Assembly: GCF_029504655.1 (NCBI RefSeq)
Contig: NZ_JAQFIL010000001.1
Location: forward strand, 5,089,001 to 5,153,000
DNA from: Catalinimonas alkaloidigena
GTDB taxonomy: Bacteria > Bacteroidota > Bacteroidia > Cytophagales > Cyclobacteriaceae
Reading direction: 5' to 3'
DNA: 64,000 nt
The translations under genes were made by a program, and so were the position numbers. The notes under the pieces are model-generated. The model was not told the DNA's origin, made no database searches, and worked only from the letters and a program-made list of their open reading frames with translations. Shown piece after piece: positions 1 through 64,000 of the stretch; the first letter of the stretch is position 1, and every line of letters begins with the position of its first letter.

Positions 1-84
1 GATAGCAGATGAATGCTTCAAAAAAGAAATACAGTAGCGCCCCTTATTTGCCAGTTTTCTTCTGCGAACTGATGGTGTAAGGCA

Positions 85-795
85 GTGCAGGGCCCCAAAG
101 CGCTTACCACATCTTTCGGTAAATCATTATTAACATTAATTCAAAAGAAAATGAATCTGAAATCAGAAAGCAGTGTGCTGGAAGCTGCACAACTGGCGCT
201 TTCAGCTACGGTGCGGGAGGAAAATGTCCGCCTGCATATGGAGCCTTTCGGGCTTACAGCTGCTTTGCAGCAGCAAGGTAATGAGCTGCTGGAGAAGGCC
301 AAAAGTTGCCAGAGCAGACAAACGATTCTGTACGATGAGCAGTGGAGCATATCACAGCAGCTCAATGCCGAGTTGGATGCGACACATAGCCTGTTTAAAG
401 AGCATGCCAAGGTAAGCCGTATGGCGTTTCGCAAAGAGCCTGATCTACTGCATAGTCTTAAGATAGAGCGCTTCGTAAAGCAGGCCTGGCCGCTGGTTCG
501 GCAGGCGGAGTATTTCTACGAGCGGGTGCTGGAGCAGGAGCTTAACCTGCAGCCCTACGGCATCAGTAAGAAGGAGATAGAGCAGGCCAAGGCTGCGGTC
601 AGGCGTCTGCTGGAACTGAAAGAGACCCGTATGCACAAGAAGGGTCTGGCAGAGAACTGTACGCAGGAAAAGAACGCGGCCTTCAAGGAGTTGCGCGACT
701 GGGTAAGCAGGTTCCGCGCTATTGCCCGCCTGGCGTTTAAAGGCAATCCTCAGATGCTGGAGATCTTCGGCATACAGGTACTTAGCAAGGTGTAA
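85..795 (+). CDS. Conserved helical hypothetical protein
   Basis: I cannot assign a function. The 236-residue product is rich in Ala, Leu, Glu, Gln and Lys and is predicted to be almost all alpha-helical, with no signal peptide or membrane segment. The C-terminal third (DWVSRFRAIARLAFKGNPQ, then MLEIFGI) resembles a recurring C-terminal motif of uncharacterised helical proteins in Bacteroidota; that resemblance is from memory. A similar stretch (KVSRMAFRKEPDLLHSLKI) occurs near residue 115, so the protein looks like two related helical halves. The start is uncertain: GTG at 85 gives the full length, while ATG at 151 (MNLKSESS) would shorten it by 22 residues. An in-frame stop at 70-72 limits extension upstream. 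It stands alone, with no operon partner in view. Confidence 0.6.
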   Translation: MQGPKALTTSFGKSLLTLIQKKMNLKSESSVLEAAQLALSATVREENVRLHMEPFGLTAALQQQGNELLEKAKSCQSRQTILYDEQWSISQQLNAELDATHSLFKEHAKVSRMAFRKEPDLLHSLKIERFVKQAWPLVRQAEYFYERVLEQELNLQPYGISKKEIEQAKAAVRRLLELKETRMHKKGLAENCTQEKNAAFKELRDWVSRFRAIARLAFKGNPQMLEIFGIQVLSKV

Positions 796-1114
796 ACAAT
801 TCGTCTGTTTCCTACCTCCCCTCCGCTTTGCGCCTGGAGATAGGGTATAAATGGGAACGCATTCCTTGCCGGGCATTACAAATGCGCTCCGGAATTATAA
901 TGTAAGTCCCTGAACATTCCCCTGCTGTAGTTTTGCAAAAAGTAAAGCCATGGCAGGGGAATCTCAAATGAAAGCAACCACGCAATCCCTAAGACTTTTT
1001 CTTTACAGCTTCCCTCTTCTTTTTCAATCGTGCCCATATCCGAATATTTCTTTAGGAGTTCTTATTGCTATGATACGCAGCCCATACACCTCAGATTACC
1101 TTGTACAGGAGTAG
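796..1114. other. Gap without a recognisable gene; one inverted repeat
   Basis: No convincing coding sequence on either strand. The only structure seen is an inverted repeat, ATTCCCCTGC at 916-925 and GCAGGGGAAT at 953-962, with a 27-bp spacer. It lacks a T-tract, so it does not look like a standard terminator. Confidence 0.4.
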
Positions 1115-1468
1115 TCAACTGGATATCTTCTTCAGCTTGTGTCTCAGGCGAAACATAAAGAAAGTAGGGACTAAGGCAATTTTATTACCATTCACCTCTT
1201 TGATCTTCCTGACCCGGGAGAGGTTGATGTGTATCACAAACCAGTCGGTATCCGTTGGGCTGACAGACTTCAAATCCACCGGAACCTTAAACTCAGTCAG
1301 GCCGAAGTGATAAAGCTCCGGTTGTCCGGGAAACTCAACATATTTGACGATCGCATTTCTCATTCCTATATCAGGATGAATCTGCAAGCCCTCTTTGGCC
1401 AGAATGAGCTTAAACTAATGAGCAAACTGCTCCTTTAGGTTGGCATTGATGTCTATGAGTACATCCAT
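1115..1468 (-). pseudogene. Decayed gene fragment, possibly AraC-type regulator N-terminus
   Basis: On the minus strand an ATG at 1468 opens a frame (MDVLIDINANLKEQFAH) that is stopped by TAG at 1415-1417 and then continues in the same frame for about 100 residues to 1115. The second part contains VEFPGQPELYHFGL and DWFVIHINLS, which read like a real folded protein and recall the N-terminal sensor part of some Bacteroidota AraC-family regulators. No C-terminal helix-turn-helix follows; the last residues (FRLRHKLKKISS) look out of family, suggesting a frameshift or deletion. Alternatively a short 90-residue protein starts at 1387. That the gene is broken is seen in the sequence; the family assignment is weak. 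Confidence 0.45.
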
Positions 1469-1575
1469 GACTGATGAAAAGCTACATCTGAATGCCAGTA
1501 TTCCGAGATAAGTCCGCGCATAGGATTTTACAAGACTGCCTTCTGCTTAATACCAGGCACGGGGCACCTGTAGTA

Positions 1576-2499
1576 TCACTCCTTCCAATCTATTACTATC
1601 TCCAGCGGTAGGTGGTCAGAGCCGATGAAAGGGCCTGTACCTCTTGCTTTCACCTCCACCCCTTCACTCAGCAGCGCATGGTCAATACTGACCGACAGGA
1701 AAAACCAGCGGGCATGCCAGCTGGGCAGCAGGCCGAAGCCCTGTCGGCTATCCCGCAGCTTCGTTCCCTCGCTGATCCGCTTAAAATTGGGTGAGAAGCT
1801 ACTGCAGTTGAGGTCGCCCAGCAGCAGCACTTCCTTTTCGGAGTCTTTTACCAGCTGATTCAGTCGGCTGAACTGCTCATTTCTGGCTTCAAACTGAAAG
1901 GCTCCTACCGGAGGTACGGGATGCGTACCGATGATTTGTAGTACCCTGCCCTCGTAACGAACATCACTGACAAGCGTAGGCATGTTAGCCTTGCTCAAGA
2001 TCAGCACTTCGCTGTTTTCCAAAGGTAGCCTGCTCATCAAAGCTATACCGAAATTGTCTTCCCTGATCTTTTGATGCGTATAGGGGTATGCAGTAAACAG
2101 CTCATCAAGGGCTTTGGCCCACCGGGAGTTGAACTCCAGGAAAAGTATGATGTCAAAATCCTCCTCTTCTATGTAGCGGATCACCTCATCATATTGGTGA
2201 TTAGAGGTCAGCAGGTTGATGGAACAAACTTTTAGCCCCTGCGCAGCAGTCTCCTCCGGTGCGGGGAAGTAAAACGTATAGAGAGAGGTAATGATAAACA
2301 GTGACAGTAATGCGTTGATCAGGAAAGCTACTTTCTGCTTACGGATAAAGGCAATGGTTAGCAGCAGGAAGAAGTACAGCAGAAAATACACTCTGAAATG
2401 TGTAAAGAGGTCAAGCAGCCAGCTTAAGCTGCCCAGAAAACCCAATCCAAAAGTAAGTACCCCCACAAGAGTAAGGCCACATAAAATGTTCTTCTTCAT
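1576..2499 (-). CDS. Membrane-anchored endonuclease/exonuclease/phosphatase (EEP) family protein
   Basis: Product of 307 residues. Three hydrophobic segments at about 4-25, 34-52 and 57-78 anchor it in the inner membrane. The rest is an EEP-fold domain, with a metal-binding Glu in LFLEFN (about 122), the GTHP segment (about 192), the LLGDLNCS motif (Asp and Asn, about 228) and a terminal GSDHLPL carrying the catalytic His. This architecture matches YafD-like proteins, whose substrates (nucleic acid, phosphoinositide-like lipid or other phosphodiester) are not known in general. The family is clear, the reaction is not. ATG start at 2499 gives a sensible first membrane helix. It is transcribed alone, in the same direction as the DinB gene but separated by about 200 bp. 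Confidence 0.8.
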   Translation of the reverse strand: MKKNILCGLTLVGVLTFGLGFLGSLSWLLDLFTHFRVYFLLYFFLLLTIAFIRKQKVAFLINALLSLFIITSLYTFYFPAPEETAAQGLKVCSINLLTSNHQYDEVIRYIEEEDFDIILFLEFNSRWAKALDELFTAYPYTHQKIREDNFGIALMSRLPLENSEVLILSKANMPTLVSDVRYEGRVLQIIGTHPVPPVGAFQFEARNEQFSRLNQLVKDSEKEVLLLGDLNCSSFSPNFKRISEGTKLRDSRQGFGLLPSWHARWFFLSVSIDHALLSEGVEVKARGTGPFIGSDHLPLEIVIDWKE

Positions 2500-2705
2500 A
2501 AGCAGGTCATACCATATGATCTCGTCTGCAAAGCTAATAAAACCTACTGGTGGTAAAAGCTGAGTTTGTCAGCAAGGCTGTATAAAGTTTGTAGGTTTGC
2601 GCAACAAGCTCATCTGATATACAAAAGCAGGATACTAATCAATTAACTCTCCGCCAAAGTTATTGTCTTCATAAGCTTTCCGGTAAGTCCTTCACTGATA
2701 GTTTA

Positions 2706-3227
2706 TCAGCTATACTTGAGGCCAAAGTCAAAACGTTCGTGGACCACCCGCCTCAACATGCCTATTTGTCCGCAGTGCCACATGCAATGCTTGATGTTCC
2801 AGTCCAGGGCTTCTAACTTGGTTTTGGCAATGGGATGCGGGGTGCGGGTAGGTTCCAGCGGCTGTTCAAGCGCTTGCGGAGAGAGGGCACGAATGATCTC
2901 CAGTGACTTTTGTTCCATCAGCATAAGGTGTCCATGAAGCTGTGGTGGTGGCACTTTTCCCCGGGCAGCGGCGGGCGCGGCATTGGTGTAGAGGGCCGCA
3001 TACTCTCGCAGGGGTATTTTTTCCATAATATCCGACTGGTGACCAGCGATGGTCATGACCGAATGAAAATAAAAACTCATAATCAGGTGCCCTGCCTGCC
3101 AGTTTACGGTTGATTCAATAATGTCGGGCATAATATCCCATCTGTCATAGGGAATAGTAGTGATCAGCTGATTGACCCAGTCGTAAGCACCTTCGGTTTG
3201 ATTGGCCAGGAGTTCTACGGTATTCAT
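2706..3227 (-). CDS. DinB family protein
   Basis: Product of 173 residues with the DinB four-helix-bundle fold. The three metal-binding histidines expected in the superfamily are visible: one in NWQAGHLI (about residue 47) and two in KHCMWHCGQ near the C-terminus. Family members are metal-dependent enzymes or thiol transferases (for example bacillithiol or mycothiol S-transferases), but the substrate here cannot be read. I chose the ATG at 3227 (MNTVELL) because the upstream extension to 3281 contains a non-family, Cys-rich stretch. It is divergent from the Hsp20 gene, and the shared 400-bp upstream region holds a cluster of TGACA motifs. Confidence 0.8.
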   Translation of the reverse strand: MNTVELLANQTEGAYDWVNQLITTIPYDRWDIMPDIIESTVNWQAGHLIMSFYFHSVMTIAGHQSDIMEKIPLREYAALYTNAAPAAARGKVPPPQLHGHLMLMEQKSLEIIRALSPQALEQPLEPTRTPHPIAKTKLEALDWNIKHCMWHCGQIGMLRRVVHERFDFGLKYS

Positions 3228-3330
3228 AAGATGGCATTTTGGTATTAAGAGGCTGCAAGAAGTGAAATATAGTATGCGCATTATTCTTCCTGCTGCATTG
3301 CACTCAAGTTAAGAATTTGTGCGGAGCTAA

Positions 3331-3454
3331 ATGACAGCAGATGTCATACTGTACTGTAATTTTTGCAGTTTACAGGCTTTACCTACGGTGTTTTACAGGT
3401 TCATATTCTGACAGTTTGACATTTCTACTGACATATACCCATGCTATATTGTCA
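3331..3454. promoter_or_regulatory. Cluster of TGACA/TGTCA motifs between dinB-like and hsp20 genes
   Basis: A perfect inverted repeat ATGACA-N5-TGTCAT lies at 3331-3347. TGACA then occurs at 3409, 3418 and 3429 on the plus strand, and TGTCA at 3450. Six copies in about 125 bp is far above chance for a 5-mer. The position, upstream of both divergent genes, suggests an operator region for a stress-responsive regulator. The regulator is unknown and this is inference from repetition only. Confidence 0.4.
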
Positions 3455-3623
3455 TATTTTGAATTGGCATCCGATTTGTTTAAAATATGATAGATCATGA
3501 TCTAAGTTTTATTCTGGTTTAATCACAAATGTTTTAACGCACACAGCAGATGTGTAACAGGCTGTTGCGGCGGATTTGCGAAAGCTTATTTGTTTAATGT
3601 TTCACTTTAAAATGAATAAAACC

Positions 3624-4082
3624 ATGACACTAATGAAAAGAAACGGAGAGTTTGTACCTGAGAGGTATTCTCCTTCTGTATCACGATTCTTTGATGACTT
3701 TTTTACCCGTGATCTGTTTGACTGGCCTTCTTTCTCTAATACCAACACTACCATCCCTAAGGTAAATGTGCAGGAAAATGACAATGACTTTAGGGTAGAA
3801 GTGGCAGCTCCGGGTATGAAGAAGAATGATTTTAAGATAGAGCTGGACAATGACATGCTTACCATCTCTTCTGAGGTGAGTCATGAAGATGAACATGAGG
3901 AAAAAGGCAAATACTCCAGAAAAGAATTTAGTTATCAGTCATTCCAACGTTCTTTCCGTTTGCCTGAAACGGTTGAAGCTGACAAAATCAAAGCTAAGTA
4001 CGAAGATGGTATATTACGGCTGCTTATCCCTAAAAGGGAAGAGGCAAAACGTAAACCAGCCCGTACCATCAATATCTCATAA
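3624..4082 (+). CDS. Hsp20/alpha-crystallin small heat-shock protein
   Basis: ATP-independent holdase chaperone that binds unfolding proteins in the cytoplasm. The 152-residue product has the short variable N-terminus (RFFDDFFTRDLFDWP), the alpha-crystallin domain from about residue 40 (NVQENDNDFRVEVAAPGMKK, then DFKIELDNDMLTIS), and the closing GILRLLIPK motif before a basic C-terminal tail (TINIS) of the I-x-I type. The start is ambiguous: ATG at 3624 (MTLMKRNG) fits the family best, ATG at 3612 adds four residues, and an extension to 3576 from TTG is unlikely. A 69-residue gene follows about 90 bp downstream and probably shares the transcript, which would end at the hairpin at 4387. Confidence 0.93.
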   Translation: MTLMKRNGEFVPERYSPSVSRFFDDFFTRDLFDWPSFSNTNTTIPKVNVQENDNDFRVEVAAPGMKKNDFKIELDNDMLTISSEVSHEDEHEEKGKYSRKEFSYQSFQRSFRLPETVEADKIKAKYEDGILRLLIPKREEAKRKPARTINIS

Positions 4083-4173
4083 ACGTTTAAACAAACAACC
4101 GGGTGGTGTATCCTGCATCAGGATGCGCTACCTAATTTTTATTTATTTATGTGGAAAGAAAATACTATCAATC

Positions 4174-4383
4174 ATGAAAACCTCTTTTCTTGATTACTAC
4201 AAAATGATCTTGGAAAAGGTAAGCTTTGACCGTCAACTGCTTGCCAAAGAATACCGTAAAGCCCTTAATATGTTGCATACCCATGAAGCCCAACAGCTTG
4301 ACCAATGGATGAAAGATAAAGGCTTACAAATCAACAGTACCATTAATAATTCCATGTACCAGGCTACAAGGGTCAGGGCTTAA
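4174..4383 (+). CDS. Small conserved protein downstream of hsp20
   Basis: A 69-residue product starting MKTSFLDYYKMILEKVSFD. It is charged and helical, without signal peptide or cysteine. Similar short proteins with the FxYYKMILEKVSFD start are, from memory, common in Cytophagales and often lie beside stress genes; no function is known to me. Start at ATG 4174; a longer in-frame reading from 3883 runs through the Hsp20 gene and is rejected. The stop at 4383 is followed immediately by a terminator hairpin, which supports its being the last gene of the hsp20 transcript. Confidence 0.65.
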   Translation: MKTSFLDYYKMILEKVSFDRQLLAKEYRKALNMLHTHEAQQLDQWMKDKGLQINSTINNSMYQATRVRA

Positions 4384-4386
4384 AGA

Positions 4387-4427
4387 AATGGCAAGCCCTC
4401 TCATAAAAGGCTTGCCATTCTTTTTTT
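4387..4427 (+). terminator. Intrinsic terminator after hsp20 unit
   Basis: Inverted repeat AATGGCAAGCC (4387-4397) and GGCTTGCCATT (4409-4419), 11 bp stem with an 11-nt loop, followed by CTTTTTTTG. Confidence 0.85.
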
Positions 4428-4529
4428 GAAACCTAAGCTTTAAGTTCCTTCCTCAATCCTTGTTCTTTATGTTTGCTCCGAATAAGGGCAAAACAATTCG
4501 TACAGGAACTTTTCTGCTAAGCCATATTA

Positions 4530-5102
4530 TTAGCGGCCAACACTAGTCTGCCCTGCACGATGTTGGTATTTAGAAAGTATTATTGTCACCGCTTCACTAA
4601 TTTCCTCCTGTCGGTTCTCAGTATCGGTATCTAATACACCAGAAGCATAGCCCTGCCAAACCAGTTGCTGCTGGTTTTGGTCAATCAGTTCAATCACCAC
4701 ATCACCTTCTTTCTCGCTGTCAGCTGAGCGATAATTATTATAGCCCCAGCCCCAGTAAGAATATGGACCATAAGCATAATTCTGTGTATTTCTTTCTTCC
4801 ACCAAGACTCTCGCATTTACCAGCAGGTCAGGGTTATTTTCAGAAAGCGTATAACCTTTACCTTCCAGTTCACGCTCAATGGCAGTCTTCAGACGCTTTT
4901 TATTCAGCGTATTGTAGAAAAGAGGATTATTTTCACCTTCATTTCCATCATGCTGAAACTCATCTGACCAGTAAAATGTCTCATACTGTCTGAAATCAGC
5001 ATCTCTGTCATAGTCTGTATTTACCATTAAATTGGGAGTGCACCCTATGAATAGCAAGGCTGCACCTACTGTCATTATTAACTTATATGATATACTTATC
5101 AT
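4530..5102 (-). CDS. DUF4136 domain lipoprotein
   Basis: A 190-residue lipoprotein. The signal peptide (MISISYKLIMTVGAALLFIGC) ends in a lipobox with Cys21. The remainder has the DUF4136 pattern: NTDYDRDADFRQYETFYW near the N-terminus, an inner NPLFYNTLNKKRLKTAIERE segment, then a strand DVVIELIDQ and LVWQGYASG toward the C-terminus. Members are envelope lipoproteins of unknown role, common in Bacteroidota and Proteobacteria. A Tyr/Gly/Trp-rich loop (YGPYSYWGWGYNNY, about residues 118-131) is typical of the family. The gene is monocistronic and divergent from the TonB receptor gene. Confidence 0.85.
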   Translation of the reverse strand: MISISYKLIMTVGAALLFIGCTPNLMVNTDYDRDADFRQYETFYWSDEFQHDGNEGENNPLFYNTLNKKRLKTAIERELEGKGYTLSENNPDLLVNARVLVEERNTQNYAYGPYSYWGWGYNNYRSADSEKEGDVVIELIDQNQQQLVWQGYASGVLDTDTENRQEEISEAVTIILSKYQHRAGQTSVGR

Positions 5103-5329
5103 GGTTTCGACTTTTTGAGTTCAATAATATATTTGTGTTCACATCACTACAACAGTGTATGCATGCTGAAAGTTGGGTTTATCAGCTTTTCTTTACATCA
5201 CAACTAGCTGATAACCAAAACTATACCTCCATATACTGATCTTAATCTAATTTGTCTTTCTTCTCAATTCACAATGCGTACAGCCAACAAGTCTGGCTAT
5301 ACTACTCCTTACAGCAGCTAATAAATACT

Positions 5330-5360
5330 ACTAATAGCTATTATTAATACTACTATTAGT
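5330..5360. promoter_or_regulatory. Inverted repeat upstream of TonB receptor
   Basis: ACTAATAG at 5330-5337 and CTATTAGT at 5353-5360 form an 8-bp inverted repeat with a 15-bp spacer, in a stretch of TACTA/TATTA repetition about 85 bp before the receptor start. It could be an operator, for example of an iron-responsive regulator, but the sequence does not match a Fur box I would trust. The rest of 5103-5445 shows no gene. Confidence 0.3.
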
Positions 5361-5445
5361 ATAAAAATATGCTAAAGGGAGGGATTGATGATAATGCATA
5401 CAGCTCATAGCTTTGCAGCAATTTAAATTAAGTCTAAATAAATTG

Positions 5446-7815
5446 ATGATACACTCATTTACTCGTTACCTATTACTCATCCTGTGCCTAGGATTCGGCA
5501 TAACTTCTATTTCATATGATTTGGCTTGCGCACAATCGTCCGGAGCCATAAAAGGGAGTATACAGTCATCGGGAGGTGATCCTTTAGCTAACATTAATGT
5601 AGCCCTGCAAGGTAGCAGTCTGGGTACTTCTACGAACAGCGAAGGTCGTTTTACCATTAGTAATGTACCTGCAGGAAATTATACATTGGTAGCATCTTCG
5701 GTGGGTTATTCTGCAAAAAAGCAGAATGTTGATGTAAAAAGTGGAGAGACTACTACGCTTAATTTACAACTAAGCGAGTCCGCAATGGAGCTAAATGAAG
5801 TACAAGTCAGTGGTCACACAGACTCTTATAAGGTAGACATTCCTTCTCCTACTTTACGCATCAAAACACCCCTGATAGAAGTCCCTCAGAACATACAGGT
5901 GGTGAATCGTGAAATGATAGAAGATCAACAGATATTTGATATGCTGGAAGGTGTATCACGCAATGTCAGCGGGGTTACCAGGCTAGAGCATTGGGATAAT
6001 TACGCACGTCTCAATATGAGAGGTTCGCGTATTGCCCCATTCAGAAACGGTATGAATGTACAGTCCTCTTGGGGGCCTCTGACAGAAGATATGTCTATGG
6101 TAGAGCGTATAGAGTTTGTTAAAGGTCCTGCCGGCTTTATGATGGCCAACGGTGAGCCTAGCGGTTTTTATAATGTGGTAACCAAAAAGCCTACGGGTAT
6201 CACCCAAGGAGAAGCTACTATTACAGTAGGCAGCTTTGACACTTATCGCGCTACTGCTGATCTGGATGGTAAGCTAAGCGAAGACGGAAAGCTACTTTAC
6301 CGCCTCAACCTGATGGGTCAGGCCAAAGGTTCACATCGTCCTTATGAGTACAACAATCGCTATACTGTAGCTCCGGTACTCAAATACCAGATTGATGAGC
6401 GCACATCCATCACCGCAGAATATACTTACCAGTATGCTCAAACCGGCCCTATTGGTTCTGCCTATGTATTCTCTGCCAATGGTTATGCGGACTTACCTTT
6501 AGACTTTACTATTGCCGAGCCAAATATGGATCCCTCCACCATCCACGATCATAGTTCATACCTCATCCTGGAGCATCAACTTTCCGAAAACTGGCAGTTG
6601 ACCGGTCAAGTGGCTTATTTTAACTATGAAGCTAGTGGTAGCTCTTTCTGGATTGCCGGAGTGGATGAAGCAGGAAATATGCAACGTACAGTCAGTATTT
6701 GGGATGCTTTGAATACTGGCAAGTTCGGCCAATTTTTTGTTAATGGTGATGTGCAAACCGGAGGCATCAAACACCATATACTGGCGGGCCTGGACCTGGG
6801 GTCTAAGCGATATATCGCTGACTGGAATCAAAGTGTTAACCTAAACGGAACAGTACCTTTCAATATTTACGATCCAGTACATTCCGTACCTCTGGATTCT
6901 TTACCTCAGTTTGATCGTACCCGCAGCCTGCGACAACGTGCCGGAGCCAATATCCTGAGCCAGTCATATTCCGGGGTTTATATACAGGATGAGCTTCACT
7001 TCTGGGAGGAAAAAATACGCCTCACTTTAGCAGGTAGAATTACCTCTACGCAAGACAGTCAATATGGTAGCGGTACTGATGAGACTAAATTTACGCCTAG
7101 AGCTGGTGTAAGCATATCCATTGATCCTCAGTCTTCTGTATATGCCCTCTATGATCAGGCTTTTGTTCCGCAGACAGGTGCTGATGTTAATGGTAATGCT
7201 TTTGATCCGATTACCGGAAATAATATTGAAGCAGGTTTGAAAAAAGATTGGTTTGATGGGCAGTGGAATTCTACCCTTGCCGTGTACCAGATCACTAAAA
7301 ATAATGTACTGGTGGCAGACCCTGAAAACATCAACTTTTCTACTCAGTTAGGTCAGACGCAAACCTCAGGGGTAGAGTTAGATGTAAAAGGAGAAATTTT
7401 GCCTGGCCTCACCATGATCTGGAATTATGCCTATACCAATTCGGAGATCACTGAAGATACTGAAGAATCAAATATTGGTAATTCAGTTCCTGGTTTTGCC
7501 AAGCACCTTACAAATGGTTGGCTGGCTTACCGCTTTAATAATGTACTGGAAGGTTTCGGAATTTCCCTGGGCTACCAATGGCAGCTTGACCGCTCTAGCT
7601 GGTCATGGGCAGGCAGCACCGGCCAGGAAGCACTACCAGATTATTTCCGCATGGATGGTTCTATATCCTGGCAAAATGATAATTTCAATGTAGCATTAAA
7701 TGTCAATAACATACTTGACGAGTATTTATATTCCGGCTCTGCCTACAGCACATATTATTATTGGCAAACTGAACCACCCAGAAACTTCCGCTTATCATTA
7801 GGCTATAAATTTTAA
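5446..7815 (+). CDS. TonB-dependent siderophore receptor
   Basis: Outer-membrane active transporter of 789 residues from ATG 5446 (800 from a TTG at 5413). A signal peptide ends at DLACAQ. A CarboxypepD_reg-like beta-sandwich follows (GAIKGSIQSSGGDPLANINV through YTLVASSVGYS), the usual N-terminal add-on in Bacteroidota. The plug domain begins near VPQNIQVVNREMIEDQQ and contains VERIEFVKGPAGFM. The 22-strand barrel occupies the rest and closes with NFRLSLGYKF, ending in the aromatic residue needed for barrel insertion. Plug wording and length match ferric-siderophore receptors (FhuA/FoxA type) rather than SusC. A PepSY membrane protein starts 2 bp after the stop, an arrangement typical of siderophore-iron uptake. 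The ligand cannot be read. Confidence 0.92.
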   Translation: MIHSFTRYLLLILCLGFGITSISYDLACAQSSGAIKGSIQSSGGDPLANINVALQGSSLGTSTNSEGRFTISNVPAGNYTLVASSVGYSAKKQNVDVKSGETTTLNLQLSESAMELNEVQVSGHTDSYKVDIPSPTLRIKTPLIEVPQNIQVVNREMIEDQQIFDMLEGVSRNVSGVTRLEHWDNYARLNMRGSRIAPFRNGMNVQSSWGPLTEDMSMVERIEFVKGPAGFMMANGEPSGFYNVVTKKPTGITQGEATITVGSFDTYRATADLDGKLSEDGKLLYRLNLMGQAKGSHRPYEYNNRYTVAPVLKYQIDERTSITAEYTYQYAQTGPIGSAYVFSANGYADLPLDFTIAEPNMDPSTIHDHSSYLILEHQLSENWQLTGQVAYFNYEASGSSFWIAGVDEAGNMQRTVSIWDALNTGKFGQFFVNGDVQTGGIKHHILAGLDLGSKRYIADWNQSVNLNGTVPFNIYDPVHSVPLDSLPQFDRTRSLRQRAGANILSQSYSGVYIQDELHFWEEKIRLTLAGRITSTQDSQYGSGTDETKFTPRAGVSISIDPQSSVYALYDQAFVPQTGADVNGNAFDPITGNNIEAGLKKDWFDGQWNSTLAVYQITKNNVLVADPENINFSTQLGQTQTSGVELDVKGEILPGLTMIWNYAYTNSEITEDTEESNIGNSVPGFAKHLTNGWLAYRFNNVLEGFGISLGYQWQLDRSSWSWAGSTGQEALPDYFRMDGSISWQNDNFNVALNVNNILDEYLYSGSAYSTYYYWQTEPPRNFRLSLGYKF

Positions 7816-7817
7816 AT

Positions 7818-9014
7818 ATGACTTTTAAAAAAATCGTCGGAAAGATACATCTCTGGCTCGGATTAGCGTCCGGGCTGGTGGTGTTTATTGTAGCCATCAC
7901 CGGCTGCCTCATCGCATTTGAGGATGAGATCAAAAGCATTACACGTTCTTTTCGGAGCATTACTCCTCCTGATGCAGAGCAGTCAATGCTATCTCCAACA
8001 CAGCTTTCAGCCATTGCTAAAACTGCGCTAAAAACCTCAGATGAGCCCAAAGGTTATGTTTACAATGAATCCGATAAAACGACCAGCGTTTGGTTCTGGG
8101 GCTTTGAGCCGGAGCATTTTTACACCGTACATGTCAATCCCTACAATGGAAATATCGTAAATATTACTGACGAGGAAGCTGATTTTTTTCATATCATGAT
8201 CCACGGCCATTACTATCTGTGGCTTCCTCCCAATATCGGGCAACCGGTTGTGGCTTACGGCACACTTATTTTTGCCCTTATGCTCATTAGTGGGTTAATA
8301 TTATGGTGGCCCAAAAACAAGAAGGCACGCAAGCAGCGCTTCACGATCAAGTGGGATGCCAAATGGCGAAGGCTCAACTATGACCTGCATAATGTGATGG
8401 GTTTTTACATACTTTCCGTAGGTCTGGTCCTGGCACTAACGGGTATGGTAATGGGTATGCAGTGGTTTGCCAATACGGTACACATAGCCATGGGAGGCGA
8501 TGGTGATGGTGTTTATGTTCAACCTCCTTCTGATACTACAGCCATTGTCCAGATGGAAGAGCAGCAGACAGGAATTGACCAGCTCTGGACAAAGTTGCTT
8601 CCTCAAAAGCCTGAAGATGGAATTTTATACATCGGTACTCCCCAAGATAAAGAAGGAGCTTACTACACCTATATCAATCATGATGCAGAGTCTTTTCATC
8701 AAGTAGATTATAAGCATTATGATCAATATACACTTGAGCCGTTAGATACTACCGGACCCTATGAAGGCAAGTATGAGGATGCAGACCTGGCAGATACCGT
8801 ACTGCGCATGAATTATGACATTCACCGAGGAGCAATTCTGGGGTTGACCGGTAAGATCATTGCTTTCATCGCTAGCCTGATTATCGCCAGTATGCCAGTA
8901 ACCGGAGTAATGATTTGGTGGGGTCGCCGAAAAAAAAGCAGGAAATCTTCTCACAAGAAAGGCTTAAAGAAAGCTATCAAAAAGGAGGAAGAGGAGCTTG
9001 TTGCCAGTAAATAA
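7818..9014 (+). CDS. PepSY-associated membrane protein, siderophore-iron reductase-like
   Basis: Inner-membrane protein of 398 residues with four membrane segments: about 14-36 (LWLGLASGLVVFIVAITGCL), 140-162, 190-215 and 345-372. Between them lie PepSY-type periplasmic regions. His residues in and near the helices (KIHLWLG, HIMIHGHYYLWLP, DLHNVMGFY, DIHRGAILG) are placed as haem ligands are in the PiuB/FsrB-like families, which reduce ferric siderophores in the periplasm; the assignment of reduction is inference. The C-terminus is a strongly basic tail. It is translationally linked to the receptor gene (2-bp gap), and a bidirectional terminator follows. Confidence 0.88.
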   Translation: MTFKKIVGKIHLWLGLASGLVVFIVAITGCLIAFEDEIKSITRSFRSITPPDAEQSMLSPTQLSAIAKTALKTSDEPKGYVYNESDKTTSVWFWGFEPEHFYTVHVNPYNGNIVNITDEEADFFHIMIHGHYYLWLPPNIGQPVVAYGTLIFALMLISGLILWWPKNKKARKQRFTIKWDAKWRRLNYDLHNVMGFYILSVGLVLALTGMVMGMQWFANTVHIAMGGDGDGVYVQPPSDTTAIVQMEEQQTGIDQLWTKLLPQKPEDGILYIGTPQDKEGAYYTYINHDAESFHQVDYKHYDQYTLEPLDTTGPYEGKYEDADLADTVLRMNYDIHRGAILGLTGKIIAFIASLIIASMPVTGVMIWWGRRKKSRKSSHKKGLKKAIKKEEEELVASK

Positions 9015-9045
9015 ATAAGCAAATTTAACTTAAGACAAAAAATAC

Positions 9046-9071
9046 AAAAGCGGCTTAATTGCCGCTTTTTT
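9046..9071. terminator. Bidirectional intrinsic terminator
   Basis: AAAAGCGGC (9046-9054) and GCCGCTTTT (9061-9069) with a 6-nt loop and flanking A- and T-tracts. It serves the convergent PepSY and WG-repeat genes. Confidence 0.85.
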
Positions 9072-9079
9072 TGAACCCT

Positions 9080-11410
9080 TTATTTTCCTGCCGTAGTTGG
9101 AGGGAGGTCTATGGATTGCCAGCTTTGTTCTTCTAATACCAGATAAAGTTCATTGTAAGGATCATATCTGATATAATCATATTTAAGTGGGATCGTACTT
9201 TTTCCCTGCGTAGTCAACAAGCCATATCGTTCATTTCTGCTAATGATTACATATCCATTACCTAAATCTTCTAAAGAGTCATACTTAGGATAAATTAAGG
9301 TGCTGCCGGTATCGCTTACCAAACCCATTTGGGATTCATCATCATCTTCTTCAACCTTTTCAACAATGAAGCGGTTTTTTAGCGAAGGGCGAATTTTATC
9401 ATATTCATTCGCAACCACAGTTTTTCCTTTCTTATTGACCATTCCATACTTACCTCCTTTTCTTACAACCGCCAGCCCTTCACTGTAGGGATGGGCTTCT
9501 TCAAAATGAGGCTGTACTACCAAGTGTTCTGAAAGGTCTATATATCCCCAGCGACCAAGCAGCTTTATGGCTGCCATATTACTTTGAAAACGACTGATTG
9601 AATCATAGCGATTGGCGATACGCAAACGTCCCAGTGTATCTACAAACCCAAATTTGTCATCTATCTTTACACCAAGGTAATGGTTACTCATTGCGTAGAG
9701 TTCCTGGAAATTATTGTCCAGGTCTACCAGTATTTCTCCATCCCTATTCATGATTCCGTAATGTCCGTCCTTCTGGAAAGTATAAATTGTTCCTTCCTGA
9801 AGTGCCGATATTGTATCATATTTAGTATCGAGCAATCTTTCGCCATCGTAGGTAATCAATCCGTATTTACCTTGCTCATTTTTTTCCCAGACTGTATGCC
9901 CATTGTTAATGAGTGCGTAATTGCTTACATAAATTTCATGTCCACCATTATCAACCAAGCCGTATTTGGCCGCTTCATAGCGATGCGCTTTGGTGCTGAA
10001 AACATAGAGGTCATCATGAATCCTTTCCAGGTTAAGGCTTGCCCCTTTATACTTAAACGGCTTAACGGTCCACTGCCCATAAGTATCAATAATACCCTGT
10101 CCATCTATAAAGTCTACACTGGCCCTTCCCTGACGAAAAGGTGAAACGGACAAATACTGACAAGGAATTACTTCCTCTCCTTTACGATCAATATACCCCC
10201 AATGATTTTTTCTTTTTACCGGAAAAAACCCTTCACTTTCTGGTTTAATATCCTGATAAACATAGCTTGTCAGTTGCTCACCATGGCTGTCAAACATAGA
10301 CCAACTATATGAATCCTGGCCTACCTTCTGCGCTGCCAGCATATAATCTTCCTGCACGTATAGGGTGTCATAAATCGTGTCAAGAATAATTTCATTTTCT
10401 TCTGACTTAAGACTCTTCATGGCTCCATAACTGTTTCCTTTTTTAAGGATAGCGAAACCATGCAGCAGAGTGTCTATCTTCCAATTTTCTGATAGAATGA
10501 GTTCCCCTTCCTGATTGACAAAAGAATAAACATCTCCGATCTTAATCTGGTAAAGATTAACACCGGCAGGCCTCATATCTTCAAAAGTATAGGTACGAAG
10601 CTTTTTGTTATCTCCGGTGTAAGCATGCCATTTGCTGAAGGGCAGCGCAGAAACTTCTCCCTTATCACTGATTCTAACTTTTTGATACTCTATAGGCAAA
10701 ATGATATGCCCATCTTCTCTTATTACTCCCTGCTTTCCGTTTTCGTAAACTTTAGCTAAATGATGCAGGTCAAATGGAGTAATGCTATCATAACGAAAAG
10801 TAGTGAGTGGATTACCTTCGGAAGTATATACTGCAAGCTTGTTTTGCTGGTCGTATACTGCGTAAGTTTTTTTAGATAGGCCTGTAATTTTGCTGTATTG
10901 GAAACCAATGACTGCCTGTCCATCTTCATCAATCACTCCGTAAGAAGGCATGTGATTGTTCATGGTTGCGGCTATCAGTTGCTCATGGTTGGCTTCAAGG
11001 GAATAATAACGAAAGCCAAGCTCCTGTTCTCCTTTGGTATTGATAAGTCCGTAAACATGCTTATGCCCCATCTCTGTACCTTTTGAAGCAATTATCAACT
11101 TATCATAAAAAGGTGACAAACTATGAAACATAGCATCTGTCACCTTTTTGTTTTTCATATCAATAAGTCCCCACTTACTTTTCTCCCGATATCCTATTAC
11201 TTTATTGTATACTTTGGGGAGACTACCAACCCATCCTAAATCTTCATATTCAATAGGAATTATTGTTTTTCCCTCTTCGTCAAACAGTCCTTTTAGCTCG
11301 TTCTTTTCTACGATCGTAAAACGTAATTCATCGTTTTCAGGCGCATAATCAGCGAAAGTATTCAATGAAATCGAAAGGGTAAAAAGAGCGAGAGCTATTC
11401 TCTTTATCAT
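9080..11410 (-). CDS. WG-repeat (KWG) protein, exported
   Basis: A 776-residue protein made almost wholly of WG repeats: I count about 19 units of the type KxGLxDxxGxxxIPxxYDxI, spaced about 35-45 residues apart from residue 40 to the C-terminus (for example KWGLIDMKNKK, HWGYIDRKGEEVIP, KYGMVNKKGKTVV, RYGLLTTQGKSTIP). The N-terminus (MIKRIALALFTLSISLNTFA) is a Sec signal peptide without lipobox, so the protein should be periplasmic or surface located. WG repeats form beta-rich solenoid or propeller-like structures thought to bind other molecules. No enzyme domain is present. Monocistronic, with the terminator at 9046 downstream. Function unknown. Confidence 0.9.
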   Translation of the reverse strand: MIKRIALALFTLSISLNTFADYAPENDELRFTIVEKNELKGLFDEEGKTIIPIEYEDLGWVGSLPKVYNKVIGYREKSKWGLIDMKNKKVTDAMFHSLSPFYDKLIIASKGTEMGHKHVYGLINTKGEQELGFRYYSLEANHEQLIAATMNNHMPSYGVIDEDGQAVIGFQYSKITGLSKKTYAVYDQQNKLAVYTSEGNPLTTFRYDSITPFDLHHLAKVYENGKQGVIREDGHIILPIEYQKVRISDKGEVSALPFSKWHAYTGDNKKLRTYTFEDMRPAGVNLYQIKIGDVYSFVNQEGELILSENWKIDTLLHGFAILKKGNSYGAMKSLKSEENEIILDTIYDTLYVQEDYMLAAQKVGQDSYSWSMFDSHGEQLTSYVYQDIKPESEGFFPVKRKNHWGYIDRKGEEVIPCQYLSVSPFRQGRASVDFIDGQGIIDTYGQWTVKPFKYKGASLNLERIHDDLYVFSTKAHRYEAAKYGLVDNGGHEIYVSNYALINNGHTVWEKNEQGKYGLITYDGERLLDTKYDTISALQEGTIYTFQKDGHYGIMNRDGEILVDLDNNFQELYAMSNHYLGVKIDDKFGFVDTLGRLRIANRYDSISRFQSNMAAIKLLGRWGYIDLSEHLVVQPHFEEAHPYSEGLAVVRKGGKYGMVNKKGKTVVANEYDKIRPSLKNRFIVEKVEEDDDESQMGLVSDTGSTLIYPKYDSLEDLGNGYVIISRNERYGLLTTQGKSTIPLKYDYIRYDPYNELYLVLEEQSWQSIDLPPTTAGK

Positions 11411-11577
11411 AAATTAACTCCGTATGGCTTATTGATGTAAAATGTAATTTGCTGAATAGTGAATGATACAAATTTTTCACCAATTTTTAAAAAAAAGCCA
11501 TCCGAAGAAAGAGTTTTAGCCCAAATATTATGACTGCACGTAAGTTGGTTGAAGTTTTTGCTAAAAACTTCTTATAA

Positions 11578-12033
11578 TCAGTCACTGGCATATTGTTTTT
11601 CAAGTGAGCTTACCTCTGCGGATAAGCTTTTGGCATAGTCACGCTGACCTCTTATTTTTTCTTTGATCCTACCCTCTATATCATTGCTTTCTACTGCCTC
11701 ATCGTAAAGAACAACTGCTTTTTCCTCAGCCTTCAAACAGTTTTTGAGCATTGCTGATTCATTTCTTCTTACAATGATAGAAGCAAAGTCAGACCAGAAG
11801 TTATCTGTACTTATGTTCAAGGAGCTTTTTTTAGATACATTACTTCCCATTTGACTAAGCTCATTCTTTAACTCTTCAGCGAATTTTTCATGAGAAACTG
11901 CGGCTTTTTCAAAAAATAAAGTAAGGGGCCTGTTGTGTACATTCTTTGAAGCATTACGGTAGGTTTCACTCGCTTTAAGTGTTCTTCCGTATATTTTTTC
12001 TAAAAGTTTAATATTGTCCTGATTTGTTGTCAT
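11578..12033 (-). CDS. PA2169/DUF2383 family four-helix-bundle protein
   Basis: A 151-residue cytoplasmic protein with the DUF2383 pattern: LLEKIYGRTLKASETYRNAS at the start, a mid-section with paired Glu/His residues (FEKAAVSHEKFAEEL), and a helix NCLKAEEKAVVLYDEAVES. The family has a ferritin-like four-helix fold and is often induced by stress or in biofilm; metal binding is possible but unproven. ATG start at 12033. Its own long upstream region (12034-12548) separates it from the divergent PorE-like gene. Confidence 0.85.
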   Translation of the reverse strand: MTTNQDNIKLLEKIYGRTLKASETYRNASKNVHNRPLTLFFEKAAVSHEKFAEELKNELSQMGSNVSKKSSLNISTDNFWSDFASIIVRRNESAMLKNCLKAEEKAVVLYDEAVESNDIEGRIKEKIRGQRDYAKSLSAEVSSLEKQYASD

Positions 12034-12548
12034 ACTATTATTAGTTTAAAAAACATTACTTTTTCATAACAAGTAAAAAATCATTTTGTGAGATAAAATA
12101 TCTATTCAAACACTTTTTACGTGGATCTCGCATAAGATTTGTAACAGGCTTTGGCAAAGGAGTTATCAGTAGCAGTCTTAAAGATAAAAAAAACTAAGAA
12201 GTGGGTGTTTTTTTGAAAGTATTCTTCCAAACAGCTGTGTTTCAGATGATGTTGCCCTATTTCATTACGAATATCTACATTTCTATAACCTATTTTATTT
12301 CAATCGTTTAAGTGAATTTGCCACAACAATAATTATATAGTTATATAAAATAAAAAAATGATCATAATAAATTTATACTTTTCGCTGCACTGCTCTTTTT
12401 TAAATCCTTTTTCTTCCCATTAATATTACGTTGTAAAACATTGACATTTCATGGTAATGGAATCAATTCTAAATTGCCGACACTTATTTATCGGAATTTC
12501 AGACGTTTATCAATTAACGTATTTAATACGCATAGTTTTGAAAACTTT
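12034..12548. other. Long AT-rich intergenic region
   Basis: About 515 bp between the divergent DUF2383 and PorE-like genes. I see no coding sequence, RNA structure or repeat I can support. It presumably holds both promoters. An in-frame reading from 12441 into the downstream gene exists but lacks protein character. Confidence 0.5.
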
Positions 12549-14639
12549 ATGGTAAGAAAAACGCCATATACACTGATTATTTTTCTGCTGATATGCATCT
12601 CCTGGGATGCTTTTGGACAGGATAATAAAGAACTTGCCCGCCAACAGGTAGAAATTGGTGATGAAATTTACTACGAGCAGAAGGCCCCTGAAGTAGCTAA
12701 AGAATTCTACATACTGGCAGCACAAGCTGATCCTGATAATATCAAGGCCAATTATATGGCCGCCAAAACCATCACTGAGACGATCAATAAAGGTCAGGCC
12801 ACACCTTACTATCTTCGTGTATATGAGCTTGACCCTGACTACCGTTTTGACCTTCTCTATTCTATTGGTAGAGCTTATCAGTATGGTTTGGAATTTGAGA
12901 AAGCGTTTGAGTTTTATAATCACTATCTGGCCAAGCTAGCTAAGGATACTGAGTACCGCGGGGAAGATAAAATACCTCAGAGCCAGGTAAAAAGACGTAT
13001 TTATGAGTGTGAAAACGGAATGGAGTTCGTTGCCAATGCCCGTAACTTTACGATCACCAATATCGGTAGCGAAATTAACTCCAATAGCCTGGATTATGCT
13101 CCGGTAATTAATGCGGACGAAACGATAATGATCTTTACCTCTCGTCGTAAGGAAGGGAACCTGAACGAAAACGTATATGATGATAACTTTGGCTACGAAG
13201 ATATCTTTATCTCCCGTAAAGTAGATGGAAAGTGGATGCCTGCCGAAAACATAGGTGAAACTGTTAACACGCTCTATTTTGAGTCCAATCTCTCCTTATC
13301 CGCCGATGGGCAGCAGCTTTATATTTACCGTGACGAAAATAATGGGGATATTTATGTTTCTGACCGTAAAAGTGATGGCAACTGGTCACAACCGGTACCA
13401 CTAAGCGACAACATAAACTCCAGCTATTCTGAAAACTCAGTCTCAATTTCCCCTGACGGACAAACCATCTATTTTTCCAGTAACAGACCGGGAGGTTACG
13501 GAGGGCTGGATCTCTACAAATGTGAAAAAGACCGCCGGGGAGAGTGGGGTAAAGTAACGAACCTGGGGGACAAGATTAATACTCCTTTTGATGAAGATGG
13601 GGTGTTTATTGATTATGACAATACCACGCTTTACTTCAGCAGTAGAGGCCGTAAAGGCATGGGAGGCTATGATATTTTTAAGTCTGAGCGTGATGCAGAA
13701 GCGGAAACTGAAACCTGGACAGAACCCGTTAACTTAGGGCATCCTATTAATACCCCTGATGATGACATCTTTTTTGTAAGTACCAAGGATGGTATGCGGG
13801 GTTATTACGCTACTGTACGTAATGATGGAGTTGGCTATCTCGATATATACATGGTAGAAATTCCTGACTTAGATGCTGATCAGGAAAAGTTAGGCAAACA
13901 GAAAAGCAATCAGATCGCTGAAAATAATCAGAATCAGAACAACAAAAAACTCAACAAAGTACAAGATAATACTCCTGGTCCTTCCTTACAGGCAGTACAA
14001 TTGCTACTCAAAGTAGAAGATGCTGCTACGCAGGAAGCTATCGCTGCAAGTGTGAGCATTAAAGAAATGCAAAGTGGCGAATCTATACCGGGACAAAGCG
14101 TTGCAGAAGGTATTTATCGCTTTGATATTCTTAGTGAAGAAGATGCCAACTATGTGTTAGCCGTAGAAAAAGGTGGGTATGTATACAAAAGTCTTAGAGT
14201 AGGCATTCCTGCAGCAACCCAAGAAGTCCAGGAGTTCAGAAAAAAAGTAACGCTGGATAGGATTTCATCTGACTACAAAATGATCCTGAACTTCGTTTAT
14301 TTTGATTTCAACAGTGCCAGTCTAAAAGAAGAATCTTTTGATGAATTGAACCGCCTGAAGCAATTTATGATGAGCAATGCCGGTACCAGTATAGAAATCG
14401 CCGGGCATACTGATGCTGTAGGGCCCCGCGCTTATAATAAAGATTTGTCTCAGCAACGCGCACAAGCGATTGTTGACTTCCTGATCAATGAAGGAATAGA
14501 GGCAGGCAGATTAATTGCACAGGGCTACGGAGAAGAAGACCCACTTGCTTCTAATGATGATGAGGTAGAAGGCCGTGAGCTCAACCGCCGGGTTGAGATG
14601 CGAATACTCAGTACCAGTCAGATCAGTAGAAAAGACTAA
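12549..14639 (+). CDS. PorE-like OmpA-family protein (TPR, PD40 propeller, CRD, OmpA)
   Basis: Envelope protein of 696 residues from ATG 12549, whose signal peptide ends at SWDAFGQ. Domains in order: TPR region (about 25-150, AKEFYILAAQADPDN), a beta-propeller of PD40/WD40-like blades (about 180-440, with repeated DETIMIFTSRR, DGQTIYFSSNRPGG and NTTLYFSSRGRKGMGG), a carboxypeptidase-regulatory-like sandwich (about 475-570), and a C-terminal OmpA domain (about 580-696) with IEIAGHTDAVG and LSQQRAQAIVDFL, which binds peptidoglycan. This is the domain order of PorE, the periplasmic component that fixes the type IX secretion machinery to peptidoglycan. Many paralogues share it, so PorE itself is not proven. 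PorT is encoded 750 bp downstream, which fits. Confidence 0.88.
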   Translation: MVRKTPYTLIIFLLICISWDAFGQDNKELARQQVEIGDEIYYEQKAPEVAKEFYILAAQADPDNIKANYMAAKTITETINKGQATPYYLRVYELDPDYRFDLLYSIGRAYQYGLEFEKAFEFYNHYLAKLAKDTEYRGEDKIPQSQVKRRIYECENGMEFVANARNFTITNIGSEINSNSLDYAPVINADETIMIFTSRRKEGNLNENVYDDNFGYEDIFISRKVDGKWMPAENIGETVNTLYFESNLSLSADGQQLYIYRDENNGDIYVSDRKSDGNWSQPVPLSDNINSSYSENSVSISPDGQTIYFSSNRPGGYGGLDLYKCEKDRRGEWGKVTNLGDKINTPFDEDGVFIDYDNTTLYFSSRGRKGMGGYDIFKSERDAEAETETWTEPVNLGHPINTPDDDIFFVSTKDGMRGYYATVRNDGVGYLDIYMVEIPDLDADQEKLGKQKSNQIAENNQNQNNKKLNKVQDNTPGPSLQAVQLLLKVEDAATQEAIAASVSIKEMQSGESIPGQSVAEGIYRFDILSEEDANYVLAVEKGGYVYKSLRVGIPAATQEVQEFRKKVTLDRISSDYKMILNFVYFDFNSASLKEESFDELNRLKQFMMSNAGTSIEIAGHTDAVGPRAYNKDLSQQRAQAIVDFLINEGIEAGRLIAQGYGEEDPLASNDDEVEGRELNRRVEMRILSTSQISRKD

Positions 14640-14713
14640 CTTCGATTTTCGTTCCGTAACAAATTTGATTTTTGCTGTGTTGGATACTTGGAAAAACTTT
14701 ACCTTTGTCCGCC

Positions 14714-15436
14714 ATGGCAGTAGTCCCCTACAAAGATCAAAAAAACAGTAAAAAAGAACAGGTAGCTACGATGTTCAACAACATCAGTAAACGCTACGAC
14801 TTGTTGAACCACCTTCTCAGCCTGGGTATTGATATCATCTGGCGAAAAAAAGCCATCAAACAGCTCAAGGCAGAACGCCCCCAACTCATTCTGGATATGG
14901 CTACCGGCACTGCCGACTTCGCTATTGAATCTCTCTCGCTGAATCCTGAGAAAGTTATCGGTGTGGATATTTCAGAAGGAATGCTGGAGGTAGGCCGCAA
15001 AAAGCTCAAGAAGATGAAGCTGGACCATAAAATTGAGCTGAAGTTGGGCGACTCAGAAAGAATACCTTTTGATGATAATATATTTGATGCCATCATCGTT
15101 GCTTTTGGTGTACGGAACTTTGAAAACCTGGAAAAAGGATTATCTGATATGTTCAGAGTGCTTAAGCCGGGTGGTAAGGTAGTGGTACTGGAATTTTCCA
15201 AGCCAACAAAGTTTCCGCTTAAGCAATTGTATAATTTTTACTTTAAAGTGATACTGCCGGTAATAGGCCGGTTGATTTCTAAAGATCAGTCAGCATACAC
15301 CTATCTACCTGAATCTGTACAGTCCTTTCCCGATGGAAAAGCGTTCTTAGAAGTACTCAAGAAGGTAGGTTACCAGAAAACAACATGCAAGACACTTACA
15401 TTTGGCATCAGCTCAATATACACTGGCAAAAAGTAG
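14714..15436 (+). CDS. ubiE: Demethylmenaquinone methyltransferase
   Basis: SAM-dependent C-methyltransferase for the last step of menaquinone synthesis (demethylmenaquinone to menaquinone). The 240-residue product starts at ATG 14714 (MAVVPYKDQ). The family signature VATMFNNISKRYDLLNHLLS is followed by LDMATGTADFAIESL (SAM motif I, about residue 60), DISEGMLEVGRKKL, and FGVRNFENLEKGLSDMFRVL. The late motif YTYLPESVQSFPDGKAF is also present. Its 3' end overlaps the porT start by 52 bp, so translation of the two is likely coupled. In Bacteroidota menaquinone is the main respiratory quinone, so menG is an equally apt name. Confidence 0.95.
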   Translation: MAVVPYKDQKNSKKEQVATMFNNISKRYDLLNHLLSLGIDIIWRKKAIKQLKAERPQLILDMATGTADFAIESLSLNPEKVIGVDISEGMLEVGRKKLKKMKLDHKIELKLGDSERIPFDDNIFDAIIVAFGVRNFENLEKGLSDMFRVLKPGGKVVVLEFSKPTKFPLKQLYNFYFKVILPVIGRLISKDQSAYTYLPESVQSFPDGKAFLEVLKKVGYQKTTCKTLTFGISSIYTGKK

Positions 15437-16131
15437 TAATTTGCTGCTTTTTGCTCTCTACTTTATTCCTATCTGAGGCCCACGCCCAGCTCACCAAGTC
15501 GGAGAATCTTCCTAACTATGATAATCGCTGGCTTCACTATGGCTTCTCCATTGGTATGCACACTTCCAGTTATAGGGTGCAGTACAATGATAACTTCACC
15601 TCATCCGCTTTTGACTCGCTCCATTCTATTATGCCTTCCAATGCATTTGGCTTTTCTTTAGGATTAATTGCAAACGTGCGATTGGCAGAATTTCTGGATC
15701 TGCGCGTGACCCCAGAAGTAGTTTTCTATGAAAACAGACTGGATTACAATTATCTCCGAGCCGGGCAAAGTGTGGTAGATGAACAAATTGTAGAAACTAC
15801 TTTTGTAGAATTTCCAATCTTATTCAAATATAAATCAATGCGTCGGGGTAATACCCGGATGTATCTTATCGGAGGAGTAGAACCAGGTATAGAGGCTACC
15901 GGTAAAAAGAAAGACCAGAATGACGAAGACAGATTACTGGTCAGCGGCACCAATCTATCAGTGCAGGTTGGTTTTGGTCTGGATGTCTATTTTCCACTTT
16001 TCAAATTTGCCCCTGAGGTTCGTTTTTCACGAGGCTTATTGAATATGAAAAATGATACCGAAAATGCCTATGGTGCGCCTATTCAACAACTTACTACCAA
16101 TACGGTGACGCTCTATCTTCTTTTTGAGTAA
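15385..16131 (+). CDS. porT: PorT family outer-membrane protein (type IX secretion)
   Basis: A 248-residue beta-barrel protein required in related bacteria for type IX secretion and gliding. The signal peptide (about residues 17-35, ending EAHAQ) precedes a barrel with the PorT-family pattern: LHYGFSIGMHTSSYRVQYN, LRVTPEVVFYENRLDYNYL, TTFVEFPILFKYKS, RMYLIGGVEPGIEATGKKK and FAPEVRFSRGLLNM. The start ATG at 15385 lies inside ubiE (52-bp overlap); no later ATG would retain the signal peptide. The link between ubiE and porT is, from memory, conserved in many Bacteroidota. Confidence 0.88.
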   Translation: MQDTYIWHQLNIHWQKVVICCFLLSTLFLSEAHAQLTKSENLPNYDNRWLHYGFSIGMHTSSYRVQYNDNFTSSAFDSLHSIMPSNAFGFSLGLIANVRLAEFLDLRVTPEVVFYENRLDYNYLRAGQSVVDEQIVETTFVEFPILFKYKSMRRGNTRMYLIGGVEPGIEATGKKKDQNDEDRLLVSGTNLSVQVGFGLDVYFPLFKFAPEVRFSRGLLNMKNDTENAYGAPIQQLTTNTVTLYLLFE

Positions 16132-16179
16132 TTAGTAATCTAGCTTGAACATTTTATTTTCTTCCTCAGTTTTTCCCGT

Positions 16180-17655
16180 GTGAAAAACCAAGGAATTAAC
16201 GTCGTATGGTTCAAGAGAGACCTCAGGCTTACAGATCATGCGCCCTTACATCATGCTATCAAGAGCAAAAGGCCAACTTTACTACTTTTTTTCTTTGAGC
16301 CTTCACTATTAAATGCCCCTGAAAGTAGTAACAGACACTGGCGTTTTTTATTGGAATCTGTGCGTGAGATGCAAGCCAAACTTAATGAGCATCAGACACA
16401 ATTATATATTTTCCATCATGAAGTGCTTGATGTTCTCAAAGCTATTCACGCTTCTCATCCTATCGTAAATATATATTCTTATCAGGAAACAGGCTTACAA
16501 ATCACTTTTGAAAGAGATAAAGCAGTAGCAGAATTTTGTAAGGCATCTGACATACAATGGTATGAGTATGAAAATAATGCGGTGGTTCGTGGTCTCAAAA
16601 ATCGTGATGGATGGAGCGGACACTGGGAGCAGTTTATGCAAAGCCAGCTGGATGAAGTCACATTAAAAAAAATAATACCCTTTCATCTTTCCCAGGCTTT
16701 TTATCAAGCCCACCGCGGAAGTGACCTTTCCCATGATATCAATAATCCTGACCGTAATTTCCAGCCGGGAGGAAGTGAGTTTGCATTCAAATATCTGGTT
16801 TCTTTTCTAAAGGAGAGGGTAATAGACTACAATAAATACATTTCTAAGCCACATCTGAGCAGGAAGAGTTGTAGCCGCCTTTCTCCCTATATTGCCTGGG
16901 GAAACATATCAGTCAGACAGGTTTATCAAACGGCAGAAGCCTTTAAGCAGTGGGTTCCACATAAAAAACAGGTTAATAATTTTATCTCACGACTCCGCTG
17001 GCAAGGGCATTTTATCCAGAAGTTTGAGATGGAATGCGATATTGAGTTTGACAACTTTAACCGGGGCTTTGATGGCACTCGTACCCAATGGAATGAAGCT
17101 TATTTTAAGGCCTGGAAAAACGGTATGACCGGCTACCCCATGGTAGATGCTGCGATGCGCTGTGTAAATACTACCGGCTACCTTAATTTCAGGATGAGGG
17201 CGATGCTGGTATCTTTTCTCACCCATCACCTTTGGCTGCCCTGGAAAGCCGGGGCTACATATCTGGCAAAACAGTTTCTGGACTTTGAGCCGGGAATTCA
17301 TTACCCACAATTTCATATGCAGGCCGGAACCACGGGCATCCATACTATCCGTATATACAATCCGGTTAAGCAATCCCTTACTCATGATAAGGAAGCGGAA
17401 TTCATCAGGATGTGGATACCAGAAATTGCTCATCTTCCCCTTGCTTTCATTCATCAACCCTGGAAAATGACGCCTATTGAGCAGGGAATGTATAATTTTA
17501 GGTTAGGTGCGGATTATCCTTTACCTATCGTAGATCTGAAAGAAAGCGGAAAATTTGCACGAGATCAGCTGTGGCAGTTGCAGGACAAGGAAGGGGTCAA
17601 AAGAGAGGCGAATAGAATTTTGGCAAAACACACCAGCAGAAGTGGGGTTATTTAA
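16180..17655 (+). CDS. Cryptochrome/DNA photolyase family protein
   Basis: A 491-residue flavoprotein. The N-terminal Rossmann-type antenna domain starts with NVVWFKRDLRLTDHAPLHHA. The C-terminal FAD domain contains SRKSCSRLSPYIAWGNIS, SRLRWQGHFIQKFE, GYPMVDAAMRCVNTTGYL and MQAGTTGIHTIRIYNPVKQS. These are the flavin-binding and DNA-binding segments of bacterial photolyases. It would repair UV-induced pyrimidine dimers with blue light or act as a light sensor; the two cannot be told apart here. The start codon is GTG at 16180. A DUF2256 gene starts 13 bp after the stop, a linkage I know from other photolyase loci, and a DUF7009 gene follows. Confidence 0.88.
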   Translation: MKNQGINVVWFKRDLRLTDHAPLHHAIKSKRPTLLLFFFEPSLLNAPESSNRHWRFLLESVREMQAKLNEHQTQLYIFHHEVLDVLKAIHASHPIVNIYSYQETGLQITFERDKAVAEFCKASDIQWYEYENNAVVRGLKNRDGWSGHWEQFMQSQLDEVTLKKIIPFHLSQAFYQAHRGSDLSHDINNPDRNFQPGGSEFAFKYLVSFLKERVIDYNKYISKPHLSRKSCSRLSPYIAWGNISVRQVYQTAEAFKQWVPHKKQVNNFISRLRWQGHFIQKFEMECDIEFDNFNRGFDGTRTQWNEAYFKAWKNGMTGYPMVDAAMRCVNTTGYLNFRMRAMLVSFLTHHLWLPWKAGATYLAKQFLDFEPGIHYPQFHMQAGTTGIHTIRIYNPVKQSLTHDKEAEFIRMWIPEIAHLPLAFIHQPWKMTPIEQGMYNFRLGADYPLPIVDLKESGKFARDQLWQLQDKEGVKREANRILAKHTSRSGVI

Positions 17656-17667
17656 CTGTTTAATGTC

Positions 17668-17823
17668 ATGAAACTACGCAAAAAAAGAGACCTGCCCACC
17701 AAAATTTGCCCTATATGTGGTAATCCTTTCAGCTGGCGTAAGAAATGGGAAAAGCATTGGGATGAAATCGTTTACTGCAGTGAACGCTGCCGCAGGAATA
17801 AGAACCGGTCTAAAGTGGTATAA
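17668..17823 (+). CDS. DUF2256 small zinc-ribbon-like protein
   Basis: A 51-residue basic protein starting MKLRKKRDLPTKICPICG. Two cysteine pairs, CPIC near residue 14 and C-x5-C (YCSERCR) near residue 37, are arranged to bind zinc, and the central FSWRKKWEKHWDEIVYCS is the DUF2256 signature. Genes of this family very often lie directly beside photolyase/cryptochrome genes, as here (13-bp gap). The role is unknown; an accessory role in nucleic-acid binding or photolyase maturation is conceivable but only inferred. ATG start at 17668. Confidence 0.85.
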   Translation: MKLRKKRDLPTKICPICGNPFSWRKKWEKHWDEIVYCSERCRRNKNRSKVV

Positions 17824-17902
17824 TTTAATGCTGTAAGCTTTTTCTTCCATTGTGCTATTCTGTAGATTTATATTTTGAAACACTGTTTTACCTATCAATC
17901 TC

Positions 17903-18286
17903 ATGAAACTCAGAATCAAAGGAAATAGCATACGATTACGCCTCACACAGTCTGAAGTAGAGGACATTATAAAGGGGAAAGCGGTAAAAGAAACAGTCTC
18001 CTTTGGTGATGTATCCCCCTCATTTCATTATGTACTAGAATCTGATTCCGCTTCAAAAGCCGTATCAGCACATTATACTGAACATACCATTTGCATTCAG
18101 CTCCCTGAAGCTGAAGCTAACAGTTGGGCAACTACTGAGCAGGTAGGCATTGAAAGGGAGATTCCTCTGCAAAAAGATGAATCTTTGTATGTGCTGATAG
18201 AAAAAGATTTTCAGTGCCTGCACCAGCGTCCACGCGAAGATGAACAGGACAATTTTCCTAACCCAGCTGCCGAAAGCAAAGCTTAG
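17903..18286 (+). CDS. DUF7009 family protein
   Basis: A 127-residue soluble protein starting MKLRIKGNSIRLRLTQSE. The sequence matches a small conserved family (DUF7009) with the C-terminal signature CLHQRPREDEQDNFPNP. It has no signal peptide or membrane segment. Function is unknown. It lies in line with the photolyase and DUF2256 genes (80 bp after the latter) and convergent with the siroheme gene, whose stop is only 13 bp away. Confidence 0.75.
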   Translation: MKLRIKGNSIRLRLTQSEVEDIIKGKAVKETVSFGDVSPSFHYVLESDSASKAVSAHYTEHTICIQLPEAEANSWATTEQVGIEREIPLQKDESLYVLIEKDFQCLHQRPREDEQDNFPNPAAESKA

Positions 18287-18298
18287 TACACCCTTTTA

Positions 18299-19516
18299 TT
18301 ATGCCTTAGCCAGTGCCTTCTCTATCATTTTTCCCTCTTCTTCGGAAAGGGCTAACTTTTTGGCTGCTCTATGTCCTTCTTCCGACATCTTTTTCCAGGT
18401 CTTGGCTACAATGTCTACAATTTTTTCTTCAGGATGCTGCCTGGCAAAATCCCCAAAATAGTACTGAAGAAACACCAGACAAATCACATCTTCCAGGATT
18501 TGTGTCTCAGGATCACTTTTCAGCTTTTGTTTCTTTAACAGAAAGGCTACGCGCTCAATCGTTTTTTGATCATAGCCATGCGCAGCCATGATTTCACCTG
18601 CTTTTTTAGCGTGAAATATCTTGAGCTGAGTACGCCATTTCAAATAACCTTTTCTGTCCATCGGATATGTGTCTCGAGGAATTTCCCAGCGCCTGATATG
18701 TTGACAGCGGGCAGCCAGTTGTAGTTCTTCTGAGGCATTGGGAAAGAATACTGCCAGGGTATTACTCATCCGCTGTCCGTAGACAAGCTCTTTAGGCACA
18801 TTTCTACCATCCACAATCTCGTGATGAGGATCTTCGGCATTTGCCTGATCGAAAACGGTAATGGTTTTTTCAAAGCGGGCTTTATCTTCAATCGTGTCCC
18901 CGGCTTTCTTTTCTTTCCCCAGCCAGTCAGAAGTGACCTCGTTTAGTTTCTGCACCTTGTATTCAAAATCTCCTTTGAGCTGATCACGTACTTCTTTAAG
19001 ATTGTCCAGGAGTAACTGCACATCATCAGGAATTGCTTCTTCCAGGTACTCCCGAATACGTTTGGTCAAGGTAGGCGACTTGCCATTGCTGGAAACCGCT
19101 ATCTTCAGATCACCTTTTTTCACTACTGAACTCAGGTAAAAATCGCAGAGGTCAGGCGTATCCGCCACATTGGTCATGATATGTTTACGACGGGTCATCT
19201 TCTTGATTTTCTCATGCAGTTTCCGGTCGTTGGTTGCCAGAAATACCAGGTCTTTGTCCCTCAGGTCTTTTCTTTTGAATTTTCTTTCAATAATTTTAAT
19301 ATGAGGATACTTCTTTGCCAGCTTGTAAATGTCTTCTTGCAAAATTTCTTTGCCTACTAAGGTAATATGTGTTTCAGGGCTATTTTTCACCAGAGCCTGA
19401 AGTTTCTCCAAGCCTACATATCCTCCTCCCACCACCAGTACTTCCAGTTCGTGCAGTTTAAAAAATACAGGAAACAAAACGTTCCCTTCCGTTTCTTTCT
19501 TGTTGAGCGCCATGCT
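18299..19516 (-). CDS. Siroheme synthase (precorrin-2 dehydrogenase/ferrochelatase) fused to DUF4202
   Basis: A 405-residue two-part protein. Residues about 10-205 match the N-terminal CysG/Met8 module, which oxidises precorrin-2 with NAD and inserts iron into sirohydrochlorin: the dinucleotide motif VLVVGGGYVGLEK, the catalytic-Asp region NVADTPDLCDFYLS, and KIAVSSNGKSPTLTKRIREY. Residues about 215-405 match DUF4202, a helical family of otherwise separate proteins of about 190 residues: RFEKTITVFDQANAEDPHHE, AARCQHIRRWEIPRDTYP, LKWRTQLKIFHAKKAGEI and LEDVICLVFLQYYFGDF. The fusion is one uninterrupted frame. I use ATG 19516 (MALNKKE); an extension to 19540 would overlap cobA by 17 bp. With cobA it forms the siroheme operon that supplies NirB, encoded divergently. 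Confidence 0.88.
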   Translation of the reverse strand, partial: SMALNKKETEGNVLFPVFFKLHELEVLVVGGGYVGLEKLQALVKNSPETHITLVGKEILQEDIYKLAKKYPHIKIIERKFKRKDLRDKDLVFLATNDRKLHEKIKKMTRRKHIMTNVADTPDLCDFYLSSVVKKGDLKIAVSSNGKSPTLTKRIREYLEEAIPDDVQLLLDNLKEVRDQLKGDFEYKVQKLNEVTSDWLGKEKKAGDTIEDKARFEKTITVFDQANAEDPHHEIVDGRNVPKELVYGQRMSNTLAVFFPNASEELQLAARCQHIRRWEIPRDTYPMDRKGYLKWRTQLKIFHAKKAGEIMAAHGYDQKTIERVAFLLKKQKLKSDPETQILEDVICLVFLQYYFGDFARQHPEEKIVDIVAKTWKKMSEEGHRAAKKLALSEEEGKMIEKALAKA

Positions 19517-19523
19517 TTCAAAA

Positions 19524-20285
19524 TTAGTTTGGATACGCAAGCGAAGTTACACTTTGCCGAATGGATAGCAAGTGTTTTTCAACTACAGCTCCAATCACAA
19601 TGATCGCCGGTGAAGAAATTTGTTTCTCTTCTACCCCGGTCATGATGTTTTTCAGTTTTCCTACCGCTATTTTTTCATTTACACAGGTGCCATTCTGGAT
19701 TACTGCTATCGGTTCTTCCATGCCTCGCTGTTCTCCAAAAAGTTTGATGATATGCCGGAGCCTTTTCTTGCCCATCAGAATTACGATAGTGGCGGACGAC
19801 TGCGCTGCCAGATGTATATCTTCGGAGAGGGTTCCGGCGCGAGTAGTCCCGGTCATCACCCAGAAACTTTCATTGATTCCTCTATGTGTGAGCGGAATAT
19901 TCTGCATAGCCGGCACAGCCATGGCACTACTGATGCCGGGAACAATCTCTACCTCCAGACCATGCTTAAGCGCATACTCTTTTTCCTCCTGCCCTCTTCC
20001 AAATACAAAAGGATCACCTCCTTTGAGGCGTACTACATTTCCATGCCTGCGAGCATAACGTACTATCATACGGTTGATTTCATGCTGCTGTAGGTGATGA
20101 CGTCCTGCTCTTTTTCCCACAAATATTTTCAATGCGTCTTCTTTACAGTATTTGAGCAAAGCGGGATTTGCCAGTGCATCATAGAGGATCACATCCGCGC
20201 TTTCCAGCGCCAATATTCCTTTTAGGGTAATCAGCATCTCATCCCCCGGACCGGCTCCTACCAAAGTGAGTTTTGATTTCAACAT
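19524..20285 (-). CDS. cobA: Uroporphyrinogen-III C-methyltransferase
   Basis: Makes precorrin-2 by two SAM-dependent methylations of uroporphyrinogen III, the entry to siroheme. The 253-residue protein shows all SUMT landmarks: LTLVGAGPGDEMLITLKGI at the start, GKRAGRHHLQQHEIN, VVRLKGGDPFVFGRGQEE, VPGISSAMAVPAMQNIPLTH and ATIVILMGKKRL. It lacks the CysG N-terminal module, which is encoded by the next gene in the operon (7-bp gap). It is divergent from nirB across a 229-bp region with the TTACGTAA tandem sites, so both directions may be co-regulated. Confidence 0.95.
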   Translation of the reverse strand: MLKSKLTLVGAGPGDEMLITLKGILALESADVILYDALANPALLKYCKEDALKIFVGKRAGRHHLQQHEINRMIVRYARRHGNVVRLKGGDPFVFGRGQEEKEYALKHGLEVEIVPGISSAMAVPAMQNIPLTHRGINESFWVMTGTTRAGTLSEDIHLAAQSSATIVILMGKKRLRHIIKLFGEQRGMEEPIAVIQNGTCVNEKIAVGKLKNIMTGVEEKQISSPAIIVIGAVVEKHLLSIRQSVTSLAYPN

Positions 20286-20332
20286 ATCGTGTCAGTTTTA
20301 GACGTATTTGTACGGTGTAACAAAAGAATATT

Positions 20333-20382
20333 CTACGTACCAGTAAAATAATTTTGAAATAAATTTACGTAAATTTACGTAA
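20333..20382. promoter_or_regulatory. Tandem TTACGTAA operator candidate, cobA/nirB intergenic
   Basis: TTACGTAA occurs at 20365-20372 and 20375-20382, direct copies with start-to-start spacing of exactly 10 bp (one helical turn). A second element, CTACGTACCA, lies at 20333-20342. The same two elements recur upstream of the porin gene at 26827 and 26921. The sites lie about 130 bp before nirB and about 80 bp before cobA. They are candidate binding sites of the NarL-like regulator encoded at 25392. Confidence 0.6.
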
Positions 20383-20514
20383 TTAAGAAATTATTTCTTT
20401 ACTTCGTGATTAAAGGCTGGCCAGCTACGAAAAAATACTGCTTCATAGCTTATTTCTATATACCAACGAGATAAGCTTCATGGATTGAATACAAATAGCT
20501 AAATACCGAATGCT

Positions 20515-23013
20515 ATGAAAAAAGTTGTCGTCATAGGAAATGGAATGGTGGGTTACAAATTTTGCGAAAAACTACGTAAAATCGCATCTCCCGAGCATGT
20601 TTCAATTACTGTTTTCGGGGAGGAGCCCCGGCTGGCTTACGATCGTGTTCATCTCAGCGAATACTTCTCGGATAAAAACGCTGATAAGCTCACCCTGGCT
20701 CCACTGGAATGGTACAGAGAAAATCAGATTAAGCTGCACAGCGGAAAACTGATCGCTCACCTGGACAGGACTGCCAAAACTGTAGAAACGCATGACCATC
20801 AGGTTTTTGAATATGATCAGTTGATTATGGCTACCGGATCCAGCCCTTTTGTACCTCCTATTCCGGGAACAGACAAAAAGGGGGTGTTCGTATACCGTAC
20901 CATAGAAGATCTGGATGCCATCATCTCTTATGGCAGCAAAGTAAAAAGCGCAGCCGTTCTCGGAGGAGGCTTACTGGGGCTGGAAGCTGCCAAAGCCATG
21001 CTTGATCTGGGGCTGAAAACCCATGTAGTGGAATTTGCCTCCCGCCTTATGCCTCGTCAACTGGATGAAGCAGCTTCCAAAGCATTACAAACCAGTATTG
21101 AAAGCCTGGGAATACAAATACACCTCAACAAAAGCACTCGCGAAATTGCCGGAAACGGAAAGCTGGATGGCTTATATTTTGCTGACAATACACAACTGGA
21201 TGTAGATATGCTGGTAATCTCAGCGGGAATACGTCCTCGTGATGAGCTTGCCCACCTAAGTGATCTGGAGGTTGGTCCGCGTGGTGGCATCGTGACCAAT
21301 GAATTTATGCAGACTTCCGATCCCGATATCTACGCTATTGGTGAAGCTGCCCTTTACCAGAATATGATTTATGGCTTGGTAGCTCCCGGTTATGATATGG
21401 CTGAAGTAGCTGCCCAACATATCCTGGGCAGAGAGGAAAAAACTTTTATGGGTAGCGATATGTCTACCAAACTCAAACTCATTGGGGTAGACGTAGCCAG
21501 CTTTGGCGATCCTTTCTGTGAAAATCAAGCCCACTACCCTATCGTATTTGAGCATAAGTCCAAAGGAATTTATAAAAGAATTAACCTCTCCCCGGACGGA
21601 AAACTGCTGCTGGGAGGCATACTTGTAGGGGATGCGGAAGCTTACAACATGTTATTGCAAACCATGCAAAATGGACTGAGCCTTCCTCCTGATCCTGAAG
21701 ACCTGATTTTAGGAGCCAGAGGAGGGGAAGGCTCTGTAGGACAAGGTGTGGAAAATCTACCTGAGCAGGCTCAAATCTGCTCTTGCGAAGGCATTACCAA
21801 AGGCGCGATATGTCAGTCAATTACTGAGGGAAATCTGAACTCGGTGCAAGAGGTGAAATCCTGTACCAAGGCAGGAACAGGTTGCGGAGGCTGTATGCCC
21901 ATGGTGACTGACCTTTTTCACCATACGCTGAAAAGTATGGGCAAGCGGGTCAAGAAGACGCTATGCGAGCATTTTGACTATTCCCGTCAGGAGCTTTTTG
22001 ACCTGGTAAAAATCAACGCAATAAAAAGCTACGACGAACTGCTTGACAAATATGGCAAAGGAGATGGCTGTGAAATCTGTAAGCCAGCAGTGGCTTCTAT
22101 ACTCGCCAGCATCTGGAATGAACTGATCACCGAACAAGATACCATACAGGATACAAACGATCGCTTTCTGGCCAATATCCAGAAAGGAGGCACTTACTCT
22201 GTAGTTCCTCGTGTTCCCGGCGGTGAAATTACTCCTGACAAACTCATCGTGATCGGACAGGTCGCCAAGAAATATGATTTGTATACCAAAATTACCGGCG
22301 GTCAGCGCATTGACTTGTTTGGTGCGCACTTGCATCAACTTCCTGATATCTGGGAAGAATTAATTGAAGCTGGTTTTGAAAGCGGACATGCTTATGGAAA
22401 ATCACTACGTACTGTGAAAAGCTGTGTAGGTTCTTCCTGGTGCCGCTATGGTTTGCATGACTCTGTATCTTTTGCGCTGGAAATAGAAAACCGTTACAAA
22501 GGATTGCGCTCACCTCACAAACTCAAAAGCGCGGTCTCCGGCTGTATCCGTGAATGTGCTGAAGCACAAAGCAAAGACTTTGGCATTATCGCTACCGAAA
22601 AAGGCTGGAATCTCTTCGTCTGTGGAAATGGTGGAGCCAAGCCGCAGCATGCCCAGCTCCTGGCCTCAGACCTGGATAATGAAAGCTGCATCCGTTACAT
22701 AGACCGTTTTCTCATGTTTTACATCAAAACGGCAGAGCCACTTACACGCACCTCTACCTGGCTCAACAAGTTGGAAGGGGGAATGGAATACCTGAAAGAT
22801 GTGGTGGTCAATGACTGTCTGGGCATAGGGGCTCAGCTGGAGGAAGATATGAAGCGTACGCTGAATGTATACAAATGCGAGTGGAAAGAAGTGGTCAATA
22901 ATCCTGAGCTTAGGGCTAAGTTTACACACTTTATCAATTCAGATGAACCTGACGAAAGTATACGCTTTGAACGTCGCAGGGAACAAAAAGTACCTGCCGA
23001 ATGGGGCAAATAA
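20515..23013 (+). CDS. nirB: Assimilatory nitrite reductase [NAD(P)H] large subunit
   Basis: Cytoplasmic enzyme reducing nitrite to ammonium with six electrons from NAD(P)H. The 832-residue protein has an FAD/NAD oxidoreductase domain (VVVIGNGMVGYKFCEKL at the start, AVLGGGLLGLEAAKAML near 145), two BFD-type [2Fe-2S] segments (CSCEGITKGAICQS with GCGGCMP, about 422-465, and GCEICKPAV near 520), the ferredoxin-like half-domain, and the siroheme/[4Fe-4S] domain with CVGSSWCRYG (about 638) and SGCIRECAEAQ (about 680) supplying the cluster cysteines. Length and order are standard for NirB. nirD follows 51 bp downstream. TTACGTAA sites lie upstream. Confidence 0.97.
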   Translation: MKKVVVIGNGMVGYKFCEKLRKIASPEHVSITVFGEEPRLAYDRVHLSEYFSDKNADKLTLAPLEWYRENQIKLHSGKLIAHLDRTAKTVETHDHQVFEYDQLIMATGSSPFVPPIPGTDKKGVFVYRTIEDLDAIISYGSKVKSAAVLGGGLLGLEAAKAMLDLGLKTHVVEFASRLMPRQLDEAASKALQTSIESLGIQIHLNKSTREIAGNGKLDGLYFADNTQLDVDMLVISAGIRPRDELAHLSDLEVGPRGGIVTNEFMQTSDPDIYAIGEAALYQNMIYGLVAPGYDMAEVAAQHILGREEKTFMGSDMSTKLKLIGVDVASFGDPFCENQAHYPIVFEHKSKGIYKRINLSPDGKLLLGGILVGDAEAYNMLLQTMQNGLSLPPDPEDLILGARGGEGSVGQGVENLPEQAQICSCEGITKGAICQSITEGNLNSVQEVKSCTKAGTGCGGCMPMVTDLFHHTLKSMGKRVKKTLCEHFDYSRQELFDLVKINAIKSYDELLDKYGKGDGCEICKPAVASILASIWNELITEQDTIQDTNDRFLANIQKGGTYSVVPRVPGGEITPDKLIVIGQVAKKYDLYTKITGGQRIDLFGAHLHQLPDIWEELIEAGFESGHAYGKSLRTVKSCVGSSWCRYGLHDSVSFALEIENRYKGLRSPHKLKSAVSGCIRECAEAQSKDFGIIATEKGWNLFVCGNGGAKPQHAQLLASDLDNESCIRYIDRFLMFYIKTAEPLTRTSTWLNKLEGGMEYLKDVVVNDCLGIGAQLEEDMKRTLNVYKCEWKEVVNNPELRAKFTHFINSDEPDESIRFERRREQKVPAEWGK

Positions 23014-23064
23014 GCCCATTTACCCCCTCAGTTCATTTTATCCACTGATCTATAAACATTACTT

Positions 23065-23439
23065 ATGATATCTACAGAAGCATATAAAACAGTAAATGAA
23101 GAAGCAGTCACTACCTGGTTCAAAGCTGCTCCGGTAAATGCTTTTCCCAGCAATGGTGGAACCTGTGTGCAGTACAAGGGAAAACAAATTGCCGTATTCA
23201 ATTTTAGCCGTCGCAACGAGTGGTATGCCTGCCAGAACCTCTGCCCTCATAAAATGCAGATGATTTTATCTCGAGGCTTGATAGGCACGCATCAGGAGGA
23301 ACCTAAGGTAGCCTGTCCTTTTCATAAAAAATCATTTTCTCTGAAAACAGGAGAATGCATTAACGGTGATGAATGTAGCCTCGCCACCTATCCGGTTAAA
23401 ATAAAAGATGAGCACGTATATATAGGTTTTAAGGAATAA
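23065..23439 (+). CDS. nirD: Nitrite reductase small subunit (Rieske-type)
   Basis: A 124-residue partner of NirB with a Rieske-like fold. The cluster-ligand positions are CPH (in CQNLCPHKMQM, about residue 62) and CPFH (about 91), so both Cys-x-His and Cys-x-x-His pairs are kept; many NirD proteins have lost them, so this one may hold a [2Fe-2S] centre. ATG start at 23065. It is the last gene of the nirBD transcript, followed by a hairpin terminator at 23474. Confidence 0.93.
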   Translation: MISTEAYKTVNEEAVTTWFKAAPVNAFPSNGGTCVQYKGKQIAVFNFSRRNEWYACQNLCPHKMQMILSRGLIGTHQEEPKVACPFHKKSFSLKTGECINGDECSLATYPVKIKDEHVYIGFKE

Positions 23440-23473
23440 GGCCGTATCCACTAAATATGATGAACAACGAAAA

Positions 23474-23502
23474 TTCCGGGGTAACAAACTCCGGCTTTTT
23501 TA
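23474..23502 (+). terminator. Intrinsic terminator after nirD
   Basis: CCGGGG (23476-23481) and CTCCGG (23489-23494) form a 6-bp stem with one G-T pair, followed by CTTTTTTATTT. Confidence 0.7.
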
Positions 23503-23529
23503 TTTATGTTGACTAAAACATTAAGTATC

Positions 23530-23562
23530 CAAAGTAATATTACGTAAATTCTTATAGTTTTT
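23530..23562 (+). promoter_or_regulatory. TTACGTAA site and promoter-like element before the sensor kinase
   Basis: One exact TTACGTAA at 23540-23547, with an imperfect copy (CAAAGTAA) at 23530-23537, again 10 bp apart. TTATAGTTTT follows at 23552-23561 and resembles the Bacteroidota -7 element TAnnTTTG; the same TTATAGTTTT string stands before the porin gene. The kinase start codon is at 23576. This suggests the two-component operon is autoregulated. Confidence 0.5.
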
Positions 23563-23575
23563 ATTTATTTAGAGC

Positions 23576-25417
23576 ATGCAAAAGCAGCGGGAGAGAAAAC
23601 ATGGCTTTGAACGCCTGGGTATGATGTATGCACTGGCTTTGTCCGGCATAGCAGCGGCTATAATCATCAGTCAGATCTTTGTGCAGCGCTACATCGGCAG
23701 ACAGGAATATGATTCCAGAATTGTAAACCTGGCAGGCCGTCAGCGTATGCTGAGTCAGAAGATCAGTAAAATTGCTCTACAGATTGGTGCAACTGAAAAT
23801 ACTGGACAACGCCAAGTTTATGCTAATGAGTTGGAAAAAGCTCTTGACCTGTGGACGCAATCATACCATGGTTTGCTTGAAGGAGACAAGAGCCTGGGGG
23901 TTATCGGTAATAACAGCGTTACGGTAGATTCAATGTATCAGGCCATTACCCCCGATTATAAAGCCATCGTAAATAACAGTCAGGACATCCTCCGCCTGAT
24001 CTCCCAACATCCAGCTATTGACTCAACCCGGCTCCAACCCCACATCAAGCAGATACTCACCCATGAGTCAGCGTTTTTGACAGGCATGGATACCATCGTT
24101 TTTCAGTATGATCATGAAGCCAGAGAAAGAGTAATTCAGCTGGAAATTATTGAACTGGGTCTGTTAGGACTTTCTTTGTCCATTATATTCTTTGAATTAT
24201 TTTTCATTTTTCGTCCTACCGCCCGAAGGATCAAAAAGACGATTGGCGAACTGCTAAGGTCGGAGAAACTGGCCAACGATATGTCGCGTGAGATTGGTGC
24301 TTTATACAGTTCACTGGAGCGCTCCTATCAGGAACTGGCTAAAGTAGATGTAAAGGAAGATTTACCAAAAGTATTTGCGAAAACCAAACCTTCGGGAATG
24401 TTCACCTACATATCCGATGATTTTTTAGAGATTTTAGGAGATACCCAGGAAGCCTCGCATAGTAATATTTTTGCCTGGCTGGAATATGAAGGCTACCCCT
24501 ACGATCAGGTACAGAATATCCACCAGATCGTGATGCAAGGAGAACCCTGGTATGGCGAAGTAAAAGGAACTTCCGAAGAAGGAGACTTCATCTGGCTGGA
24601 CATGACCATTGTCCCTACTTTTAATCGCAAACAGCAGATAGAGTCGCTCAACATCATTTGCTCTGATAAAACCGAAAGGAAAGAAGCGGAAGCTCGCTCT
24701 CATGAAATCATCAAAGACAAGATTGAGAGCGAGCTGAAAGAACAAAGAGTACGCTCTATTCTGATACTGGAAGGGCAGGAAGAAGAGAGAAGACGTATTT
24801 CGCGAGACATCCACGATGGGATTGGGCAGCAGCTTACCGCCCTTAAGTTTACTATCGAGAATATTAACCTGGAGCCTAATATGCCTACCCGGGAGGAAAA
24901 AGTAAGAGAAGCTCAGAAGATGCTCAACCAGGTAATTCGGGAAGTACGCAGGGTATCTTTCAATCTCAACCCCAGTGCCCTCAGTGACTACGGATTGGTA
25001 CCGGTTACTCGCCGGTTCTGCGCAGAAGCCAGCCGTTTATCGGACAAAACCGTTATTTTTGAGAACAAGACCGGTTTTCTGAACCGTATGGATAAAAGCG
25101 TAGAAACCAATCTCTACCGTATCATACAGGAAGCGGTCAATAACGCGATTAAGTACTCTAAATCTGATGAGATCAGGGTAGAGTTTAGCCACAAAGCACA
25201 TTATTTAAATGTTGATATCATTGATAACGGAGTAGGTTTTGATTTTCAGAATTACCGGAAAAGAGAAAGCAAAGATGGAACAGGCCTGGGAATCTTGAAT
25301 ATGCAGGAAAGAACTTATTATATTAACGGCACCTTTGAATTAAGCTCAGAACCAGGAAAAGGTACCCGGATCAACATACATTTACCCATCAATGGAAGAG
25401 ACAAGAGAAACCATTAA
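23576..25417 (+). CDS. NarX-like membrane sensor histidine kinase
   Basis: A 613-residue kinase of the NarX/HPK7 type. TM1 (about 15-35) is followed by a periplasmic PilJ/NarX-type domain whose first helix reads VNLAGRQRMLSQKISKIALQ, the counterpart of the nitrate-binding P-box. TM2 lies at about 190-213. A PAS domain (about 260-370) precedes HisKA_3 with RDIHDGIGQQLTALK (phospho-His about 413) and the ATPase domain (NLYRIIQEAVNNAIKYSK, DNGVGFD, GTGLGILNMQER). Ligand nitrate or nitrite is inferred from the P-box and from position among nitrate genes. The response regulator gene overlaps its end by 26 bp. A TTACGTAA site lies 28 bp upstream. Confidence 0.9.
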   Translation: MQKQRERKHGFERLGMMYALALSGIAAAIIISQIFVQRYIGRQEYDSRIVNLAGRQRMLSQKISKIALQIGATENTGQRQVYANELEKALDLWTQSYHGLLEGDKSLGVIGNNSVTVDSMYQAITPDYKAIVNNSQDILRLISQHPAIDSTRLQPHIKQILTHESAFLTGMDTIVFQYDHEARERVIQLEIIELGLLGLSLSIIFFELFFIFRPTARRIKKTIGELLRSEKLANDMSREIGALYSSLERSYQELAKVDVKEDLPKVFAKTKPSGMFTYISDDFLEILGDTQEASHSNIFAWLEYEGYPYDQVQNIHQIVMQGEPWYGEVKGTSEEGDFIWLDMTIVPTFNRKQQIESLNIICSDKTERKEAEARSHEIIKDKIESELKEQRVRSILILEGQEEERRRISRDIHDGIGQQLTALKFTIENINLEPNMPTREEKVREAQKMLNQVIREVRRVSFNLNPSALSDYGLVPVTRRFCAEASRLSDKTVIFENKTGFLNRMDKSVETNLYRIIQEAVNNAIKYSKSDEIRVEFSHKAHYLNVDIIDNGVGFDFQNYRKRESKDGTGLGILNMQERTYYINGTFELSSEPGKGTRINIHLPINGRDKRNH

Positions 25418-26090
25418 AGCAACCTTAGCCGACGATCATGGCGTAGTAAGAAGCGGCATCAAATCATTGTTAGAAAGTGAAGGAGACATTGAAGTCATCT
25501 CTGAAGCAGAAAACGGGCAGGAAGCATTTAAGCAAGTAAAGCAACTGTCACCCGATCTGGCCATACTGGATGTGCGCATGCCTGAAATGACCGGGCTGGA
25601 AGTAGCAAGAATGATTAAAAAGTCGGGTTTCACTACCAAAATACTCATCCTCTCCATGCACGATGATGAAGACTACATCTTGCAGGCGGTAGAAAGTGGC
25701 GCTTCCGGTTACCTGCTCAAAGGCTCCAGCAAAGAAGAGTTTTTGAAAGCAGTCCGGACGGTACACAGAGGGGAAAAGTATTTCAGTGCAGATGTTTCCA
25801 GAATTTTTATTGATAGCTATCTGAATACCAAAAACCCCAAAGCATCGGCTCCACAATCCACTGTTGTGAACTATGAGCTTACCAAGCGTGAGAAGCAAAT
25901 ACTGACGATGCTTGTAGATGGCATTGGAAACAAAGAAATAGCCGAAAGGTTAAATAAAAGCATACGTACTATTGAGACTCATCGCTTTAATATTATGAAG
26001 AAGTTGGGGGTCAGCAATGTAGTTGAGTTGTTAAAAAAAGTAGAAGATGACAAAGGACTTAAAGATTTTCTTGCCCAAACCGAAGGTTGA
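25392..26090 (+). CDS. NarL-like response regulator (REC plus LuxR-type HTH)
   Basis: A 232-residue DNA-binding regulator. The receiver domain has acidic DD at 14-15, the phospho-acceptor Asp60 in LAILDVRMPEMTG, and the switch Lys in GYLLKGSS. After a linker, a LuxR/GerE helix-turn-helix spans about 165-225 (ELTKREKQILTMLVDGIGNK, IRTIETHRFNIMKKLGV). It overlaps the kinase gene by 26 bp and is surely its partner. It is the natural candidate to bind the TTACGTAA repeats found before nirB, before its own operon and before the porin gene; that is inference. mobA overlaps or follows directly. Confidence 0.93.
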   Translation: MEETRETIKATLADDHGVVRSGIKSLLESEGDIEVISEAENGQEAFKQVKQLSPDLAILDVRMPEMTGLEVARMIKKSGFTTKILILSMHDDEDYILQAVESGASGYLLKGSSKEEFLKAVRTVHRGEKYFSADVSRIFIDSYLNTKNPKASAPQSTVVNYELTKREKQILTMLVDGIGNKEIAERLNKSIRTIETHRFNIMKKLGVSNVVELLKKVEDDKGLKDFLAQTEG

Positions 26091-26104
26091 ATAAACTTAT
26101 TGAG

Positions 26105-26722
26105 ATGCTTATGGATAAGGCTCCAGACAATATGATCGCAGTAATTTTAAGTGGCGGACAAAGTCGCCGTATGGGACAGGATAAGGGCTTGATCCAAGAG
26201 AACGGCCTGGCCTGGACGGAATCACTGCAACAAAAACTGGAGAAGGTTGGCCTAAAGACCTATGTATCTATCAACAATCTGCAAAAAGACGCTTATGTAA
26301 ATGTTTTCTCCGACCTAACTCTAATTCTTGACCATCCTTCTTCTGCTCACCTCAACGGCCCTGTCAAAGGCATACTCTCCGCTCATTTGACATTTCCCGA
26401 AAAAGACATTCTTTTCCTTCCCTGCGACATGCCTGCTTTGGCTGGTGATACTTTTTTGTGGTGGGCCAATGAATTTGCAAAGTTAAATCAGGAAGATAAA
26501 GTAGTCGTATGCAGTACCCCGGATTATTTACAACCCCTTTGTGGTGTATATAGCCAAGCTTCTCTAAAAATACTCATGCAATACTATGAAGACGAAAAGC
26601 TTCAGGACCAGAGCATGCACAATATAGTTGAGGAGATGCTGAAAGCCACTGTGATCAGTATTCCATCTGAGCTTTTACCTCAGTTTAAGAATTTTAATAT
26701 ACCCGACGACTTGCAGTCCTAG
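26105..26722 (+). CDS. mobA: Molybdenum cofactor guanylyltransferase
   Basis: Attaches GMP to molybdopterin to form the guanine dinucleotide cofactor that NasA-type reductases need. The nucleotide-binding signature VILSGGQSRRMGQDKG lies at the N-terminus, followed by ILDHPSSAHLNGPVKGILSA, LFLPCDMPAL (metal-binding Asp) and a PLCGVYSQ segment typical of MobA. Start is uncertain: ATG at 26105, 26111 or 26132 are all possible, and a TTG at 26087 would overlap the regulator stop. Position at the end of the sensor-regulator operon ties cofactor supply to nitrate control. Confidence 0.88.
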   Translation: MLMDKAPDNMIAVILSGGQSRRMGQDKGLIQENGLAWTESLQQKLEKVGLKTYVSINNLQKDAYVNVFSDLTLILDHPSSAHLNGPVKGILSAHLTFPEKDILFLPCDMPALAGDTFLWWANEFAKLNQEDKVVVCSTPDYLQPLCGVYSQASLKILMQYYEDEKLQDQSMHNIVEEMLKATVISIPSELLPQFKNFNIPDDLQS

Positions 26723-27025
26723 TTACTCTCACCTCCTCTTTCCAATTTTCCCAGTGTAGGAATAAACGTCTGTGTATTTCCTGATAGAATTGTTACTTCT
26801 CAGAACTTCAGTTCAGAAATAAAAAACTACGTACCATACTTAAAAACACCTCTTTTCCAAGACCTATCAGCAGATTACTAAGTAATTATTCTGTTAATTA
26901 TTATTTTTTCAAAATAAAATTTACGTAATATTACGTAAAAACATTTTTTATTTATAGTTTTGGAATGTCAGACGAGTTGCATAAGCCCGGAAGACGCTTG
27001 CTTTGACTACTTAAACTTCAAAAAC
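26723..27025. other. Intergenic region before the nitrate uptake genes
   Basis: About 300 bp without a gene. It holds the CTACGTACCA and TTACGTAA elements and a promoter-like TAGTTTTG described separately. A TTG-started reading from 26960 would add 22 non-family residues to the porin and is rejected. Confidence 0.6.
26827..26962 (+). promoter_or_regulatory. Tandem TTACGTAA operator candidate and -7 element before porin/narK
   Basis: TTACGTAA at 26921-26928 and 26931-26938, spaced exactly 10 bp as before nirB. CTACGTACCA lies at 26827-26836. TAGTTTTG at 26955-26962 matches the Bacteroidota -7 consensus TAnnTTTG, 16 bp after the second site. The arrangement suggests activator sites just upstream of the promoter for the porin, transporter and nitrate reductase genes. 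Confidence 0.6.
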
Positions 27026-28309
27026 ATGCGTTTAACATTTACAAAAACCTTATGTCTGCTGCTGCTCCAGCTGAGCTCAATCAAAGAAGTATATGCTCAA
27101 TTTTCTATAGGAGGTGAAATCCGCCCCCGGGCTGAATTCAGAGATGGCTTCAAGACCATCAACACCGAAGCACAGGAAGCCGCATTCTTTATAGAACAGC
27201 GCTCCCGCCTGTATGTAGGTTATCAGCAGGAGAAACTCGGATTTCAGTTTAGCCTTCAGGATGTACGCATCTGGGGAAATACCGACCAGATCTACAAAGA
27301 AGATCCGGCACTTACCAATGTGTATGAAGCCTGGGGAGAGTATAAGTTTACCCCTCAAACTTCTATTCGGGTGGGACGCCAGGCACTGGATTATGATAAT
27401 GCTCGTTTTCTGGGCAATCTGGACTGGGCACAGCAAGGCCGCAGCCACGATGCGGTAAAATTTATATACCAGGACAGTAGCGGCTTTACCTTTCATGCAG
27501 GGGCAGGCTTCAATCAAAATATATCCTTTGAGCCGGGAGAACTGTCTTCTACATATTACGAAGATGTAAATAATTATAAAACCATGCAGTACATCTGGCT
27601 ACATAAAGACTGGGCTACTGCTAAGGCATCTTTACTGATTTTTAACGATGGCCGTCAACAGGCAGATTCAACTACTGCATTTCGCCAGACTTACGGGTTC
27701 ATAGGTGACAAAAATTTAGGAAAAGTGAAGCTAGAGGGTGAACTCTACTATCAGGGAGGGGAAGATCCATCAGGTAGAAATGTAAGCGCCTGGCTGGCTG
27801 CTGTAAATGTAAACTTCAATACCAGATATACCCCGCTGACCATCGGTACAGACTATCTCTCAGGCACCAATCCCACAGATGGTAATAACCATTCATTTAA
27901 TCCGCTTTATGGTACCAACCATAAGTTTTATGGGTTTATGGACTATTTCTATGTGGGCAATAATCACGGGCTAAATGGTCAGACTTCAGGACTACTGGAC
28001 TTTTATGTCAAGTCAAAATTTAAGCTCGGTAATAAATCCGCTTTGATCGCTCATGTACATCATTTCAGTTCCCCAACGACTATTTATGCGGCCGAGGGAA
28101 ATGGAGAAGAACTATCAGCACAATTAGGTGAAGAAATTGACCTGGTGTACAATCTGAACCTTACACCCGATGTCAATTTTAAACTAGGCTATTCGCAGCT
28201 ATTCTCTACTCAATCGCTGGAAGCGATCAAAGGCGGAGCCGAACGAAAAGGCCTTAACCAATGGGTCTGGGCAATGCTTGCCATCAAACCTATATTCTAT
28301 TCTAAGTAA
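27026..28309 (+). CDS. Alginate-export (AlgE-like) family outer-membrane porin
   Basis: A 427-residue beta-barrel from ATG 27026, with signal peptide ending at KEVYAQ. The alginate_exp-type N-terminal strands read FSIGGEIRPRAEFRDGF, FFIEQRSRLYVGYQ and FQFSLQDVRIWGNTDQI, and RVGRQALDYDNARFLGNLDW is also typical. AlgE exports alginate, but this broad family also includes general and small-solute channels, and no alginate genes are nearby. Position directly before narK (32-bp gap), behind the shared operator, points to a nitrate/nitrite porin; that is inference. The C-terminus ends IKPIFYSK rather than in an aromatic residue. Confidence 0.82.
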   Translation: MRLTFTKTLCLLLLQLSSIKEVYAQFSIGGEIRPRAEFRDGFKTINTEAQEAAFFIEQRSRLYVGYQQEKLGFQFSLQDVRIWGNTDQIYKEDPALTNVYEAWGEYKFTPQTSIRVGRQALDYDNARFLGNLDWAQQGRSHDAVKFIYQDSSGFTFHAGAGFNQNISFEPGELSSTYYEDVNNYKTMQYIWLHKDWATAKASLLIFNDGRQQADSTTAFRQTYGFIGDKNLGKVKLEGELYYQGGEDPSGRNVSAWLAAVNVNFNTRYTPLTIGTDYLSGTNPTDGNNHSFNPLYGTNHKFYGFMDYFYVGNNHGLNGQTSGLLDFYVKSKFKLGNKSALIAHVHHFSSPTTIYAAEGNGEELSAQLGEEIDLVYNLNLTPDVNFKLGYSQLFSTQSLEAIKGGAERKGLNQWVWAMLAIKPIFYSK

Positions 28310-28341
28310 AAATTCGTAGAAACCATACTTAAATTAGTATT

Positions 28342-29733
28342 ATGAAAACTACTTCTAAGAAACCTGCTGTTTCTAAAAAGACAACTTCATTCAAAGCGAC
28401 ATCTATCAAATTATTCAGCCTCAATACAGTGCATATGCGCGCTTTCCATTTGTCGTGGTTCGCATTCTTTCTCTGCTTCTTTGGCTGGTTTGGCATCGCG
28501 CCCCTGATGGCGGTGGTGCGCGAAGAGTTAGACCTTAGCAAATCTCAGATCGGAAATATCATCATCTCTTCAGTGGCTATCACCGTATTTGCAAGGCTTG
28601 CCATCGGCTGGCTATGCGACAAAATCGGCCCCCGAATCACCTATACTTATCTGATGATACTCGGGTCTATTCCGGTGATGCTGATCGGACTAAGCAACAG
28701 CTATGAATCTTTCCTTATGTTCAGATTAGCCATTGGCGTAATCGGTGCGTCCTTTGTGATCACCCAGTACCATACTTCCATGATGTTTGCCCCCAATGTG
28801 GTAGGTACAGCCAATGCTACTACTGCTGGCTGGGGTAATATGGGTGGAGGCGTAACCCAGATGGTAATGCCGCTGATCTTTGCAGCCTTCGTTGGGCTTG
28901 GCTTTCTGGATACCGATGCCTGGAGATATGCAATGGTAGTGCCTGGTATCGCCCTTATCATTTGCGGTATCTTGTATTATAAGTATACCACTGACTTGCC
29001 TGAAGGTAATCTGAAAGACCTCAAGAAAAGTGACCCTGACTTTCACCTCAAGAGCAAAGAGAGCAAAGGAGCATTCAAAACTGCGCTTAAAGATTATCGT
29101 GTCTGGGCATTATTTGTGATCTATGGTGCATGCTTTGGCGTAGAGCTTACCATCAACAATATTGCTGCGATTTACTATCACGATTACTTTAGCCTGGACC
29201 TGAAAACCGCAGGACTTATCGCCGGACTTTTTGGCCTGATGAATATCTTCGCCCGTTCTCTGGGTGGATTTTTTGGCGATAAAGCCGGTATCAGGTGGGG
29301 GCTTAAAGGGCGGGTTGCATTCTTAGGTATAGCCCTATTGGTAGAAGGAGCTGCGCTGATCCTTTTTTCTCAAATGAGCGTACTTCCTCTCGCCATCATC
29401 ACCATGATTATATTCAGCCTGTTCGTACAAATGTCTGAAGGTGCCACTTACTCCGTTGTTCCTTTTGTCAACAAAAAGGCAGTAGGCGCTATCTCTGGTA
29501 TCGTAGGCGCAGGCGGTAACGCCGGAGCTGTGGCTGCGGGCTTCCTTTTCAAATCTGAAAGCCTGACTTATCCTGAAGCTCTGCTGATCATGGGTATCAT
29601 CGTAGCCTGTGTATCATCTCTGACGCTTGCGGTACGTTTCTCTGCTGTGGCTGAAAAAGAAGCCAAAGAGGAAATGGATACTGCACTGGCTGACAAAAAA
29701 GGAAAGCTGGTACTCGAGCCCGCCTTAGCTTAA
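28342..29733 (+). CDS. narK: NarK/NrtP-type nitrate/nitrite transporter (MFS)
   Basis: A 463-residue inner-membrane MFS protein with about 12 helices. Both nitrate signatures of the NNP family are visible: AGWGNMGGGVTQMVMP near residue 155 and GAGGNAGAVAAGFLF near 392, together with RLAIGWLCDKIGPR after TM2. A soluble, Lys/Thr-rich N-terminus of about 25 residues precedes TM1. It imports nitrate, or exchanges nitrate and nitrite, for the reductase encoded next. A hairpin at 29747 stands between it and the reductase gene, so the latter may be expressed at a lower level by read-through. Confidence 0.93.
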   Translation: MKTTSKKPAVSKKTTSFKATSIKLFSLNTVHMRAFHLSWFAFFLCFFGWFGIAPLMAVVREELDLSKSQIGNIIISSVAITVFARLAIGWLCDKIGPRITYTYLMILGSIPVMLIGLSNSYESFLMFRLAIGVIGASFVITQYHTSMMFAPNVVGTANATTAGWGNMGGGVTQMVMPLIFAAFVGLGFLDTDAWRYAMVVPGIALIICGILYYKYTTDLPEGNLKDLKKSDPDFHLKSKESKGAFKTALKDYRVWALFVIYGACFGVELTINNIAAIYYHDYFSLDLKTAGLIAGLFGLMNIFARSLGGFFGDKAGIRWGLKGRVAFLGIALLVEGAALILFSQMSVLPLAIITMIIFSLFVQMSEGATYSVVPFVNKKAVGAISGIVGAGGNAGAVAAGFLFKSESLTYPEALLIMGIIVACVSSLTLAVRFSAVAEKEAKEEMDTALADKKGKLVLEPALA

Positions 29734-29746
29734 AAATTGATCATGA

Positions 29747-29780
29747 GAAAGAGTCTGAAGCCAGGCCCTCAGGCTCTTTC
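29747..29780 (+). terminator. Hairpin between narK and nitrate reductase
   Basis: GAAAGAGTCTGA (29747-29758) and TCAGGCTCTTTC (29769-29780), 12 bp with one G-T pair. No strong T-tract follows (TTCCCTTTAT), so it may only attenuate. Confidence 0.55.
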
Positions 29781-29834
29781 TTCCCTTTATAAGTTCATCA
29801 TATCAATATCTTTTTGTCACTAAACTTCAAATGT

Positions 29835-32800
29835 ATGACAAATCAACCCAGCAGCTTTCGTTCTACCTGCTCTTACTGCGGAGTTGGTTGTGGAATTATT
29901 GTGAACAAAGACCGTCAGGGAAAAGTAAGCGTCAAAGGTGATCCTGATCATCCTGTGAATAAGGGAATGCTTTGCTCCAAGGGGATGAACCTGAATTATG
30001 TGGTGGAGGAAAGGAACGACCGCCTCCTGCATCCGCAAATGCGATGGAGTCGTGCCGCGCCTATGCAAAAGGTCAGCTGGGATACCGCACTGGACAGGGC
30101 AGCTGCTGTCTTTAAATCATTGATCCAAAACTACGGCCCAGACTCCATAGGTTTTTACGTTTCCGGGCAATGCCTCACCGAAGAATACTATCTGGTGAAT
30201 AAGCTCACCAAAGGTTTTCTGGGCACTAATAATATTGATACCAATTCCCGCCTCTGCATGAGTTCAGCTGTGGCAGGCTATGTCAAAACACTGGGAGAAG
30301 ATTCCGTCCCTATCTGTTATGATGATATTGAGCAGGCAGATTGCTTCTTCATTGCCGGAGCCAATCCTGCCTGGTGCCATCCTATCCTCTTTCGTCGCAT
30401 AGAAAAGCACAAAGAGCAAAATCCTGATGCTAAAATCATCGTCGTAGACCCTCGCAAAACCCAGAGCTGTGCTTTGGCTGATCTGCATCTGCAAATTCGT
30501 CCGGGTACCGATGCCGTCCTCTATCACGCAATTGGAAGATGTCTGATAGAACAGGGGGATATTGACCTGAGTTTTATCAAGGGGCATACCGATGGTTTTG
30601 AGACTTACCGCAAAGAAGTGATGCAAAAATCTTTGCAGGAAGCTGCTGCAACCTGCGATATTTCTATAGATGATATACTATTGGCTGCCAAGTACATCGG
30701 CAATGCCAAAGGTTTTCTTACTTTCTGGGCAATGGGGCTTAACCAAAGTGCCTCCGGCGTCAATAAAAACCTGGCCCTGATTAACCTCAACCTGATCACC
30801 GGACATATCGGAAAACCTGGCTCGGGACCATTTTCACTTACCGGGCAACCCAACGCCATGGGAGGTAGAGAAGTAGGGGGCATGGCCAGTCTGCTGGCAG
30901 CGCATAAAAACTTACTCGATGCCAATGACAGGCAGGAAGTTGCTGACTTCTGGGGCGTAGATAGCATTGCCGCTCAGCCCGGCCTCACGGCTACCCAAAT
31001 GTTTGATGCTCTTCGGGAAGGTAAAATGAAAGCCGTTTGGATCATCTGTACCAACCCATTAGTTAGTCTGCCTGATGCCCGTAAAATAGAAGAAGCATTA
31101 GAAAATGCCGCTTTCGTAGTGGTACAGGACATTTCTAATCGTTCTGATACTGTAGCCTATGCTGACCTGCTGCTCCCTGCCGCGGGATGGCTGGAGAAAG
31201 AAGGCACTATGACCAATTCGGAACGAAGAATCAGCTACCTGGAAAAAGCGATTGCCCCCCCCGGAGAAGCCTTGCCTGATGCGGAAATACTGTGCCGTTT
31301 TGCGAGAAAAATGGGTTTCCGTGGCTTTGATTATTCCTCTATGGCTGAGGTATATGCCGAACATTGCGCACTCACCAAAGGTACCAACATTGATATTTCC
31401 GGTTTGAGCTACGAAGTGCTGAAGGAAAAGGGCAGTATGCAATGGCCGGTTCCACAAAAAGGTCATTCGGGAACAGAAAGGTTGTTTGAAGACAAGAAGT
31501 TTTATACGCCTAACCAGCGTGCGCAGATACAAAGCAGTGGTGCCGCAAATGCCTCGGAGCCACTTACGCCTGACTTTCCTTTGGTGCTGACCACCGGACG
31601 TGTCCGTGATCAGTGGCACACTATGACACGTACCGGAAAAGTACAAAAGCTCAGGAAACATATCAGCCAGCCCTTTCTGGAGATTCACCCTTCAGACGCG
31701 TTGATTAGAGATATTCGCGAAGATGATGTGGTGTTGATAAGCAATGCCAGAGGAGAGGTAAAAGTGAAGGCAAAAATTACCGAAAACATCAAAAAAGGAG
31801 TGGTTTTTCTGCCGATGCACTGGGGCAAAATACTGCAAAAAGATTTTGGAAGAGCCAATAACCTCACCAACAATCTTTACGACCCTGTTTCCAAAGAGCC
31901 TGACTTCAAGTTCTCGGCGGTACAGGTAGAAAAAATAAGCAAAACCAGGCAGAAAATTATTATTGTAGGAGCAGGCGCAGCCGCCTATCGCTTTATCAAT
32001 ACCTATCGGGAGCTAAATGAAGAAGATGAAATACATGTCTTTTCCAAAGAAGAGCATCCTTTTTATAACCGGGTGCTTCTGCCCGAATACATCAACGAAA
32101 GCCTGGGCTGGCACGATCTGATGAAGTTCAAAACAGAAGAGGAGTTTGATCAACTGCATGTTCACCTGCACCCTTCCAATGCTATCTGCATGATTGACCG
32201 TGAGTACAAAACAGTAACCGATGCGCATGGACAAAAGCACCCTTACGACCTACTGGTGATGGCTACAGGTAGCCGTGCCTTTGTACCTGGCGATGTACCC
32301 ATGCATTACCCGGGAATCTTTACCATGCGCAGCCGAGAAAACGCCGATAAGCTCAAATATTACCTGCCCGAAGAAGCTCATGTGAGTATCGTAGGTGGAG
32401 GGCTTTTAGGTTTAGAACTGGCGGCCTCACTACTGGAAATGAATGTAAAGGTGACCATCATCCAGTTGGCTTCCCGCCTGATGGAAAGACAATTGGATTA
32501 CACTGCCAGTAATCTGCTACGAGAGAAAGTGGAAGAAATGGGCATACAGCTACAGATGAATGACCAGGTACAACTGATTGAACAGCATAAAGCCCGGGAA
32601 CCTATTCTGGTAAGGCTTAAAAGTGGAAAGTCATTGCATTGCCATGCGGTAGTTTATGCTATTGGTACCCGTCCTAATATTGAGATCGCCCGCGATGCAC
32701 ATCTGGCTTGTGGCAGAGGCGTAAAAGTCAACGACTACCTACAAACCTCTGACCCAAATATTTTTGCGCTGGGCGAAATTGCTGAACATCGCGAGAAGAT

Positions 32801-33350
32801 GCTGGGCATTACTGCTGCTGCTGAACAGCAGGCTGATATGGCTGCTCGCTTCATTGCCGGAGACCCGCTGAGCATGTACCAGGGCTCAGTACCTATGAAT
32901 ATTCTCAAGTTTTCACACTTGGATTTATGTTCTATTGGCATTCCGGACATACCGCATAAGCACCGGCACGAGTATGAAGAAATATTCTTTCTGGATAAGT
33001 CTAAAGCTTATTACAAAAAGTGCATCATCCACAAGGACCGGCTGGTAGGTGCTATCCTGATGGGTGATAAGTCTGAGTTTGCGGAGTTCAAAAGCCTGAT
33101 TGAAGAACAGACAGAACTGGGCGACATGCGGGAAAAACTGCTCCGGAGTGGTGGCGCTTCAAGGCCAGTAAAAGGAAAGCTCGTCTGCTCCTGCGGAAAT
33201 GTGGGGAAAGGTAATATTACCGAAGCGATTAACCAGGGTTGCCATGAGCTGAGACTGCTCTGCGAAGCTACGGGTGCCGGACTGGGCTGTGGTAGCTGCA
33301 AACCTGAACTCAAATCCCTGATTGATGACGAATTAACCGTTAACGTGTAG
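29835..33350 (+). CDS. nasA: Assimilatory nitrate reductase fused to NirB-like flavin domain and BFD cluster
   Basis: A 1171-residue cytoplasmic molybdoenzyme reducing nitrate to nitrite. Residues 1-690 are the NasA-type catalytic part: the [4Fe-4S] ligands C12, C15, C19 and C47 (CSYCGVGCG, GMLCSKGM), WAMGLNQSASG, GRVRDQWHTMTRTGK near the cofactor-binding end and FLPMHWG. A NirB-like FAD/NAD oxidoreductase module follows from about 706 (KIIIVGAGAAAYRF, SIVGGGLLGLELAASL, VYAIGTRPN), and a BFD [2Fe-2S] domain ends the protein (CSCGNVGKG about 1117, LGCGSCKPEL). In Klebsiella NasA has only the BFD and a separate NasC carries the flavin; here both are in one chain, so it could take electrons straight from NAD(P)H. 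Start ATG 29835; a TTG at 29814 is less likely. Confidence 0.93.
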   Translation: MTNQPSSFRSTCSYCGVGCGIIVNKDRQGKVSVKGDPDHPVNKGMLCSKGMNLNYVVEERNDRLLHPQMRWSRAAPMQKVSWDTALDRAAAVFKSLIQNYGPDSIGFYVSGQCLTEEYYLVNKLTKGFLGTNNIDTNSRLCMSSAVAGYVKTLGEDSVPICYDDIEQADCFFIAGANPAWCHPILFRRIEKHKEQNPDAKIIVVDPRKTQSCALADLHLQIRPGTDAVLYHAIGRCLIEQGDIDLSFIKGHTDGFETYRKEVMQKSLQEAAATCDISIDDILLAAKYIGNAKGFLTFWAMGLNQSASGVNKNLALINLNLITGHIGKPGSGPFSLTGQPNAMGGREVGGMASLLAAHKNLLDANDRQEVADFWGVDSIAAQPGLTATQMFDALREGKMKAVWIICTNPLVSLPDARKIEEALENAAFVVVQDISNRSDTVAYADLLLPAAGWLEKEGTMTNSERRISYLEKAIAPPGEALPDAEILCRFARKMGFRGFDYSSMAEVYAEHCALTKGTNIDISGLSYEVLKEKGSMQWPVPQKGHSGTERLFEDKKFYTPNQRAQIQSSGAANASEPLTPDFPLVLTTGRVRDQWHTMTRTGKVQKLRKHISQPFLEIHPSDALIRDIREDDVVLISNARGEVKVKAKITENIKKGVVFLPMHWGKILQKDFGRANNLTNNLYDPVSKEPDFKFSAVQVEKISKTRQKIIIVGAGAAAYRFINTYRELNEEDEIHVFSKEEHPFYNRVLLPEYINESLGWHDLMKFKTEEEFDQLHVHLHPSNAICMIDREYKTVTDAHGQKHPYDLLVMATGSRAFVPGDVPMHYPGIFTMRSRENADKLKYYLPEEAHVSIVGGGLLGLELAASLLEMNVKVTIIQLASRLMERQLDYTASNLLREKVEEMGIQLQMNDQVQLIEQHKAREPILVRLKSGKSLHCHAVVYAIGTRPNIEIARDAHLACGRGVKVNDYLQTSDPNIFALGEIAEHREKMLGITAAAEQQADMAARFIAGDPLSMYQGSVPMNILKFSHLDLCSIGIPDIPHKHRHEYEEIFFLDKSKAYYKKCIIHKDRLVGAILMGDKSEFAEFKSLIEEQTELGDMREKLLRSGGASRPVKGKLVCSCGNVGKGNITEAINQGCHELRLLCEATGAGLGCGSCKPELKSLIDDELTVNV

Positions 33351-33576
33351 CTGGGTTGGTGTTATACCGCTTGGCGTAATTTTGAGTATTATCAATTGAA
33401 ACTGGCATTGCGTTTAACACCTATTGCCATACGATAATTATTGCCATAACATTTTTGACCCCAGTGTATTGTATAATCTATTTAGGCCCATAACATATTA
33501 ATTTTCAAAGATCACACATCTGAGCGCTGGCTATTTCCGTTACTATCCAAATGTAATAACGATAGCTAACTTAATA

Positions 33577-34713
33577 ATGCAAGCCTCCCTACGTATTGTC
33601 CTCATTGTATTTTATGGATTAGCCATTCCTTCTACTTCTCTGGCCCAGGTTTTGGACTGGACAAAAAAGCAGGTTAGCAGTGTACTCAACGATACATCTG
33701 CCACTGAGCAACCCAAGTTCATTGCCTATCCTACTATTGCTTATGCCCCTGAAACCCGCTGGGAATTTGGAGTAAGTGCTCTTTATGTATACTACGCGCA
33801 AAAAGATACTACCAACCGCCTAAGTGAGATCAATGCTTTTACCTTCTTCACCCTGGAGCAACAGTACGGACTTTGGCTGGACCATGCCCTATACTCAGAC
33901 CAGAGTGAGTGGTTTTTTCTCGGCAGGCTGCGGTACCAGCGCTTCCCCCTACTCTATTATGGCATAGGGCCCGATACCCCTGAAGAAGAGTTAGCACAGG
34001 TAGATGCCAACAGCATAGCAGTCAGGGAAAGGGTGCTGCGTAATATTACAGGCAGCTTGTATATGGGCATAGAGCTGGACTTCCAACGCCTGGGAAATGT
34101 AGACTTTATTCCTGTTCAAAATGAACCATTTCCATTACCTACCGGCAACGAAGGTTCTACCAATATGGGAATAGGTATTGGGCTGGTGTATGATGACCGA
34201 CACAATGTGCTGAATGTCAGAAAAGGATTTTTCGGAGAAACAGGCTTTTTGCACTATGATGAGCGCTGGGGAAGCGACTTCTCCTTTACCCAATACTTTC
34301 TGGATGCCCGTTACTACTATCCGGTGAATCGCAATCAGGTGCTGGCTCACCAGCTATATGGCGTTAGCATGAATGGTGAGGTACCTTTTAACCAACTGGC
34401 GTTGATGGGAGGGGAAAGCCTCATGCGGGGCTACTATACCGGACGCTACCGGGATAAGACCCTGCTTGCCACCCAGCTAGAATACCGCTTTCTGCCTTTT
34501 CCCTTCAGCCGCCGCTGGGGTGCCGCTGCTTTTTTAAGCGCCGGAGGGGTAGCACCGGAGCCAAGAGAAATCAAGCTGGGAGACTGGGTAGTCGCAGGTG
34601 GAGCCGGGGTGCGCTTCCTGCTTTTCCCTACCAAAGACATCTACACCCGCCTTGATGTCGCTTTCACAGAGGAAGGTGTGGGCTATTACTTCTTTATCGG
34701 AGAGGCATTTTAG
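33577..34713 (+). CDS. BamA/TamA-type outer-membrane barrel protein (Omp85 C-terminal domain)
   Basis: A 378-residue protein with signal peptide ending at TSLAQ and a 16-strand surface-antigen (Omp85) barrel without recognisable POTRA domains. Typical segments: IGIGLVYDDRHNVLNVRKGF, the conserved GGESLMRGYYTGRYRDK (the LRGY motif of lid loop 6) and LEYRFLPFPFSRRWGAA; it ends VGYYFFIGEAF with a terminal Phe. Short, POTRA-less Omp85 proteins may pass lipids, proteins or act as pores; the role is unknown. The 226 bp upstream hold no gene, only the direct repeat ATTGCCATA (twice near 33424-33450). Confidence 0.85.
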   Translation: MQASLRIVLIVFYGLAIPSTSLAQVLDWTKKQVSSVLNDTSATEQPKFIAYPTIAYAPETRWEFGVSALYVYYAQKDTTNRLSEINAFTFFTLEQQYGLWLDHALYSDQSEWFFLGRLRYQRFPLLYYGIGPDTPEEELAQVDANSIAVRERVLRNITGSLYMGIELDFQRLGNVDFIPVQNEPFPLPTGNEGSTNMGIGIGLVYDDRHNVLNVRKGFFGETGFLHYDERWGSDFSFTQYFLDARYYYPVNRNQVLAHQLYGVSMNGEVPFNQLALMGGESLMRGYYTGRYRDKTLLATQLEYRFLPFPFSRRWGAAAFLSAGGVAPEPREIKLGDWVVAGGAGVRFLLFPTKDIYTRLDVAFTEEGVGYYFFIGEAF

Positions 34714-34963
34714 GGGACGGGACTGTTAGCACCAGTGGAAATATATGCGGAATGCGGCCGGTTGAGATGCACGATCGTATTACGGTGTTAAAGAAAGAAT
34801 GGACCTTTTAATATTAAAATAACTTTAGGCTGGCATAATTACCTTCTTTGCATCTGATTAAGCTTTAGTTTTGGTCAGCAGGGTTTCAATTTTTATTTTT
34901 CAAGGCTTGATAATATTGTATTATCAGGGCTGGATCTCAGTCTGTTAGAGCGCTTCTTTGGGA

Positions 34964-36490
34964 TTATTTCTTTTTTAACACAACTGCGTAGGATTCTGAC
35001 AAAGGATTATCTACTGTACCCGGTAGTTCAAGGGTTTCTGTCTCCCTCCACTTTGACACCGAAATATCCATTCCGGTTAATTCATATGTTCCTTCCCGGG
35101 CATTTACATGCACTGATCCTTTTGCAGGAAAATATACGATCAGCGTACTCTTATCCTCGTTTGCGAGGCAGTATGCTTCGTTATTTTCCCGGGCCGATAA
35201 CAGATCAGTGGAAGGTTCAAGGGTGAAGACTTCCTGCTGATCGGTGAGCATTCTCAGGCTTTTTATTTGATGCTGCGCCTCTTCGGTCAGCGCAATTCCA
35301 CTAGGCTGACGGTGAAACCTCACGGCTGCATGCCCTGCAAACACATTTCTCCAAAATCTTTCCCTTCCGTCCTGATGATTCCCCGACCATAGCTTATCTC
35401 GATCGCCACCATATATTTTCACATTGTTGATCGGACGTATTTTTTCGGATCGGGCCACCGCCTCTCTGGCCCAGAGCCCGGTGAGATAGTGTACCTCTCC
35501 TTTCTGTGCATTGTGATTGGAAACATCCAGAAATTGATATGATGTCGTATCATGCAAAGAAAACGTGAACTTCGCCGTTTCATGAAGAGCAGGATCAAAG
35601 TACTCCCTGTACCAATCATTCAGTTCGGGCGCCTGTACAATTGCCCCTTCTACATTACTCTCAGTAGGATCCCAGCTGTCCCACATTTCGGTGACATAGA
35701 TATTTTTCCCGTGCTGCTGCGCTAACTGATGCAAATAAGCCGACCAGTATTTCCCCCATTCAAAATTGACCGTGGTTTCATTGTCAATGCAGTACAATAC
35801 ATTATCGTACGGCAAGGAAACCTCCATGAGTTTGTTTACAAAACGCTTCTGGTAGTTTAAGAGCAGTTGGTTGTCATTAAGCGCCGGCACCGATAAGAAA
35901 AAGGGGTTAGGGGAAGATTGGGCGGGATGATCAATCGTATCCGGCAAGCCAGACGCTTCCATCGTATAGGTACTATTGAGTTTTGGATTAAATGGGTTGT
36001 CTGCCCATGCTTTTTCTCCCCAGTAAAAATCGTAAGTCGCCCATACTTCAATTTGCACGACGATTTTCAGTTTGCTGGCATAACGCAATAGATCGTCCAG
36101 TCTTTTCCAATAATCAGGATTAGGACTGTCGAGCTCAAATAACCCCTCCGCATCCCGGGTGAACGGCTTCGCGTTATGTTCATCACGGGCACTCATGGTG
36201 CACCGCACATAATTTCCACCCACCGACTGTAATAGTTCCAGATGCGCTTTCAAATCCTCAATCTGGAATAGATTGTCTTCCATACTCCCCCCTATCAATA
36301 GGACGGGCTTCCCGTCATACATCCAATAAAAAGGGTTTTTCTGGTAGATTTGTATTCCTTCCGAGCTTTGCATTGCCATATTGCGCTCCGCCTGCATTCC
36401 GGGTGAGCTGCAACTACACAAAAACAGAATCAAAAACCACACGAAAACTGATATAACAGAGTACCTCATAATACTGGCTATTATACTCAT
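34964..36490 (-). CDS. Glycoside-hydrolase-like TIM-barrel lipoprotein
   Basis: A 508-residue lipoprotein (lipobox within FLCSCSS, Cys about 26-28). The N-terminal strand motif KNPFYWMYDGKPVLLIGGSM and the following EDLKAHLELLQSVGGNYVRC are typical of clan-A-like glycosidases of the DUF4038/GH140-related kind. Candidate catalytic acids lie in LYCIDNETTVNFEWGKYW (about 235-250) and YVTEMWDSWD (about 268). The last 90 residues form a small beta domain (TLIVYFPAKGSVHVNAREG). Substrate not known. Start could be ATG 36490 or 36469. No Sus-type neighbours, so it is not part of an obvious polysaccharide locus. Confidence 0.7.
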   Translation of the reverse strand: MSIIASIMRYSVISVFVWFLILFLCSCSSPGMQAERNMAMQSSEGIQIYQKNPFYWMYDGKPVLLIGGSMEDNLFQIEDLKAHLELLQSVGGNYVRCTMSARDEHNAKPFTRDAEGLFELDSPNPDYWKRLDDLLRYASKLKIVVQIEVWATYDFYWGEKAWADNPFNPKLNSTYTMEASGLPDTIDHPAQSSPNPFFLSVPALNDNQLLLNYQKRFVNKLMEVSLPYDNVLYCIDNETTVNFEWGKYWSAYLHQLAQQHGKNIYVTEMWDSWDPTESNVEGAIVQAPELNDWYREYFDPALHETAKFTFSLHDTTSYQFLDVSNHNAQKGEVHYLTGLWAREAVARSEKIRPINNVKIYGGDRDKLWSGNHQDGRERFWRNVFAGHAAVRFHRQPSGIALTEEAQHQIKSLRMLTDQQEVFTLEPSTDLLSARENNEAYCLANEDKSTLIVYFPAKGSVHVNAREGTYELTGMDISVSKWRETETLELPGTVDNPLSESYAVVLKKK

Positions 36491-36951
36491 TTTTTTCCAT
36501 TATTTCCTCTCATGGTTGAACAGTAGCATGGTAATTACTAAGTAGCCGTTCTATTAGATTCCAATTAAGCATTTAGCCCGATTTTGCTTATGCCCAATGC
36601 TACCCGCTAGTTTATTTCATTTTTTAAACGAATTGACTTAAATATTCTTCAAAGGAACTTTTCTTTTTATCAGCACAAAATATCCTTTCTGTGGAAATCA
36701 CCTTACAAAACTATACTTGGTTAGCAGTACAATGCTTCTTTCAAAAAAAAAAAGCCTCGTAGTTCAGCAAGAGAGGAAGTTGGTTAGCGATCATTAAAGT
36801 CTCCGCATCAATAGGGGAAAGACCGATATTCCTCAATTCCTATCATCATTTTGCTAAAAGCACAAACCCAGTTGCTACAAACTATTTTTATACATCTAAC
36901 TTTTCCCTGCATTTACTGTTTATCACACAAACATCACCATTTTTTAATTTT
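36491..36951. other. Intergenic region with no feature seen
   Basis: About 460 bp between the divergent lipoprotein and glgX genes. An A-run at about 36744-36754 and general AT richness are all I see. A reading from 36851 overlaps glgX out of frame and has no protein character. Confidence 0.5.
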
Positions 36952-39153
36952 ATGTACCAAACTACTGAGACTGATTTTCCCTATCTTAAGAACCAAGATT
37001 ATGCAACCTGGCCCGGAAAGCCTTATCCTCTGGGGGCCACTTATGATGGAGAGGGTGTCAACTTCGCCCTATTTAGTGAAAATGCCACCGCAGTTTACCT
37101 TTGTCTGTTCGATACCGCGGAAGATGAAAATGAGCATGCCTGTATTCAACTCAAAGAGCAGACTGACCATGTCTGGCATGTTTACATCCCCGACTTGAAG
37201 CCCGGCCAGCTTTATGGCTATAGGGTAGACGGCCATTACGAACCCGAACGAGGTATGCGTTTCAACCCACATAAGCTCCTTATAGATCCTTATGCCAAAG
37301 CCATCAACGGTTCCATTAAGTGGAGTAGCGCTATTTTTGGTTACCCTGTCTCTTCGGGAGAGGAGTACAGAGACCTGCAACAGGATACTGAGGATAGCGC
37401 GACAGGCATGAACAAATCTATTGTCATCGACCATGTATTTGATTGGGAGGGCGTAGAAAAACCAGACATTCCACTGCACAAAACGATTATCTACGAAGTG
37501 CATGTGAAAGGCTTCACTGCCCAGCATCCCGATATTGACCCTAAGCTGAGAGGTACTTACAGAGGCATGGCCCAGCCAGAAGTTATTGAATATTTTAAAA
37601 AGCTCGGAATCACTGCTATTGAGTTGCTACCTGTCCACCATTTTGTTAATGACCATGTTCTGGTAAATAAAGGGCTGAGCAACTACTGGGGTTACAACAG
37701 TATTGGTTTTTTTGCCCCTTACTCAGAGTACTGTTCTTCAGGAAAAATGGGGGAACAGATTACTGAGTTTAAAGAAATGGTAAAGGCTTATCATAAAGCC
37801 GGCATAGAAATCATACTGGATGTGGTCTATAACCATACAGCTGAAGGCAATCACTTTGGCCCTACCCTCAGCTTTAAAGGCATTGATAATTCCGCGTATT
37901 ACCGCCTGGTAGAAGATAACAAACGGTACTACATGGATTATACAGGCACCGGTAACAGTCTGAACATGCTCAACGCACGTTCCCTGCAACTGGTGATGGA
38001 TAGCCTGCGCTACTGGGTCACAGAGATGCAGGTAGATGGTTTCCGTTTTGACCTCGCTTCTACCCTTGCCCGTGGTCTGCATGAAGTGGGCAAACTTTCT
38101 ACTTTTCTGGACACGATTCACCAGGACCCTATTGTCTCACAGGTAAAGCTGATTGCTGAGCCCTGGGATATAGGAGAAGGGGGCTATCAGGTAGGTAACT
38201 TTCCTGTACAATGGGGTGAATGGAATGGTAAGTACCGGGATAGTGTGCGCCGCTTCTGGAAGGGTGACGAAAGTCAGGTAGGTGAGTTAGCCAACCGCCT
38301 GAGCGGAAGTAGCGATTTGTACGAAGATACCGGGCGTAAACCTACCGCCAGCATTAATTTTATCACTGCCCACGATGGCTTTACTTTGCACGACCTGGTC
38401 AGCTATAATGAAAAACACAACGAAGCCAATCAAGAAGATAATCGTGATGGAGAATCCCATAACCTGAGCTGGAACTGTGGTGTGGAAGGCCCTACCGATG
38501 ACCCGGAAATCATTGAGCTGAGAGAGAGGCAAAAGCGAAACTTTATGGCTACGCTCATCCTCAGTCAGGGAATTCCTATGATCAGTATGGGAGATGAATA
38601 TGGAAGGACTCAGCATGGCAACAACAATGTGTATTGTCAGGATAATGAGATCAGCTGGTTTGATTGGGAGTGGAACGAACGGCAGCAAGCATTCTGTGAT
38701 TTTACCCGTACACTGGTTGCGATCCGTACACACTCTCCGGTCATGCGTCGCCGGCGCTTTTTTCTGGGCAGAAAGGTACACGGATCAGGAGTAAAAGATA
38801 TCCGCTGGCTCCGTACCGATGGCAAAGATATGACAAATAAAGACTGGTCGTCTTCCTACGTGCGCTGCCTGGGCATGCAACTCAATGGCAAAGCGATGGA
38901 GGAGTACGATGAAAAAGGAAATCGTATTACTGACGATGTATACTTGTTACTGGTCAATAGCTACTGGGAGGACGTGCCTTTTACTTTTCCCAGAAGACTC
39001 AGAAATGCCCACTGGGAAGTACTGGTAGATACCAATCAACCGGAAAGGATGGAAGAGGATAAACTGGTTTCCAAAGAGCTGATATTACACTCTCGCTCGC
39101 TGTTCTTACTGAAGAAAAAGGATATGCGGAAGAGAAAACGGAAGAAGACTTAA
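36952..39153 (+). CDS. glgX: Glycogen debranching enzyme GlgX
   Basis: A 733-residue GH13 isoamylase-type enzyme that cleaves alpha-1,6 branches of glycogen limit dextrin. An N-terminal CBM48-like domain (YPLGATYDGEGVNFALFSEN) is followed by the catalytic barrel: LDVVYNHTAEGNHFGP, DGFRFDLASTLARG (nucleophile Asp), KLIAEPWDIGEGGYQVGNFP (acid/base Glu) and FITAHDGFTLHDLVSYN (transition-state Asp). The C-terminal beta domain ends with a short basic tail. ATG start at 36952. It stands alone; no other glycogen gene is in the window. Confidence 0.95.
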   Translation: MYQTTETDFPYLKNQDYATWPGKPYPLGATYDGEGVNFALFSENATAVYLCLFDTAEDENEHACIQLKEQTDHVWHVYIPDLKPGQLYGYRVDGHYEPERGMRFNPHKLLIDPYAKAINGSIKWSSAIFGYPVSSGEEYRDLQQDTEDSATGMNKSIVIDHVFDWEGVEKPDIPLHKTIIYEVHVKGFTAQHPDIDPKLRGTYRGMAQPEVIEYFKKLGITAIELLPVHHFVNDHVLVNKGLSNYWGYNSIGFFAPYSEYCSSGKMGEQITEFKEMVKAYHKAGIEIILDVVYNHTAEGNHFGPTLSFKGIDNSAYYRLVEDNKRYYMDYTGTGNSLNMLNARSLQLVMDSLRYWVTEMQVDGFRFDLASTLARGLHEVGKLSTFLDTIHQDPIVSQVKLIAEPWDIGEGGYQVGNFPVQWGEWNGKYRDSVRRFWKGDESQVGELANRLSGSSDLYEDTGRKPTASINFITAHDGFTLHDLVSYNEKHNEANQEDNRDGESHNLSWNCGVEGPTDDPEIIELRERQKRNFMATLILSQGIPMISMGDEYGRTQHGNNNVYCQDNEISWFDWEWNERQQAFCDFTRTLVAIRTHSPVMRRRRFFLGRKVHGSGVKDIRWLRTDGKDMTNKDWSSSYVRCLGMQLNGKAMEEYDEKGNRITDDVYLLLVNSYWEDVPFTFPRRLRNAHWEVLVDTNQPERMEEDKLVSKELILHSRSLFLLKKKDMRKRKRKKT

Positions 39154-39159
39154 AGTTTT

Positions 39160-39231
39160 TAGTGTTATAGTTCTAGTGTTATAGTTTTTTAGAAATTATT
39201 TAACCATAACACATAGAACCGTAACACTATA
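39160..39231. terminator. Large imperfect inverted repeat after glgX
   Basis: TAGTGTTATAGTTCTAGTG and neighbours (39160-39185) pair with CACATAGAACCGTAACACTA and neighbours (39205-39231). The left arm itself contains the direct repeat TAGTGTTATAGTT. It may terminate glgX or be a decayed repeat element. Confidence 0.5.
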
Positions 39232-39275
39232 GCTCTCTCCTTTCATTTAACGAGGAATAGTGCCAATTTTACTTC

Positions 39276-40457
39276 ATGAAAGATAAACAGACTATCGTTA
39301 TCACCTGTGCTCCTCATGTGAGTAAAATTCTGGCTGAAGAAGTGAAGGACTTAGGCTACCCGGTTAAGGCAAGCAGCATACTGGAAGTGACAACCGAAGG
39401 GAGCTTCAAAGACTGTATGTACCTTAACCTTCATCTGCGCAGCGCACATCGCGTACTATACCAACTCAAACGTTTCCGTACGGCCAATGCTGAGCAGTTA
39501 TACCACCAGTTGAAAAGTGTAGCCTGGGAAGAGTACATTCCTTCCAATAGTTATTTTAGTGTCAGCTCATTCGTAAAAAACCCTACCATAAGAGATACAC
39601 GCTTCGCTAACCTTAAAGTAAAAGACGCTATTGTTGACTACCTCCAAGACAAATTTGGGCGCCGTCCTGACAGTGGCCCGAAACAGGATAGGATCGTAGT
39701 ATTTCTGCACTGGAAAGAGCGTGAGGCGGGTATCTTTCTGGATACTTCAGGAGAAAGCATCGCCAAGCATGGATATCGCAGGGTAACGGTTGAAGCACCT
39801 ATGCAGGAAGCACTGGCAGCAGCCATTATTCGCTCTACTGCCTGGAGGCCAGATTTACCTTTTGTCAACCCTATGTGCGGAAGCGGTACGCTGGCCATAG
39901 AAGCCGCACTGATCAAAGCGAATAAAGCCCCGGGACTGCTCAGAAATAATTTTGCCTTTATGCACCTCAATACATTTGACACTCAGGATTGGGAGCAAAT
40001 GCGTCAGCAGGCAGAGCAGGAGGCTAAGAAAACCATCGCAAACTTTACTAATCAACTGGCGAACATCATTGCTACCGACCTGGACCCCAAAGCCATAGCC
40101 GCAGCCCGCCAGAACGCAGCCAAAGCAGGTGTAGCGGGTTTGATCCGTTTTGAAGTGGCTGACTTCAGGGACACAGAGTTACCGGCACCTAAAGAGGAAA
40201 CTGCGGGTAAACCTGTGGTGGTCATCAATCCTCCCTATGGTGAGAGATTGGGTGAAGAGGAGCAGCTTTTCTCTCTTTATCAGGAAATGGGGGACTTTTT
40301 TAAGCAAAAATGTGCGGGATATTTGGGTTACATTTTTACCGGAAACCTTAACTTATCTAAAAAGGTAGGGCTCAGAACGAATCGCCGCATAGAATTTGTC
40401 AATGGAAAAATAGATTCTCGTCTTTTGGAATATGAATTGTATACGGGAAAGGGCTAG
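39276..40457 (+). CDS. RlmL-type 23S rRNA guanine-N2 methyltransferase
   Basis: A 393-residue SAM-dependent RNA methyltransferase. The N-terminal ferredoxin-like and THUMP domains (about 1-160) bind RNA; VKDAIVDYLQDKFGRRP and VFLHWKEREAGIFLDTSGES are typical. The UPF0020 catalytic domain has PFVNPMCGSGTLAIEAAL (SAM motif I), IIATDLDPKAIAAARQNA and the NPPYGERLGEE motif (catalytic NPPY). This corresponds to the N-terminal (m2G2445) half of E. coli RlmL. The patatin gene starts 26 bp after the stop, so they are likely co-transcribed. Confidence 0.9.
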   Translation: MKDKQTIVITCAPHVSKILAEEVKDLGYPVKASSILEVTTEGSFKDCMYLNLHLRSAHRVLYQLKRFRTANAEQLYHQLKSVAWEEYIPSNSYFSVSSFVKNPTIRDTRFANLKVKDAIVDYLQDKFGRRPDSGPKQDRIVVFLHWKEREAGIFLDTSGESIAKHGYRRVTVEAPMQEALAAAIIRSTAWRPDLPFVNPMCGSGTLAIEAALIKANKAPGLLRNNFAFMHLNTFDTQDWEQMRQQAEQEAKKTIANFTNQLANIIATDLDPKAIAAARQNAAKAGVAGLIRFEVADFRDTELPAPKEETAGKPVVVINPPYGERLGEEEQLFSLYQEMGDFFKQKCAGYLGYIFTGNLNLSKKVGLRTNRRIEFVNGKIDSRLLEYELYTGKG

Positions 40458-40483
40458 GAATACGTTATAGTAGTGTAATAGAG

Positions 40484-42820
40484 ATGAAGCGAATTAAAGA
40501 AAAGATCATAGATCCCATTTATTATTCCCTGCCAGTGCAGCTTCTGGTGTTACATCTGCGTAAAAACCAGCTGCTGTTGTTGGCATGGGTCTTCCTTTTC
40601 GCGGCAGTGACAGGCAGTGTAGGCAAAAACCTGGGCATCCCCTATCTTTTCCTTGACCCTGAGTATATGGGTAAAGTTGATTTCATCAGCTTTTTTATTG
40701 TAGGCATCACGGTCGGTGGTATGACCATGGCCTATCATATCACCTGTTACATTCTGGATGGTAATAACTTTAGTTTTCTGGGGGTACTTTCCCGGCCATT
40801 TGCCAAGTTAGCCCTGAATAATGCCATCATTCCCATTGCTTTTGTCATCACTTACATCTTTCACATCATAGGCTTTCAACTCAAAAATGAGTATAATACT
40901 TATTGGGATATCTTTGTCAAAGTAGCAGGTTTCCTTTCTGGCTTCATGCTTATGCTGGCGTTCTTGTTCGCCTATTTTAAGTTTACCAACAAAGATATTT
41001 TCAAATTTGTAGCTTCTAATGTAAACCGGCAGCTCAAAAGGGTAACGATTTCCAGAGTGAGAATCATGCAAAACCTTAAGACTGCCCAAAAAAACCCGAA
41101 CCGGGTTGATCACTATTTTGACATTAACTTTAAGCTACGCAGAGCACCCTCTGGCTCTTATGATAAAGATCTGGTAACCAGAGTGTTTGACCAGAACCAT
41201 CTTAACTCTATCATCATTGAGTCTTTCATCTTTTTACTGATACTGGCGCTGGGCTTGTTCCACGACCGTCCACTGTTCCAGATTCCTGCTGCTGCCAGCG
41301 GGGTTTTACTTCTCACCATCATCATGATGTTGATCGGTGCCATAACTTATTGGCTTAGGGGCTGGGCTACTACCGTAGTAATCGTAGTATTTTTCCTGAT
41401 GAATGCGGTAGTCAAGAATAGCTGGATCAGCAGTACTTACAAAGCTTTTGGGCTGAACTACGAAGTGCCGCACGCGAATTATACGTTGGAACAAATTCAG
41501 AAAGAAAATGATAGTCTGCAATATGTACAGGATAAAGCAGCTACACTGAACATACTGGAAAACTGGAAGCAAAAAGTTACGCTGGAAGATACAGTACGTA
41601 AACCCAAAATGGTCTTTGTCTGCACCAGTGGTGGTGGTTTACGTGCTGCTCTCTGGACTATGGTAGCCCTGCAAAATGCTGACAGCCTTAGCAGGGGCAA
41701 GCTCTTTGAGCATACCCAACTCATCACCGGCGCATCCGGGGGGCTGATAGGGGCTTCATATTTTCGGGAACTGGTATTAAGAAAAAAGCTTATGAGGCAG
41801 GAGAAGATGGTTGAGCCGCTTGCTCAGTTTACCGCTCTTACTAGCGATTCTGAGTATTCTGTTTATGATTCACGTTATGTTGATAATCTGGGGAAAGACA
41901 ACCTCAACGCCATCATTTTCACACTGCTAGTCAATGACCTTTTTATCCGATTTCAGCCCTTTGAGGTAGAGGGAAAGAATTACATCAAAGACCGTGGCTA
42001 TGCCTTTGAGCAACAAATCAACAAGAATACTGAGGGCATACTGAACAAACGGCTTGTAGATTACCAGTTACCGGAACAGCAGTCATTAATCCCTATGATG
42101 ATGCTCTCTCCTGCGATTGTGAACGATGGGCGTAAGCTTTATATCTCTCCACAGCATATATCATATATGAATACAAGCTTTGAGCTTTATCCTGAGCAGA
42201 ATGGTCATCAGGAGAAAGTAAAGGGCATTGATTTTATGCGTTTTTTCGCGACTCAGGATGCGGGCTCACTGCGTTTCCTGACCGCGCTACGGATGAATGC
42301 GGCATTTCCCTACGTGACTCCTAATGTAAGCATGCCTACCGAGCCTCGTATCCAGATCATGGATGCCGGCCTCACTGATAACTTTGGTATTTCGGATGCC
42401 ACACGATTTATGTATGTGTTTAAAGACTGGATCAGTGAAAATACTTCGGGGATCGTATTGTTAAGTATACGAGACTCAGAAAAAATAGAACCGATTCAGA
42501 AGCCTTTAGGAAGCTCTCTGCTGCAAAGGATGACAGCTCCTTTTCGTTTTTTGTACAGCAACTTATTCAACATACAGGATATCAACAATGATGACCGTCT
42601 GGAATATATGCAAAGCTGGCTGAATGTTCCTTTCCACCAGGTCAACTTGGAGTATCATTCTCGCTGGGATGATCTGAACAACAAAAATAAAGCTACGGTA
42701 AAAGAACGTCCTTCTCTGAGTTGGCACCTCACCAGCCGTGAAAAGAACAATATCATCAACAATATACAGCATCCCAAAAATCAGGCAGCACTTAAGCGGC
42801 TTCAGGAAATTTTGAATTAG
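40484..42820 (+). CDS. Membrane-fused patatin-like phospholipase
   Basis: A 778-residue protein. The first 330 residues carry about eight hydrophobic segments in two blocks (for example QLLLLAWVFLFAAVTGSVG and ESFIFLLILALGLFH). The patatin domain follows: oxyanion loop GGGLRAALWTM (about 383), nucleophile motif TGASGGLIGASYF (about 415, G-x-S-G) and the Asp of the Ser-Asp dyad in DAGLTDNFGI (about 626). It probably cleaves acyl chains of membrane phospholipids. A multi-pass N-terminal region fused to patatin is less common than the soluble or BamA-fused forms. It converges on the deacetylase-like gene with a 4-bp overlap. Confidence 0.87.
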   Translation: MKRIKEKIIDPIYYSLPVQLLVLHLRKNQLLLLAWVFLFAAVTGSVGKNLGIPYLFLDPEYMGKVDFISFFIVGITVGGMTMAYHITCYILDGNNFSFLGVLSRPFAKLALNNAIIPIAFVITYIFHIIGFQLKNEYNTYWDIFVKVAGFLSGFMLMLAFLFAYFKFTNKDIFKFVASNVNRQLKRVTISRVRIMQNLKTAQKNPNRVDHYFDINFKLRRAPSGSYDKDLVTRVFDQNHLNSIIIESFIFLLILALGLFHDRPLFQIPAAASGVLLLTIIMMLIGAITYWLRGWATTVVIVVFFLMNAVVKNSWISSTYKAFGLNYEVPHANYTLEQIQKENDSLQYVQDKAATLNILENWKQKVTLEDTVRKPKMVFVCTSGGGLRAALWTMVALQNADSLSRGKLFEHTQLITGASGGLIGASYFRELVLRKKLMRQEKMVEPLAQFTALTSDSEYSVYDSRYVDNLGKDNLNAIIFTLLVNDLFIRFQPFEVEGKNYIKDRGYAFEQQINKNTEGILNKRLVDYQLPEQQSLIPMMMLSPAIVNDGRKLYISPQHISYMNTSFELYPEQNGHQEKVKGIDFMRFFATQDAGSLRFLTALRMNAAFPYVTPNVSMPTEPRIQIMDAGLTDNFGISDATRFMYVFKDWISENTSGIVLLSIRDSEKIEPIQKPLGSSLLQRMTAPFRFLYSNLFNIQDINNDDRLEYMQSWLNVPFHQVNLEYHSRWDDLNNKNKATVKERPSLSWHLTSREKNNIINNIQHPKNQAALKRLQEILN

Positions 42821-43734
42821 CCAAAAAGTTCAACCGCTGCTCTAAAGGTATTGCAGTGTGCATCTACGATATCTGCCATGCGCACCGAGTAACCTCCACC
42901 CATACAACTTGCTACAGGTAAACCATAAGTTTTGCAGGTTTGAAAAACAAATCTATCCCGCTGAAAACAACCGTCTTTTGTCAATGACAACTTTCCCAGC
43001 TTATCAGTGGCCAATGCATCTACCCCCGCCTGAAAGAAAGCAATCTCAGGCTGATGTTGCTCTATCAGTCGCGGTAGTGTCTTTTTAAGCATGCCCAGAT
43101 AAACCTCATCATCAGTACCTGTAGGAAGCGCTATATCCAGGACCGATTTCTCTTTTTTCAGTGGGTAATTATCTGTTCCATGCATACTGAAAGTAATTAC
43201 TGCGGAATTTTCAGCAAAAATAAAAGCATTCCCATTTCCCTGATGTACATCCAAATCAATGATTAAAGCTTTTTTGATCAGGTGATTCCGAAGTAAATAC
43301 GAGGCAGCGATAGCAATGTCGTTGAGTGTACTGAAACCTTCTCCTCTATCAGGGTATGCATGGTGAGTTCCTCCTGCCAGGTTCATTCCTATACCTTTTC
43401 TTAATGCAGACTCTGCTGCTTTCAATGTGCCTGCTACACTATTCATAGCCCTTTTTACAGATATCTCAGTATTGGGTAGACCTATTCTTCTGACCATGCG
43501 AGGGGAAAGCGTGCATGACTTGACCTGCTGCCAGTACTCGGGGGTATGGACTAATAGAATAGCCTCTTCACTAATCAGCCCGGGGTCAATAAGTTGACTT
43601 TCAGTAATCAGTCCCTGGTAGAGTAACTGCTCTTTGACCAGCACATACTTGTCAATAGGAAAGCGGTGCTGCTCAGGTAAGTTATAATGATAGCGTTCGG
43701 AATAAAAAATTTCAATAGACGACACATTAATCAA
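42817..43734 (-). CDS. Histone deacetylase/AcuC family hydrolase
   Basis: A 305-residue zinc-dependent deacetylase-fold enzyme of the arginase/deacetylase superfamily. Active-site motifs are intact: GGTHHAYPDRGEGFSTLND (tandem His), LIIDLDVHQGNGNA (zinc ligands Asp and His), ITFSMHGTDNYPL, and PEIAFFQAGVDALATD (third zinc Asp). Bacterial members deacetylate acetyl-CoA synthetase, polyamines or other small substrates; which one is unknown. The start is TTG at 43734, or GTG at 43725, overlapping the end of comEC by up to 8 bp, so the two are in one operon. Confidence 0.9.
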   Translation of the reverse strand: MINVSSIEIFYSERYHYNLPEQHRFPIDKYVLVKEQLLYQGLITESQLIDPGLISEEAILLVHTPEYWQQVKSCTLSPRMVRRIGLPNTEISVKRAMNSVAGTLKAAESALRKGIGMNLAGGTHHAYPDRGEGFSTLNDIAIAASYLLRNHLIKKALIIDLDVHQGNGNAFIFAENSAVITFSMHGTDNYPLKKEKSVLDIALPTGTDDEVYLGMLKKTLPRLIEQHQPEIAFFQAGVDALATDKLGKLSLTKDGCFQRDRFVFQTCKTYGLPVASCMGGGYSVRMADIVDAHCNTFRAAVELFG

Positions 43735-45838
43735 TCATGTATTCAAAAGCTCCCTGGAGAGGGACACAATGATAAGGAATTTTTAATTCCTTTGCCTCTT
43801 CTGCCAGCTTAGCTGCATGATAAAAAGTATTAGAGCTGTCGATAATTAAGCGACCATACTCAAAATACTGATTCAGCTTATCTATTGATTTGAGGGCATT
43901 ATTACTGATGATTACGGCATCAACCTTCAGCTTATTTTGCAAAGCATAATTTTGAGAAAAAGGTTCTGTGATCGATACTACCTTTCTTCCATTCCATACC
44001 AAAAAATGCAAATTATCGCGGTGCTGACTTGCTAACGCTTCATCCATTCTGTTTTTGTCCAGGAAAGTAGTAACCCCTCCTTTAAATACCTGATTTGAAG
44101 CCATATGATACATAGCTTTTTTATCAGGCTTACCTAAATGATAAGTATTTCTGCCTTTAGTCAAATCAATACGGCTCTCTTTAGAAACATTGTAAAAAGT
44201 AATACTCTTCTCCTGATACTGCTCATATACATGGGCTAACCTTAATGTAAGGGCAAACAACAGGCAAGCGCTGAACATCCACACATAGCGGAACCTCCGA
44301 AAGTAGAAAAGCATCAACAGACTTAAGATGGCTACGTAAAACAGGAGCGTTTCTTCAGTACTGAAATAAACATTTTTAAACACACTAAAGGGCAATTGCT
44401 CAATAGCCATCACTCCCTGATTTACAAAAATGATACTTTTCTCAAGTAAATATGAAGGGTAGACCAATAAAGCAGGAACAGCAAAGCCAAGCGCAAAGCA
44501 TAACAAACCTAAGGAAAGGATCAGGTAAGCGGCAGGGATGACCAGTATATTAGAAAGCCAGAAATAAAGCGGAAACTGCTGAAAATAATAAAGACCGAGG
44601 GGAAAAGTAGCGAGCTGAGCGGCTATAGAAACAGCAGTAAGCCCCCAAAGCCAATCCAGCCATTTGTTATTAGGTGTAAACCATTGATAAATTTTAGGTT
44701 GCAAATAGACAATACCCAGCACCGCTAAATAAGAAAGCTGAAAACCAACTGACATGATAAGGAAGGGATCGTAAAGCAATAGAAAAAAAGCGGAAGCCGC
44801 GATCGTATTGTAAATATTGGTCTGCCTCCGGCTAGCTTCTGCTACGATGATAAAACTAAACATTGTTGCTGCTCGCATTACAGAAGGTGACAAGCCCGTA
44901 AGCAAAGCATAACCCCATAGGGCTAATAAACACAATATAGTCTTTAGAACAACTCCCCACCTACCACCTCTTTCCAGCGGTCTTAACAGGAACGAAAGCA
45001 CCAAATAGATAATCCCAACATGAAGGCCGGAAACAGCTAATACGTGCATAGCTCCTGCTGCGGCATATGCATTGCGGATCTCGTCATCAAGCCCGGTCTT
45101 AATACCTAGTACCAGAGCCAAAGCTATTCCCCTAGCCTGCTTATTGTGAATTCCTTGTTCAAATATCGCTTGGCAACTTTTACGCATAGCGTAGGCGAAA
45201 GATAAAACAGGGTTTACAATACCTCGCTCCTGCATCACCCATTGTTCTCGGGGGAGATAATGCTGATGGTAAATATGTTGATTTACTAAAAATTGCTGAT
45301 AGTTAAACTCATGAGGATTTGTTGGAGGCTTTACTAACTGTGCTTTGCCTTTGATCAATATTTTGTCTCCATATGTGAGCCTGTGTAAACTATCAGCTTT
45401 GGGTTGATAGATAATGACTTTTCCCTTGGCTGGTAGCGTACTGACTTGTGTCATGCTATCTTTTCGTACCAGCAGACTTACGTCAGCAAGTGTACTATAA
45501 GAGTTGGCCTTTGTTTCACCAGGAGCTATGACAGTGGCAACATAGTGAGTATATGGTTCAGACAATTGAGCCAAATGAAACGGACTTCGGTCATCCTGAC
45601 GATATTGCGCATAAAAAAAAGAGGCTGCTAATAACCAAAGTAGACCTACCAAGCCGGTTAGGGATGACCACCGGTACCTGAGTTGTTTAGGAATACCAAA
45701 AGCAAGTGCTGTATAACAAGCCGCTATGAATAAGAAACCATAAGTTGGAAGGTGCCAGGAAAAATGGCGGGTTAATAAAATTCCAGCAATGAATACTAGC
45801 GTAAACCGTATAAAAGGATAGGGTAACCACCTAAACAT
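43727..45838 (-). CDS. comEC: ComEC/Rec2-family competence membrane protein
   Basis: A 703-residue inner-membrane protein that in competent bacteria forms the channel for single-stranded DNA. The N-terminal DUF4131 region holds two or three helices and an OB-like part (ATVIAPGETKANSY). The Competence domain (about 230-500) has many helices and the signature AYAAAGAMHVLAVSGLHVGI. The C-terminal 150 residues replace the full metallo-beta-lactamase domain by a short, divergent tail that lacks the HxHxDH motif, as often in Bacteroidota. Start ATG 45838. The deacetylase-like gene overlaps its 3' end. Confidence 0.9.
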   Translation of the reverse strand: MFRWLPYPFIRFTLVFIAGILLTRHFSWHLPTYGFLFIAACYTALAFGIPKQLRYRWSSLTGLVGLLWLLAASFFYAQYRQDDRSPFHLAQLSEPYTHYVATVIAPGETKANSYSTLADVSLLVRKDSMTQVSTLPAKGKVIIYQPKADSLHRLTYGDKILIKGKAQLVKPPTNPHEFNYQQFLVNQHIYHQHYLPREQWVMQERGIVNPVLSFAYAMRKSCQAIFEQGIHNKQARGIALALVLGIKTGLDDEIRNAYAAAGAMHVLAVSGLHVGIIYLVLSFLLRPLERGGRWGVVLKTILCLLALWGYALLTGLSPSVMRAATMFSFIIVAEASRRQTNIYNTIAASAFFLLLYDPFLIMSVGFQLSYLAVLGIVYLQPKIYQWFTPNNKWLDWLWGLTAVSIAAQLATFPLGLYYFQQFPLYFWLSNILVIPAAYLILSLGLLCFALGFAVPALLVYPSYLLEKSIIFVNQGVMAIEQLPFSVFKNVYFSTEETLLFYVAILSLLMLFYFRRFRYVWMFSACLLFALTLRLAHVYEQYQEKSITFYNVSKESRIDLTKGRNTYHLGKPDKKAMYHMASNQVFKGGVTTFLDKNRMDEALASQHRDNLHFLVWNGRKVVSITEPFSQNYALQNKLKVDAVIISNNALKSIDKLNQYFEYGRLIIDSSNTFYHAAKLAEEAKELKIPYHCVPLQGAFEYMID

Positions 45839-45935
45839 AGCTTATGTATTTTCTTAACTACTAAAAATACATTGAGCTATACTCTAAAACTCACTCATCC
45901 TTTCCACAACATAACCTTGTAAGAAAGTAGGAGAT

Positions 45936-46700
45936 TTACTCTGTTGCATGGGCTGTTATTTCTTTCAAAGAATTTTCGTCAATAGTGGGTTTACCATATG
46001 CAATTCGTCGGAAGCAAAAATATTGTAAATTGTATTTTCTTCCTGTGGATGCTGTGAACCCCCAGATTACCTCTGTATTTCCATCAAATATATCCTGGAC
46101 TAAGTCTCTTGTGCCCTGAAACACAATAGCATTATCTAATTTCACGATTACTTCCTTTGTCTCAGGATTCCAGCTAAAACGAAAGTTATGCATACTATCA
46201 TCCTCCATATCAAAGTCATCGTCCCCTCCATTCCAGAAATTTTCGTGAAAACTGCTCCCGTTCTCTAAGTATGCTACATGATCGGATATTGGATCGTTTT
46301 GTATAGGGTTGTAATAGGTATCAAACTCTACAGCTACAGAAGGTGCTATAAAATTCCCCGAAGCAAAGGCGGGATTAAATCGTCCATAACCAATACCTTC
46401 ACCGTAAGTACCAAAAGCATTATATCCTCGTGGGTCATTATGTATTACAAAAGCAATTCCGTCGGCTCCATATTCATCTTTATCTCCCAGGTAGATATCA
46501 AATTCTATCTCAAAATAATCTGATAAGTCGAGTTTATTGGTGCTGTAAGCAATTCCTTCAGCGTAAGGCTCATTGGGCGTAAGCATGATGCAACCGGAAG
46601 GCATATAATCTGCTGTACCTCTTAACTCAAACTGGGCATGGGTAGGGAAAGAAATTGAGATAATCCCTAAAGTAAAGGCAATGGCAAAACTTTTTTTCAT
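45936..46700 (-). CDS. Secreted L-type (legume) lectin-domain protein
   Basis: A 254-residue exported protein; the signal peptide ends at SFPTHAQ. The jelly-roll domain shows LSDYFEIEFDIYLGDKDEYG, ADGIAFVIHNDPRGYNAFG, SVAVEFDTYYNPIQNDP (metal and sugar-binding Asp and Asn region) and HNFRFSWNPETKEVIVKLD. It would bind carbohydrate on the cell surface or in the medium. No type IX C-terminal sorting domain is evident: the protein ends shortly after the lectin fold. It is transcribed alone, downstream of the divergent small genes at 46895. Confidence 0.85.
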   Translation of the reverse strand: MKKSFAIAFTLGIISISFPTHAQFELRGTADYMPSGCIMLTPNEPYAEGIAYSTNKLDLSDYFEIEFDIYLGDKDEYGADGIAFVIHNDPRGYNAFGTYGEGIGYGRFNPAFASGNFIAPSVAVEFDTYYNPIQNDPISDHVAYLENGSSFHENFWNGGDDDFDMEDDSMHNFRFSWNPETKEVIVKLDNAIVFQGTRDLVQDIFDGNTEVIWGFTASTGRKYNLQYFCFRRIAYGKPTIDENSLKEITAHATE

Positions 46701-46894
46701 CGGACTGATAGTGAAAATTCAAAACCCAAGATAAGCCTGATTGTTGTGAACCAACCTAATATAAGATAAGAAATTTATGTAGTAAACACCAAGCCAAGAT
46801 CTACCAGATGAAAATATCTTTAAACAATTTGTCCAAAGGCTGGTATTAATAATATTAATATTTGAATACAACCTTAAATCAAATTTTTGGAATT

Positions 46895-47104
46895 ATGGCA
46901 CAAGAAGAAACTAAAAGCTGGCCAGAACTAGCAATAGGTTTATATGATAAACTGACTGGTCGCAACGCAGAAATCACATATAAATTTGACGATTTTGATC
47001 TATATGTACCTAGCAAAGCAGGTGGTAGTGGCAGTACTGATTTTGCCCACTGGAAAATGAATGGTACAGTTAAGATTACTACGACTGATAATGTTAATCA
47101 GTAA
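46895..47104 (+). CDS. Small conserved hypothetical protein
   Basis: A 69-residue soluble protein, MAQEETKSWPELAIGLYDKL at the start. It ends in short beta-strand-like segments (AHWKMNGTVKITTTD). I recall similar short proteins in Cytophagales but know no function. ATG 46895 chosen; an extension from 46862 is unlikely. A perfect hairpin begins at its stop codon, and a second small gene follows after 63 bp. Confidence 0.6.
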   Translation: MAQEETKSWPELAIGLYDKLTGRNAEITYKFDDFDLYVPSKAGGSGSTDFAHWKMNGTVKITTTDNVNQ

Positions 47105-47140
47105 AATATAGGTAAAACCCTAAGGGTTTTACCTATATTT
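47104..47140. terminator. Long perfect hairpin terminator
   Basis: AAATATAGGTAAAACCCT (47104-47121) is the exact reverse complement of AGGGTTTTACCTATATTT (47123-47140), leaving one central base and so a tight loop. It starts at the stop codon of the 69-residue gene and is followed by TTGATC. Confidence 0.75.
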
Positions 47141-47167
47141 TTGATCATACTCTTTAAATTATTTTTT

Positions 47168-47563
47168 ATGGCTAAGCCGGTAAAAGTATTTGCTGATCTA
47201 AGTATACAAAGTGAAGATGGAGAAATAATTGTCAAAAACGCAGATGACGGGAGTCTTATTTTTGACTTTCCCACCCGTCAAAGTTTTAACAATTTTACTG
47301 AGGTACCTCTACCGTTCAAGCCAAGTTTAAAGGCCATTGGAAAAGCAAACGCTGCCTTATTGCAGCAGCGTCAACCAGTTGTTATAAGAGTAGATCATGA
47401 GGACTGGATTATACTGGGAAAAACTCCCAAAGCCACTCTGAAATTTGTAAAATTAGCGCCCTTTTATCTTAAGCAAAACTTATCCTGGAAGGACAGCCTG
47501 TATCTTGTCGGTACTGCTTTAGGTTTTGCTATAGGCTATTTGGCCATTAGAAAAGAAAGTTAA
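47168..47563 (+). CDS. Hypothetical protein with C-terminal membrane segment
   Basis: A 131-residue product, MAKPVKVFADLSIQSEDGEI at the start. The first 105 residues look like a small beta-rich domain; the end (DSLYLVGTALGFAIGYLAIRK) is one membrane helix followed by positive charges. Family not recognised. ATG 47168 chosen over 47141. Its last 17 bp overlap the end of the convergent DUF5723 gene. Confidence 0.55.
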   Translation: MAKPVKVFADLSIQSEDGEIIVKNADDGSLIFDFPTRQSFNNFTEVPLPFKPSLKAIGKANAALLQQRQPVVIRVDHEDWIILGKTPKATLKFVKLAPFYLKQNLSWKDSLYLVGTALGFAIGYLAIRKES

Positions 47564-48854
47564 AGCCTGCTCTCATGTTTGCAAGTTTGGCATTGCCGGG
47601 CTGCATAAGCGCAAGAAGGTTGTCTGTAACGGCATGAAACTGTAGTCCTGTACCCATAGCGATTCCCAAACCTAAGTTATTGTATGAACGTGCATGCATG
47701 GTATATGAGGCTGACGCCTGAAACCATCGCCCAAGGGTCTGAGTTACTCCTAAAGACATTCCCTTACGAAAACCTCCCATAAAATCTGAATAAAGTGTAG
47801 CTGAAGCCATTGTTTTGGAAGCCAGTTGATACGAGCCTGAAAGGTAAATTTGAGTAGGTAAAGATGTACTGTACGCTTCGTTAGTTTCATCAAACTCAAA
47901 GACGCTAGCAATAGAATCAATCACTTCAGTTTCATCAAACTCAAAAGAACCACTGAAAAGCTCGTTATTATTAATCCCAGTGAAGGTATACACGCCTTGA
48001 GATTTGTAATTCGTAACCCCTTCCTTCCATTTGATATAGCCAAGATTAATGATAGAGGCACTGAAACTCAATGCACTTGAATACTGATAGCTTGCACCAA
48101 GGTCTAAGCCAAGCCCAAGGTTAGCCATATTTGTCAGATAATCTATATCTACTTCTTCCAACATATCTACACCGGCAGTACGAACCAGAATATCTGCATC
48201 GGCGGTGATGGCATACAGATCCTCTTCTCCGGCTGTATGCAAATTAACATTGGAACGCACAGTACGGACATTGGACATTCCAAAGAGTGTCTTAATCCTT
48301 CCTCCTACTACTAGTTTGTCTTCAGCCAGAATCTTTCTGTTAAAACCAAGTCCTATCTCTCGGTAATGCATGCCATTAAGCTTGTACCCATCCAGACTTG
48401 TAGTGCTACCCGGAGTATTACCTTCTACAGCCAGATCCAACAAACTACTGGAGTACCCTAGTCTTGCCTGTACATGTTCAGTTATATTAAGGGAAAAACG
48501 ATTTTTGCCCGCTTTGAAGTTCAACCCAAATATATCAGCCGATGCACTGCTATGCACATAATCTTTGCCATTTAGCTTGAGGTCATTTGCCAGTCTTCCA
48601 ATATCCAATACTCGCTGACCTGTTTCAGTAGTTTCTACCTGCGCAAGGAATTGATTGTAAGTGAAACCTGTATTTTTCACATTGACATGATAAGATGACC
48701 CAAGCGTCAGGATCATTTTATGCATAGGTACTGATGAAGGGTTTGTATGCGCAGACTGAACTACTCCATTCATATTACGCAAGGTAAGCTCCTGCTGAGC
48801 CTGTACTCCATGTACAGATATTATGAGAAAGCTTAATAAGTATATATATTTCAT
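47547..48854 (-). CDS. DUF5723 family outer-membrane barrel protein
   Basis: A 435-residue protein with signal peptide ending at GVQAQ. The sequence alternates short polar turns and amphipathic strands throughout, and has the DUF5723 start (MNGVVQSAHTNPSSVPMHKM, then ILTLGSSYHVNVKNTGF). It ends LANMRAGFNFLF with a terminal Phe, as expected of a barrel. Role unknown. The lipoprotein gene upstream ends 9 bp before this start, so the two form an operon and may work together in the outer membrane. Confidence 0.85.
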   Translation of the reverse strand: MKYIYLLSFLIISVHGVQAQQELTLRNMNGVVQSAHTNPSSVPMHKMILTLGSSYHVNVKNTGFTYNQFLAQVETTETGQRVLDIGRLANDLKLNGKDYVHSSASADIFGLNFKAGKNRFSLNITEHVQARLGYSSSLLDLAVEGNTPGSTTSLDGYKLNGMHYREIGLGFNRKILAEDKLVVGGRIKTLFGMSNVRTVRSNVNLHTAGEEDLYAITADADILVRTAGVDMLEEVDIDYLTNMANLGLGLDLGASYQYSSALSFSASIINLGYIKWKEGVTNYKSQGVYTFTGINNNELFSGSFEFDETEVIDSIASVFEFDETNEAYSTSLPTQIYLSGSYQLASKTMASATLYSDFMGGFRKGMSLGVTQTLGRWFQASASYTMHARSYNNLGLGIAMGTGLQFHAVTDNLLALMQPGNAKLANMRAGFNFLF

Positions 48855-48863
48855 TACAGCTAA

Positions 48864-50489
48864 TTAGTTTGAAAGATTAAGAGAAGACTTAATTTGCATA
48901 GCCAGACTAAAGCGTATATTGTAGTTATCATACAGCTTTATCATTCCATCATCCTCACTTTGGCTTTGCAAACTTGCTTGTACTAACATACTGCCAGCCT
49001 GTTTTATCAGTTCATACTTCTCCGCATCAATAGTGGCCGATATAGGCATATCAATTGTGGTTGAATTTGTTTCTCCTGTGGCAGAATTAATAATCTGTGC
49101 AGCTTTGAGCAATTGGGCATCTTCCCCAAATAAGCTCACCACTTTACCACTATTATCATATATTTTTTCACCCTCTTCATCTAAAAAGAAAACCTGAAGT
49201 CCGGCATTAATAGGAAACCCATTTTCAGTTTTGATAAGCACCTTAAACTCTTCCACCTCTTGTTCAAAGCCCAAGTCTACAGCAATGGTATCTTCCAAAA
49301 TGATATCAAACCTTCCTTCCAGGGGTAGTTCTACTTCCATATCTATACCCACTGAGCTATTTTCAGATACGAAGCTAGTATCTCCTTCAGTACTATTTAG
49401 TTCAAAGCCAAAGAGATAAGCAATCCCTCGCGGAAGCTCAGCGAATGCATCTTCCAGGTTTGAGTTTGTCCGGTCTACTTTTTGGGTCTTCATTGCAGGC
49501 AACTCATTACGGTCCAGCAGATAAGGAAAACCATATTCACCGCTGAAGAACTGGCTTTCACCTTCATCTTCAAGTTTTACTACCATACCACTTTTCCGCT
49601 TTACGTATATGTTGCTAAAATCAGTTACTATGGGGACTCCAAAGCTATTGATAAATTCAAATGTAATATTAGGGTTCAGCGCTACTTCACCATTTACGGC
49701 ATTTGCCAAAAACGGAACTTCAAGTGTGTCCGCATTTACCGGAACAGTAATTCCCTTAAAATTTCCTTCCAGATAAGAAAAGTCTATATCTTCTATGCTC
49801 AGGTCAAAAGAAATTTCATCAGTAGCGTCAATAGCATTTCCTGTTCCTTCTATGGAAACCTCCATAATGTAGCTTATCTTTTCCTGGTCAATATTAAGAC
49901 TATAGCCTGTGAGGTCTTTGGTTTTGAAGCTATAATCGCTGGCCCAACTAGGAAGGTTGAATTCCAGTACCAATGGTTCATCGTTTGCATCCAGGACCTC
50001 AGGCAGGGTGAGACTGACATACAGATCATGGTCATAATCCGAAGTGAGTCCGACCTTCAATTCACCTTGTTTACACTCCACTTTGTATAGCGTAAGCTCT
50101 CCAAGATCAAGAGGTATTTCACCATCAAAAGAAACAGGTTCAGGAGATAAGGTAAAGGCGGGAGCGCTTATTCCCAACGATATACTTTCACTGAATTGTT
50201 GACTCGGAATAGGAGGAAAATATTCTCCCAACCTTTTACTCTGAACATTCTGACGATAGAAAAGACTATAACTTCCATCTGAATTTTTTTCCAGCAAACC
50301 TCCATCATCCGTTCTGATAAGATCACTTACTTTGAGATTTGTATTCAAAATGGGAAGAGAAATTGATGGAGAAGGAGCCAGCACTTCTATATCCTGGAAG
50401 TCGTCTTCCGGCATACAAGCGGCTGTGAAAATTACAGCAGTGGCTAATGCGGTATGCTTTAATTTATTAGTAAAAAATTGTTTATTCAT
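48864..50489 (-). CDS. Large lipoprotein of unknown function, partner of DUF5723 protein
   Basis: A 541-residue lipoprotein from ATG 50489 (MNKQFFTNKLKH), with lipobox FTAACMPEDD. The body is beta-rich, acidic and repetitive in style (PLDLGELTLYKVECKQGELK, ISFDLSIEDIDFSYLEGNFK), suggesting several Ig-like or immunity-type sandwiches. No enzyme motif. I do not recognise the family. It is cotranscribed with the DUF5723 barrel gene (9-bp gap). Confidence 0.7.
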   Translation of the reverse strand: MNKQFFTNKLKHTALATAVIFTAACMPEDDFQDIEVLAPSPSISLPILNTNLKVSDLIRTDDGGLLEKNSDGSYSLFYRQNVQSKRLGEYFPPIPSQQFSESISLGISAPAFTLSPEPVSFDGEIPLDLGELTLYKVECKQGELKVGLTSDYDHDLYVSLTLPEVLDANDEPLVLEFNLPSWASDYSFKTKDLTGYSLNIDQEKISYIMEVSIEGTGNAIDATDEISFDLSIEDIDFSYLEGNFKGITVPVNADTLEVPFLANAVNGEVALNPNITFEFINSFGVPIVTDFSNIYVKRKSGMVVKLEDEGESQFFSGEYGFPYLLDRNELPAMKTQKVDRTNSNLEDAFAELPRGIAYLFGFELNSTEGDTSFVSENSSVGIDMEVELPLEGRFDIILEDTIAVDLGFEQEVEEFKVLIKTENGFPINAGLQVFFLDEEGEKIYDNSGKVVSLFGEDAQLLKAAQIINSATGETNSTTIDMPISATIDAEKYELIKQAGSMLVQASLQSQSEDDGMIKLYDNYNIRFSLAMQIKSSLNLSN

Positions 50490-50687
50490 ACAACTGGTGA
50501 ATCTGTTAATACATTTGAGCCTCATACAAATGCAATATCACCACTAATAAATGATAAAAATAACACTACTAATGGGTTTCTATACTTGCGTGATAAATTG
50601 GGTGGAATTTGTACTTCTTTTAAATCAAAGGGTTGAATACCACATAAGCTAGGTTGACAAATGGGTTAAATGCTTTTAACCCAGTAA

Positions 50688-51436
50688 ATGAACAGGTACA
50701 TAATAGAGGTGAGAGAACGGAGCAAATTCTTTGATGGTAAGCCTACCGTTGACCATGTCTCCCTTCAGTTTGATGAAGGTCAAACCATAGTTCTATTGGG
50801 TACTTGTCGCTGAGATAAAAATACTAATGTGAAAATGATCAACTGACTGATTGGATTTACATTGTATGTCAATCATCTGACTTATTGAGAAGGTTTTCTT
50901 AAAAATAAGTAGACCCAGCCACAAAGGGTGGTGCTCGTCAGTACTTTGTCAATCAACTCTCAGCTTATTTTACTTGACGAAACTTTTGCAGTCCCCAACC
51001 CAACTCGTAAGCAGCAAATACGAAAAGAATTTCTCATGGCAAAAACACTAAAAGAAATGTCAATGGTAACACATAATGTTTTTGAAGCAGTAAGCCAGGG
51101 AGACATCATTTATCGGACGGACCAGGGAAAATTCAACAAAAGGGGACTCCCGATGAGCTCGTTTTTTTAAGCTGCATATAAGTTTTCCGATACCCAAAGC
51201 TTCGCTTCAGACCTGAACTACAGATCATAATACTCAGCGATATCATATAACCCATACTCCTAAAGAATTACTCGCTGAAGCTACAGGAGTAAATATGAGC
51301 CCTGATACCAGCCTGCTGAATACCATGGAAATATTAGAGAGGAAAGAAACACCCTGGTTCAGCGTGAATTACGAGGATAATAAACAAAAAAAGCCGAGTA
51401 TTTTACTCAGCTCAGCCGTTAAAGCTCATCTATAGT
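50688..51436 (+). pseudogene. Remnant of an osmoprotectant-type (ProV/OpuCA) ABC ATPase
   Basis: From ATG 50688 one frame reads MNRYIIEVRERSKFFDGKPT and then HVSLQFDEGQTIVLLGTCR, a decayed Walker A with an in-frame TGA where the P-loop should continue; DKNTNVKMIN follows, where a ProV-type ATPase would have KTTTVKMINRL. More stops (TGA, TGA, TAG) come in the next 40 codons, and the helical domain is largely deleted. The frame resumes with PQRVVLVSTLSINSQLILL (after the ABC signature), Walker B altered to LLDETFAVPNP and the H-loop MVTHNVFEA, ending at 51170. A shifted frame continues the C-terminal accessory part (LRFRPELQIIILSDI, then PKELLAEATGVNMSPD) to a stop at 51436. No permease or binding-protein gene remains beside it. 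Confidence 0.85.
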
Positions 51437-51468
51437 TCTATCCGATTAAAATTGAAATCGGCTAACTT

Positions 51469-52167
51469 TTATTCATCCACATAAATACTTCCTTCACTTA
51501 CCAGTACAAAAGGCCTGCTTTCAATCACATTACTCACATTTAGGGATCTATCCTTTATCTGTACCGTCAATTTAAGTGTGTCATTTCGGAAAAGGCTCTG
51601 TAGACCTGCGGATGCTATTCCGTACTGAATTACACCTTCCAGAGGCTTGGTATTATTAAAATCATCTTTTAATGGAGGGAAGCGTCCACCCAGGCGAGAC
51701 CTGCAAAGTTCTTTCAGCAGATCATATTCCTGAAAAGTACCATCCTCTTTCACATAAATGCCTATATCAAAATTAGAATAATATGGATTACGCTCCACCA
51801 GCACTGTATCCCTGATAGTATCCCTGCCATACACATTGACAAAAGCATAAGTAGTACAGTCATATTCTCCTACTTCAGGGCTGTAATAAAAGTAGTCTCC
51901 ATTATCATCCAGGGGGATAAAAAATGGCTCTCGCAAAATAGGGCTTGGTTCGTCACTAACTAATCCTAAGTCACCATTACCGTCCTGAAATTGCACCCGA
52001 ATAATAAGTGAGTCAGCTACGGTATTAGGGACATCTACAAACCTAATCCCATTATCACCGTCAAAGCCTACCAGATGAGGCTCCAAAGCAAAATCAGGCT
52101 CCTCATAACAGCTACTTAGCCCCATTAGAAAAACAAAGCCTAACAATAAGAAAGAATAATACTTCAT
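51469..52167 (-). CDS. Hypothetical lipoprotein
   Basis: A 232-residue lipoprotein from ATG 52167 (MKYYSFLLLGFVFLMGLSSC), with Cys20 as the lipidation site. The mature part contains RVQFQDGNGDLGLVSDEP, a phrase recurrent in Cytophagales lipoproteins of unknown function, and beta-strand-rich sequence. No catalytic motif. Transcribed alone and divergent from the LuxE-like gene (62-bp gap), so their promoters overlap. Confidence 0.7.
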   Translation of the reverse strand: MKYYSFLLLGFVFLMGLSSCYEEPDFALEPHLVGFDGDNGIRFVDVPNTVADSLIIRVQFQDGNGDLGLVSDEPSPILREPFFIPLDDNGDYFYYSPEVGEYDCTTYAFVNVYGRDTIRDTVLVERNPYYSNFDIGIYVKEDGTFQEYDLLKELCRSRLGGRFPPLKDDFNNTKPLEGVIQYGIASAGLQSLFRNDTLKLTVQIKDRSLNVSNVIESRPFVLVSEGSIYVDE

Positions 52168-52229
52168 ATGACTAGTCAAGTAATATCATCTTTATAACGC
52201 ACTTACTATCATTTTGATATATTTACATC

Positions 52230-53237
52230 ATGCAAAATGCACAATTTTTTAAAGATAAACTTTTCAGCTTGGATGCTCAAAATTTTGAAGAGCATGCCTT
52301 ATCGCTTTTCTACTGGCAAGCAAAGCACAATGTTGTTTACCGACAGTACCTTTCACACTTGGATGTAAAAGCTGAAGATATACAGAGAACAACTGAAATT
52401 CCCTTTTTACCCATAGCTTTCTTTAAGCATCACAAAGTAATCACGCAGGAAAATGTCAAAGATGCAAGCGCTTATACCTATTTTGAAAGCAGTGGCACAA
52501 CTGGTCAGCAAAAAAGCAGGCACTATCTGAATGATGCAGACTTTTATCTGCAAGTGTGTAAGAAGATATTTGAGGAGCAATATGGCGAGCTTAGCCAGTT
52601 TCATATATTTGCACTTTTACCCTCCTATCTAGAACGACAACATGCTTCTCTGGTAGCTATGGCTGATTATTTTATCGAACAAAGCCAATCTAACTTATCA
52701 GGCTTTTACCTTCATAATTACGACGATTTATTAGAAAATATGCGCAAGGCAAAGCAAAGTGGCTGTAAAGTGCTTTTGTTAGGTGTCACTTTTGCCCTCT
52801 TAGAGCTCGCAGAGAAACATAGACCTAATCTTGAAGGTATAATAGTGATGGAAACTGGAGGAATGAAAGGAAGAAGAAAAGAGTTGATCCGTGAGGAACT
52901 TCATCAGATATTAAAAGAAAACCTTCAGGTTGATTATATACATGCTGAATACGGAATGACTGAATTGCTTTCCCAAGCTTATGCAAAACAGGATGGAGTG
53001 TTCCGATCCCCTCCCTGGATGCGTATCCTGATACGTGATATCAATGACCCTTTCTCAATAGATCAGCACCTGCGGTATGGTGGAATTAATGTGATTGATC
53101 TGGCTAATATAAGCTCATGTGCATTCATAGAAACTCAGGACTTGGGTAAGTACAATACTAAGAATGACACTTTTGAAGTATTGGGACGCTTTGACCATTC
53201 TGATGTCAGAGGATGCAACCTTATGATTTCTTTATAA
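52230..53237 (+). CDS. LuxE-like acyl-protein synthetase/acyl-activating enzyme
   Basis: A 335-residue member of the adenylate-forming superfamily, LuxE branch. The N-terminus (FSLDAQNFEEHALSLFYWQ, FLPIAFFKHHKVIT) and the ATP-binding P-loop-like motif TYFESSGTTGQQKSRHYL match LuxE-type proteins; HAEYGMTELLSQAYA is the conserved Tyr-Gly-x-Thr-Glu motif. In luminous bacteria LuxE activates fatty acids as AMP esters; in Bacteroidota this stand-alone form has no known role and no lux genes are nearby. An acyl or aryl carboxylate substrate is likely. ATG start 52230. Confidence 0.82.
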   Translation: MQNAQFFKDKLFSLDAQNFEEHALSLFYWQAKHNVVYRQYLSHLDVKAEDIQRTTEIPFLPIAFFKHHKVITQENVKDASAYTYFESSGTTGQQKSRHYLNDADFYLQVCKKIFEEQYGELSQFHIFALLPSYLERQHASLVAMADYFIEQSQSNLSGFYLHNYDDLLENMRKAKQSGCKVLLLGVTFALLELAEKHRPNLEGIIVMETGGMKGRRKELIREELHQILKENLQVDYIHAEYGMTELLSQAYAKQDGVFRSPPWMRILIRDINDPFSIDQHLRYGGINVIDLANISSCAFIETQDLGKYNTKNDTFEVLGRFDHSDVRGCNLMISL

Positions 53238-53334
53238 CAGGCTTACAAAAATTAAACTTTTCTCATTTCAAATTTGACATATGTAATATTTATTGTATTT
53301 TTACATTAAATATTTAAATAAAAAAAGCTTTGAT

Positions 53335-53472
53335 ATGAGATTCAGAATATTATTTATTGCAATGATTTTAGCTTCTATGTCTGCCTGTGCTCCACGAGTA
53401 CTCTGTCCTGCATATGCTATTGATGATGCGCAGGCTCCAAAAGAAAAAGTTGAAATACAAGAAGGCATGTAA
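53335..53472 (+). CDS. Tiny lipoprotein (45 residues)
   Basis: Starts MRFRILFIAMILASMSACAP: a signal peptide with lipobox Cys18, leaving only 28 mature residues (PRVLCPAYAIDDAQ then Lys/Glu-rich). The CPAY motif just after the lipid anchor recurs, from memory, in other tiny lipoproteins of Cytophagales. Function unknown. A bidirectional terminator follows 10 bp after its stop. About 97 bp of AT-rich sequence precede the start, enough for its own promoter. Confidence 0.6.
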   Translation: MRFRILFIAMILASMSACAPRVLCPAYAIDDAQAPKEKVEIQEGM

Positions 53473-53482
53473 GAAAAGTACA

Positions 53483-53506
53483 AAAGAGCAGAGGTTTCTG
53501 CTCTTT
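53483..53506. terminator. Bidirectional terminator
   Basis: AAAGAGCAGA (53483-53492) and TCTGCTCTTT (53497-53506), 10-bp perfect stem with a 4-nt loop, between the tiny lipoprotein gene and the convergent response regulator gene. Confidence 0.85.
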
Positions 53507-53512
53507 CGTTGT

Positions 53513-54664
53513 CTAAGCATATTTAGATACGTCTTGACCGGTGATCTCTGTATCACACATGATGACAAGGCGCTCAACTACATTACGAAGTTCCCGGATA
53601 TTTCCGGTCCATTCAAACCCTTTTAGCTGTTCAAAGGCATCTTCAGTGATCTCTTTCTTTGGTGCTCCATATTCTTCGGCAATATCATTCAGAAACTTAT
53701 CCACCAGCAGAGGGATATCATCTTTTCGCTCTTTCAAAGGTGGCACATGAATTAAAATTACACTAAGACGATGGTATAAGTCTTCCCTGAAGTTTCCTTC
53801 TTCAATTTCCTTTTTCAGGTCTTTATTGGTTGCAGCCACTACCCTTACATCTACATTAATAGCTTTATCACCTCCTACTCTGGTAATCTTATGTTCCTGC
53901 AGAGCTCTTAATACTTTAGCTTGAGCAGAAAGGCTCATGTCACCGATTTCATCCAGGAAAAGAGTTCCTCCAGTAGCCTGTTCAAAACGCCCTTTTTTCT
54001 GTTTTATCGCTGAGGTAAATGAACCTTTTTCATGGCCAAACAACTCGCTCTCAATAAGTTCTGAAGGAATAGCAGCACAGTTTACTTCTACCAATGGTCC
54101 GGAGGCACGATTACTCATAGCATGCAACCACTTAGCTACCAGTTCTTTACCTGTACCGTTAGGCCCTGTGATAAGTACTCTAGCTTCTGTAGGAGCTACG
54201 CGTTCAATGGTGTTTTTCACCTCTTCAATTGGACCTGACTCCCCTACAATATCTACTACACCAGAGATTTTCTTTCTCAAAACTTTGGTCTCAGCCACCA
54301 GATCAGATTTATCTAGCGCATTTTTTATGGTCACCAGTAACCTGTTTAGATCCGGTGGTTTCTCAATAAAATCGTAGGCGCCAATTTTTGTAGCTTCAAC
54401 TGCAGTTTCAATGCTTCCGTGTGCCGAGATCATAATAAATTGAGCAGCATTACCAGCATCTATCGCTTTCTGAAGTACTTCAATGCCATCCATATTAGGC
54501 ATTTTGATATCCAAAAGTACGATATCGTACTGCTCCTTGTGCAGCATTTTCAACCCTTCTTCGCCATCTTCGGCTTCATCTACTTTATATTTCTCGTATT
54601 CAAGGATCTCTTTCAGAGAACCCCGGATCGCTTTTTCATCGTCGATGATCAGAATTTTTGCCAT
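53513..54664 (-). CDS. Sigma-54-type AAA+ response regulator without C-terminal HTH
   Basis: A 383-residue NtrC-class protein. The receiver domain (MAKILIIDDEKAIRGSLKEI, phospho-Asp52 in LLDIKMPNMDG) is followed by the AAA+ domain: Walker A GPNGTGKE (about 168), the sigma-54 contact loop as GHEKGSFTSAIKQKKGRFE instead of GAFTGA, Walker B GGTLFLDEIGD, and the sensor II region WTGNIRELRNVVERL. The protein ends at VSKYA about ten residues later, so the Fis-type DNA-binding domain is absent. It may act from solution or through partners. The start is ATG 54664; an upstream extension would run into the RNase P RNA gene, whose 3' end is about 20 bp away. Confidence 0.92.
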   Translation of the reverse strand: MAKILIIDDEKAIRGSLKEILEYEKYKVDEAEDGEEGLKMLHKEQYDIVLLDIKMPNMDGIEVLQKAIDAGNAAQFIMISAHGSIETAVEATKIGAYDFIEKPPDLNRLLVTIKNALDKSDLVAETKVLRKKISGVVDIVGESGPIEEVKNTIERVAPTEARVLITGPNGTGKELVAKWLHAMSNRASGPLVEVNCAAIPSELIESELFGHEKGSFTSAIKQKKGRFEQATGGTLFLDEIGDMSLSAQAKVLRALQEHKITRVGGDKAINVDVRVVAATNKDLKKEIEEGNFREDLYHRLSVILIHVPPLKERKDDIPLLVDKFLNDIAEEYGAPKKEITEDAFEQLKGFEWTGNIRELRNVVERLVIMCDTEITGQDVSKYA

Positions 54665-54684
54665 ACTAGGTTTATGTAAAAAAA

Positions 54685-55101
54685 AGCAAGCCGATAAGCC
54701 GGGTCCTGTACCAGTAATTGCTGGGCAGTTACTGGTTCTTGCCATTTATCTAGGACGTCTGTCACCAGCCGCCTCCATCGGTCTACCCGTACTGTGTCTT
54801 TAAAAAAGAATAGGGCGAGCAGCCATACATTCCGGCATAGCCGGTCTCACAGCACTTATTTGACCTTTCAGCCCGTAAGGTTTACCATGCCTCCACTGTC
54901 ACCAGCAGAGCGGTGAGCTCTTACCTCACCATTTCACCCTTACCCCGACCTTCATCGGGGCGGTATATTTTCTGCTGCACTTTCTGTAAACTGACCGTCA
55001 CCAGTCAGCCTCCTTCCTGTTAGGAAGTACGGTGCTCTATGCTGCCCGGACTTTCCTCATGCAAAGTATTGCTACGCTACATGCGGCAAGATGGCTTGCT
55101 A
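54685..55101 (-). ncRNA. rnpB: RNase P RNA (bacterial type A)
   Basis: On the minus strand the RNA begins near 55101 with AGCAAGCC, contains the universally conserved GAGGAAAGTCCGGGCA (complement at about 55042-55058) and later ACCCGGCTTATCGGCTTGCT, whose end pairs with the 5' AGCAAGCC as helix P1. A T-run follows at 54676-54684 and should terminate the transcript. Size of about 417 nt fits type A RNase P RNA. The ends are estimated from P1. It processes tRNA 5' ends together with RnpA. Confidence 0.93.
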
Positions 55102-55131
55102 TAAGTTCGTGTAACAATTGTACGACTTTTT

Positions 55132-55539
55132 TTAGAAAACGTCTAACCCGGTAAGCTTATACTCCCATTTATCAGCCATTTCAGCTACCTCTCGGATCAT
55201 ATTCTTTAAAAAGTCCTTATTTTGTTCGTTGACAAACTCCAGAAAGACCGAAGCTTCAATTTTAATGAAATTTTGATTTACGGTAAATTTTGAGAAGACC
55301 ATCTTCTTGTTTTCAAACATAAAATCTACCAAATCCATTTGGTGGTAGTAAGGACACACCTTGGAAGTAAAGGTAATAGTTTTTGTATCCTGATCGTCCA
55401 GCGTGTGAACATGACCCTGAACAGACTGAAATCGACCGTCACCCAGAGGAACGGTAATGACGGAGGTTAATTCATCATACTCTGAGAAACGCCCTTGAAG
55501 CTCCTCCGCTAAATTTTGCATGAATAGTACTAAGTCCAT
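55132..55539 (-). CDS. Conserved hypothetical protein
   Basis: A 135-residue soluble acidic protein, MDLVLFMQNLAEELQGRFSE at the start, with alternating strands and helices (ITVPLGDGRFQSVQGHV, KTITFTSKVCPYYHQMDL, FIKIEASVFLEFVNE). No known motif; the single Cys is not in a recognisable site. It lies just upstream of rnpB in the same direction and is about 100 bp from the thiolase gene. Confidence 0.6.
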   Translation of the reverse strand: MDLVLFMQNLAEELQGRFSEYDELTSVITVPLGDGRFQSVQGHVHTLDDQDTKTITFTSKVCPYYHQMDLVDFMFENKKMVFSKFTVNQNFIKIEASVFLEFVNEQNKDFLKNMIREVAEMADKWEYKLTGLDVF

Positions 55540-55640
55540 GGATTTTTTGCCATTTTAGATTAAGCAACGAATCTAAGGAACAATAGTAAAAGTAAGCACC
55601 CAACCTGCTCCACACTCTTACATTGTACTATTTCACAGAT

Positions 55641-56819
55641 TTATATCATTTCAATAACCAGTGCTGAAGCACCACCTCCTCCATTGCAGATACCAGCGAC
55701 TCCAATCTCTCTCTTTTTCTGGTGCAAAACATTGCACAGGGTGGTTATGATACGTGCACCTGAACAGCCCAGTGGATGACCTAAGGCTACAGCTCCTCCA
55801 AAGACATTCACTGTTTCAGGATTCAGATTCAATTGTCGGTTATTGGCAATGGCTACTGCTGAGAAAGCCTCATTAATTTCATAAAAATCTACATCAGAGT
55901 GGCCTACACCAGCCAGTTTCATAGCTTTGGGTATGGCTAATGAAGGAGCGGTAGTAAACCAAAGCGGGTCCTGGGCAGCGTCTGCAAAGCCCCGGATTTT
56001 GGCGATAGGATTAAGTCCTAACTCTTCTGCCTTCTTTTTGCTAACAAGTACCAATGCAGAAGCGCCATCATTAATTGTGGAAGCATTGGCAGCAGTGACT
56101 GTGCCTTCACTGGAGAAAACAGGGCGAAGTGAAGGTATCTTGTCAAAATTTACTTTCTTAAATTCTTCGTCCTCTTCTATCGTGAGTGGATCACCTTTTC
56201 TTTGAGCTACTTTTACCGGCACTATTTCGTGACGAAAAAATCCTGATTCTGTAGCTACTGCTGCTCTTTTATAAGAATTAATCGCATACTCATCCTGCTC
56301 CTCACGACTGATGTTCATCTCTTTGGCTGTATTGTCAGCACAATTGCCCATAGCAAACTTATTGTAGACTTCATATAAGCCATCTTTTTCCAAGCCATCA
56401 ATCAATTCACCTCCCCCATATTTATAGCCAAAGCGTGCTTTTGGTAAGTAGTAAGGAATATTAGACATACTCTCCATTCCTCCTGCTACGATAATATCTT
56501 GCTGACCCAGCATAATAGACTGGGAAGCAAACATCACAGATTTCATTCCTGATGAGCAAACTTTATTGATGGTGGTACAGGGTACTTCATAAGGAATGCC
56601 TGAAGCGATAGCTGCCTGCCTCGCTGGGGCCTGCCCTAAGTTCGCTGAAACGACATTCCCCATCAAAACTTCCTGCACCTGCTCCTGTGCTACATTGGCT
56701 TTTTGTAATGCTCCTTTGATTGCTGCGGCTCCCAAATCAATAGCACTTAGTGAAGCAAGGCTACCTCCAAAAGAACCAATAGGAGTTCTAACAGCGGACA
56801 CAATATATACCTCTTCCAT
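55641..56819 (-). CDS. Acetyl-CoA C-acetyltransferase (thiolase)
   Basis: A 392-residue thiolase II that condenses two acetyl-CoA to acetoacetyl-CoA or cleaves 3-ketoacyl-CoA. Nucleophile Cys88 lies in INKVCSSGMKSVMFA; VDFYEINEAFSAVAIANN and VFGGAVALGHPLGCSGARI carry the catalytic His and the second His; the C-terminal active-site Cys is in GICNGGGGASALVIE. Length and motifs fit AtoB/PhaA. No other beta-oxidation gene is adjacent, so the pathway cannot be fixed. ATG 56819. Confidence 0.95.
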   Translation of the reverse strand: MEEVYIVSAVRTPIGSFGGSLASLSAIDLGAAAIKGALQKANVAQEQVQEVLMGNVVSANLGQAPARQAAIASGIPYEVPCTTINKVCSSGMKSVMFASQSIMLGQQDIIVAGGMESMSNIPYYLPKARFGYKYGGGELIDGLEKDGLYEVYNKFAMGNCADNTAKEMNISREEQDEYAINSYKRAAVATESGFFRHEIVPVKVAQRKGDPLTIEEDEEFKKVNFDKIPSLRPVFSSEGTVTAANASTINDGASALVLVSKKKAEELGLNPIAKIRGFADAAQDPLWFTTAPSLAIPKAMKLAGVGHSDVDFYEINEAFSAVAIANNRQLNLNPETVNVFGGAVALGHPLGCSGARIITTLCNVLHQKKREIGVAGICNGGGGASALVIEMI

Positions 56820-56870
56820 TTTTTGGTTGATTTAAGATAAAAAAATCATTACTACTTCATACGGCTTAGA

Positions 56871-57749
56871 TTACCAGTCGGGCTTTGTTCTATCCCGAGG
56901 TTTCTCAGGGCGACGACGATTCTGCTGAATATACTGCATTTCGTTATTTCGCATTGCTTCCAGGATCATGCGTGCTTTTTCTTCGCTGATATTCATCTCT
57001 TCCAACCTCTCACTCATAGGAGAAGTGGATTGTTCTTCATCAGACTTTTCTCCTTCCTGCTGCTGTTCTCCTTGCTGTGCATTTTGCTCATTAGGATCCT
57101 GAGGGCTTTCTTCACTCTCACCCTGTTGCTTTTGCTCCTGCTCTTGCTTTTGTCCTTCTTGGTTATCTTCAGACTGTTCACCCTCTTCTCCCTGCTGCTG
57201 CTGTTGTTGCTGGTCTTGGTTTTGCTGCTGGTCCTGTTGGTTTTGTTGATCTTGCTGTTCCTGTTGGTCCTGCTGCTGATCCTGATTCTGCTGGTTTTGC
57301 TGTTGCTCTTCCTGCTGCTTTTTTAATAGTTCTTTTACTAACTCATAATTGTAGCGAGCCTCTTCGTTGGCAGGATCAGCTTTCAAAGATTCTTTAAAAA
57401 TTCCAAGTGCTTCTTCATATTTTTTCTGATCGCTGGCAATGACACCCATCTGCTGATAGGCTACAGACTTGACATTACTGTCCTCTACACTTACCAGCCG
57501 ATTGTAGTTTCTTTGTGCAGAAATGGTATCACCTGCCTGAATCAGAGAATGTGCAAGATTAAGCCGGACATTTGGGTCTTCTACATTCAGTGAATCTACT
57601 AAGGTCTGGTAGTGAGCTATTGCTGTTTCGTAGTTGCCATTTTGATAAGCCTGTGCCGCCTCCTTTTTCAACCTGTTAATAGTAGCTATGTTATCTATTA
57701 CGCCAAGTACTGTAAAAGCTGCTACTACGATCCCTATGAGTAACTTCAT
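56871..57749 (-). CDS. batC: BatC-like TPR protein with Gln-rich region
   Basis: A 292-residue protein with an N-terminal signal/anchor (LLIGIVVAAFTVLGVI) and three or four TPR units (about 25-145: AAQAYQNGNYETAIAHYQTL, AYQQMGVIASDQKKYEEALG). A low-complexity segment of about 75 residues follows, mostly Gln with Glu, Asp and Asn (about 145-225), then a C-terminal helical piece with MSERLEEMNISEEKARMILE and a basic end. This is the build of BatC/BatE from the Bacteroides aerotolerance operon. Its start overlaps the stop of the VWA gene by 4 bp, so the two are coupled. Confidence 0.85.
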   Translation of the reverse strand: MKLLIGIVVAAFTVLGVIDNIATINRLKKEAAQAYQNGNYETAIAHYQTLVDSLNVEDPNVRLNLAHSLIQAGDTISAQRNYNRLVSVEDSNVKSVAYQQMGVIASDQKKYEEALGIFKESLKADPANEEARYNYELVKELLKKQQEEQQQNQQNQDQQQDQQEQQDQQNQQDQQQNQDQQQQQQQGEEGEQSEDNQEGQKQEQEQKQQGESEESPQDPNEQNAQQGEQQQEGEKSDEEQSTSPMSERLEEMNISEEKARMILEAMRNNEMQYIQQNRRRPEKPRDRTKPDW

Positions 57750-58714
57750 ATTTTTACTGTTTTAAATTTAAACAAGTGGTCAACCGCAAAGAGGACTGCC
57801 CCTACTACTAAAAAATAAAGATACTTATTAGATGATGTATCTACCTGACGAGAATCTCTCAACTCCCCTTCAATCTGACTGATAGCATTGATGAGCCGGG
57901 AAGAATCATCTCTTCTGTCATTCACTTCAAAATATTGACCACCAGTTTCATCAGCCAGTTGTTTAAGTGAAGAACTTTCTAATTTCGTAACAACTACATT
58001 ACCATCGCTATCTGTTTTGGGAACCCCTCTGACCAGAATTTGGCTTCCGTCTTGTGTTCCTACTCCCAATGTAAATAATTTAATTCCAGCGTTCTTGATT
58101 TCCTGAGAAACATCGGACGTTTCATCTCCAAAATCCTCACCATCACTAATAAGAATGATCACTTTGGATTTTTGTTGAGAGGGAATACTTTCGTCACTAT
58201 CTAACTTAGACAATGCCATACGTAAAGGTGGACCAAAATCTGTACCGGTATTGGGTACTAATCCCGTATTAAGCGTTTCTATAAAAAGGTTTAATGCACT
58301 TTGATCATAAGTGAGTGGACACTGTACAAAAGCTTCAGAAGAAAATATAATTAAGCCAATACGGTCAGAACTAAAAGCTTTTACTAAATCTCGTAGTTCA
58401 TATTTTACCTTTTCAAGACGGCTGGGTTGCACATCCGTTGCGTTCATAGACTGAGAAAGATCTACTGCAACAAAAATATCTTTTCCCACTGCCTGCACTT
58501 CTTTTGTAGCATTTCCCATAAGCGGGCCGAGCAAAGCCACCATAAATAGTAAAAAATACAAGGTACGCAATACCACTTTTGCTACGATAGCAGGAAATCC
58601 GGTATTAAGTATACGGCTGATCCTGATCATACGACTGATGTATAAGACATAACCTAAAATAAAAAGTCCTATGAATACAAATTCAGTCTTTCCAAATTGA
58701 TGATACCATTCCAT
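57746..58714 (-). CDS. batB: BatB-like von Willebrand factor A membrane protein
   Basis: A 322-residue protein with two N-terminal membrane helices (about 12-28 and 50-70), a VWA domain with intact MIDAS (VAVDLSQSMNATD, about 88; Thr in PNTGTDFGPPL; Asp in LISDGEDFGD), and a C-terminal membrane helix (YLYFLVVGAVLFAVDHLF). This is the BatA/BatB architecture; the linked BatC gene and a single VWA gene favour BatB. The usual upstream partners (MoxR ATPase, DUF58, BatA) are not present: the next feature upstream is a tRNA. Function of Bat proteins is linked to envelope stress and aerotolerance. Confidence 0.85.
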   Translation of the reverse strand: MEWYHQFGKTEFVFIGLFILGYVLYISRMIRISRILNTGFPAIVAKVVLRTLYFLLFMVALLGPLMGNATKEVQAVGKDIFVAVDLSQSMNATDVQPSRLEKVKYELRDLVKAFSSDRIGLIIFSSEAFVQCPLTYDQSALNLFIETLNTGLVPNTGTDFGPPLRMALSKLDSDESIPSQQKSKVIILISDGEDFGDETSDVSQEIKNAGIKLFTLGVGTQDGSQILVRGVPKTDSDGNVVVTKLESSSLKQLADETGGQYFEVNDRRDDSSRLINAISQIEGELRDSRQVDTSSNKYLYFLVVGAVLFAVDHLFKFKTVKI

Positions 58715-58948
58715 AAATTATAGCTCCTCCAAAACGAAATTACTCTGTATAACGAAAAAAGTCATGGCAAAGTGCAAAAATTAAGCTCCTCCTACAATGG
58801 ACGGTATGAAAATATAAAAACAAAGGGGAAATAGCTTGGCATGTAGGTAGAAATTTCTTGCCTAATACTTTGGTGATGTAAAAAATCTTATGCTATATTT
58901 GCACTTCCAAAAACAGGGGAGTATTACTTGTTTTTGTTAATAAGCTAC

Positions 58949-59038
<90 letters not shown>

Positions 59039-59087
59039 ACCGAAGATAAGATTTCGTTTTCAGCAGCGAAATTGAAAAGTAATGATT

Positions 59088-59162
59088 CGGGGCGTAGCGC
59101 AGTCCGGTTAGCGTACCTGCTTTGGGAGCAGGGGGTCGCAGGTTCGAATCCTGCCGCCCCGA
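59088..59162 (+). tRNA. tRNA-Pro(TGG)
   Basis: Acceptor stem CGGGGCG pairs with CGCCCCG (59155-59161). The anticodon arm CTGCTTTGGGAGCAG gives anticodon TGG, and the T arm is GCAGGTTCGAATCCTGC. CCA is not encoded. Its 3' end points toward the recombinase gene, the usual orientation for an integration site. Confidence 0.95.
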
Positions 59163-59185
59163 CATTTTAAAGTTCATAATTCATT

Positions 59186-59225
59186 AAAACCCTTTAAATC
59201 GTATGATTTGGAGGGTTTTTTATTT
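59186..59225 (+). terminator. Terminator after tRNA-Pro, with extra GGAGGGT repeat
   Basis: AAAACCCTTTAAATC (59186-59200) and GATTTGGAGGGTTTT (from 59205) form an imperfect stem followed by a T-tract. A further ACCCTCCAA at 59230-59238 could pair with TTGGAGGGT, giving an alternative hairpin. Confidence 0.7.
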
Positions 59226-59263
59226 TTTTACCCTCCAATTTATACATACAGTTTCAATAAAAA

Positions 59264-59413
59264 TGTGTCCATTTCGTGGTCCATTTTTTATTACTACATT
59301 TTGGACACAGAAATAGAGATAAGTAACTGATTTACAGTTTACTGTGATTATAAAAATTGTCTCAATTTGTGCTCATTTGAACTACTATCTGTGTCCAATT
59401 TTAAATGGACACA
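59264..59413. repeat. Four TGTGTCCA/TGGACACA repeats upstream of the recombinase
   Basis: TGTGTCCA at 59264-59271 and 59390-59397, and its reverse complement TGGACACA at 59302-59309 and 59406-59413. They form two inverted pairs between tRNA-Pro and the recombinase start. They look like arm-type or autoregulatory binding sites of an integrase. No gene lies in 59163-59448. Confidence 0.6.
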
Positions 59414-59448
59414 TCAAATCAATGTAAAACCATTTAAAAGAAACTGTC

Positions 59449-60699
59449 ATGAGAGCATCCAACACTTTTAGCATTCTCTTCTTTGTGAAGAAACATCGTA
59501 TCTCAAATGGAAAAGTTCCTATTTATTTAAGGATTACCGCAAATGGTAAACGACTTGATTTATCCGTCAAACGCAGGATTGATGCAGATAAATGGGATGA
59601 AGCTCGTGGGGTTGCAAGGGGATCGAGACAAGAAATTAAAGCTTTAAATATGTATCTCGATCAAGTCAAGAATCATCTTTACGAATGTCATCATCAGTTA
59701 GAAAAAGAGAAAAAGTTAGTTACAGCAGAAGCTATTAAGCATCGCTATTTAGGAAAAGATGATCGTGGAAAAACTCTAAGTGAGCTTATGGAATACCACA
59801 ATGAAGAAATGAAAGATGAATTAGCCTGGGGTACTCAGAAGAATTATTTCACAACACAGAAATATGTATGTGAATTTCTACATAAAAAACTTAAGACCTC
59901 AAATATTTTCCTAGAAGAATTAAACTATAAGTTTGTCAAGGATTTCGAGAAGTATCTTAAGCATCGCACTCCAGATGGTCATCAAAAGCCCTGCGGTCAA
60001 AATGGAGCAATGAAACATATTCAGAGGCTAAAAAAGATGATTAACCTTGCTATCAAAGAAGAATGGTTAGTAAAAGACCCCTTCCAGAAATTCAAACTCA
60101 AATTAGAGAAGAAAGACAGAGGTTACTTAACCAAAGAGGAATTAAAACGAATTGCAGAAAAAGTCTTTCCTATTGATAGGTTAGATCAAACTCGAGATAT
60201 TTTTATTTTCAGCTGCTATACAGGGCTATCTTACGCTGAAGTTTTTGATCTAACATCCAATAATATTGTTGTAGGTTTAGATGGTAATCATTGGATTCAA
60301 GGACAACGCCGTAAGTCAAAAGAGTGGTTCAAAGTACCAATACTACCGCAAGCAAAAGCTATAATAAAAAAATATCAGGATCATCCACTTAGCAAGACCC
60401 ATGGGAAAGTGCTTCCAGTTTATACTAATCAGAAGACAAATGCTTATCTGAAGGAGATAGCTATATTATGTAAAATTAGTAAGAATCTCACATTTCACCT
60501 TGCACGACATACCTTTGCCACTACAATTACCCTTTCCAATGGAGTGCCTATAGAAAGTGTAAGTAAAATGCTAGGCCATACCAACCTGAGAACTACCCAG
60601 CTCTATGCCAAAGTAGTAGAACAGAAGCTTAGTGAGGATATGAAAATGTTGAAAGGAAAACTGACTGAAAGTACATATGAAAAGAAAATGACCAGTTAA
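59449..60699 (+). CDS. Tyrosine recombinase/integrase (Bacteroidota mobile-element type)
   Basis: A 416-residue site-specific recombinase. The N-terminal arm-binding domain (IPIYLRITANGKRLDLSVKR, WDEARGVARGSRQEIKALN) and SAM-like core-binding domain (about 110-215) precede the catalytic domain. The box I position reads FSCYTGLSYAEVFDL (about 257), with Ser where canonical integrases have Arg, as in the CTnDOT integrase. HLARHTFATTI (about 351), LGHTNLRTTQLYAKV (about 377-388, with the Tyr nucleophile) complete the site. It stands 287 bp after tRNA-Pro and marks the edge of a probable integrated island. The ATG at 59449 follows directly the cluster of TGTGTCCA repeats. Confidence 0.92.
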   Translation: MRASNTFSILFFVKKHRISNGKVPIYLRITANGKRLDLSVKRRIDADKWDEARGVARGSRQEIKALNMYLDQVKNHLYECHHQLEKEKKLVTAEAIKHRYLGKDDRGKTLSELMEYHNEEMKDELAWGTQKNYFTTQKYVCEFLHKKLKTSNIFLEELNYKFVKDFEKYLKHRTPDGHQKPCGQNGAMKHIQRLKKMINLAIKEEWLVKDPFQKFKLKLEKKDRGYLTKEELKRIAEKVFPIDRLDQTRDIFIFSCYTGLSYAEVFDLTSNNIVVGLDGNHWIQGQRRKSKEWFKVPILPQAKAIIKKYQDHPLSKTHGKVLPVYTNQKTNAYLKEIAILCKISKNLTFHLARHTFATTITLSNGVPIESVSKMLGHTNLRTTQLYAKVVEQKLSEDMKMLKGKLTESTYEKKMTS

Positions 60700-60710
60700 A
60701 GGTCATTTTC
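60684..60710. terminator. Bidirectional terminator between integrase and HlyD genes
   Basis: GAAAATGACC (60684-60693) and GGTCATTTTC (60701-60710), 10-bp perfect stem spanning the integrase stop codon, between convergent genes. Confidence 0.8.
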
Positions 60711-60734
60711 TTCAGTCCAAAGATCATAGGCTGA

Positions 60735-62048
60735 TTAGAGCGCACTTTCAATAAGAGCTTTGGCTTTCAGCATATCAAATAGACGCTCTAGCAACCTACG
60801 TTCTTCAGTAATAATTTCAGCCCTGCCCTGTAAATGATGCTGGGCGGGAATCTGATTTCCATAATGTGTTTTCAGCCCTTCAGGAAAGCTAATAATGACA
60901 CGATAGTATCCATGCTGGGGCAAATCAGAAATATCTTCTACTGTAGCAGGGAGTGTTCCATATTCTTCAAAAGGATAATTGTCCAGATAGACCTGTACTT
61001 TTTGCCCGACCTTTACCTTACCAAAATTCTGTATAGGAACCAACAAACGACCCAACACTGGCTGATTATTATCAGGCACTATTCGCATCACCGTATCCTG
61101 GATATGCACATATTGATTTGCGTTTTCAACATCAAAAAGTGACACCTGACCCGATAGTGGAGCTTTCAATACATATAGTTCTTCCCATTGAGAAAGAGCT
61201 GCAATCTGGTTGTCTAAAGCGCTATGTAATGTGCTATGTAACTGTACTTGGGTCTGATCCTGCTTAAGCGCTAATTGCTGCTGCTTTTGTATCAATTGAC
61301 TCATATTCAATTGAATTTGAGTAAGCTCACTGGCAATTTCTTGGGCAGCGTATTTTGCATCTATCCATTCCCGTTCACTTATCTCTAAAGCTTTTTCGGC
61401 AATGGACTGAGTTGCATAAAGCTGTTTGTTACGAAGAAAGTCCTTCTCAACCAAATCGGATTTACGATTGAGTAACTTATGTTCCGTCTGCTTTTGAACA
61501 ATTAGTTGTTGATACTGAACTAACTGGCGTTCCAAAGATAAACTTTCCTGGTAGTGAGGGTTAAGTTTTTGATATTGCTCATAGGCTGACCAGGCAGACT
61601 GCAATTGGCTGTAATACTGCTGCATATTACCAAGTTGATATGTAGGAAATACCAATGAATCAGCTAAAGTCCAAATAAGATTGCGGGGATTGAGTTGTCG
61701 CAAAGTCTTCTCTATTCGAACTACATCTTCATAACGGGCCGGGTTTTGAATAATAGCCAGAATTTCTCCTGCCTCAACAGTGTCATGGTCTGTCACGAGT
61801 AAGTCCATAATATACCCATCTGTTTGGGCAATGATCCCGATGGGGGGATTGGCAGTGGTAATGACAAGTTTCCCGGAAATGCGATCAGGATAACGAATGA
61901 ACCATGCCAATATCAGCAGAACTATCACCAGCACAAATACACCTACCTGCCCCCATCGGAATATCCAGCGTGGTGGAGTGGCAAGCACTTCTTGCAAATA
62001 TTCAGAAGGCTCACTAAGCTCAGTAACAGGTTCAGGAAAGACCGTCAT
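60735..62048 (-). CDS. HlyD-family membrane-fusion adaptor for C39 exporter
   Basis: A 437-residue periplasmic adaptor. One membrane helix lies at about 33-50 (VGVFVLVIVLLILAWF). A lipoyl-like half (IGIIAQTDGYIMDLLVTDHD) is followed by a long coiled-coil hairpin rich in Gln, Leu and Glu (about 120-280), the second lipoyl half (YVLKAPLSGQVSLFDV) and a beta-barrel domain (VKVGQKVQVYLDNYPF). Its start overlaps the ABC gene stop by 4 bp, so the two are coupled and form a type I-like bacteriocin or peptide exporter. No TolC-like gene lies in the window. Confidence 0.9.
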   Translation of the reverse strand: MTVFPEPVTELSEPSEYLQEVLATPPRWIFRWGQVGVFVLVIVLLILAWFIRYPDRISGKLVITTANPPIGIIAQTDGYIMDLLVTDHDTVEAGEILAIIQNPARYEDVVRIEKTLRQLNPRNLIWTLADSLVFPTYQLGNMQQYYSQLQSAWSAYEQYQKLNPHYQESLSLERQLVQYQQLIVQKQTEHKLLNRKSDLVEKDFLRNKQLYATQSIAEKALEISEREWIDAKYAAQEIASELTQIQLNMSQLIQKQQQLALKQDQTQVQLHSTLHSALDNQIAALSQWEELYVLKAPLSGQVSLFDVENANQYVHIQDTVMRIVPDNNQPVLGRLLVPIQNFGKVKVGQKVQVYLDNYPFEEYGTLPATVEDISDLPQHGYYRVIISFPEGLKTHYGNQIPAQHHLQGRAEIITEERRLLERLFDMLKAKALIESAL

Positions 62049-64000
62049 GCGCCTAGCTCTAATTGGTTTTTGACTAAGTTGTAATAGTACCCCTGGAGAC
62101 GGGCAAGTTCTGAATGAGTGCCTTGTTCTACGACTCTTCCCTCTTCCAGTACCAAAATCTTGTCAGCATGTTTGACTGTGCTGAGGCGATGGGCTACAAT
62201 AACAACTGTTCTGTCCTGGAAGAAGTTTTCCAGGTTATTGACAATAAAGCTTTCGGTTTCGGCATCCAGGGCACTGGTGGCCTCATCAAAAAACAAGTAT
62301 TTGGGATCTTTATAGATTGCCCTTGCTATCAGTATACGTTGGCGCTGTCCACCTGAAAGCCCCATCCCGTTTTGACCAATATGTGTATGGTAACCGTTGG
62401 GTAATGATTGGATAAAAGATTCCAGATGGGCAATATGCACTGCATGGGCTAGTCTAGACTTATCCAAAGGATTTCTACTGTCCGATTCCGTGATGTTAGC
62501 AAGAATCGTATCGTCAAAGATATATCCATCCTGCATAACCACCCCGCACTGGGAGAGCCAAGTAGTTGCAGGCAGTTTATCCAATGAGTTATTGCCTGCA
62601 TAAATGTTACCTTCCGTTGGCTCATAGAATTTGAGCAACAGCTTCAATAAGGTAGTTTTTCCGCTGCCACTTGTGCCTACTATAGCCGTCACTTGCCCTT
62701 GAGGAATAGAACAGCTTATATTTTGTAGCACGGCAGCTGAGTCAGGGCCTTCATAGCGGAAAGTGACTTTATCCAGGTGAATTGTATGATTGTCTTCAGT
62801 ATTCAGCAAGATATCAGGTCCTGTATGCTCACTGGGTTTTTGAAATACTTCGTTCAACCTGGCCAGACTAAGTTTGGCATCTTGCGCAGACTGCATAAAT
62901 CCAATCAATCCCAACAAAGGGGCATTGAGCTGTCCCAGTATGTATTGTACTGCTATTAACATCCCTAAAGTCATCTCTCCTTTAATTACAAGAAAAGCCG
63001 AAAGGAAAGAAATGCCAATGTTTTTGAGTTCGTGGATGAAGGCCCCGCCACGGGTTTGAAGTTGGTCTACCGAAAGGGTTTGGACAGTAACCTGATGCTG
63101 TTTGATACGCACCGCTTCCCAACGCCAGCGCCGCCTTTGCTGGGAGCCATTAAGCCTGATTTCCGGCATACCATATAGTAAATCCTGTAGCTGGCTTTGG
63201 TGTTCTGCTGATACATCAAAACGCTGGTACTCGAGCATAGCCCGCCGTTTGGATAGTAGCAGAATCCAGCCTATGTAGAGCGATGCCCCAAACAAAAACA
63301 CCAAAAAAATGAAAATACTGTAGAAAGCTAGGATAATACTAAAAATGCCAACCGTAAGTAGGGAGAACAGCACCGTGAGGGACTGTGCTGTAAGAAAGTT
63401 TTCAATGCGTTCATTATCTATAATGCGTTGAAACAAATCACCCAAATTCTTTTTCTCAAAAAAAGGATGCGGTAACTGCATCAACTTTTGCAAGAAGCTG
63501 GAAAGCAGCGATATACTCACCCGGTTGCCCACATATAGTAGCAGATAACTACGGACAACCTCCCCTACAGTTTGTGATACAAACAAAACCAATTGAGCAA
63601 TCAGGATGATATAAACAAATTGTAAATTTTGATGACGAATCCCCTCGTCTACCAATGATTGGGCAAGGAAAGGAAAAATAAACTGAAGGATACTGATCAC
63701 CAGCACACTCAGAAGTAATTGGTATAAATAACGCTTGTATGGGCGAAAGAAAGGTGCTAAGAAATGCCAACCTGTACGAGTGTTTACCCCGTGTGTCAGT
63801 TGTTGTTGAAAGTTAGGGGTAGGTTCCAGTAGCAATAAGATTCCGGACTTTTCCTCTACTGATTGCCAACCTTGCAGGAATTCTTTCTTGCGATAACGCA
63901 GTTTACCGGCTGCCGGATCAGCGACATAAACATGTTTGGAGGTAATCCGGTAAATCACGATGTAGTGCTGATCTTTCCAATGCGCAATGCAGGGAAATAC
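62045..64000 (-). CDS. C39-peptidase ABC exporter (partial, runs off the window)
   Basis: At least 651 residues; the open frame continues past 64000, so the true start is outside. The visible N-terminus is the second half of a C39 double-glycine peptidase: CIAHWKDQHYIVIYRI holds the catalytic His and YVADPAAGKL the Asp; the Cys must lie upstream. A six-helix membrane domain follows (about 95-370), then the nucleotide-binding domain with Walker A GTSGSGKTT, signature LSGGQRQRILIARA, Walker B YLFFDEATSALD and H-loop VAHRLST. Such exporters trim a leader after a Gly-Gly site and export the peptide. An internal Met at 63958 is not the real start. Confidence 0.93.
   Translation of the reverse strand, partial: VFPCIAHWKDQHYIVIYRITSKHVYVADPAAGKLRYRKKEFLQGWQSVEEKSGILLLLEPTPNFQQQLTHGVNTRTGWHFLAPFFRPYKRYLYQLLLSVLVISILQFIFPFLAQSLVDEGIRHQNLQFVYIILIAQLVLFVSQTVGEVVRSYLLLYVGNRVSISLLSSFLQKLMQLPHPFFEKKNLGDLFQRIIDNERIENFLTAQSLTVLFSLLTVGIFSIILAFYSIFIFLVFLFGASLYIGWILLLSKRRAMLEYQRFDVSAEHQSQLQDLLYGMPEIRLNGSQQRRRWRWEAVRIKQHQVTVQTLSVDQLQTRGGAFIHELKNIGISFLSAFLVIKGEMTLGMLIAVQYILGQLNAPLLGLIGFMQSAQDAKLSLARLNEVFQKPSEHTGPDILLNTEDNHTIHLDKVTFRYEGPDSAAVLQNISCSIPQGQVTAIVGTSGSGKTTLLKLLLKFYEPTEGNIYAGNNSLDKLPATTWLSQCGVVMQDGYIFDDTILANITESDSRNPLDKSRLAHAVHIAHLESFIQSLPNGYHTHIGQNGMGLSGGQRQRILIARAIYKDPKYLFFDEATSALDAETESFIVNNLENFFQDRTVVIVAHRLSTVKHADKILVLEEGRVVEQGTHSELARLQGYYYNLVKNQLELGA

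Follow-up and report, generated by a model that had tools for sequence, protein, structure and literature searches.

The closest described systems are the pairs NarX-NarL and NarQ-NarP of Escherichia coli and the rhizobial regulator FixJ. NarL binds heptamers of the consensus TACYNMT in 7-2-7 dyads, and it contacts the bases through K188, V189 and K192. FixJ responds to an oxygen sensor, a partner kinase with a haem-PAS domain, and acts on fixK and nifA. Its half-site is TAMGTA: the parts of PMC4999443 considered here give the SELEX sequence GTAMGTAG and a TAAGTA within the fixK site TAAGTAATTTCCCTTA. Bacteroidetes nitrate/nitrite-sensing kinases are said to lack HAMP and GAF-like domains in the passages of PMC8199190 considered here. 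These passages deal with the sensors and their genomic surroundings; DNA sites and the specificity of regulators are outside their subject. Among the literature matches listed, none is a published description of a site such as the one reported below.

The window, which is the whole 64-kb stretch of DNA analysed, resembles the E. coli systems in several ways. It encodes a nitrate-motif periplasmic sensor with a HisKA_3 kinase and a NarL-family regulator. Likewise, it has a 16-bp dyad of two half-sites and targets of the nir/nar type. However, the half-site here is TAMGTA, not TACYNMT, the target set is assimilatory, and the kinase has a PAS-like domain in place of HAMP/GAF. The half-site is shared with FixJ, whose helix TVEVHRAN is comparable to TIETHRFN here. 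FixJ natural sites are less symmetric, whereas those of the window are clean dyads at nitrate genes. The kinase here has a PilJ sensor. From these sequences, we consider it very probable that the two-component system encoded between the doublets uses them as its operators. More precisely, a regulator dimer on TAMGTA-N4-TACKTA would control the nitrate genes, and sister helices would use other half-sites with the same geometry.

The locus and its proteins

Table 1. Features of the nitrate-assimilation locus, in window coordinates.
Feature	Position	Strand	Evidence or context
Sirohaem-synthase NAD-binding domain fused to DUF4202	18299..19540	-	Pfam PF13241, PF14824, PF13875
cobA, uroporphyrinogen-III C-methyltransferase (sirohaem), divergent from nirB	19524..20285	-	TIGR01469 279.6 bits, cut-off 185
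Predicted operator 1, TACGTAAATTTACGTA, within TTACGTAAATTTACGTAA (20365-20382)	20366..20381		cobA-nirB intergenic; congener-conserved
nirB, nitrite reductase large subunit	20515..23013	+	TIGR02374 1083 bits
nirD, nitrite reductase small subunit	23065..23439	+	TIGR02378 112 bits
Predicted operator 2 (weak), AAAGTAATATTACGTA	23531..23546		Centre ~37 bp 5' of kinase ATG; 1 mismatch to TAMGTA-N4-TACKTA
Sensor histidine kinase: PilJ-type domain, PAS-like domain, HisKA_3, HATPase	23576..25417	+	Pfam, TIGR00229
NarL/FixJ-family response regulator	25392..26090	+	PF00072 + PF00196
Recognition-helix stretch RTIETHRFN, residues 192-200	25965..25991	+	Alignment with NarL and FixJ
mobA-like Mo-cofactor guanylyltransferase, overlapping regulator gene	26087..26722	+	PF12804; top NCBIfam matches MobA, under cut-off
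Predicted operator 3, TACGTAATATTACGTA, within 26921-26938	26922..26937		5' of porin-narK-nasA; congener-conserved
Candidate Bacteroidota -7 box, TAGTTTTG	26955..26962	+	26 bp 3' of operator centre; read by sequence
Outer-membrane porin, Alginate_exp family	26960..28309	+	PF13372
Possible weak site, TAAGTAAAAATTCGTA, 1 mismatch	28303..28318		~31 bp 5' of narK
narK-type nitrate/nitrite transporter	28342..29733	+	TIGR00886 318.8 bits, cut-off 311.7
Assimilatory nitrate reductase fused to NirB-like FAD reductase	29814..33350	+	Pfam molybdopterin oxidoreductase + Pyr_redox_2 + Fer2_BFD

The regulator belongs to the NarL/FixJ family, with a receiver domain (100 bits) and a GerE (LuxR-type) helix-turn-helix (65.7 bits). 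It is not scored as a NarL orthologue (149 bits against the NCBIfam equivalog NF007935, cut-off 250). The residues aligned with NarL Lys188, Val189 and Lys192 are Glu, Thr and Phe, so the NarL contacts are not matched. At the sequence level, the regulator and its site show the FixJ-type combination of a TAMGTA half-site and an E-x-H-R-x-N helix.

The kinase sensor (PF13675, 52 bits) carries NLAGRQRM, which fits the G-x-x-R nitrate motif NxAGxxRM given in the consulted part of PMC8199190. A PAS domain is indicated by TIGR00229 (24.7 bits, above the cut-off of 22.9), while PAS_9 stays below its own (22.5 bits, cut-off 27). No HAMP or GAF-like Pfam match appears at E 0.001. The protein fits the PAS-bearing type in the same passages, that of the Indibacter alkaliphilus cluster (PMC8199190), and the locus of that species carries a window-type regulator in our survey. 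By sequence, the sensor matches PDB entries weakly (6gcv, E 0.17; PilJ, E 0.19); 6gcv is a chemotaxis transducer that binds nitrate. By its motif, we infer that the kinase is a nitrate/nitrite sensor of the NarX/NarQ kind.

Sites in the window and in the genome

The preliminary description reported five exact copies of TTACGTAA in the 64 kb, at 20365, 20375, 23540, 26921 and 26931, and our count agrees. In 100 dinucleotide shuffles the mean was 0.62 and the maximum 3, and none reached five. Copies with one mismatch are at chance level (25 against 22.7 expected). The 8-mer is unspecific by itself, with 92 copies genome-wide (226 for the reversed control), and we rejected it as the regulatory unit. 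In the literature, among the matches listed, this 8-mer appears mostly in eukaryotic bZIP and primer uses.

Two copies spaced by 10 bp form one 16-bp inverted repeat, TACGTAANNTTACGTA. The 7.9-Mb genome has only two exact copies of it; they lie in the window and precede nirBD/cobA and porin-narK-nasA, respectively. Equal frequency elsewhere had been named as the argument against a nitrate regulon. It applies to the single 8-mer but not to the exact doublet, which occurs in this genome only at the two nitrate promoters, with a weaker copy before the sensor-regulator genes. The proposed regulon is supported. The pattern TAMGTANNNNTACKTA has three matches genome-wide, two of which are operators 1 and 3. 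The third lies at C1:6766614.

The imperfect copy first placed at 23530 is present with its 10-bp spacing, but it is weak, with two mismatches to TACGTAANNTTACGTA. Sites within one mismatch of TAMGTA-N4-TACKTA are not rare in the genome (73; reversed control 167), so the case for operator 2 depends on its location, the congener and near relatives. The congener retains AAGTA-N4-TACGTA, and two relatives (L229 and L304) have exact sites 35 and 38 bp upstream of the kinase gene. For 14 of the new relatives the region examined includes narK, and in 10 of these exact sites lie 23-79 bp upstream of that gene.

Site and regulator across the order

We surveyed 100 nirB neighbourhoods of the order, 34 with the window-type regulator (class A) and 66 others. 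The comparison gives TAMGTA-N4-TACKTA as the operator consensus. When 29 nirB upstreams with the window-type system were searched for palindromic motifs without supervision, the result was nTAMGTAWWWWTACKTAn, with a good score in 28 and a log-likelihood ratio of 254 (29 in shuffled sequences). Of the 34 class A loci, 32 have an exact site within 400 bp of nirB, compared with 3 of the 66 others (Fisher p 2e-20). Those three are sister-class loci, and their TAAGTA dyads fit both patterns. The two class A loci without an exact site have three mismatches (L164) and one mismatch (L150). Among held-out loci, the exact site was found in 7 of 9 with the system and 0 of 9 without. In a second set of 67 further loci, found via the regulator, the site precedes 46 of 51 nirB starts; the other five have no preceding exact site.

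Chance or structural palindromes, such as terminators or shared ancestry of intergenic DNA, have almost no probability as the source of these sites. Three exact matches in relatives (L033-L035) are indeed terminator-like stems, GCCTTACGTAA..TTACGTAAGGC, followed by a T run on one strand. Nevertheless, no stem of this kind is present at the window sites, and in the congener the half-sites are kept while flanks and centre diverged. Dinucleotide shuffles of the 34 class A upstreams predict ~0.03 exact sites, against the 32 found. Coding and intergenic densities are also unequal: 71 intergenic and 0 coding sites in one count, and 124 in 162 kb intergenic against 1 in 855 kb coding in the second set.

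Gene neighbourhood alone is compatible with another nitrogen or redox regulator, Crp/Fnr-type or unlinked, as owner of the sites, the linked two-component system being incidental. In two loci (L038, L039) the exact doublet even adjoins a gene that, on inspection by eye, resembles Crp. We hold this to be very improbable, because the site tracks the regulator class within one family (f16), being present in 9 of 9 class A loci and 0 of 4 others. Moreover, in genomes with a site but no nirB-adjacent regulator, an ExHR-helix regulator is encoded elsewhere in 5 of 5, and the half-site changes along with the regulator helix. The regulator at 25392, proposed earlier as the binder, is accordingly the best candidate by this co-occurrence of sequences.

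Location alone, not genome-wide abundance, marks class A. Counts of TAMGTA-N4-TACKTA overlap between 24 class A genomes (1-20) and 24 others (0-10), with similar reversed controls (0-10), and abundance was rejected as a class marker. Over 291 genomes of the order, exact TACGTAANNTTACGTA occurs at 26 sites in 19 genomes (10 reversed-control sites). It lies upstream of nirB in six: the source genome, G268, G130, G180, G193 and G049. Elsewhere, the occurrences inspected are either terminator-like stems or lie at places other than nitrate genes. The exact 16-mer alone is therefore no proof of regulon membership.

One dyad or tandem palindromes

The 16-bp site is a 6-4-6 arrangement, with the same footprint as the NarL 7-2-7. 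It had been described as tandem palindromes, and independent 8-bp units, each with its own dimer one turn apart, deserve consideration: TACGTA is palindromic on its own, relatives have 11 phased 10-bp triple arrays (e.g. TAAGTA-N4-TACGTA-N4-TACGTA), and direct TAAGTA pairs in class A (6) nearly match inverted ones (8). Class A spacings also show a secondary peak at 14 (22 sites, against 71 at spacing 4 and 11 at spacing 5). The non-palindromic half-sites of class B1 speak against this reading, with 22 inverted, 0 everted and 1 direct; 22 sites have spacing 4 and none 0-3 or 5-11. In addition, the 8-mer is scattered through the genome while the doublet is confined to two places. We judge independent palindromes unlikely. 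A single 16-bp inverted repeat is the better reading of the unit, although phased triples do occur in relatives.

Sister classes and the DNA code

The preliminary description also proposed a distinct binding code. This is right with respect to NarL: dyads TACYNMT-N2-AKNRGTA have 0 intergenic and 2 coding matches across the 100 loci, and we rejected them as the site. On the other hand, the half-site was already known from FixJ, and the helix is FixJ-like.

A sister class with helix DNHR or SNHR pairs with TRAGTA-N4-TACTYA. Tentatively, a third class with helix ANQR pairs with TAGTTA-N4-TAACTA. The first class B motif was discarded, as it captured conserved coding sequence, probably cobA, and the class B search was then restricted to non-coding parts of the upstreams. 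When five AEVHR loci or five f16 loci were searched by themselves, different motifs with low scores came out, the sequences being too few; the exact-pattern counts hold in both groups. Two class B kinases examined have PilJ and no PAS match. They fit the PAS-less type of the Thermoflexibacter ruber cluster in the cited passages of PMC8199190.

Judging from these pairings, the site geometry appears to have stayed constant through a change in the DNA code of the nitrate regulon. TAAGTA dyads are compatible with both classes A and B1. Class A and class B2 are each a single clade, so that the covariation of helix and site represents few independent events. We give an even chance to at least two recodings in the order. 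A likely ancestral DNHR/SNHR (TRAGTA) would have become ETHR/EVHR (TAMGTA) in one clade and ANQR (TAGTTA) in another, operators following, with the 16-bp dyad and targets constant.

Proposed mechanism and significance

The PilJ-type domain, by its nitrate-binding motif, would sense nitrate (or nitrite) outside the membrane. Gene order and domains suggest that the kinase phosphorylates the NarL/FixJ-family regulator. The strict association of site and regulator points to binding of its dimer at TAMGTA-N4-TACKTA, each site combining the NarL kind of 16-bp dyad with a half-site of the FixJ kind. The regulator would most likely activate nirBD and the divergent cobA/sirohaem genes, porin-narK-nasA, and its own kinase-regulator-mobA genes.

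We infer activation rather than repression. The Bacteroidota -7 box has the consensus TAnnTTTG. Among 106 flanks, 14 have a TAnnTTWG box 25-33 bp from the site centre. The strict form is no commoner at this distance than at +7 and +17, and a fixed distance is only suggestive. Some sites are 20-33 bp from the start codon. For the porin, the ATG at 27026 is the likelier start, since the listed TTG overlaps the candidate -7 box.

For nitrate assimilation in Bacteroidota, the analysis offers a concrete predicted operator. The NarL/FixJ-type regulators form a very large class in which it is difficult to foresee the DNA sequence that a given recognition helix will read. The related regulators compared here have equal regulon, site length and spacing, and what separates them is a few residues of the helix and one or two positions of the half-site; the code could therefore be tested with a small number of swaps of helices and sites. 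If true, the recoding would provide NarL/FixJ regulators with a natural series of specificity switches.

The putative operator in the window and in the genome

The preliminary description listed five exact copies of TTACGTAA, and all five lie at the positions that it gave. They are not chance for 64 kb: 100 shuffles of the window held a mean of 0.62 copies, and five copies appeared in none of them (0/100). The one-mismatch copies were at chance level in number. We also scanned the whole genome (7,923,645 bases, 3 contigs), in which the window covers C1:5089001-5153000. TTACGTAA occurs there 92 times against 226 for the reversed control, so this motif alone carries little information. The whole genome contains two copies of the doublet TACGTAANNTTACGTA, both inside the window. 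TAMGTANNNNTACKTA has three copies, two of them inside the window (reversed control, 9). Read as sequence, the pair of 8-bp palindromes at 10 bp is a single 16-bp inverted repeat, TACGTAA-N2-TTACGTA.

Sites and genes of the putative nitrate regulon in the window
Feature	Position	Strand	Setting
Site 1	20366..20381		Between the divergent cobA/sirohaem genes and nirBD
Site 2 (weak)	23531..23546		~37 bp before the kinase-regulator-mobA cluster; 1 mismatch to the family consensus
Site 3	26922..26937		Upstream of a porin of the Alginate_exp type, narK, and a nasA that carries a fused NirB-like reductase
PilJ-type sensor histidine kinase	23576..25417	+	
NarL/FixJ-family response regulator	25392..26090	+	
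Sirohaem-synthase NAD domain fused to DUF4202	18299..19540		
Assimilatory nitrate reductase, NirB-like FAD reductase and BFD domain	29814..33350		One 1178-aa protein

In a second genome of the same genus, sites 1 and 3 are conserved as exact dyads, and AAGTA-N4-TACGTA stands upstream of the kinase. Exact sites precede the kinase in Catalimonadaceae JC749 and Anditalea (at 35 and 38 bp, respectively). They therefore support a possible autoregulation of the kinase-regulator genes in this branch; the pre-kinase site is absent from most other loci. At site 3, a TAGTTTTG box lies at 26 bp, and the porin site of the second genome is alike. TAnnTTWG boxes lie 25-33 bp from the site in 14/106 flanks. 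Because the strict form, TAnnTTTG, is as common or commoner at +7 and +17, these boxes do no more than suggest activation from the -33 position.

The NAD-domain fusion hints that the role of DUF4202 is related to sirohaem or nitrite. In loci L164, L171, L172, L174, and L177, nirD is directly followed by a sequence that matches part of the fusion protein.

The kinase and the regulator

In the kinase, a PilJ-type sensor bearing the motif NLAGRQRM is combined with a PAS-like domain, HisKA_3, and HATPase. PMC8199190 gives G-x-x-R, inside AINxAGSLRM, as the nitrate motif of such kinases. The regulator consists of a receiver and a GerE domain. Its best match among named records is a Catalimonadaceae bacterium (75% identity), and its helix RTIETHRFN aligns to NarL STVKVHVKH and FixJ PRTVEVHRAN.

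The system is like NarXL in sensor logic and in the geometry of its sites, and like FixJ in half-site and recognition helix. The 7-2-7 layout of NarL sites (two heptamers, 2 bp apart) is that of TACGTAA-N2-TTACGTA. By the heptamer, the NCBIfam NarL model (149 bits, cut-off 250), and the base-reading residues, the regulator is no orthologue of NarL. For FixJ, sites GTAMGTAG and TAAGTAATTTCCCTTA are given in PMC4999443; PMC1274295 deals with proteobacterial NarP. Among the matches listed from the open-access literature we found no description of this operator, which is weak as evidence of absence. Binding and phosphorylation are inferences, as are the response to nitrate and the direction of regulation.

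The dyad near nirB in related genomes

We found NirB in 148/390 genomes of the order, and from 100 of these we took the surrounding DNA, up to 20 kb each. Class A comprises loci with an ETHR/AEVHR-type regulator. In 29 of these loci, the regulator accompanies a kinase relative of nearly full length (at least 560 residues aligned). A palindromic motif search, run unsupervised on their 350-bp nirB upstreams, returned nTAMGTAWWWWTACKTAn, with a log-likelihood ratio of 254 (29 for shuffled sequence). It scores well in 28/29 upstreams, the exception being L164. Exact TAMGTA-N4-TACKTA gave 66 sites in 27/29 class A loci, 6 sites in 6/39 loci whose kinase is of the other type, and 5 sites in 5/32 with neither kinase. 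The reversed control gave 0, 1, and 0, respectively. In class A, altered spacings of 2, 3, 5, and 6 gave 5, 1, 7, and 7 sites.

The five site-bearing loci with neither kinase belong to family f16. All five genomes hold an ExHR-helix regulator, ~10-30 kb off or on another contig. Thus, the site predicted an unseen regulator five times of five, a test limited by the further, more remote ExHR regulators that some f16 genomes carry in an unrelated setting. The other 27 genomes, searched likewise, gave 7 with a DNHR-type regulator and 20 with none (E 1e-50). Across class A and these five loci, intergenic DNA (92 kb) contains 71 sites and coding DNA (569 kb) 0.

The preliminary description had proposed scanning relatives for the dyad near nitrate genes. 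An exact site lies within 400 bp of nirB in 32/34 class A loci versus 3/66 others (p 2e-20); within f16 alone, the counts are 9/9 versus 0/4. The three exceptions (L085, L091, L156) are of class B1, and their TAAGTA dyads match both patterns.

A further 20 loci were held out, 14 outside the order and 6 inside. In nine, the class A kinase, the regulator, or both could be seen (L207 and L210 by kinase only): seven carried an exact site, one a site with 1 mismatch, and one with 2. Nine with neither gene had 0 exact sites and one with 1 mismatch. Two on cut contigs or stretches, with neither gene visible, both had exact sites.

Searching named genomes with the class A regulator gave 80 loci, 67 of them new by the script's test. 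The 80 include Catalimonadaceae, Cyclobacterium, Echinicola, Algoriphagus, Reichenbachiella, Flammeovirga, Chryseolinea, Parapedobacter, and Olivibacter. The new loci, class A only by construction and so holding no class B controls, had exact sites upstream of nirB in 46/51, narK in 10/14, nasA in 6/21, and the porin in 5/15 (start in view). Here nasA often sits within an operon. The sites were intergenic in 124 cases (162 kb) and coding in 1 (855 kb).

Regulator relatives, with nitrate genes or the kinase adjoining, also appear in L274, L289, and L301, in records titled Phycisphaeraceae, Rickettsiales, and Thalassovita. These are perhaps misbinned metagenome contigs.

Other dyads in the relatives

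The nirB upstreams of 27 genomes without this system gave a different dyad in the motif search, nCCCTnnWWWWnnAGGGn (ratio 92 versus 30 shuffled). It lies 130-430 bp upstream of nirB, mainly in f13 (L094, L096, L105, L128, L129, L135, L141, and others). The exact 16-bp dyad is kept at position 1501 in four genomes from a single genus (f19 g50; L037, L040, L041, L042), flanked by aconitase-like and RNA-methyltransferase-like genes, named by eye. The regulator may have another target here. At position 1501 of L033, L034, and L035, the same 16-mer lies within terminator-like stems, GCCTTACGTAA..TTACGTAAGGC plus a T run (other strand in L035). Such stems are a trap for pattern-only scans.

Helix classes and a proposed half-site code

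Regulators near nirB fall into three helix classes: A (ETHR/AEVHR and near variants), B1 (VDNHR/VSNHR), and B2 (VANQR). The 6-4-6 geometry (two 6-bp half-sites, 4 bp apart) is common to them. Non-coding nirB upstreams of B1 gave WTRAGTAnWWnTACTYAW (ratio 105 versus 29 shuffled; good score in 16/19 loci). This pattern is exact in 15/20 B1 loci and in 2/7 whose B1 regulator lies far off. Exact copies also stand in L149 and L162, where no such regulator was found, and, as TAAGTA, in 4/29 class A loci. The B1 pairs are inverted in 22 cases, everted in 0, and direct in 1; 22 have a spacing of 4, and 0 have 0-3 or 5-11. Class A has 11 triple arrays in phase, and its spacings peak a second time at 14; both suggest extra half-sites at one-turn steps.

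The B2 motif is YATAGTTAnWWnTAACTATR (ratio 140 versus 36 shuffled, 15 loci). Exact TAGTWA dyads occur in 7/15 loci and strict TAGTTA in 5/15. As the motif abuts the likely nirB ATG, comes from one family in 15/15 loci, and has these counts of exact dyads, we pair VANQR with the TAGTTA dyad tentatively. In these 15 f11 loci (L107 to L173), ATAGTTANNNNTAACTATG stands just before nirB, and its 3' end is the likely start codon. Such a position would be better suited to repression or to control of translation than to activation.

Eight unused half-sites, taken as controls, gave 0-1 intergenic sites per class. In the regulator tree, whose root is only a midpoint, A (100/96) and B2 (100/99) each lie on one side of a branch, and B1 needs two changes. 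This suggests that the DNHR/TRAGTA pairing is ancestral.
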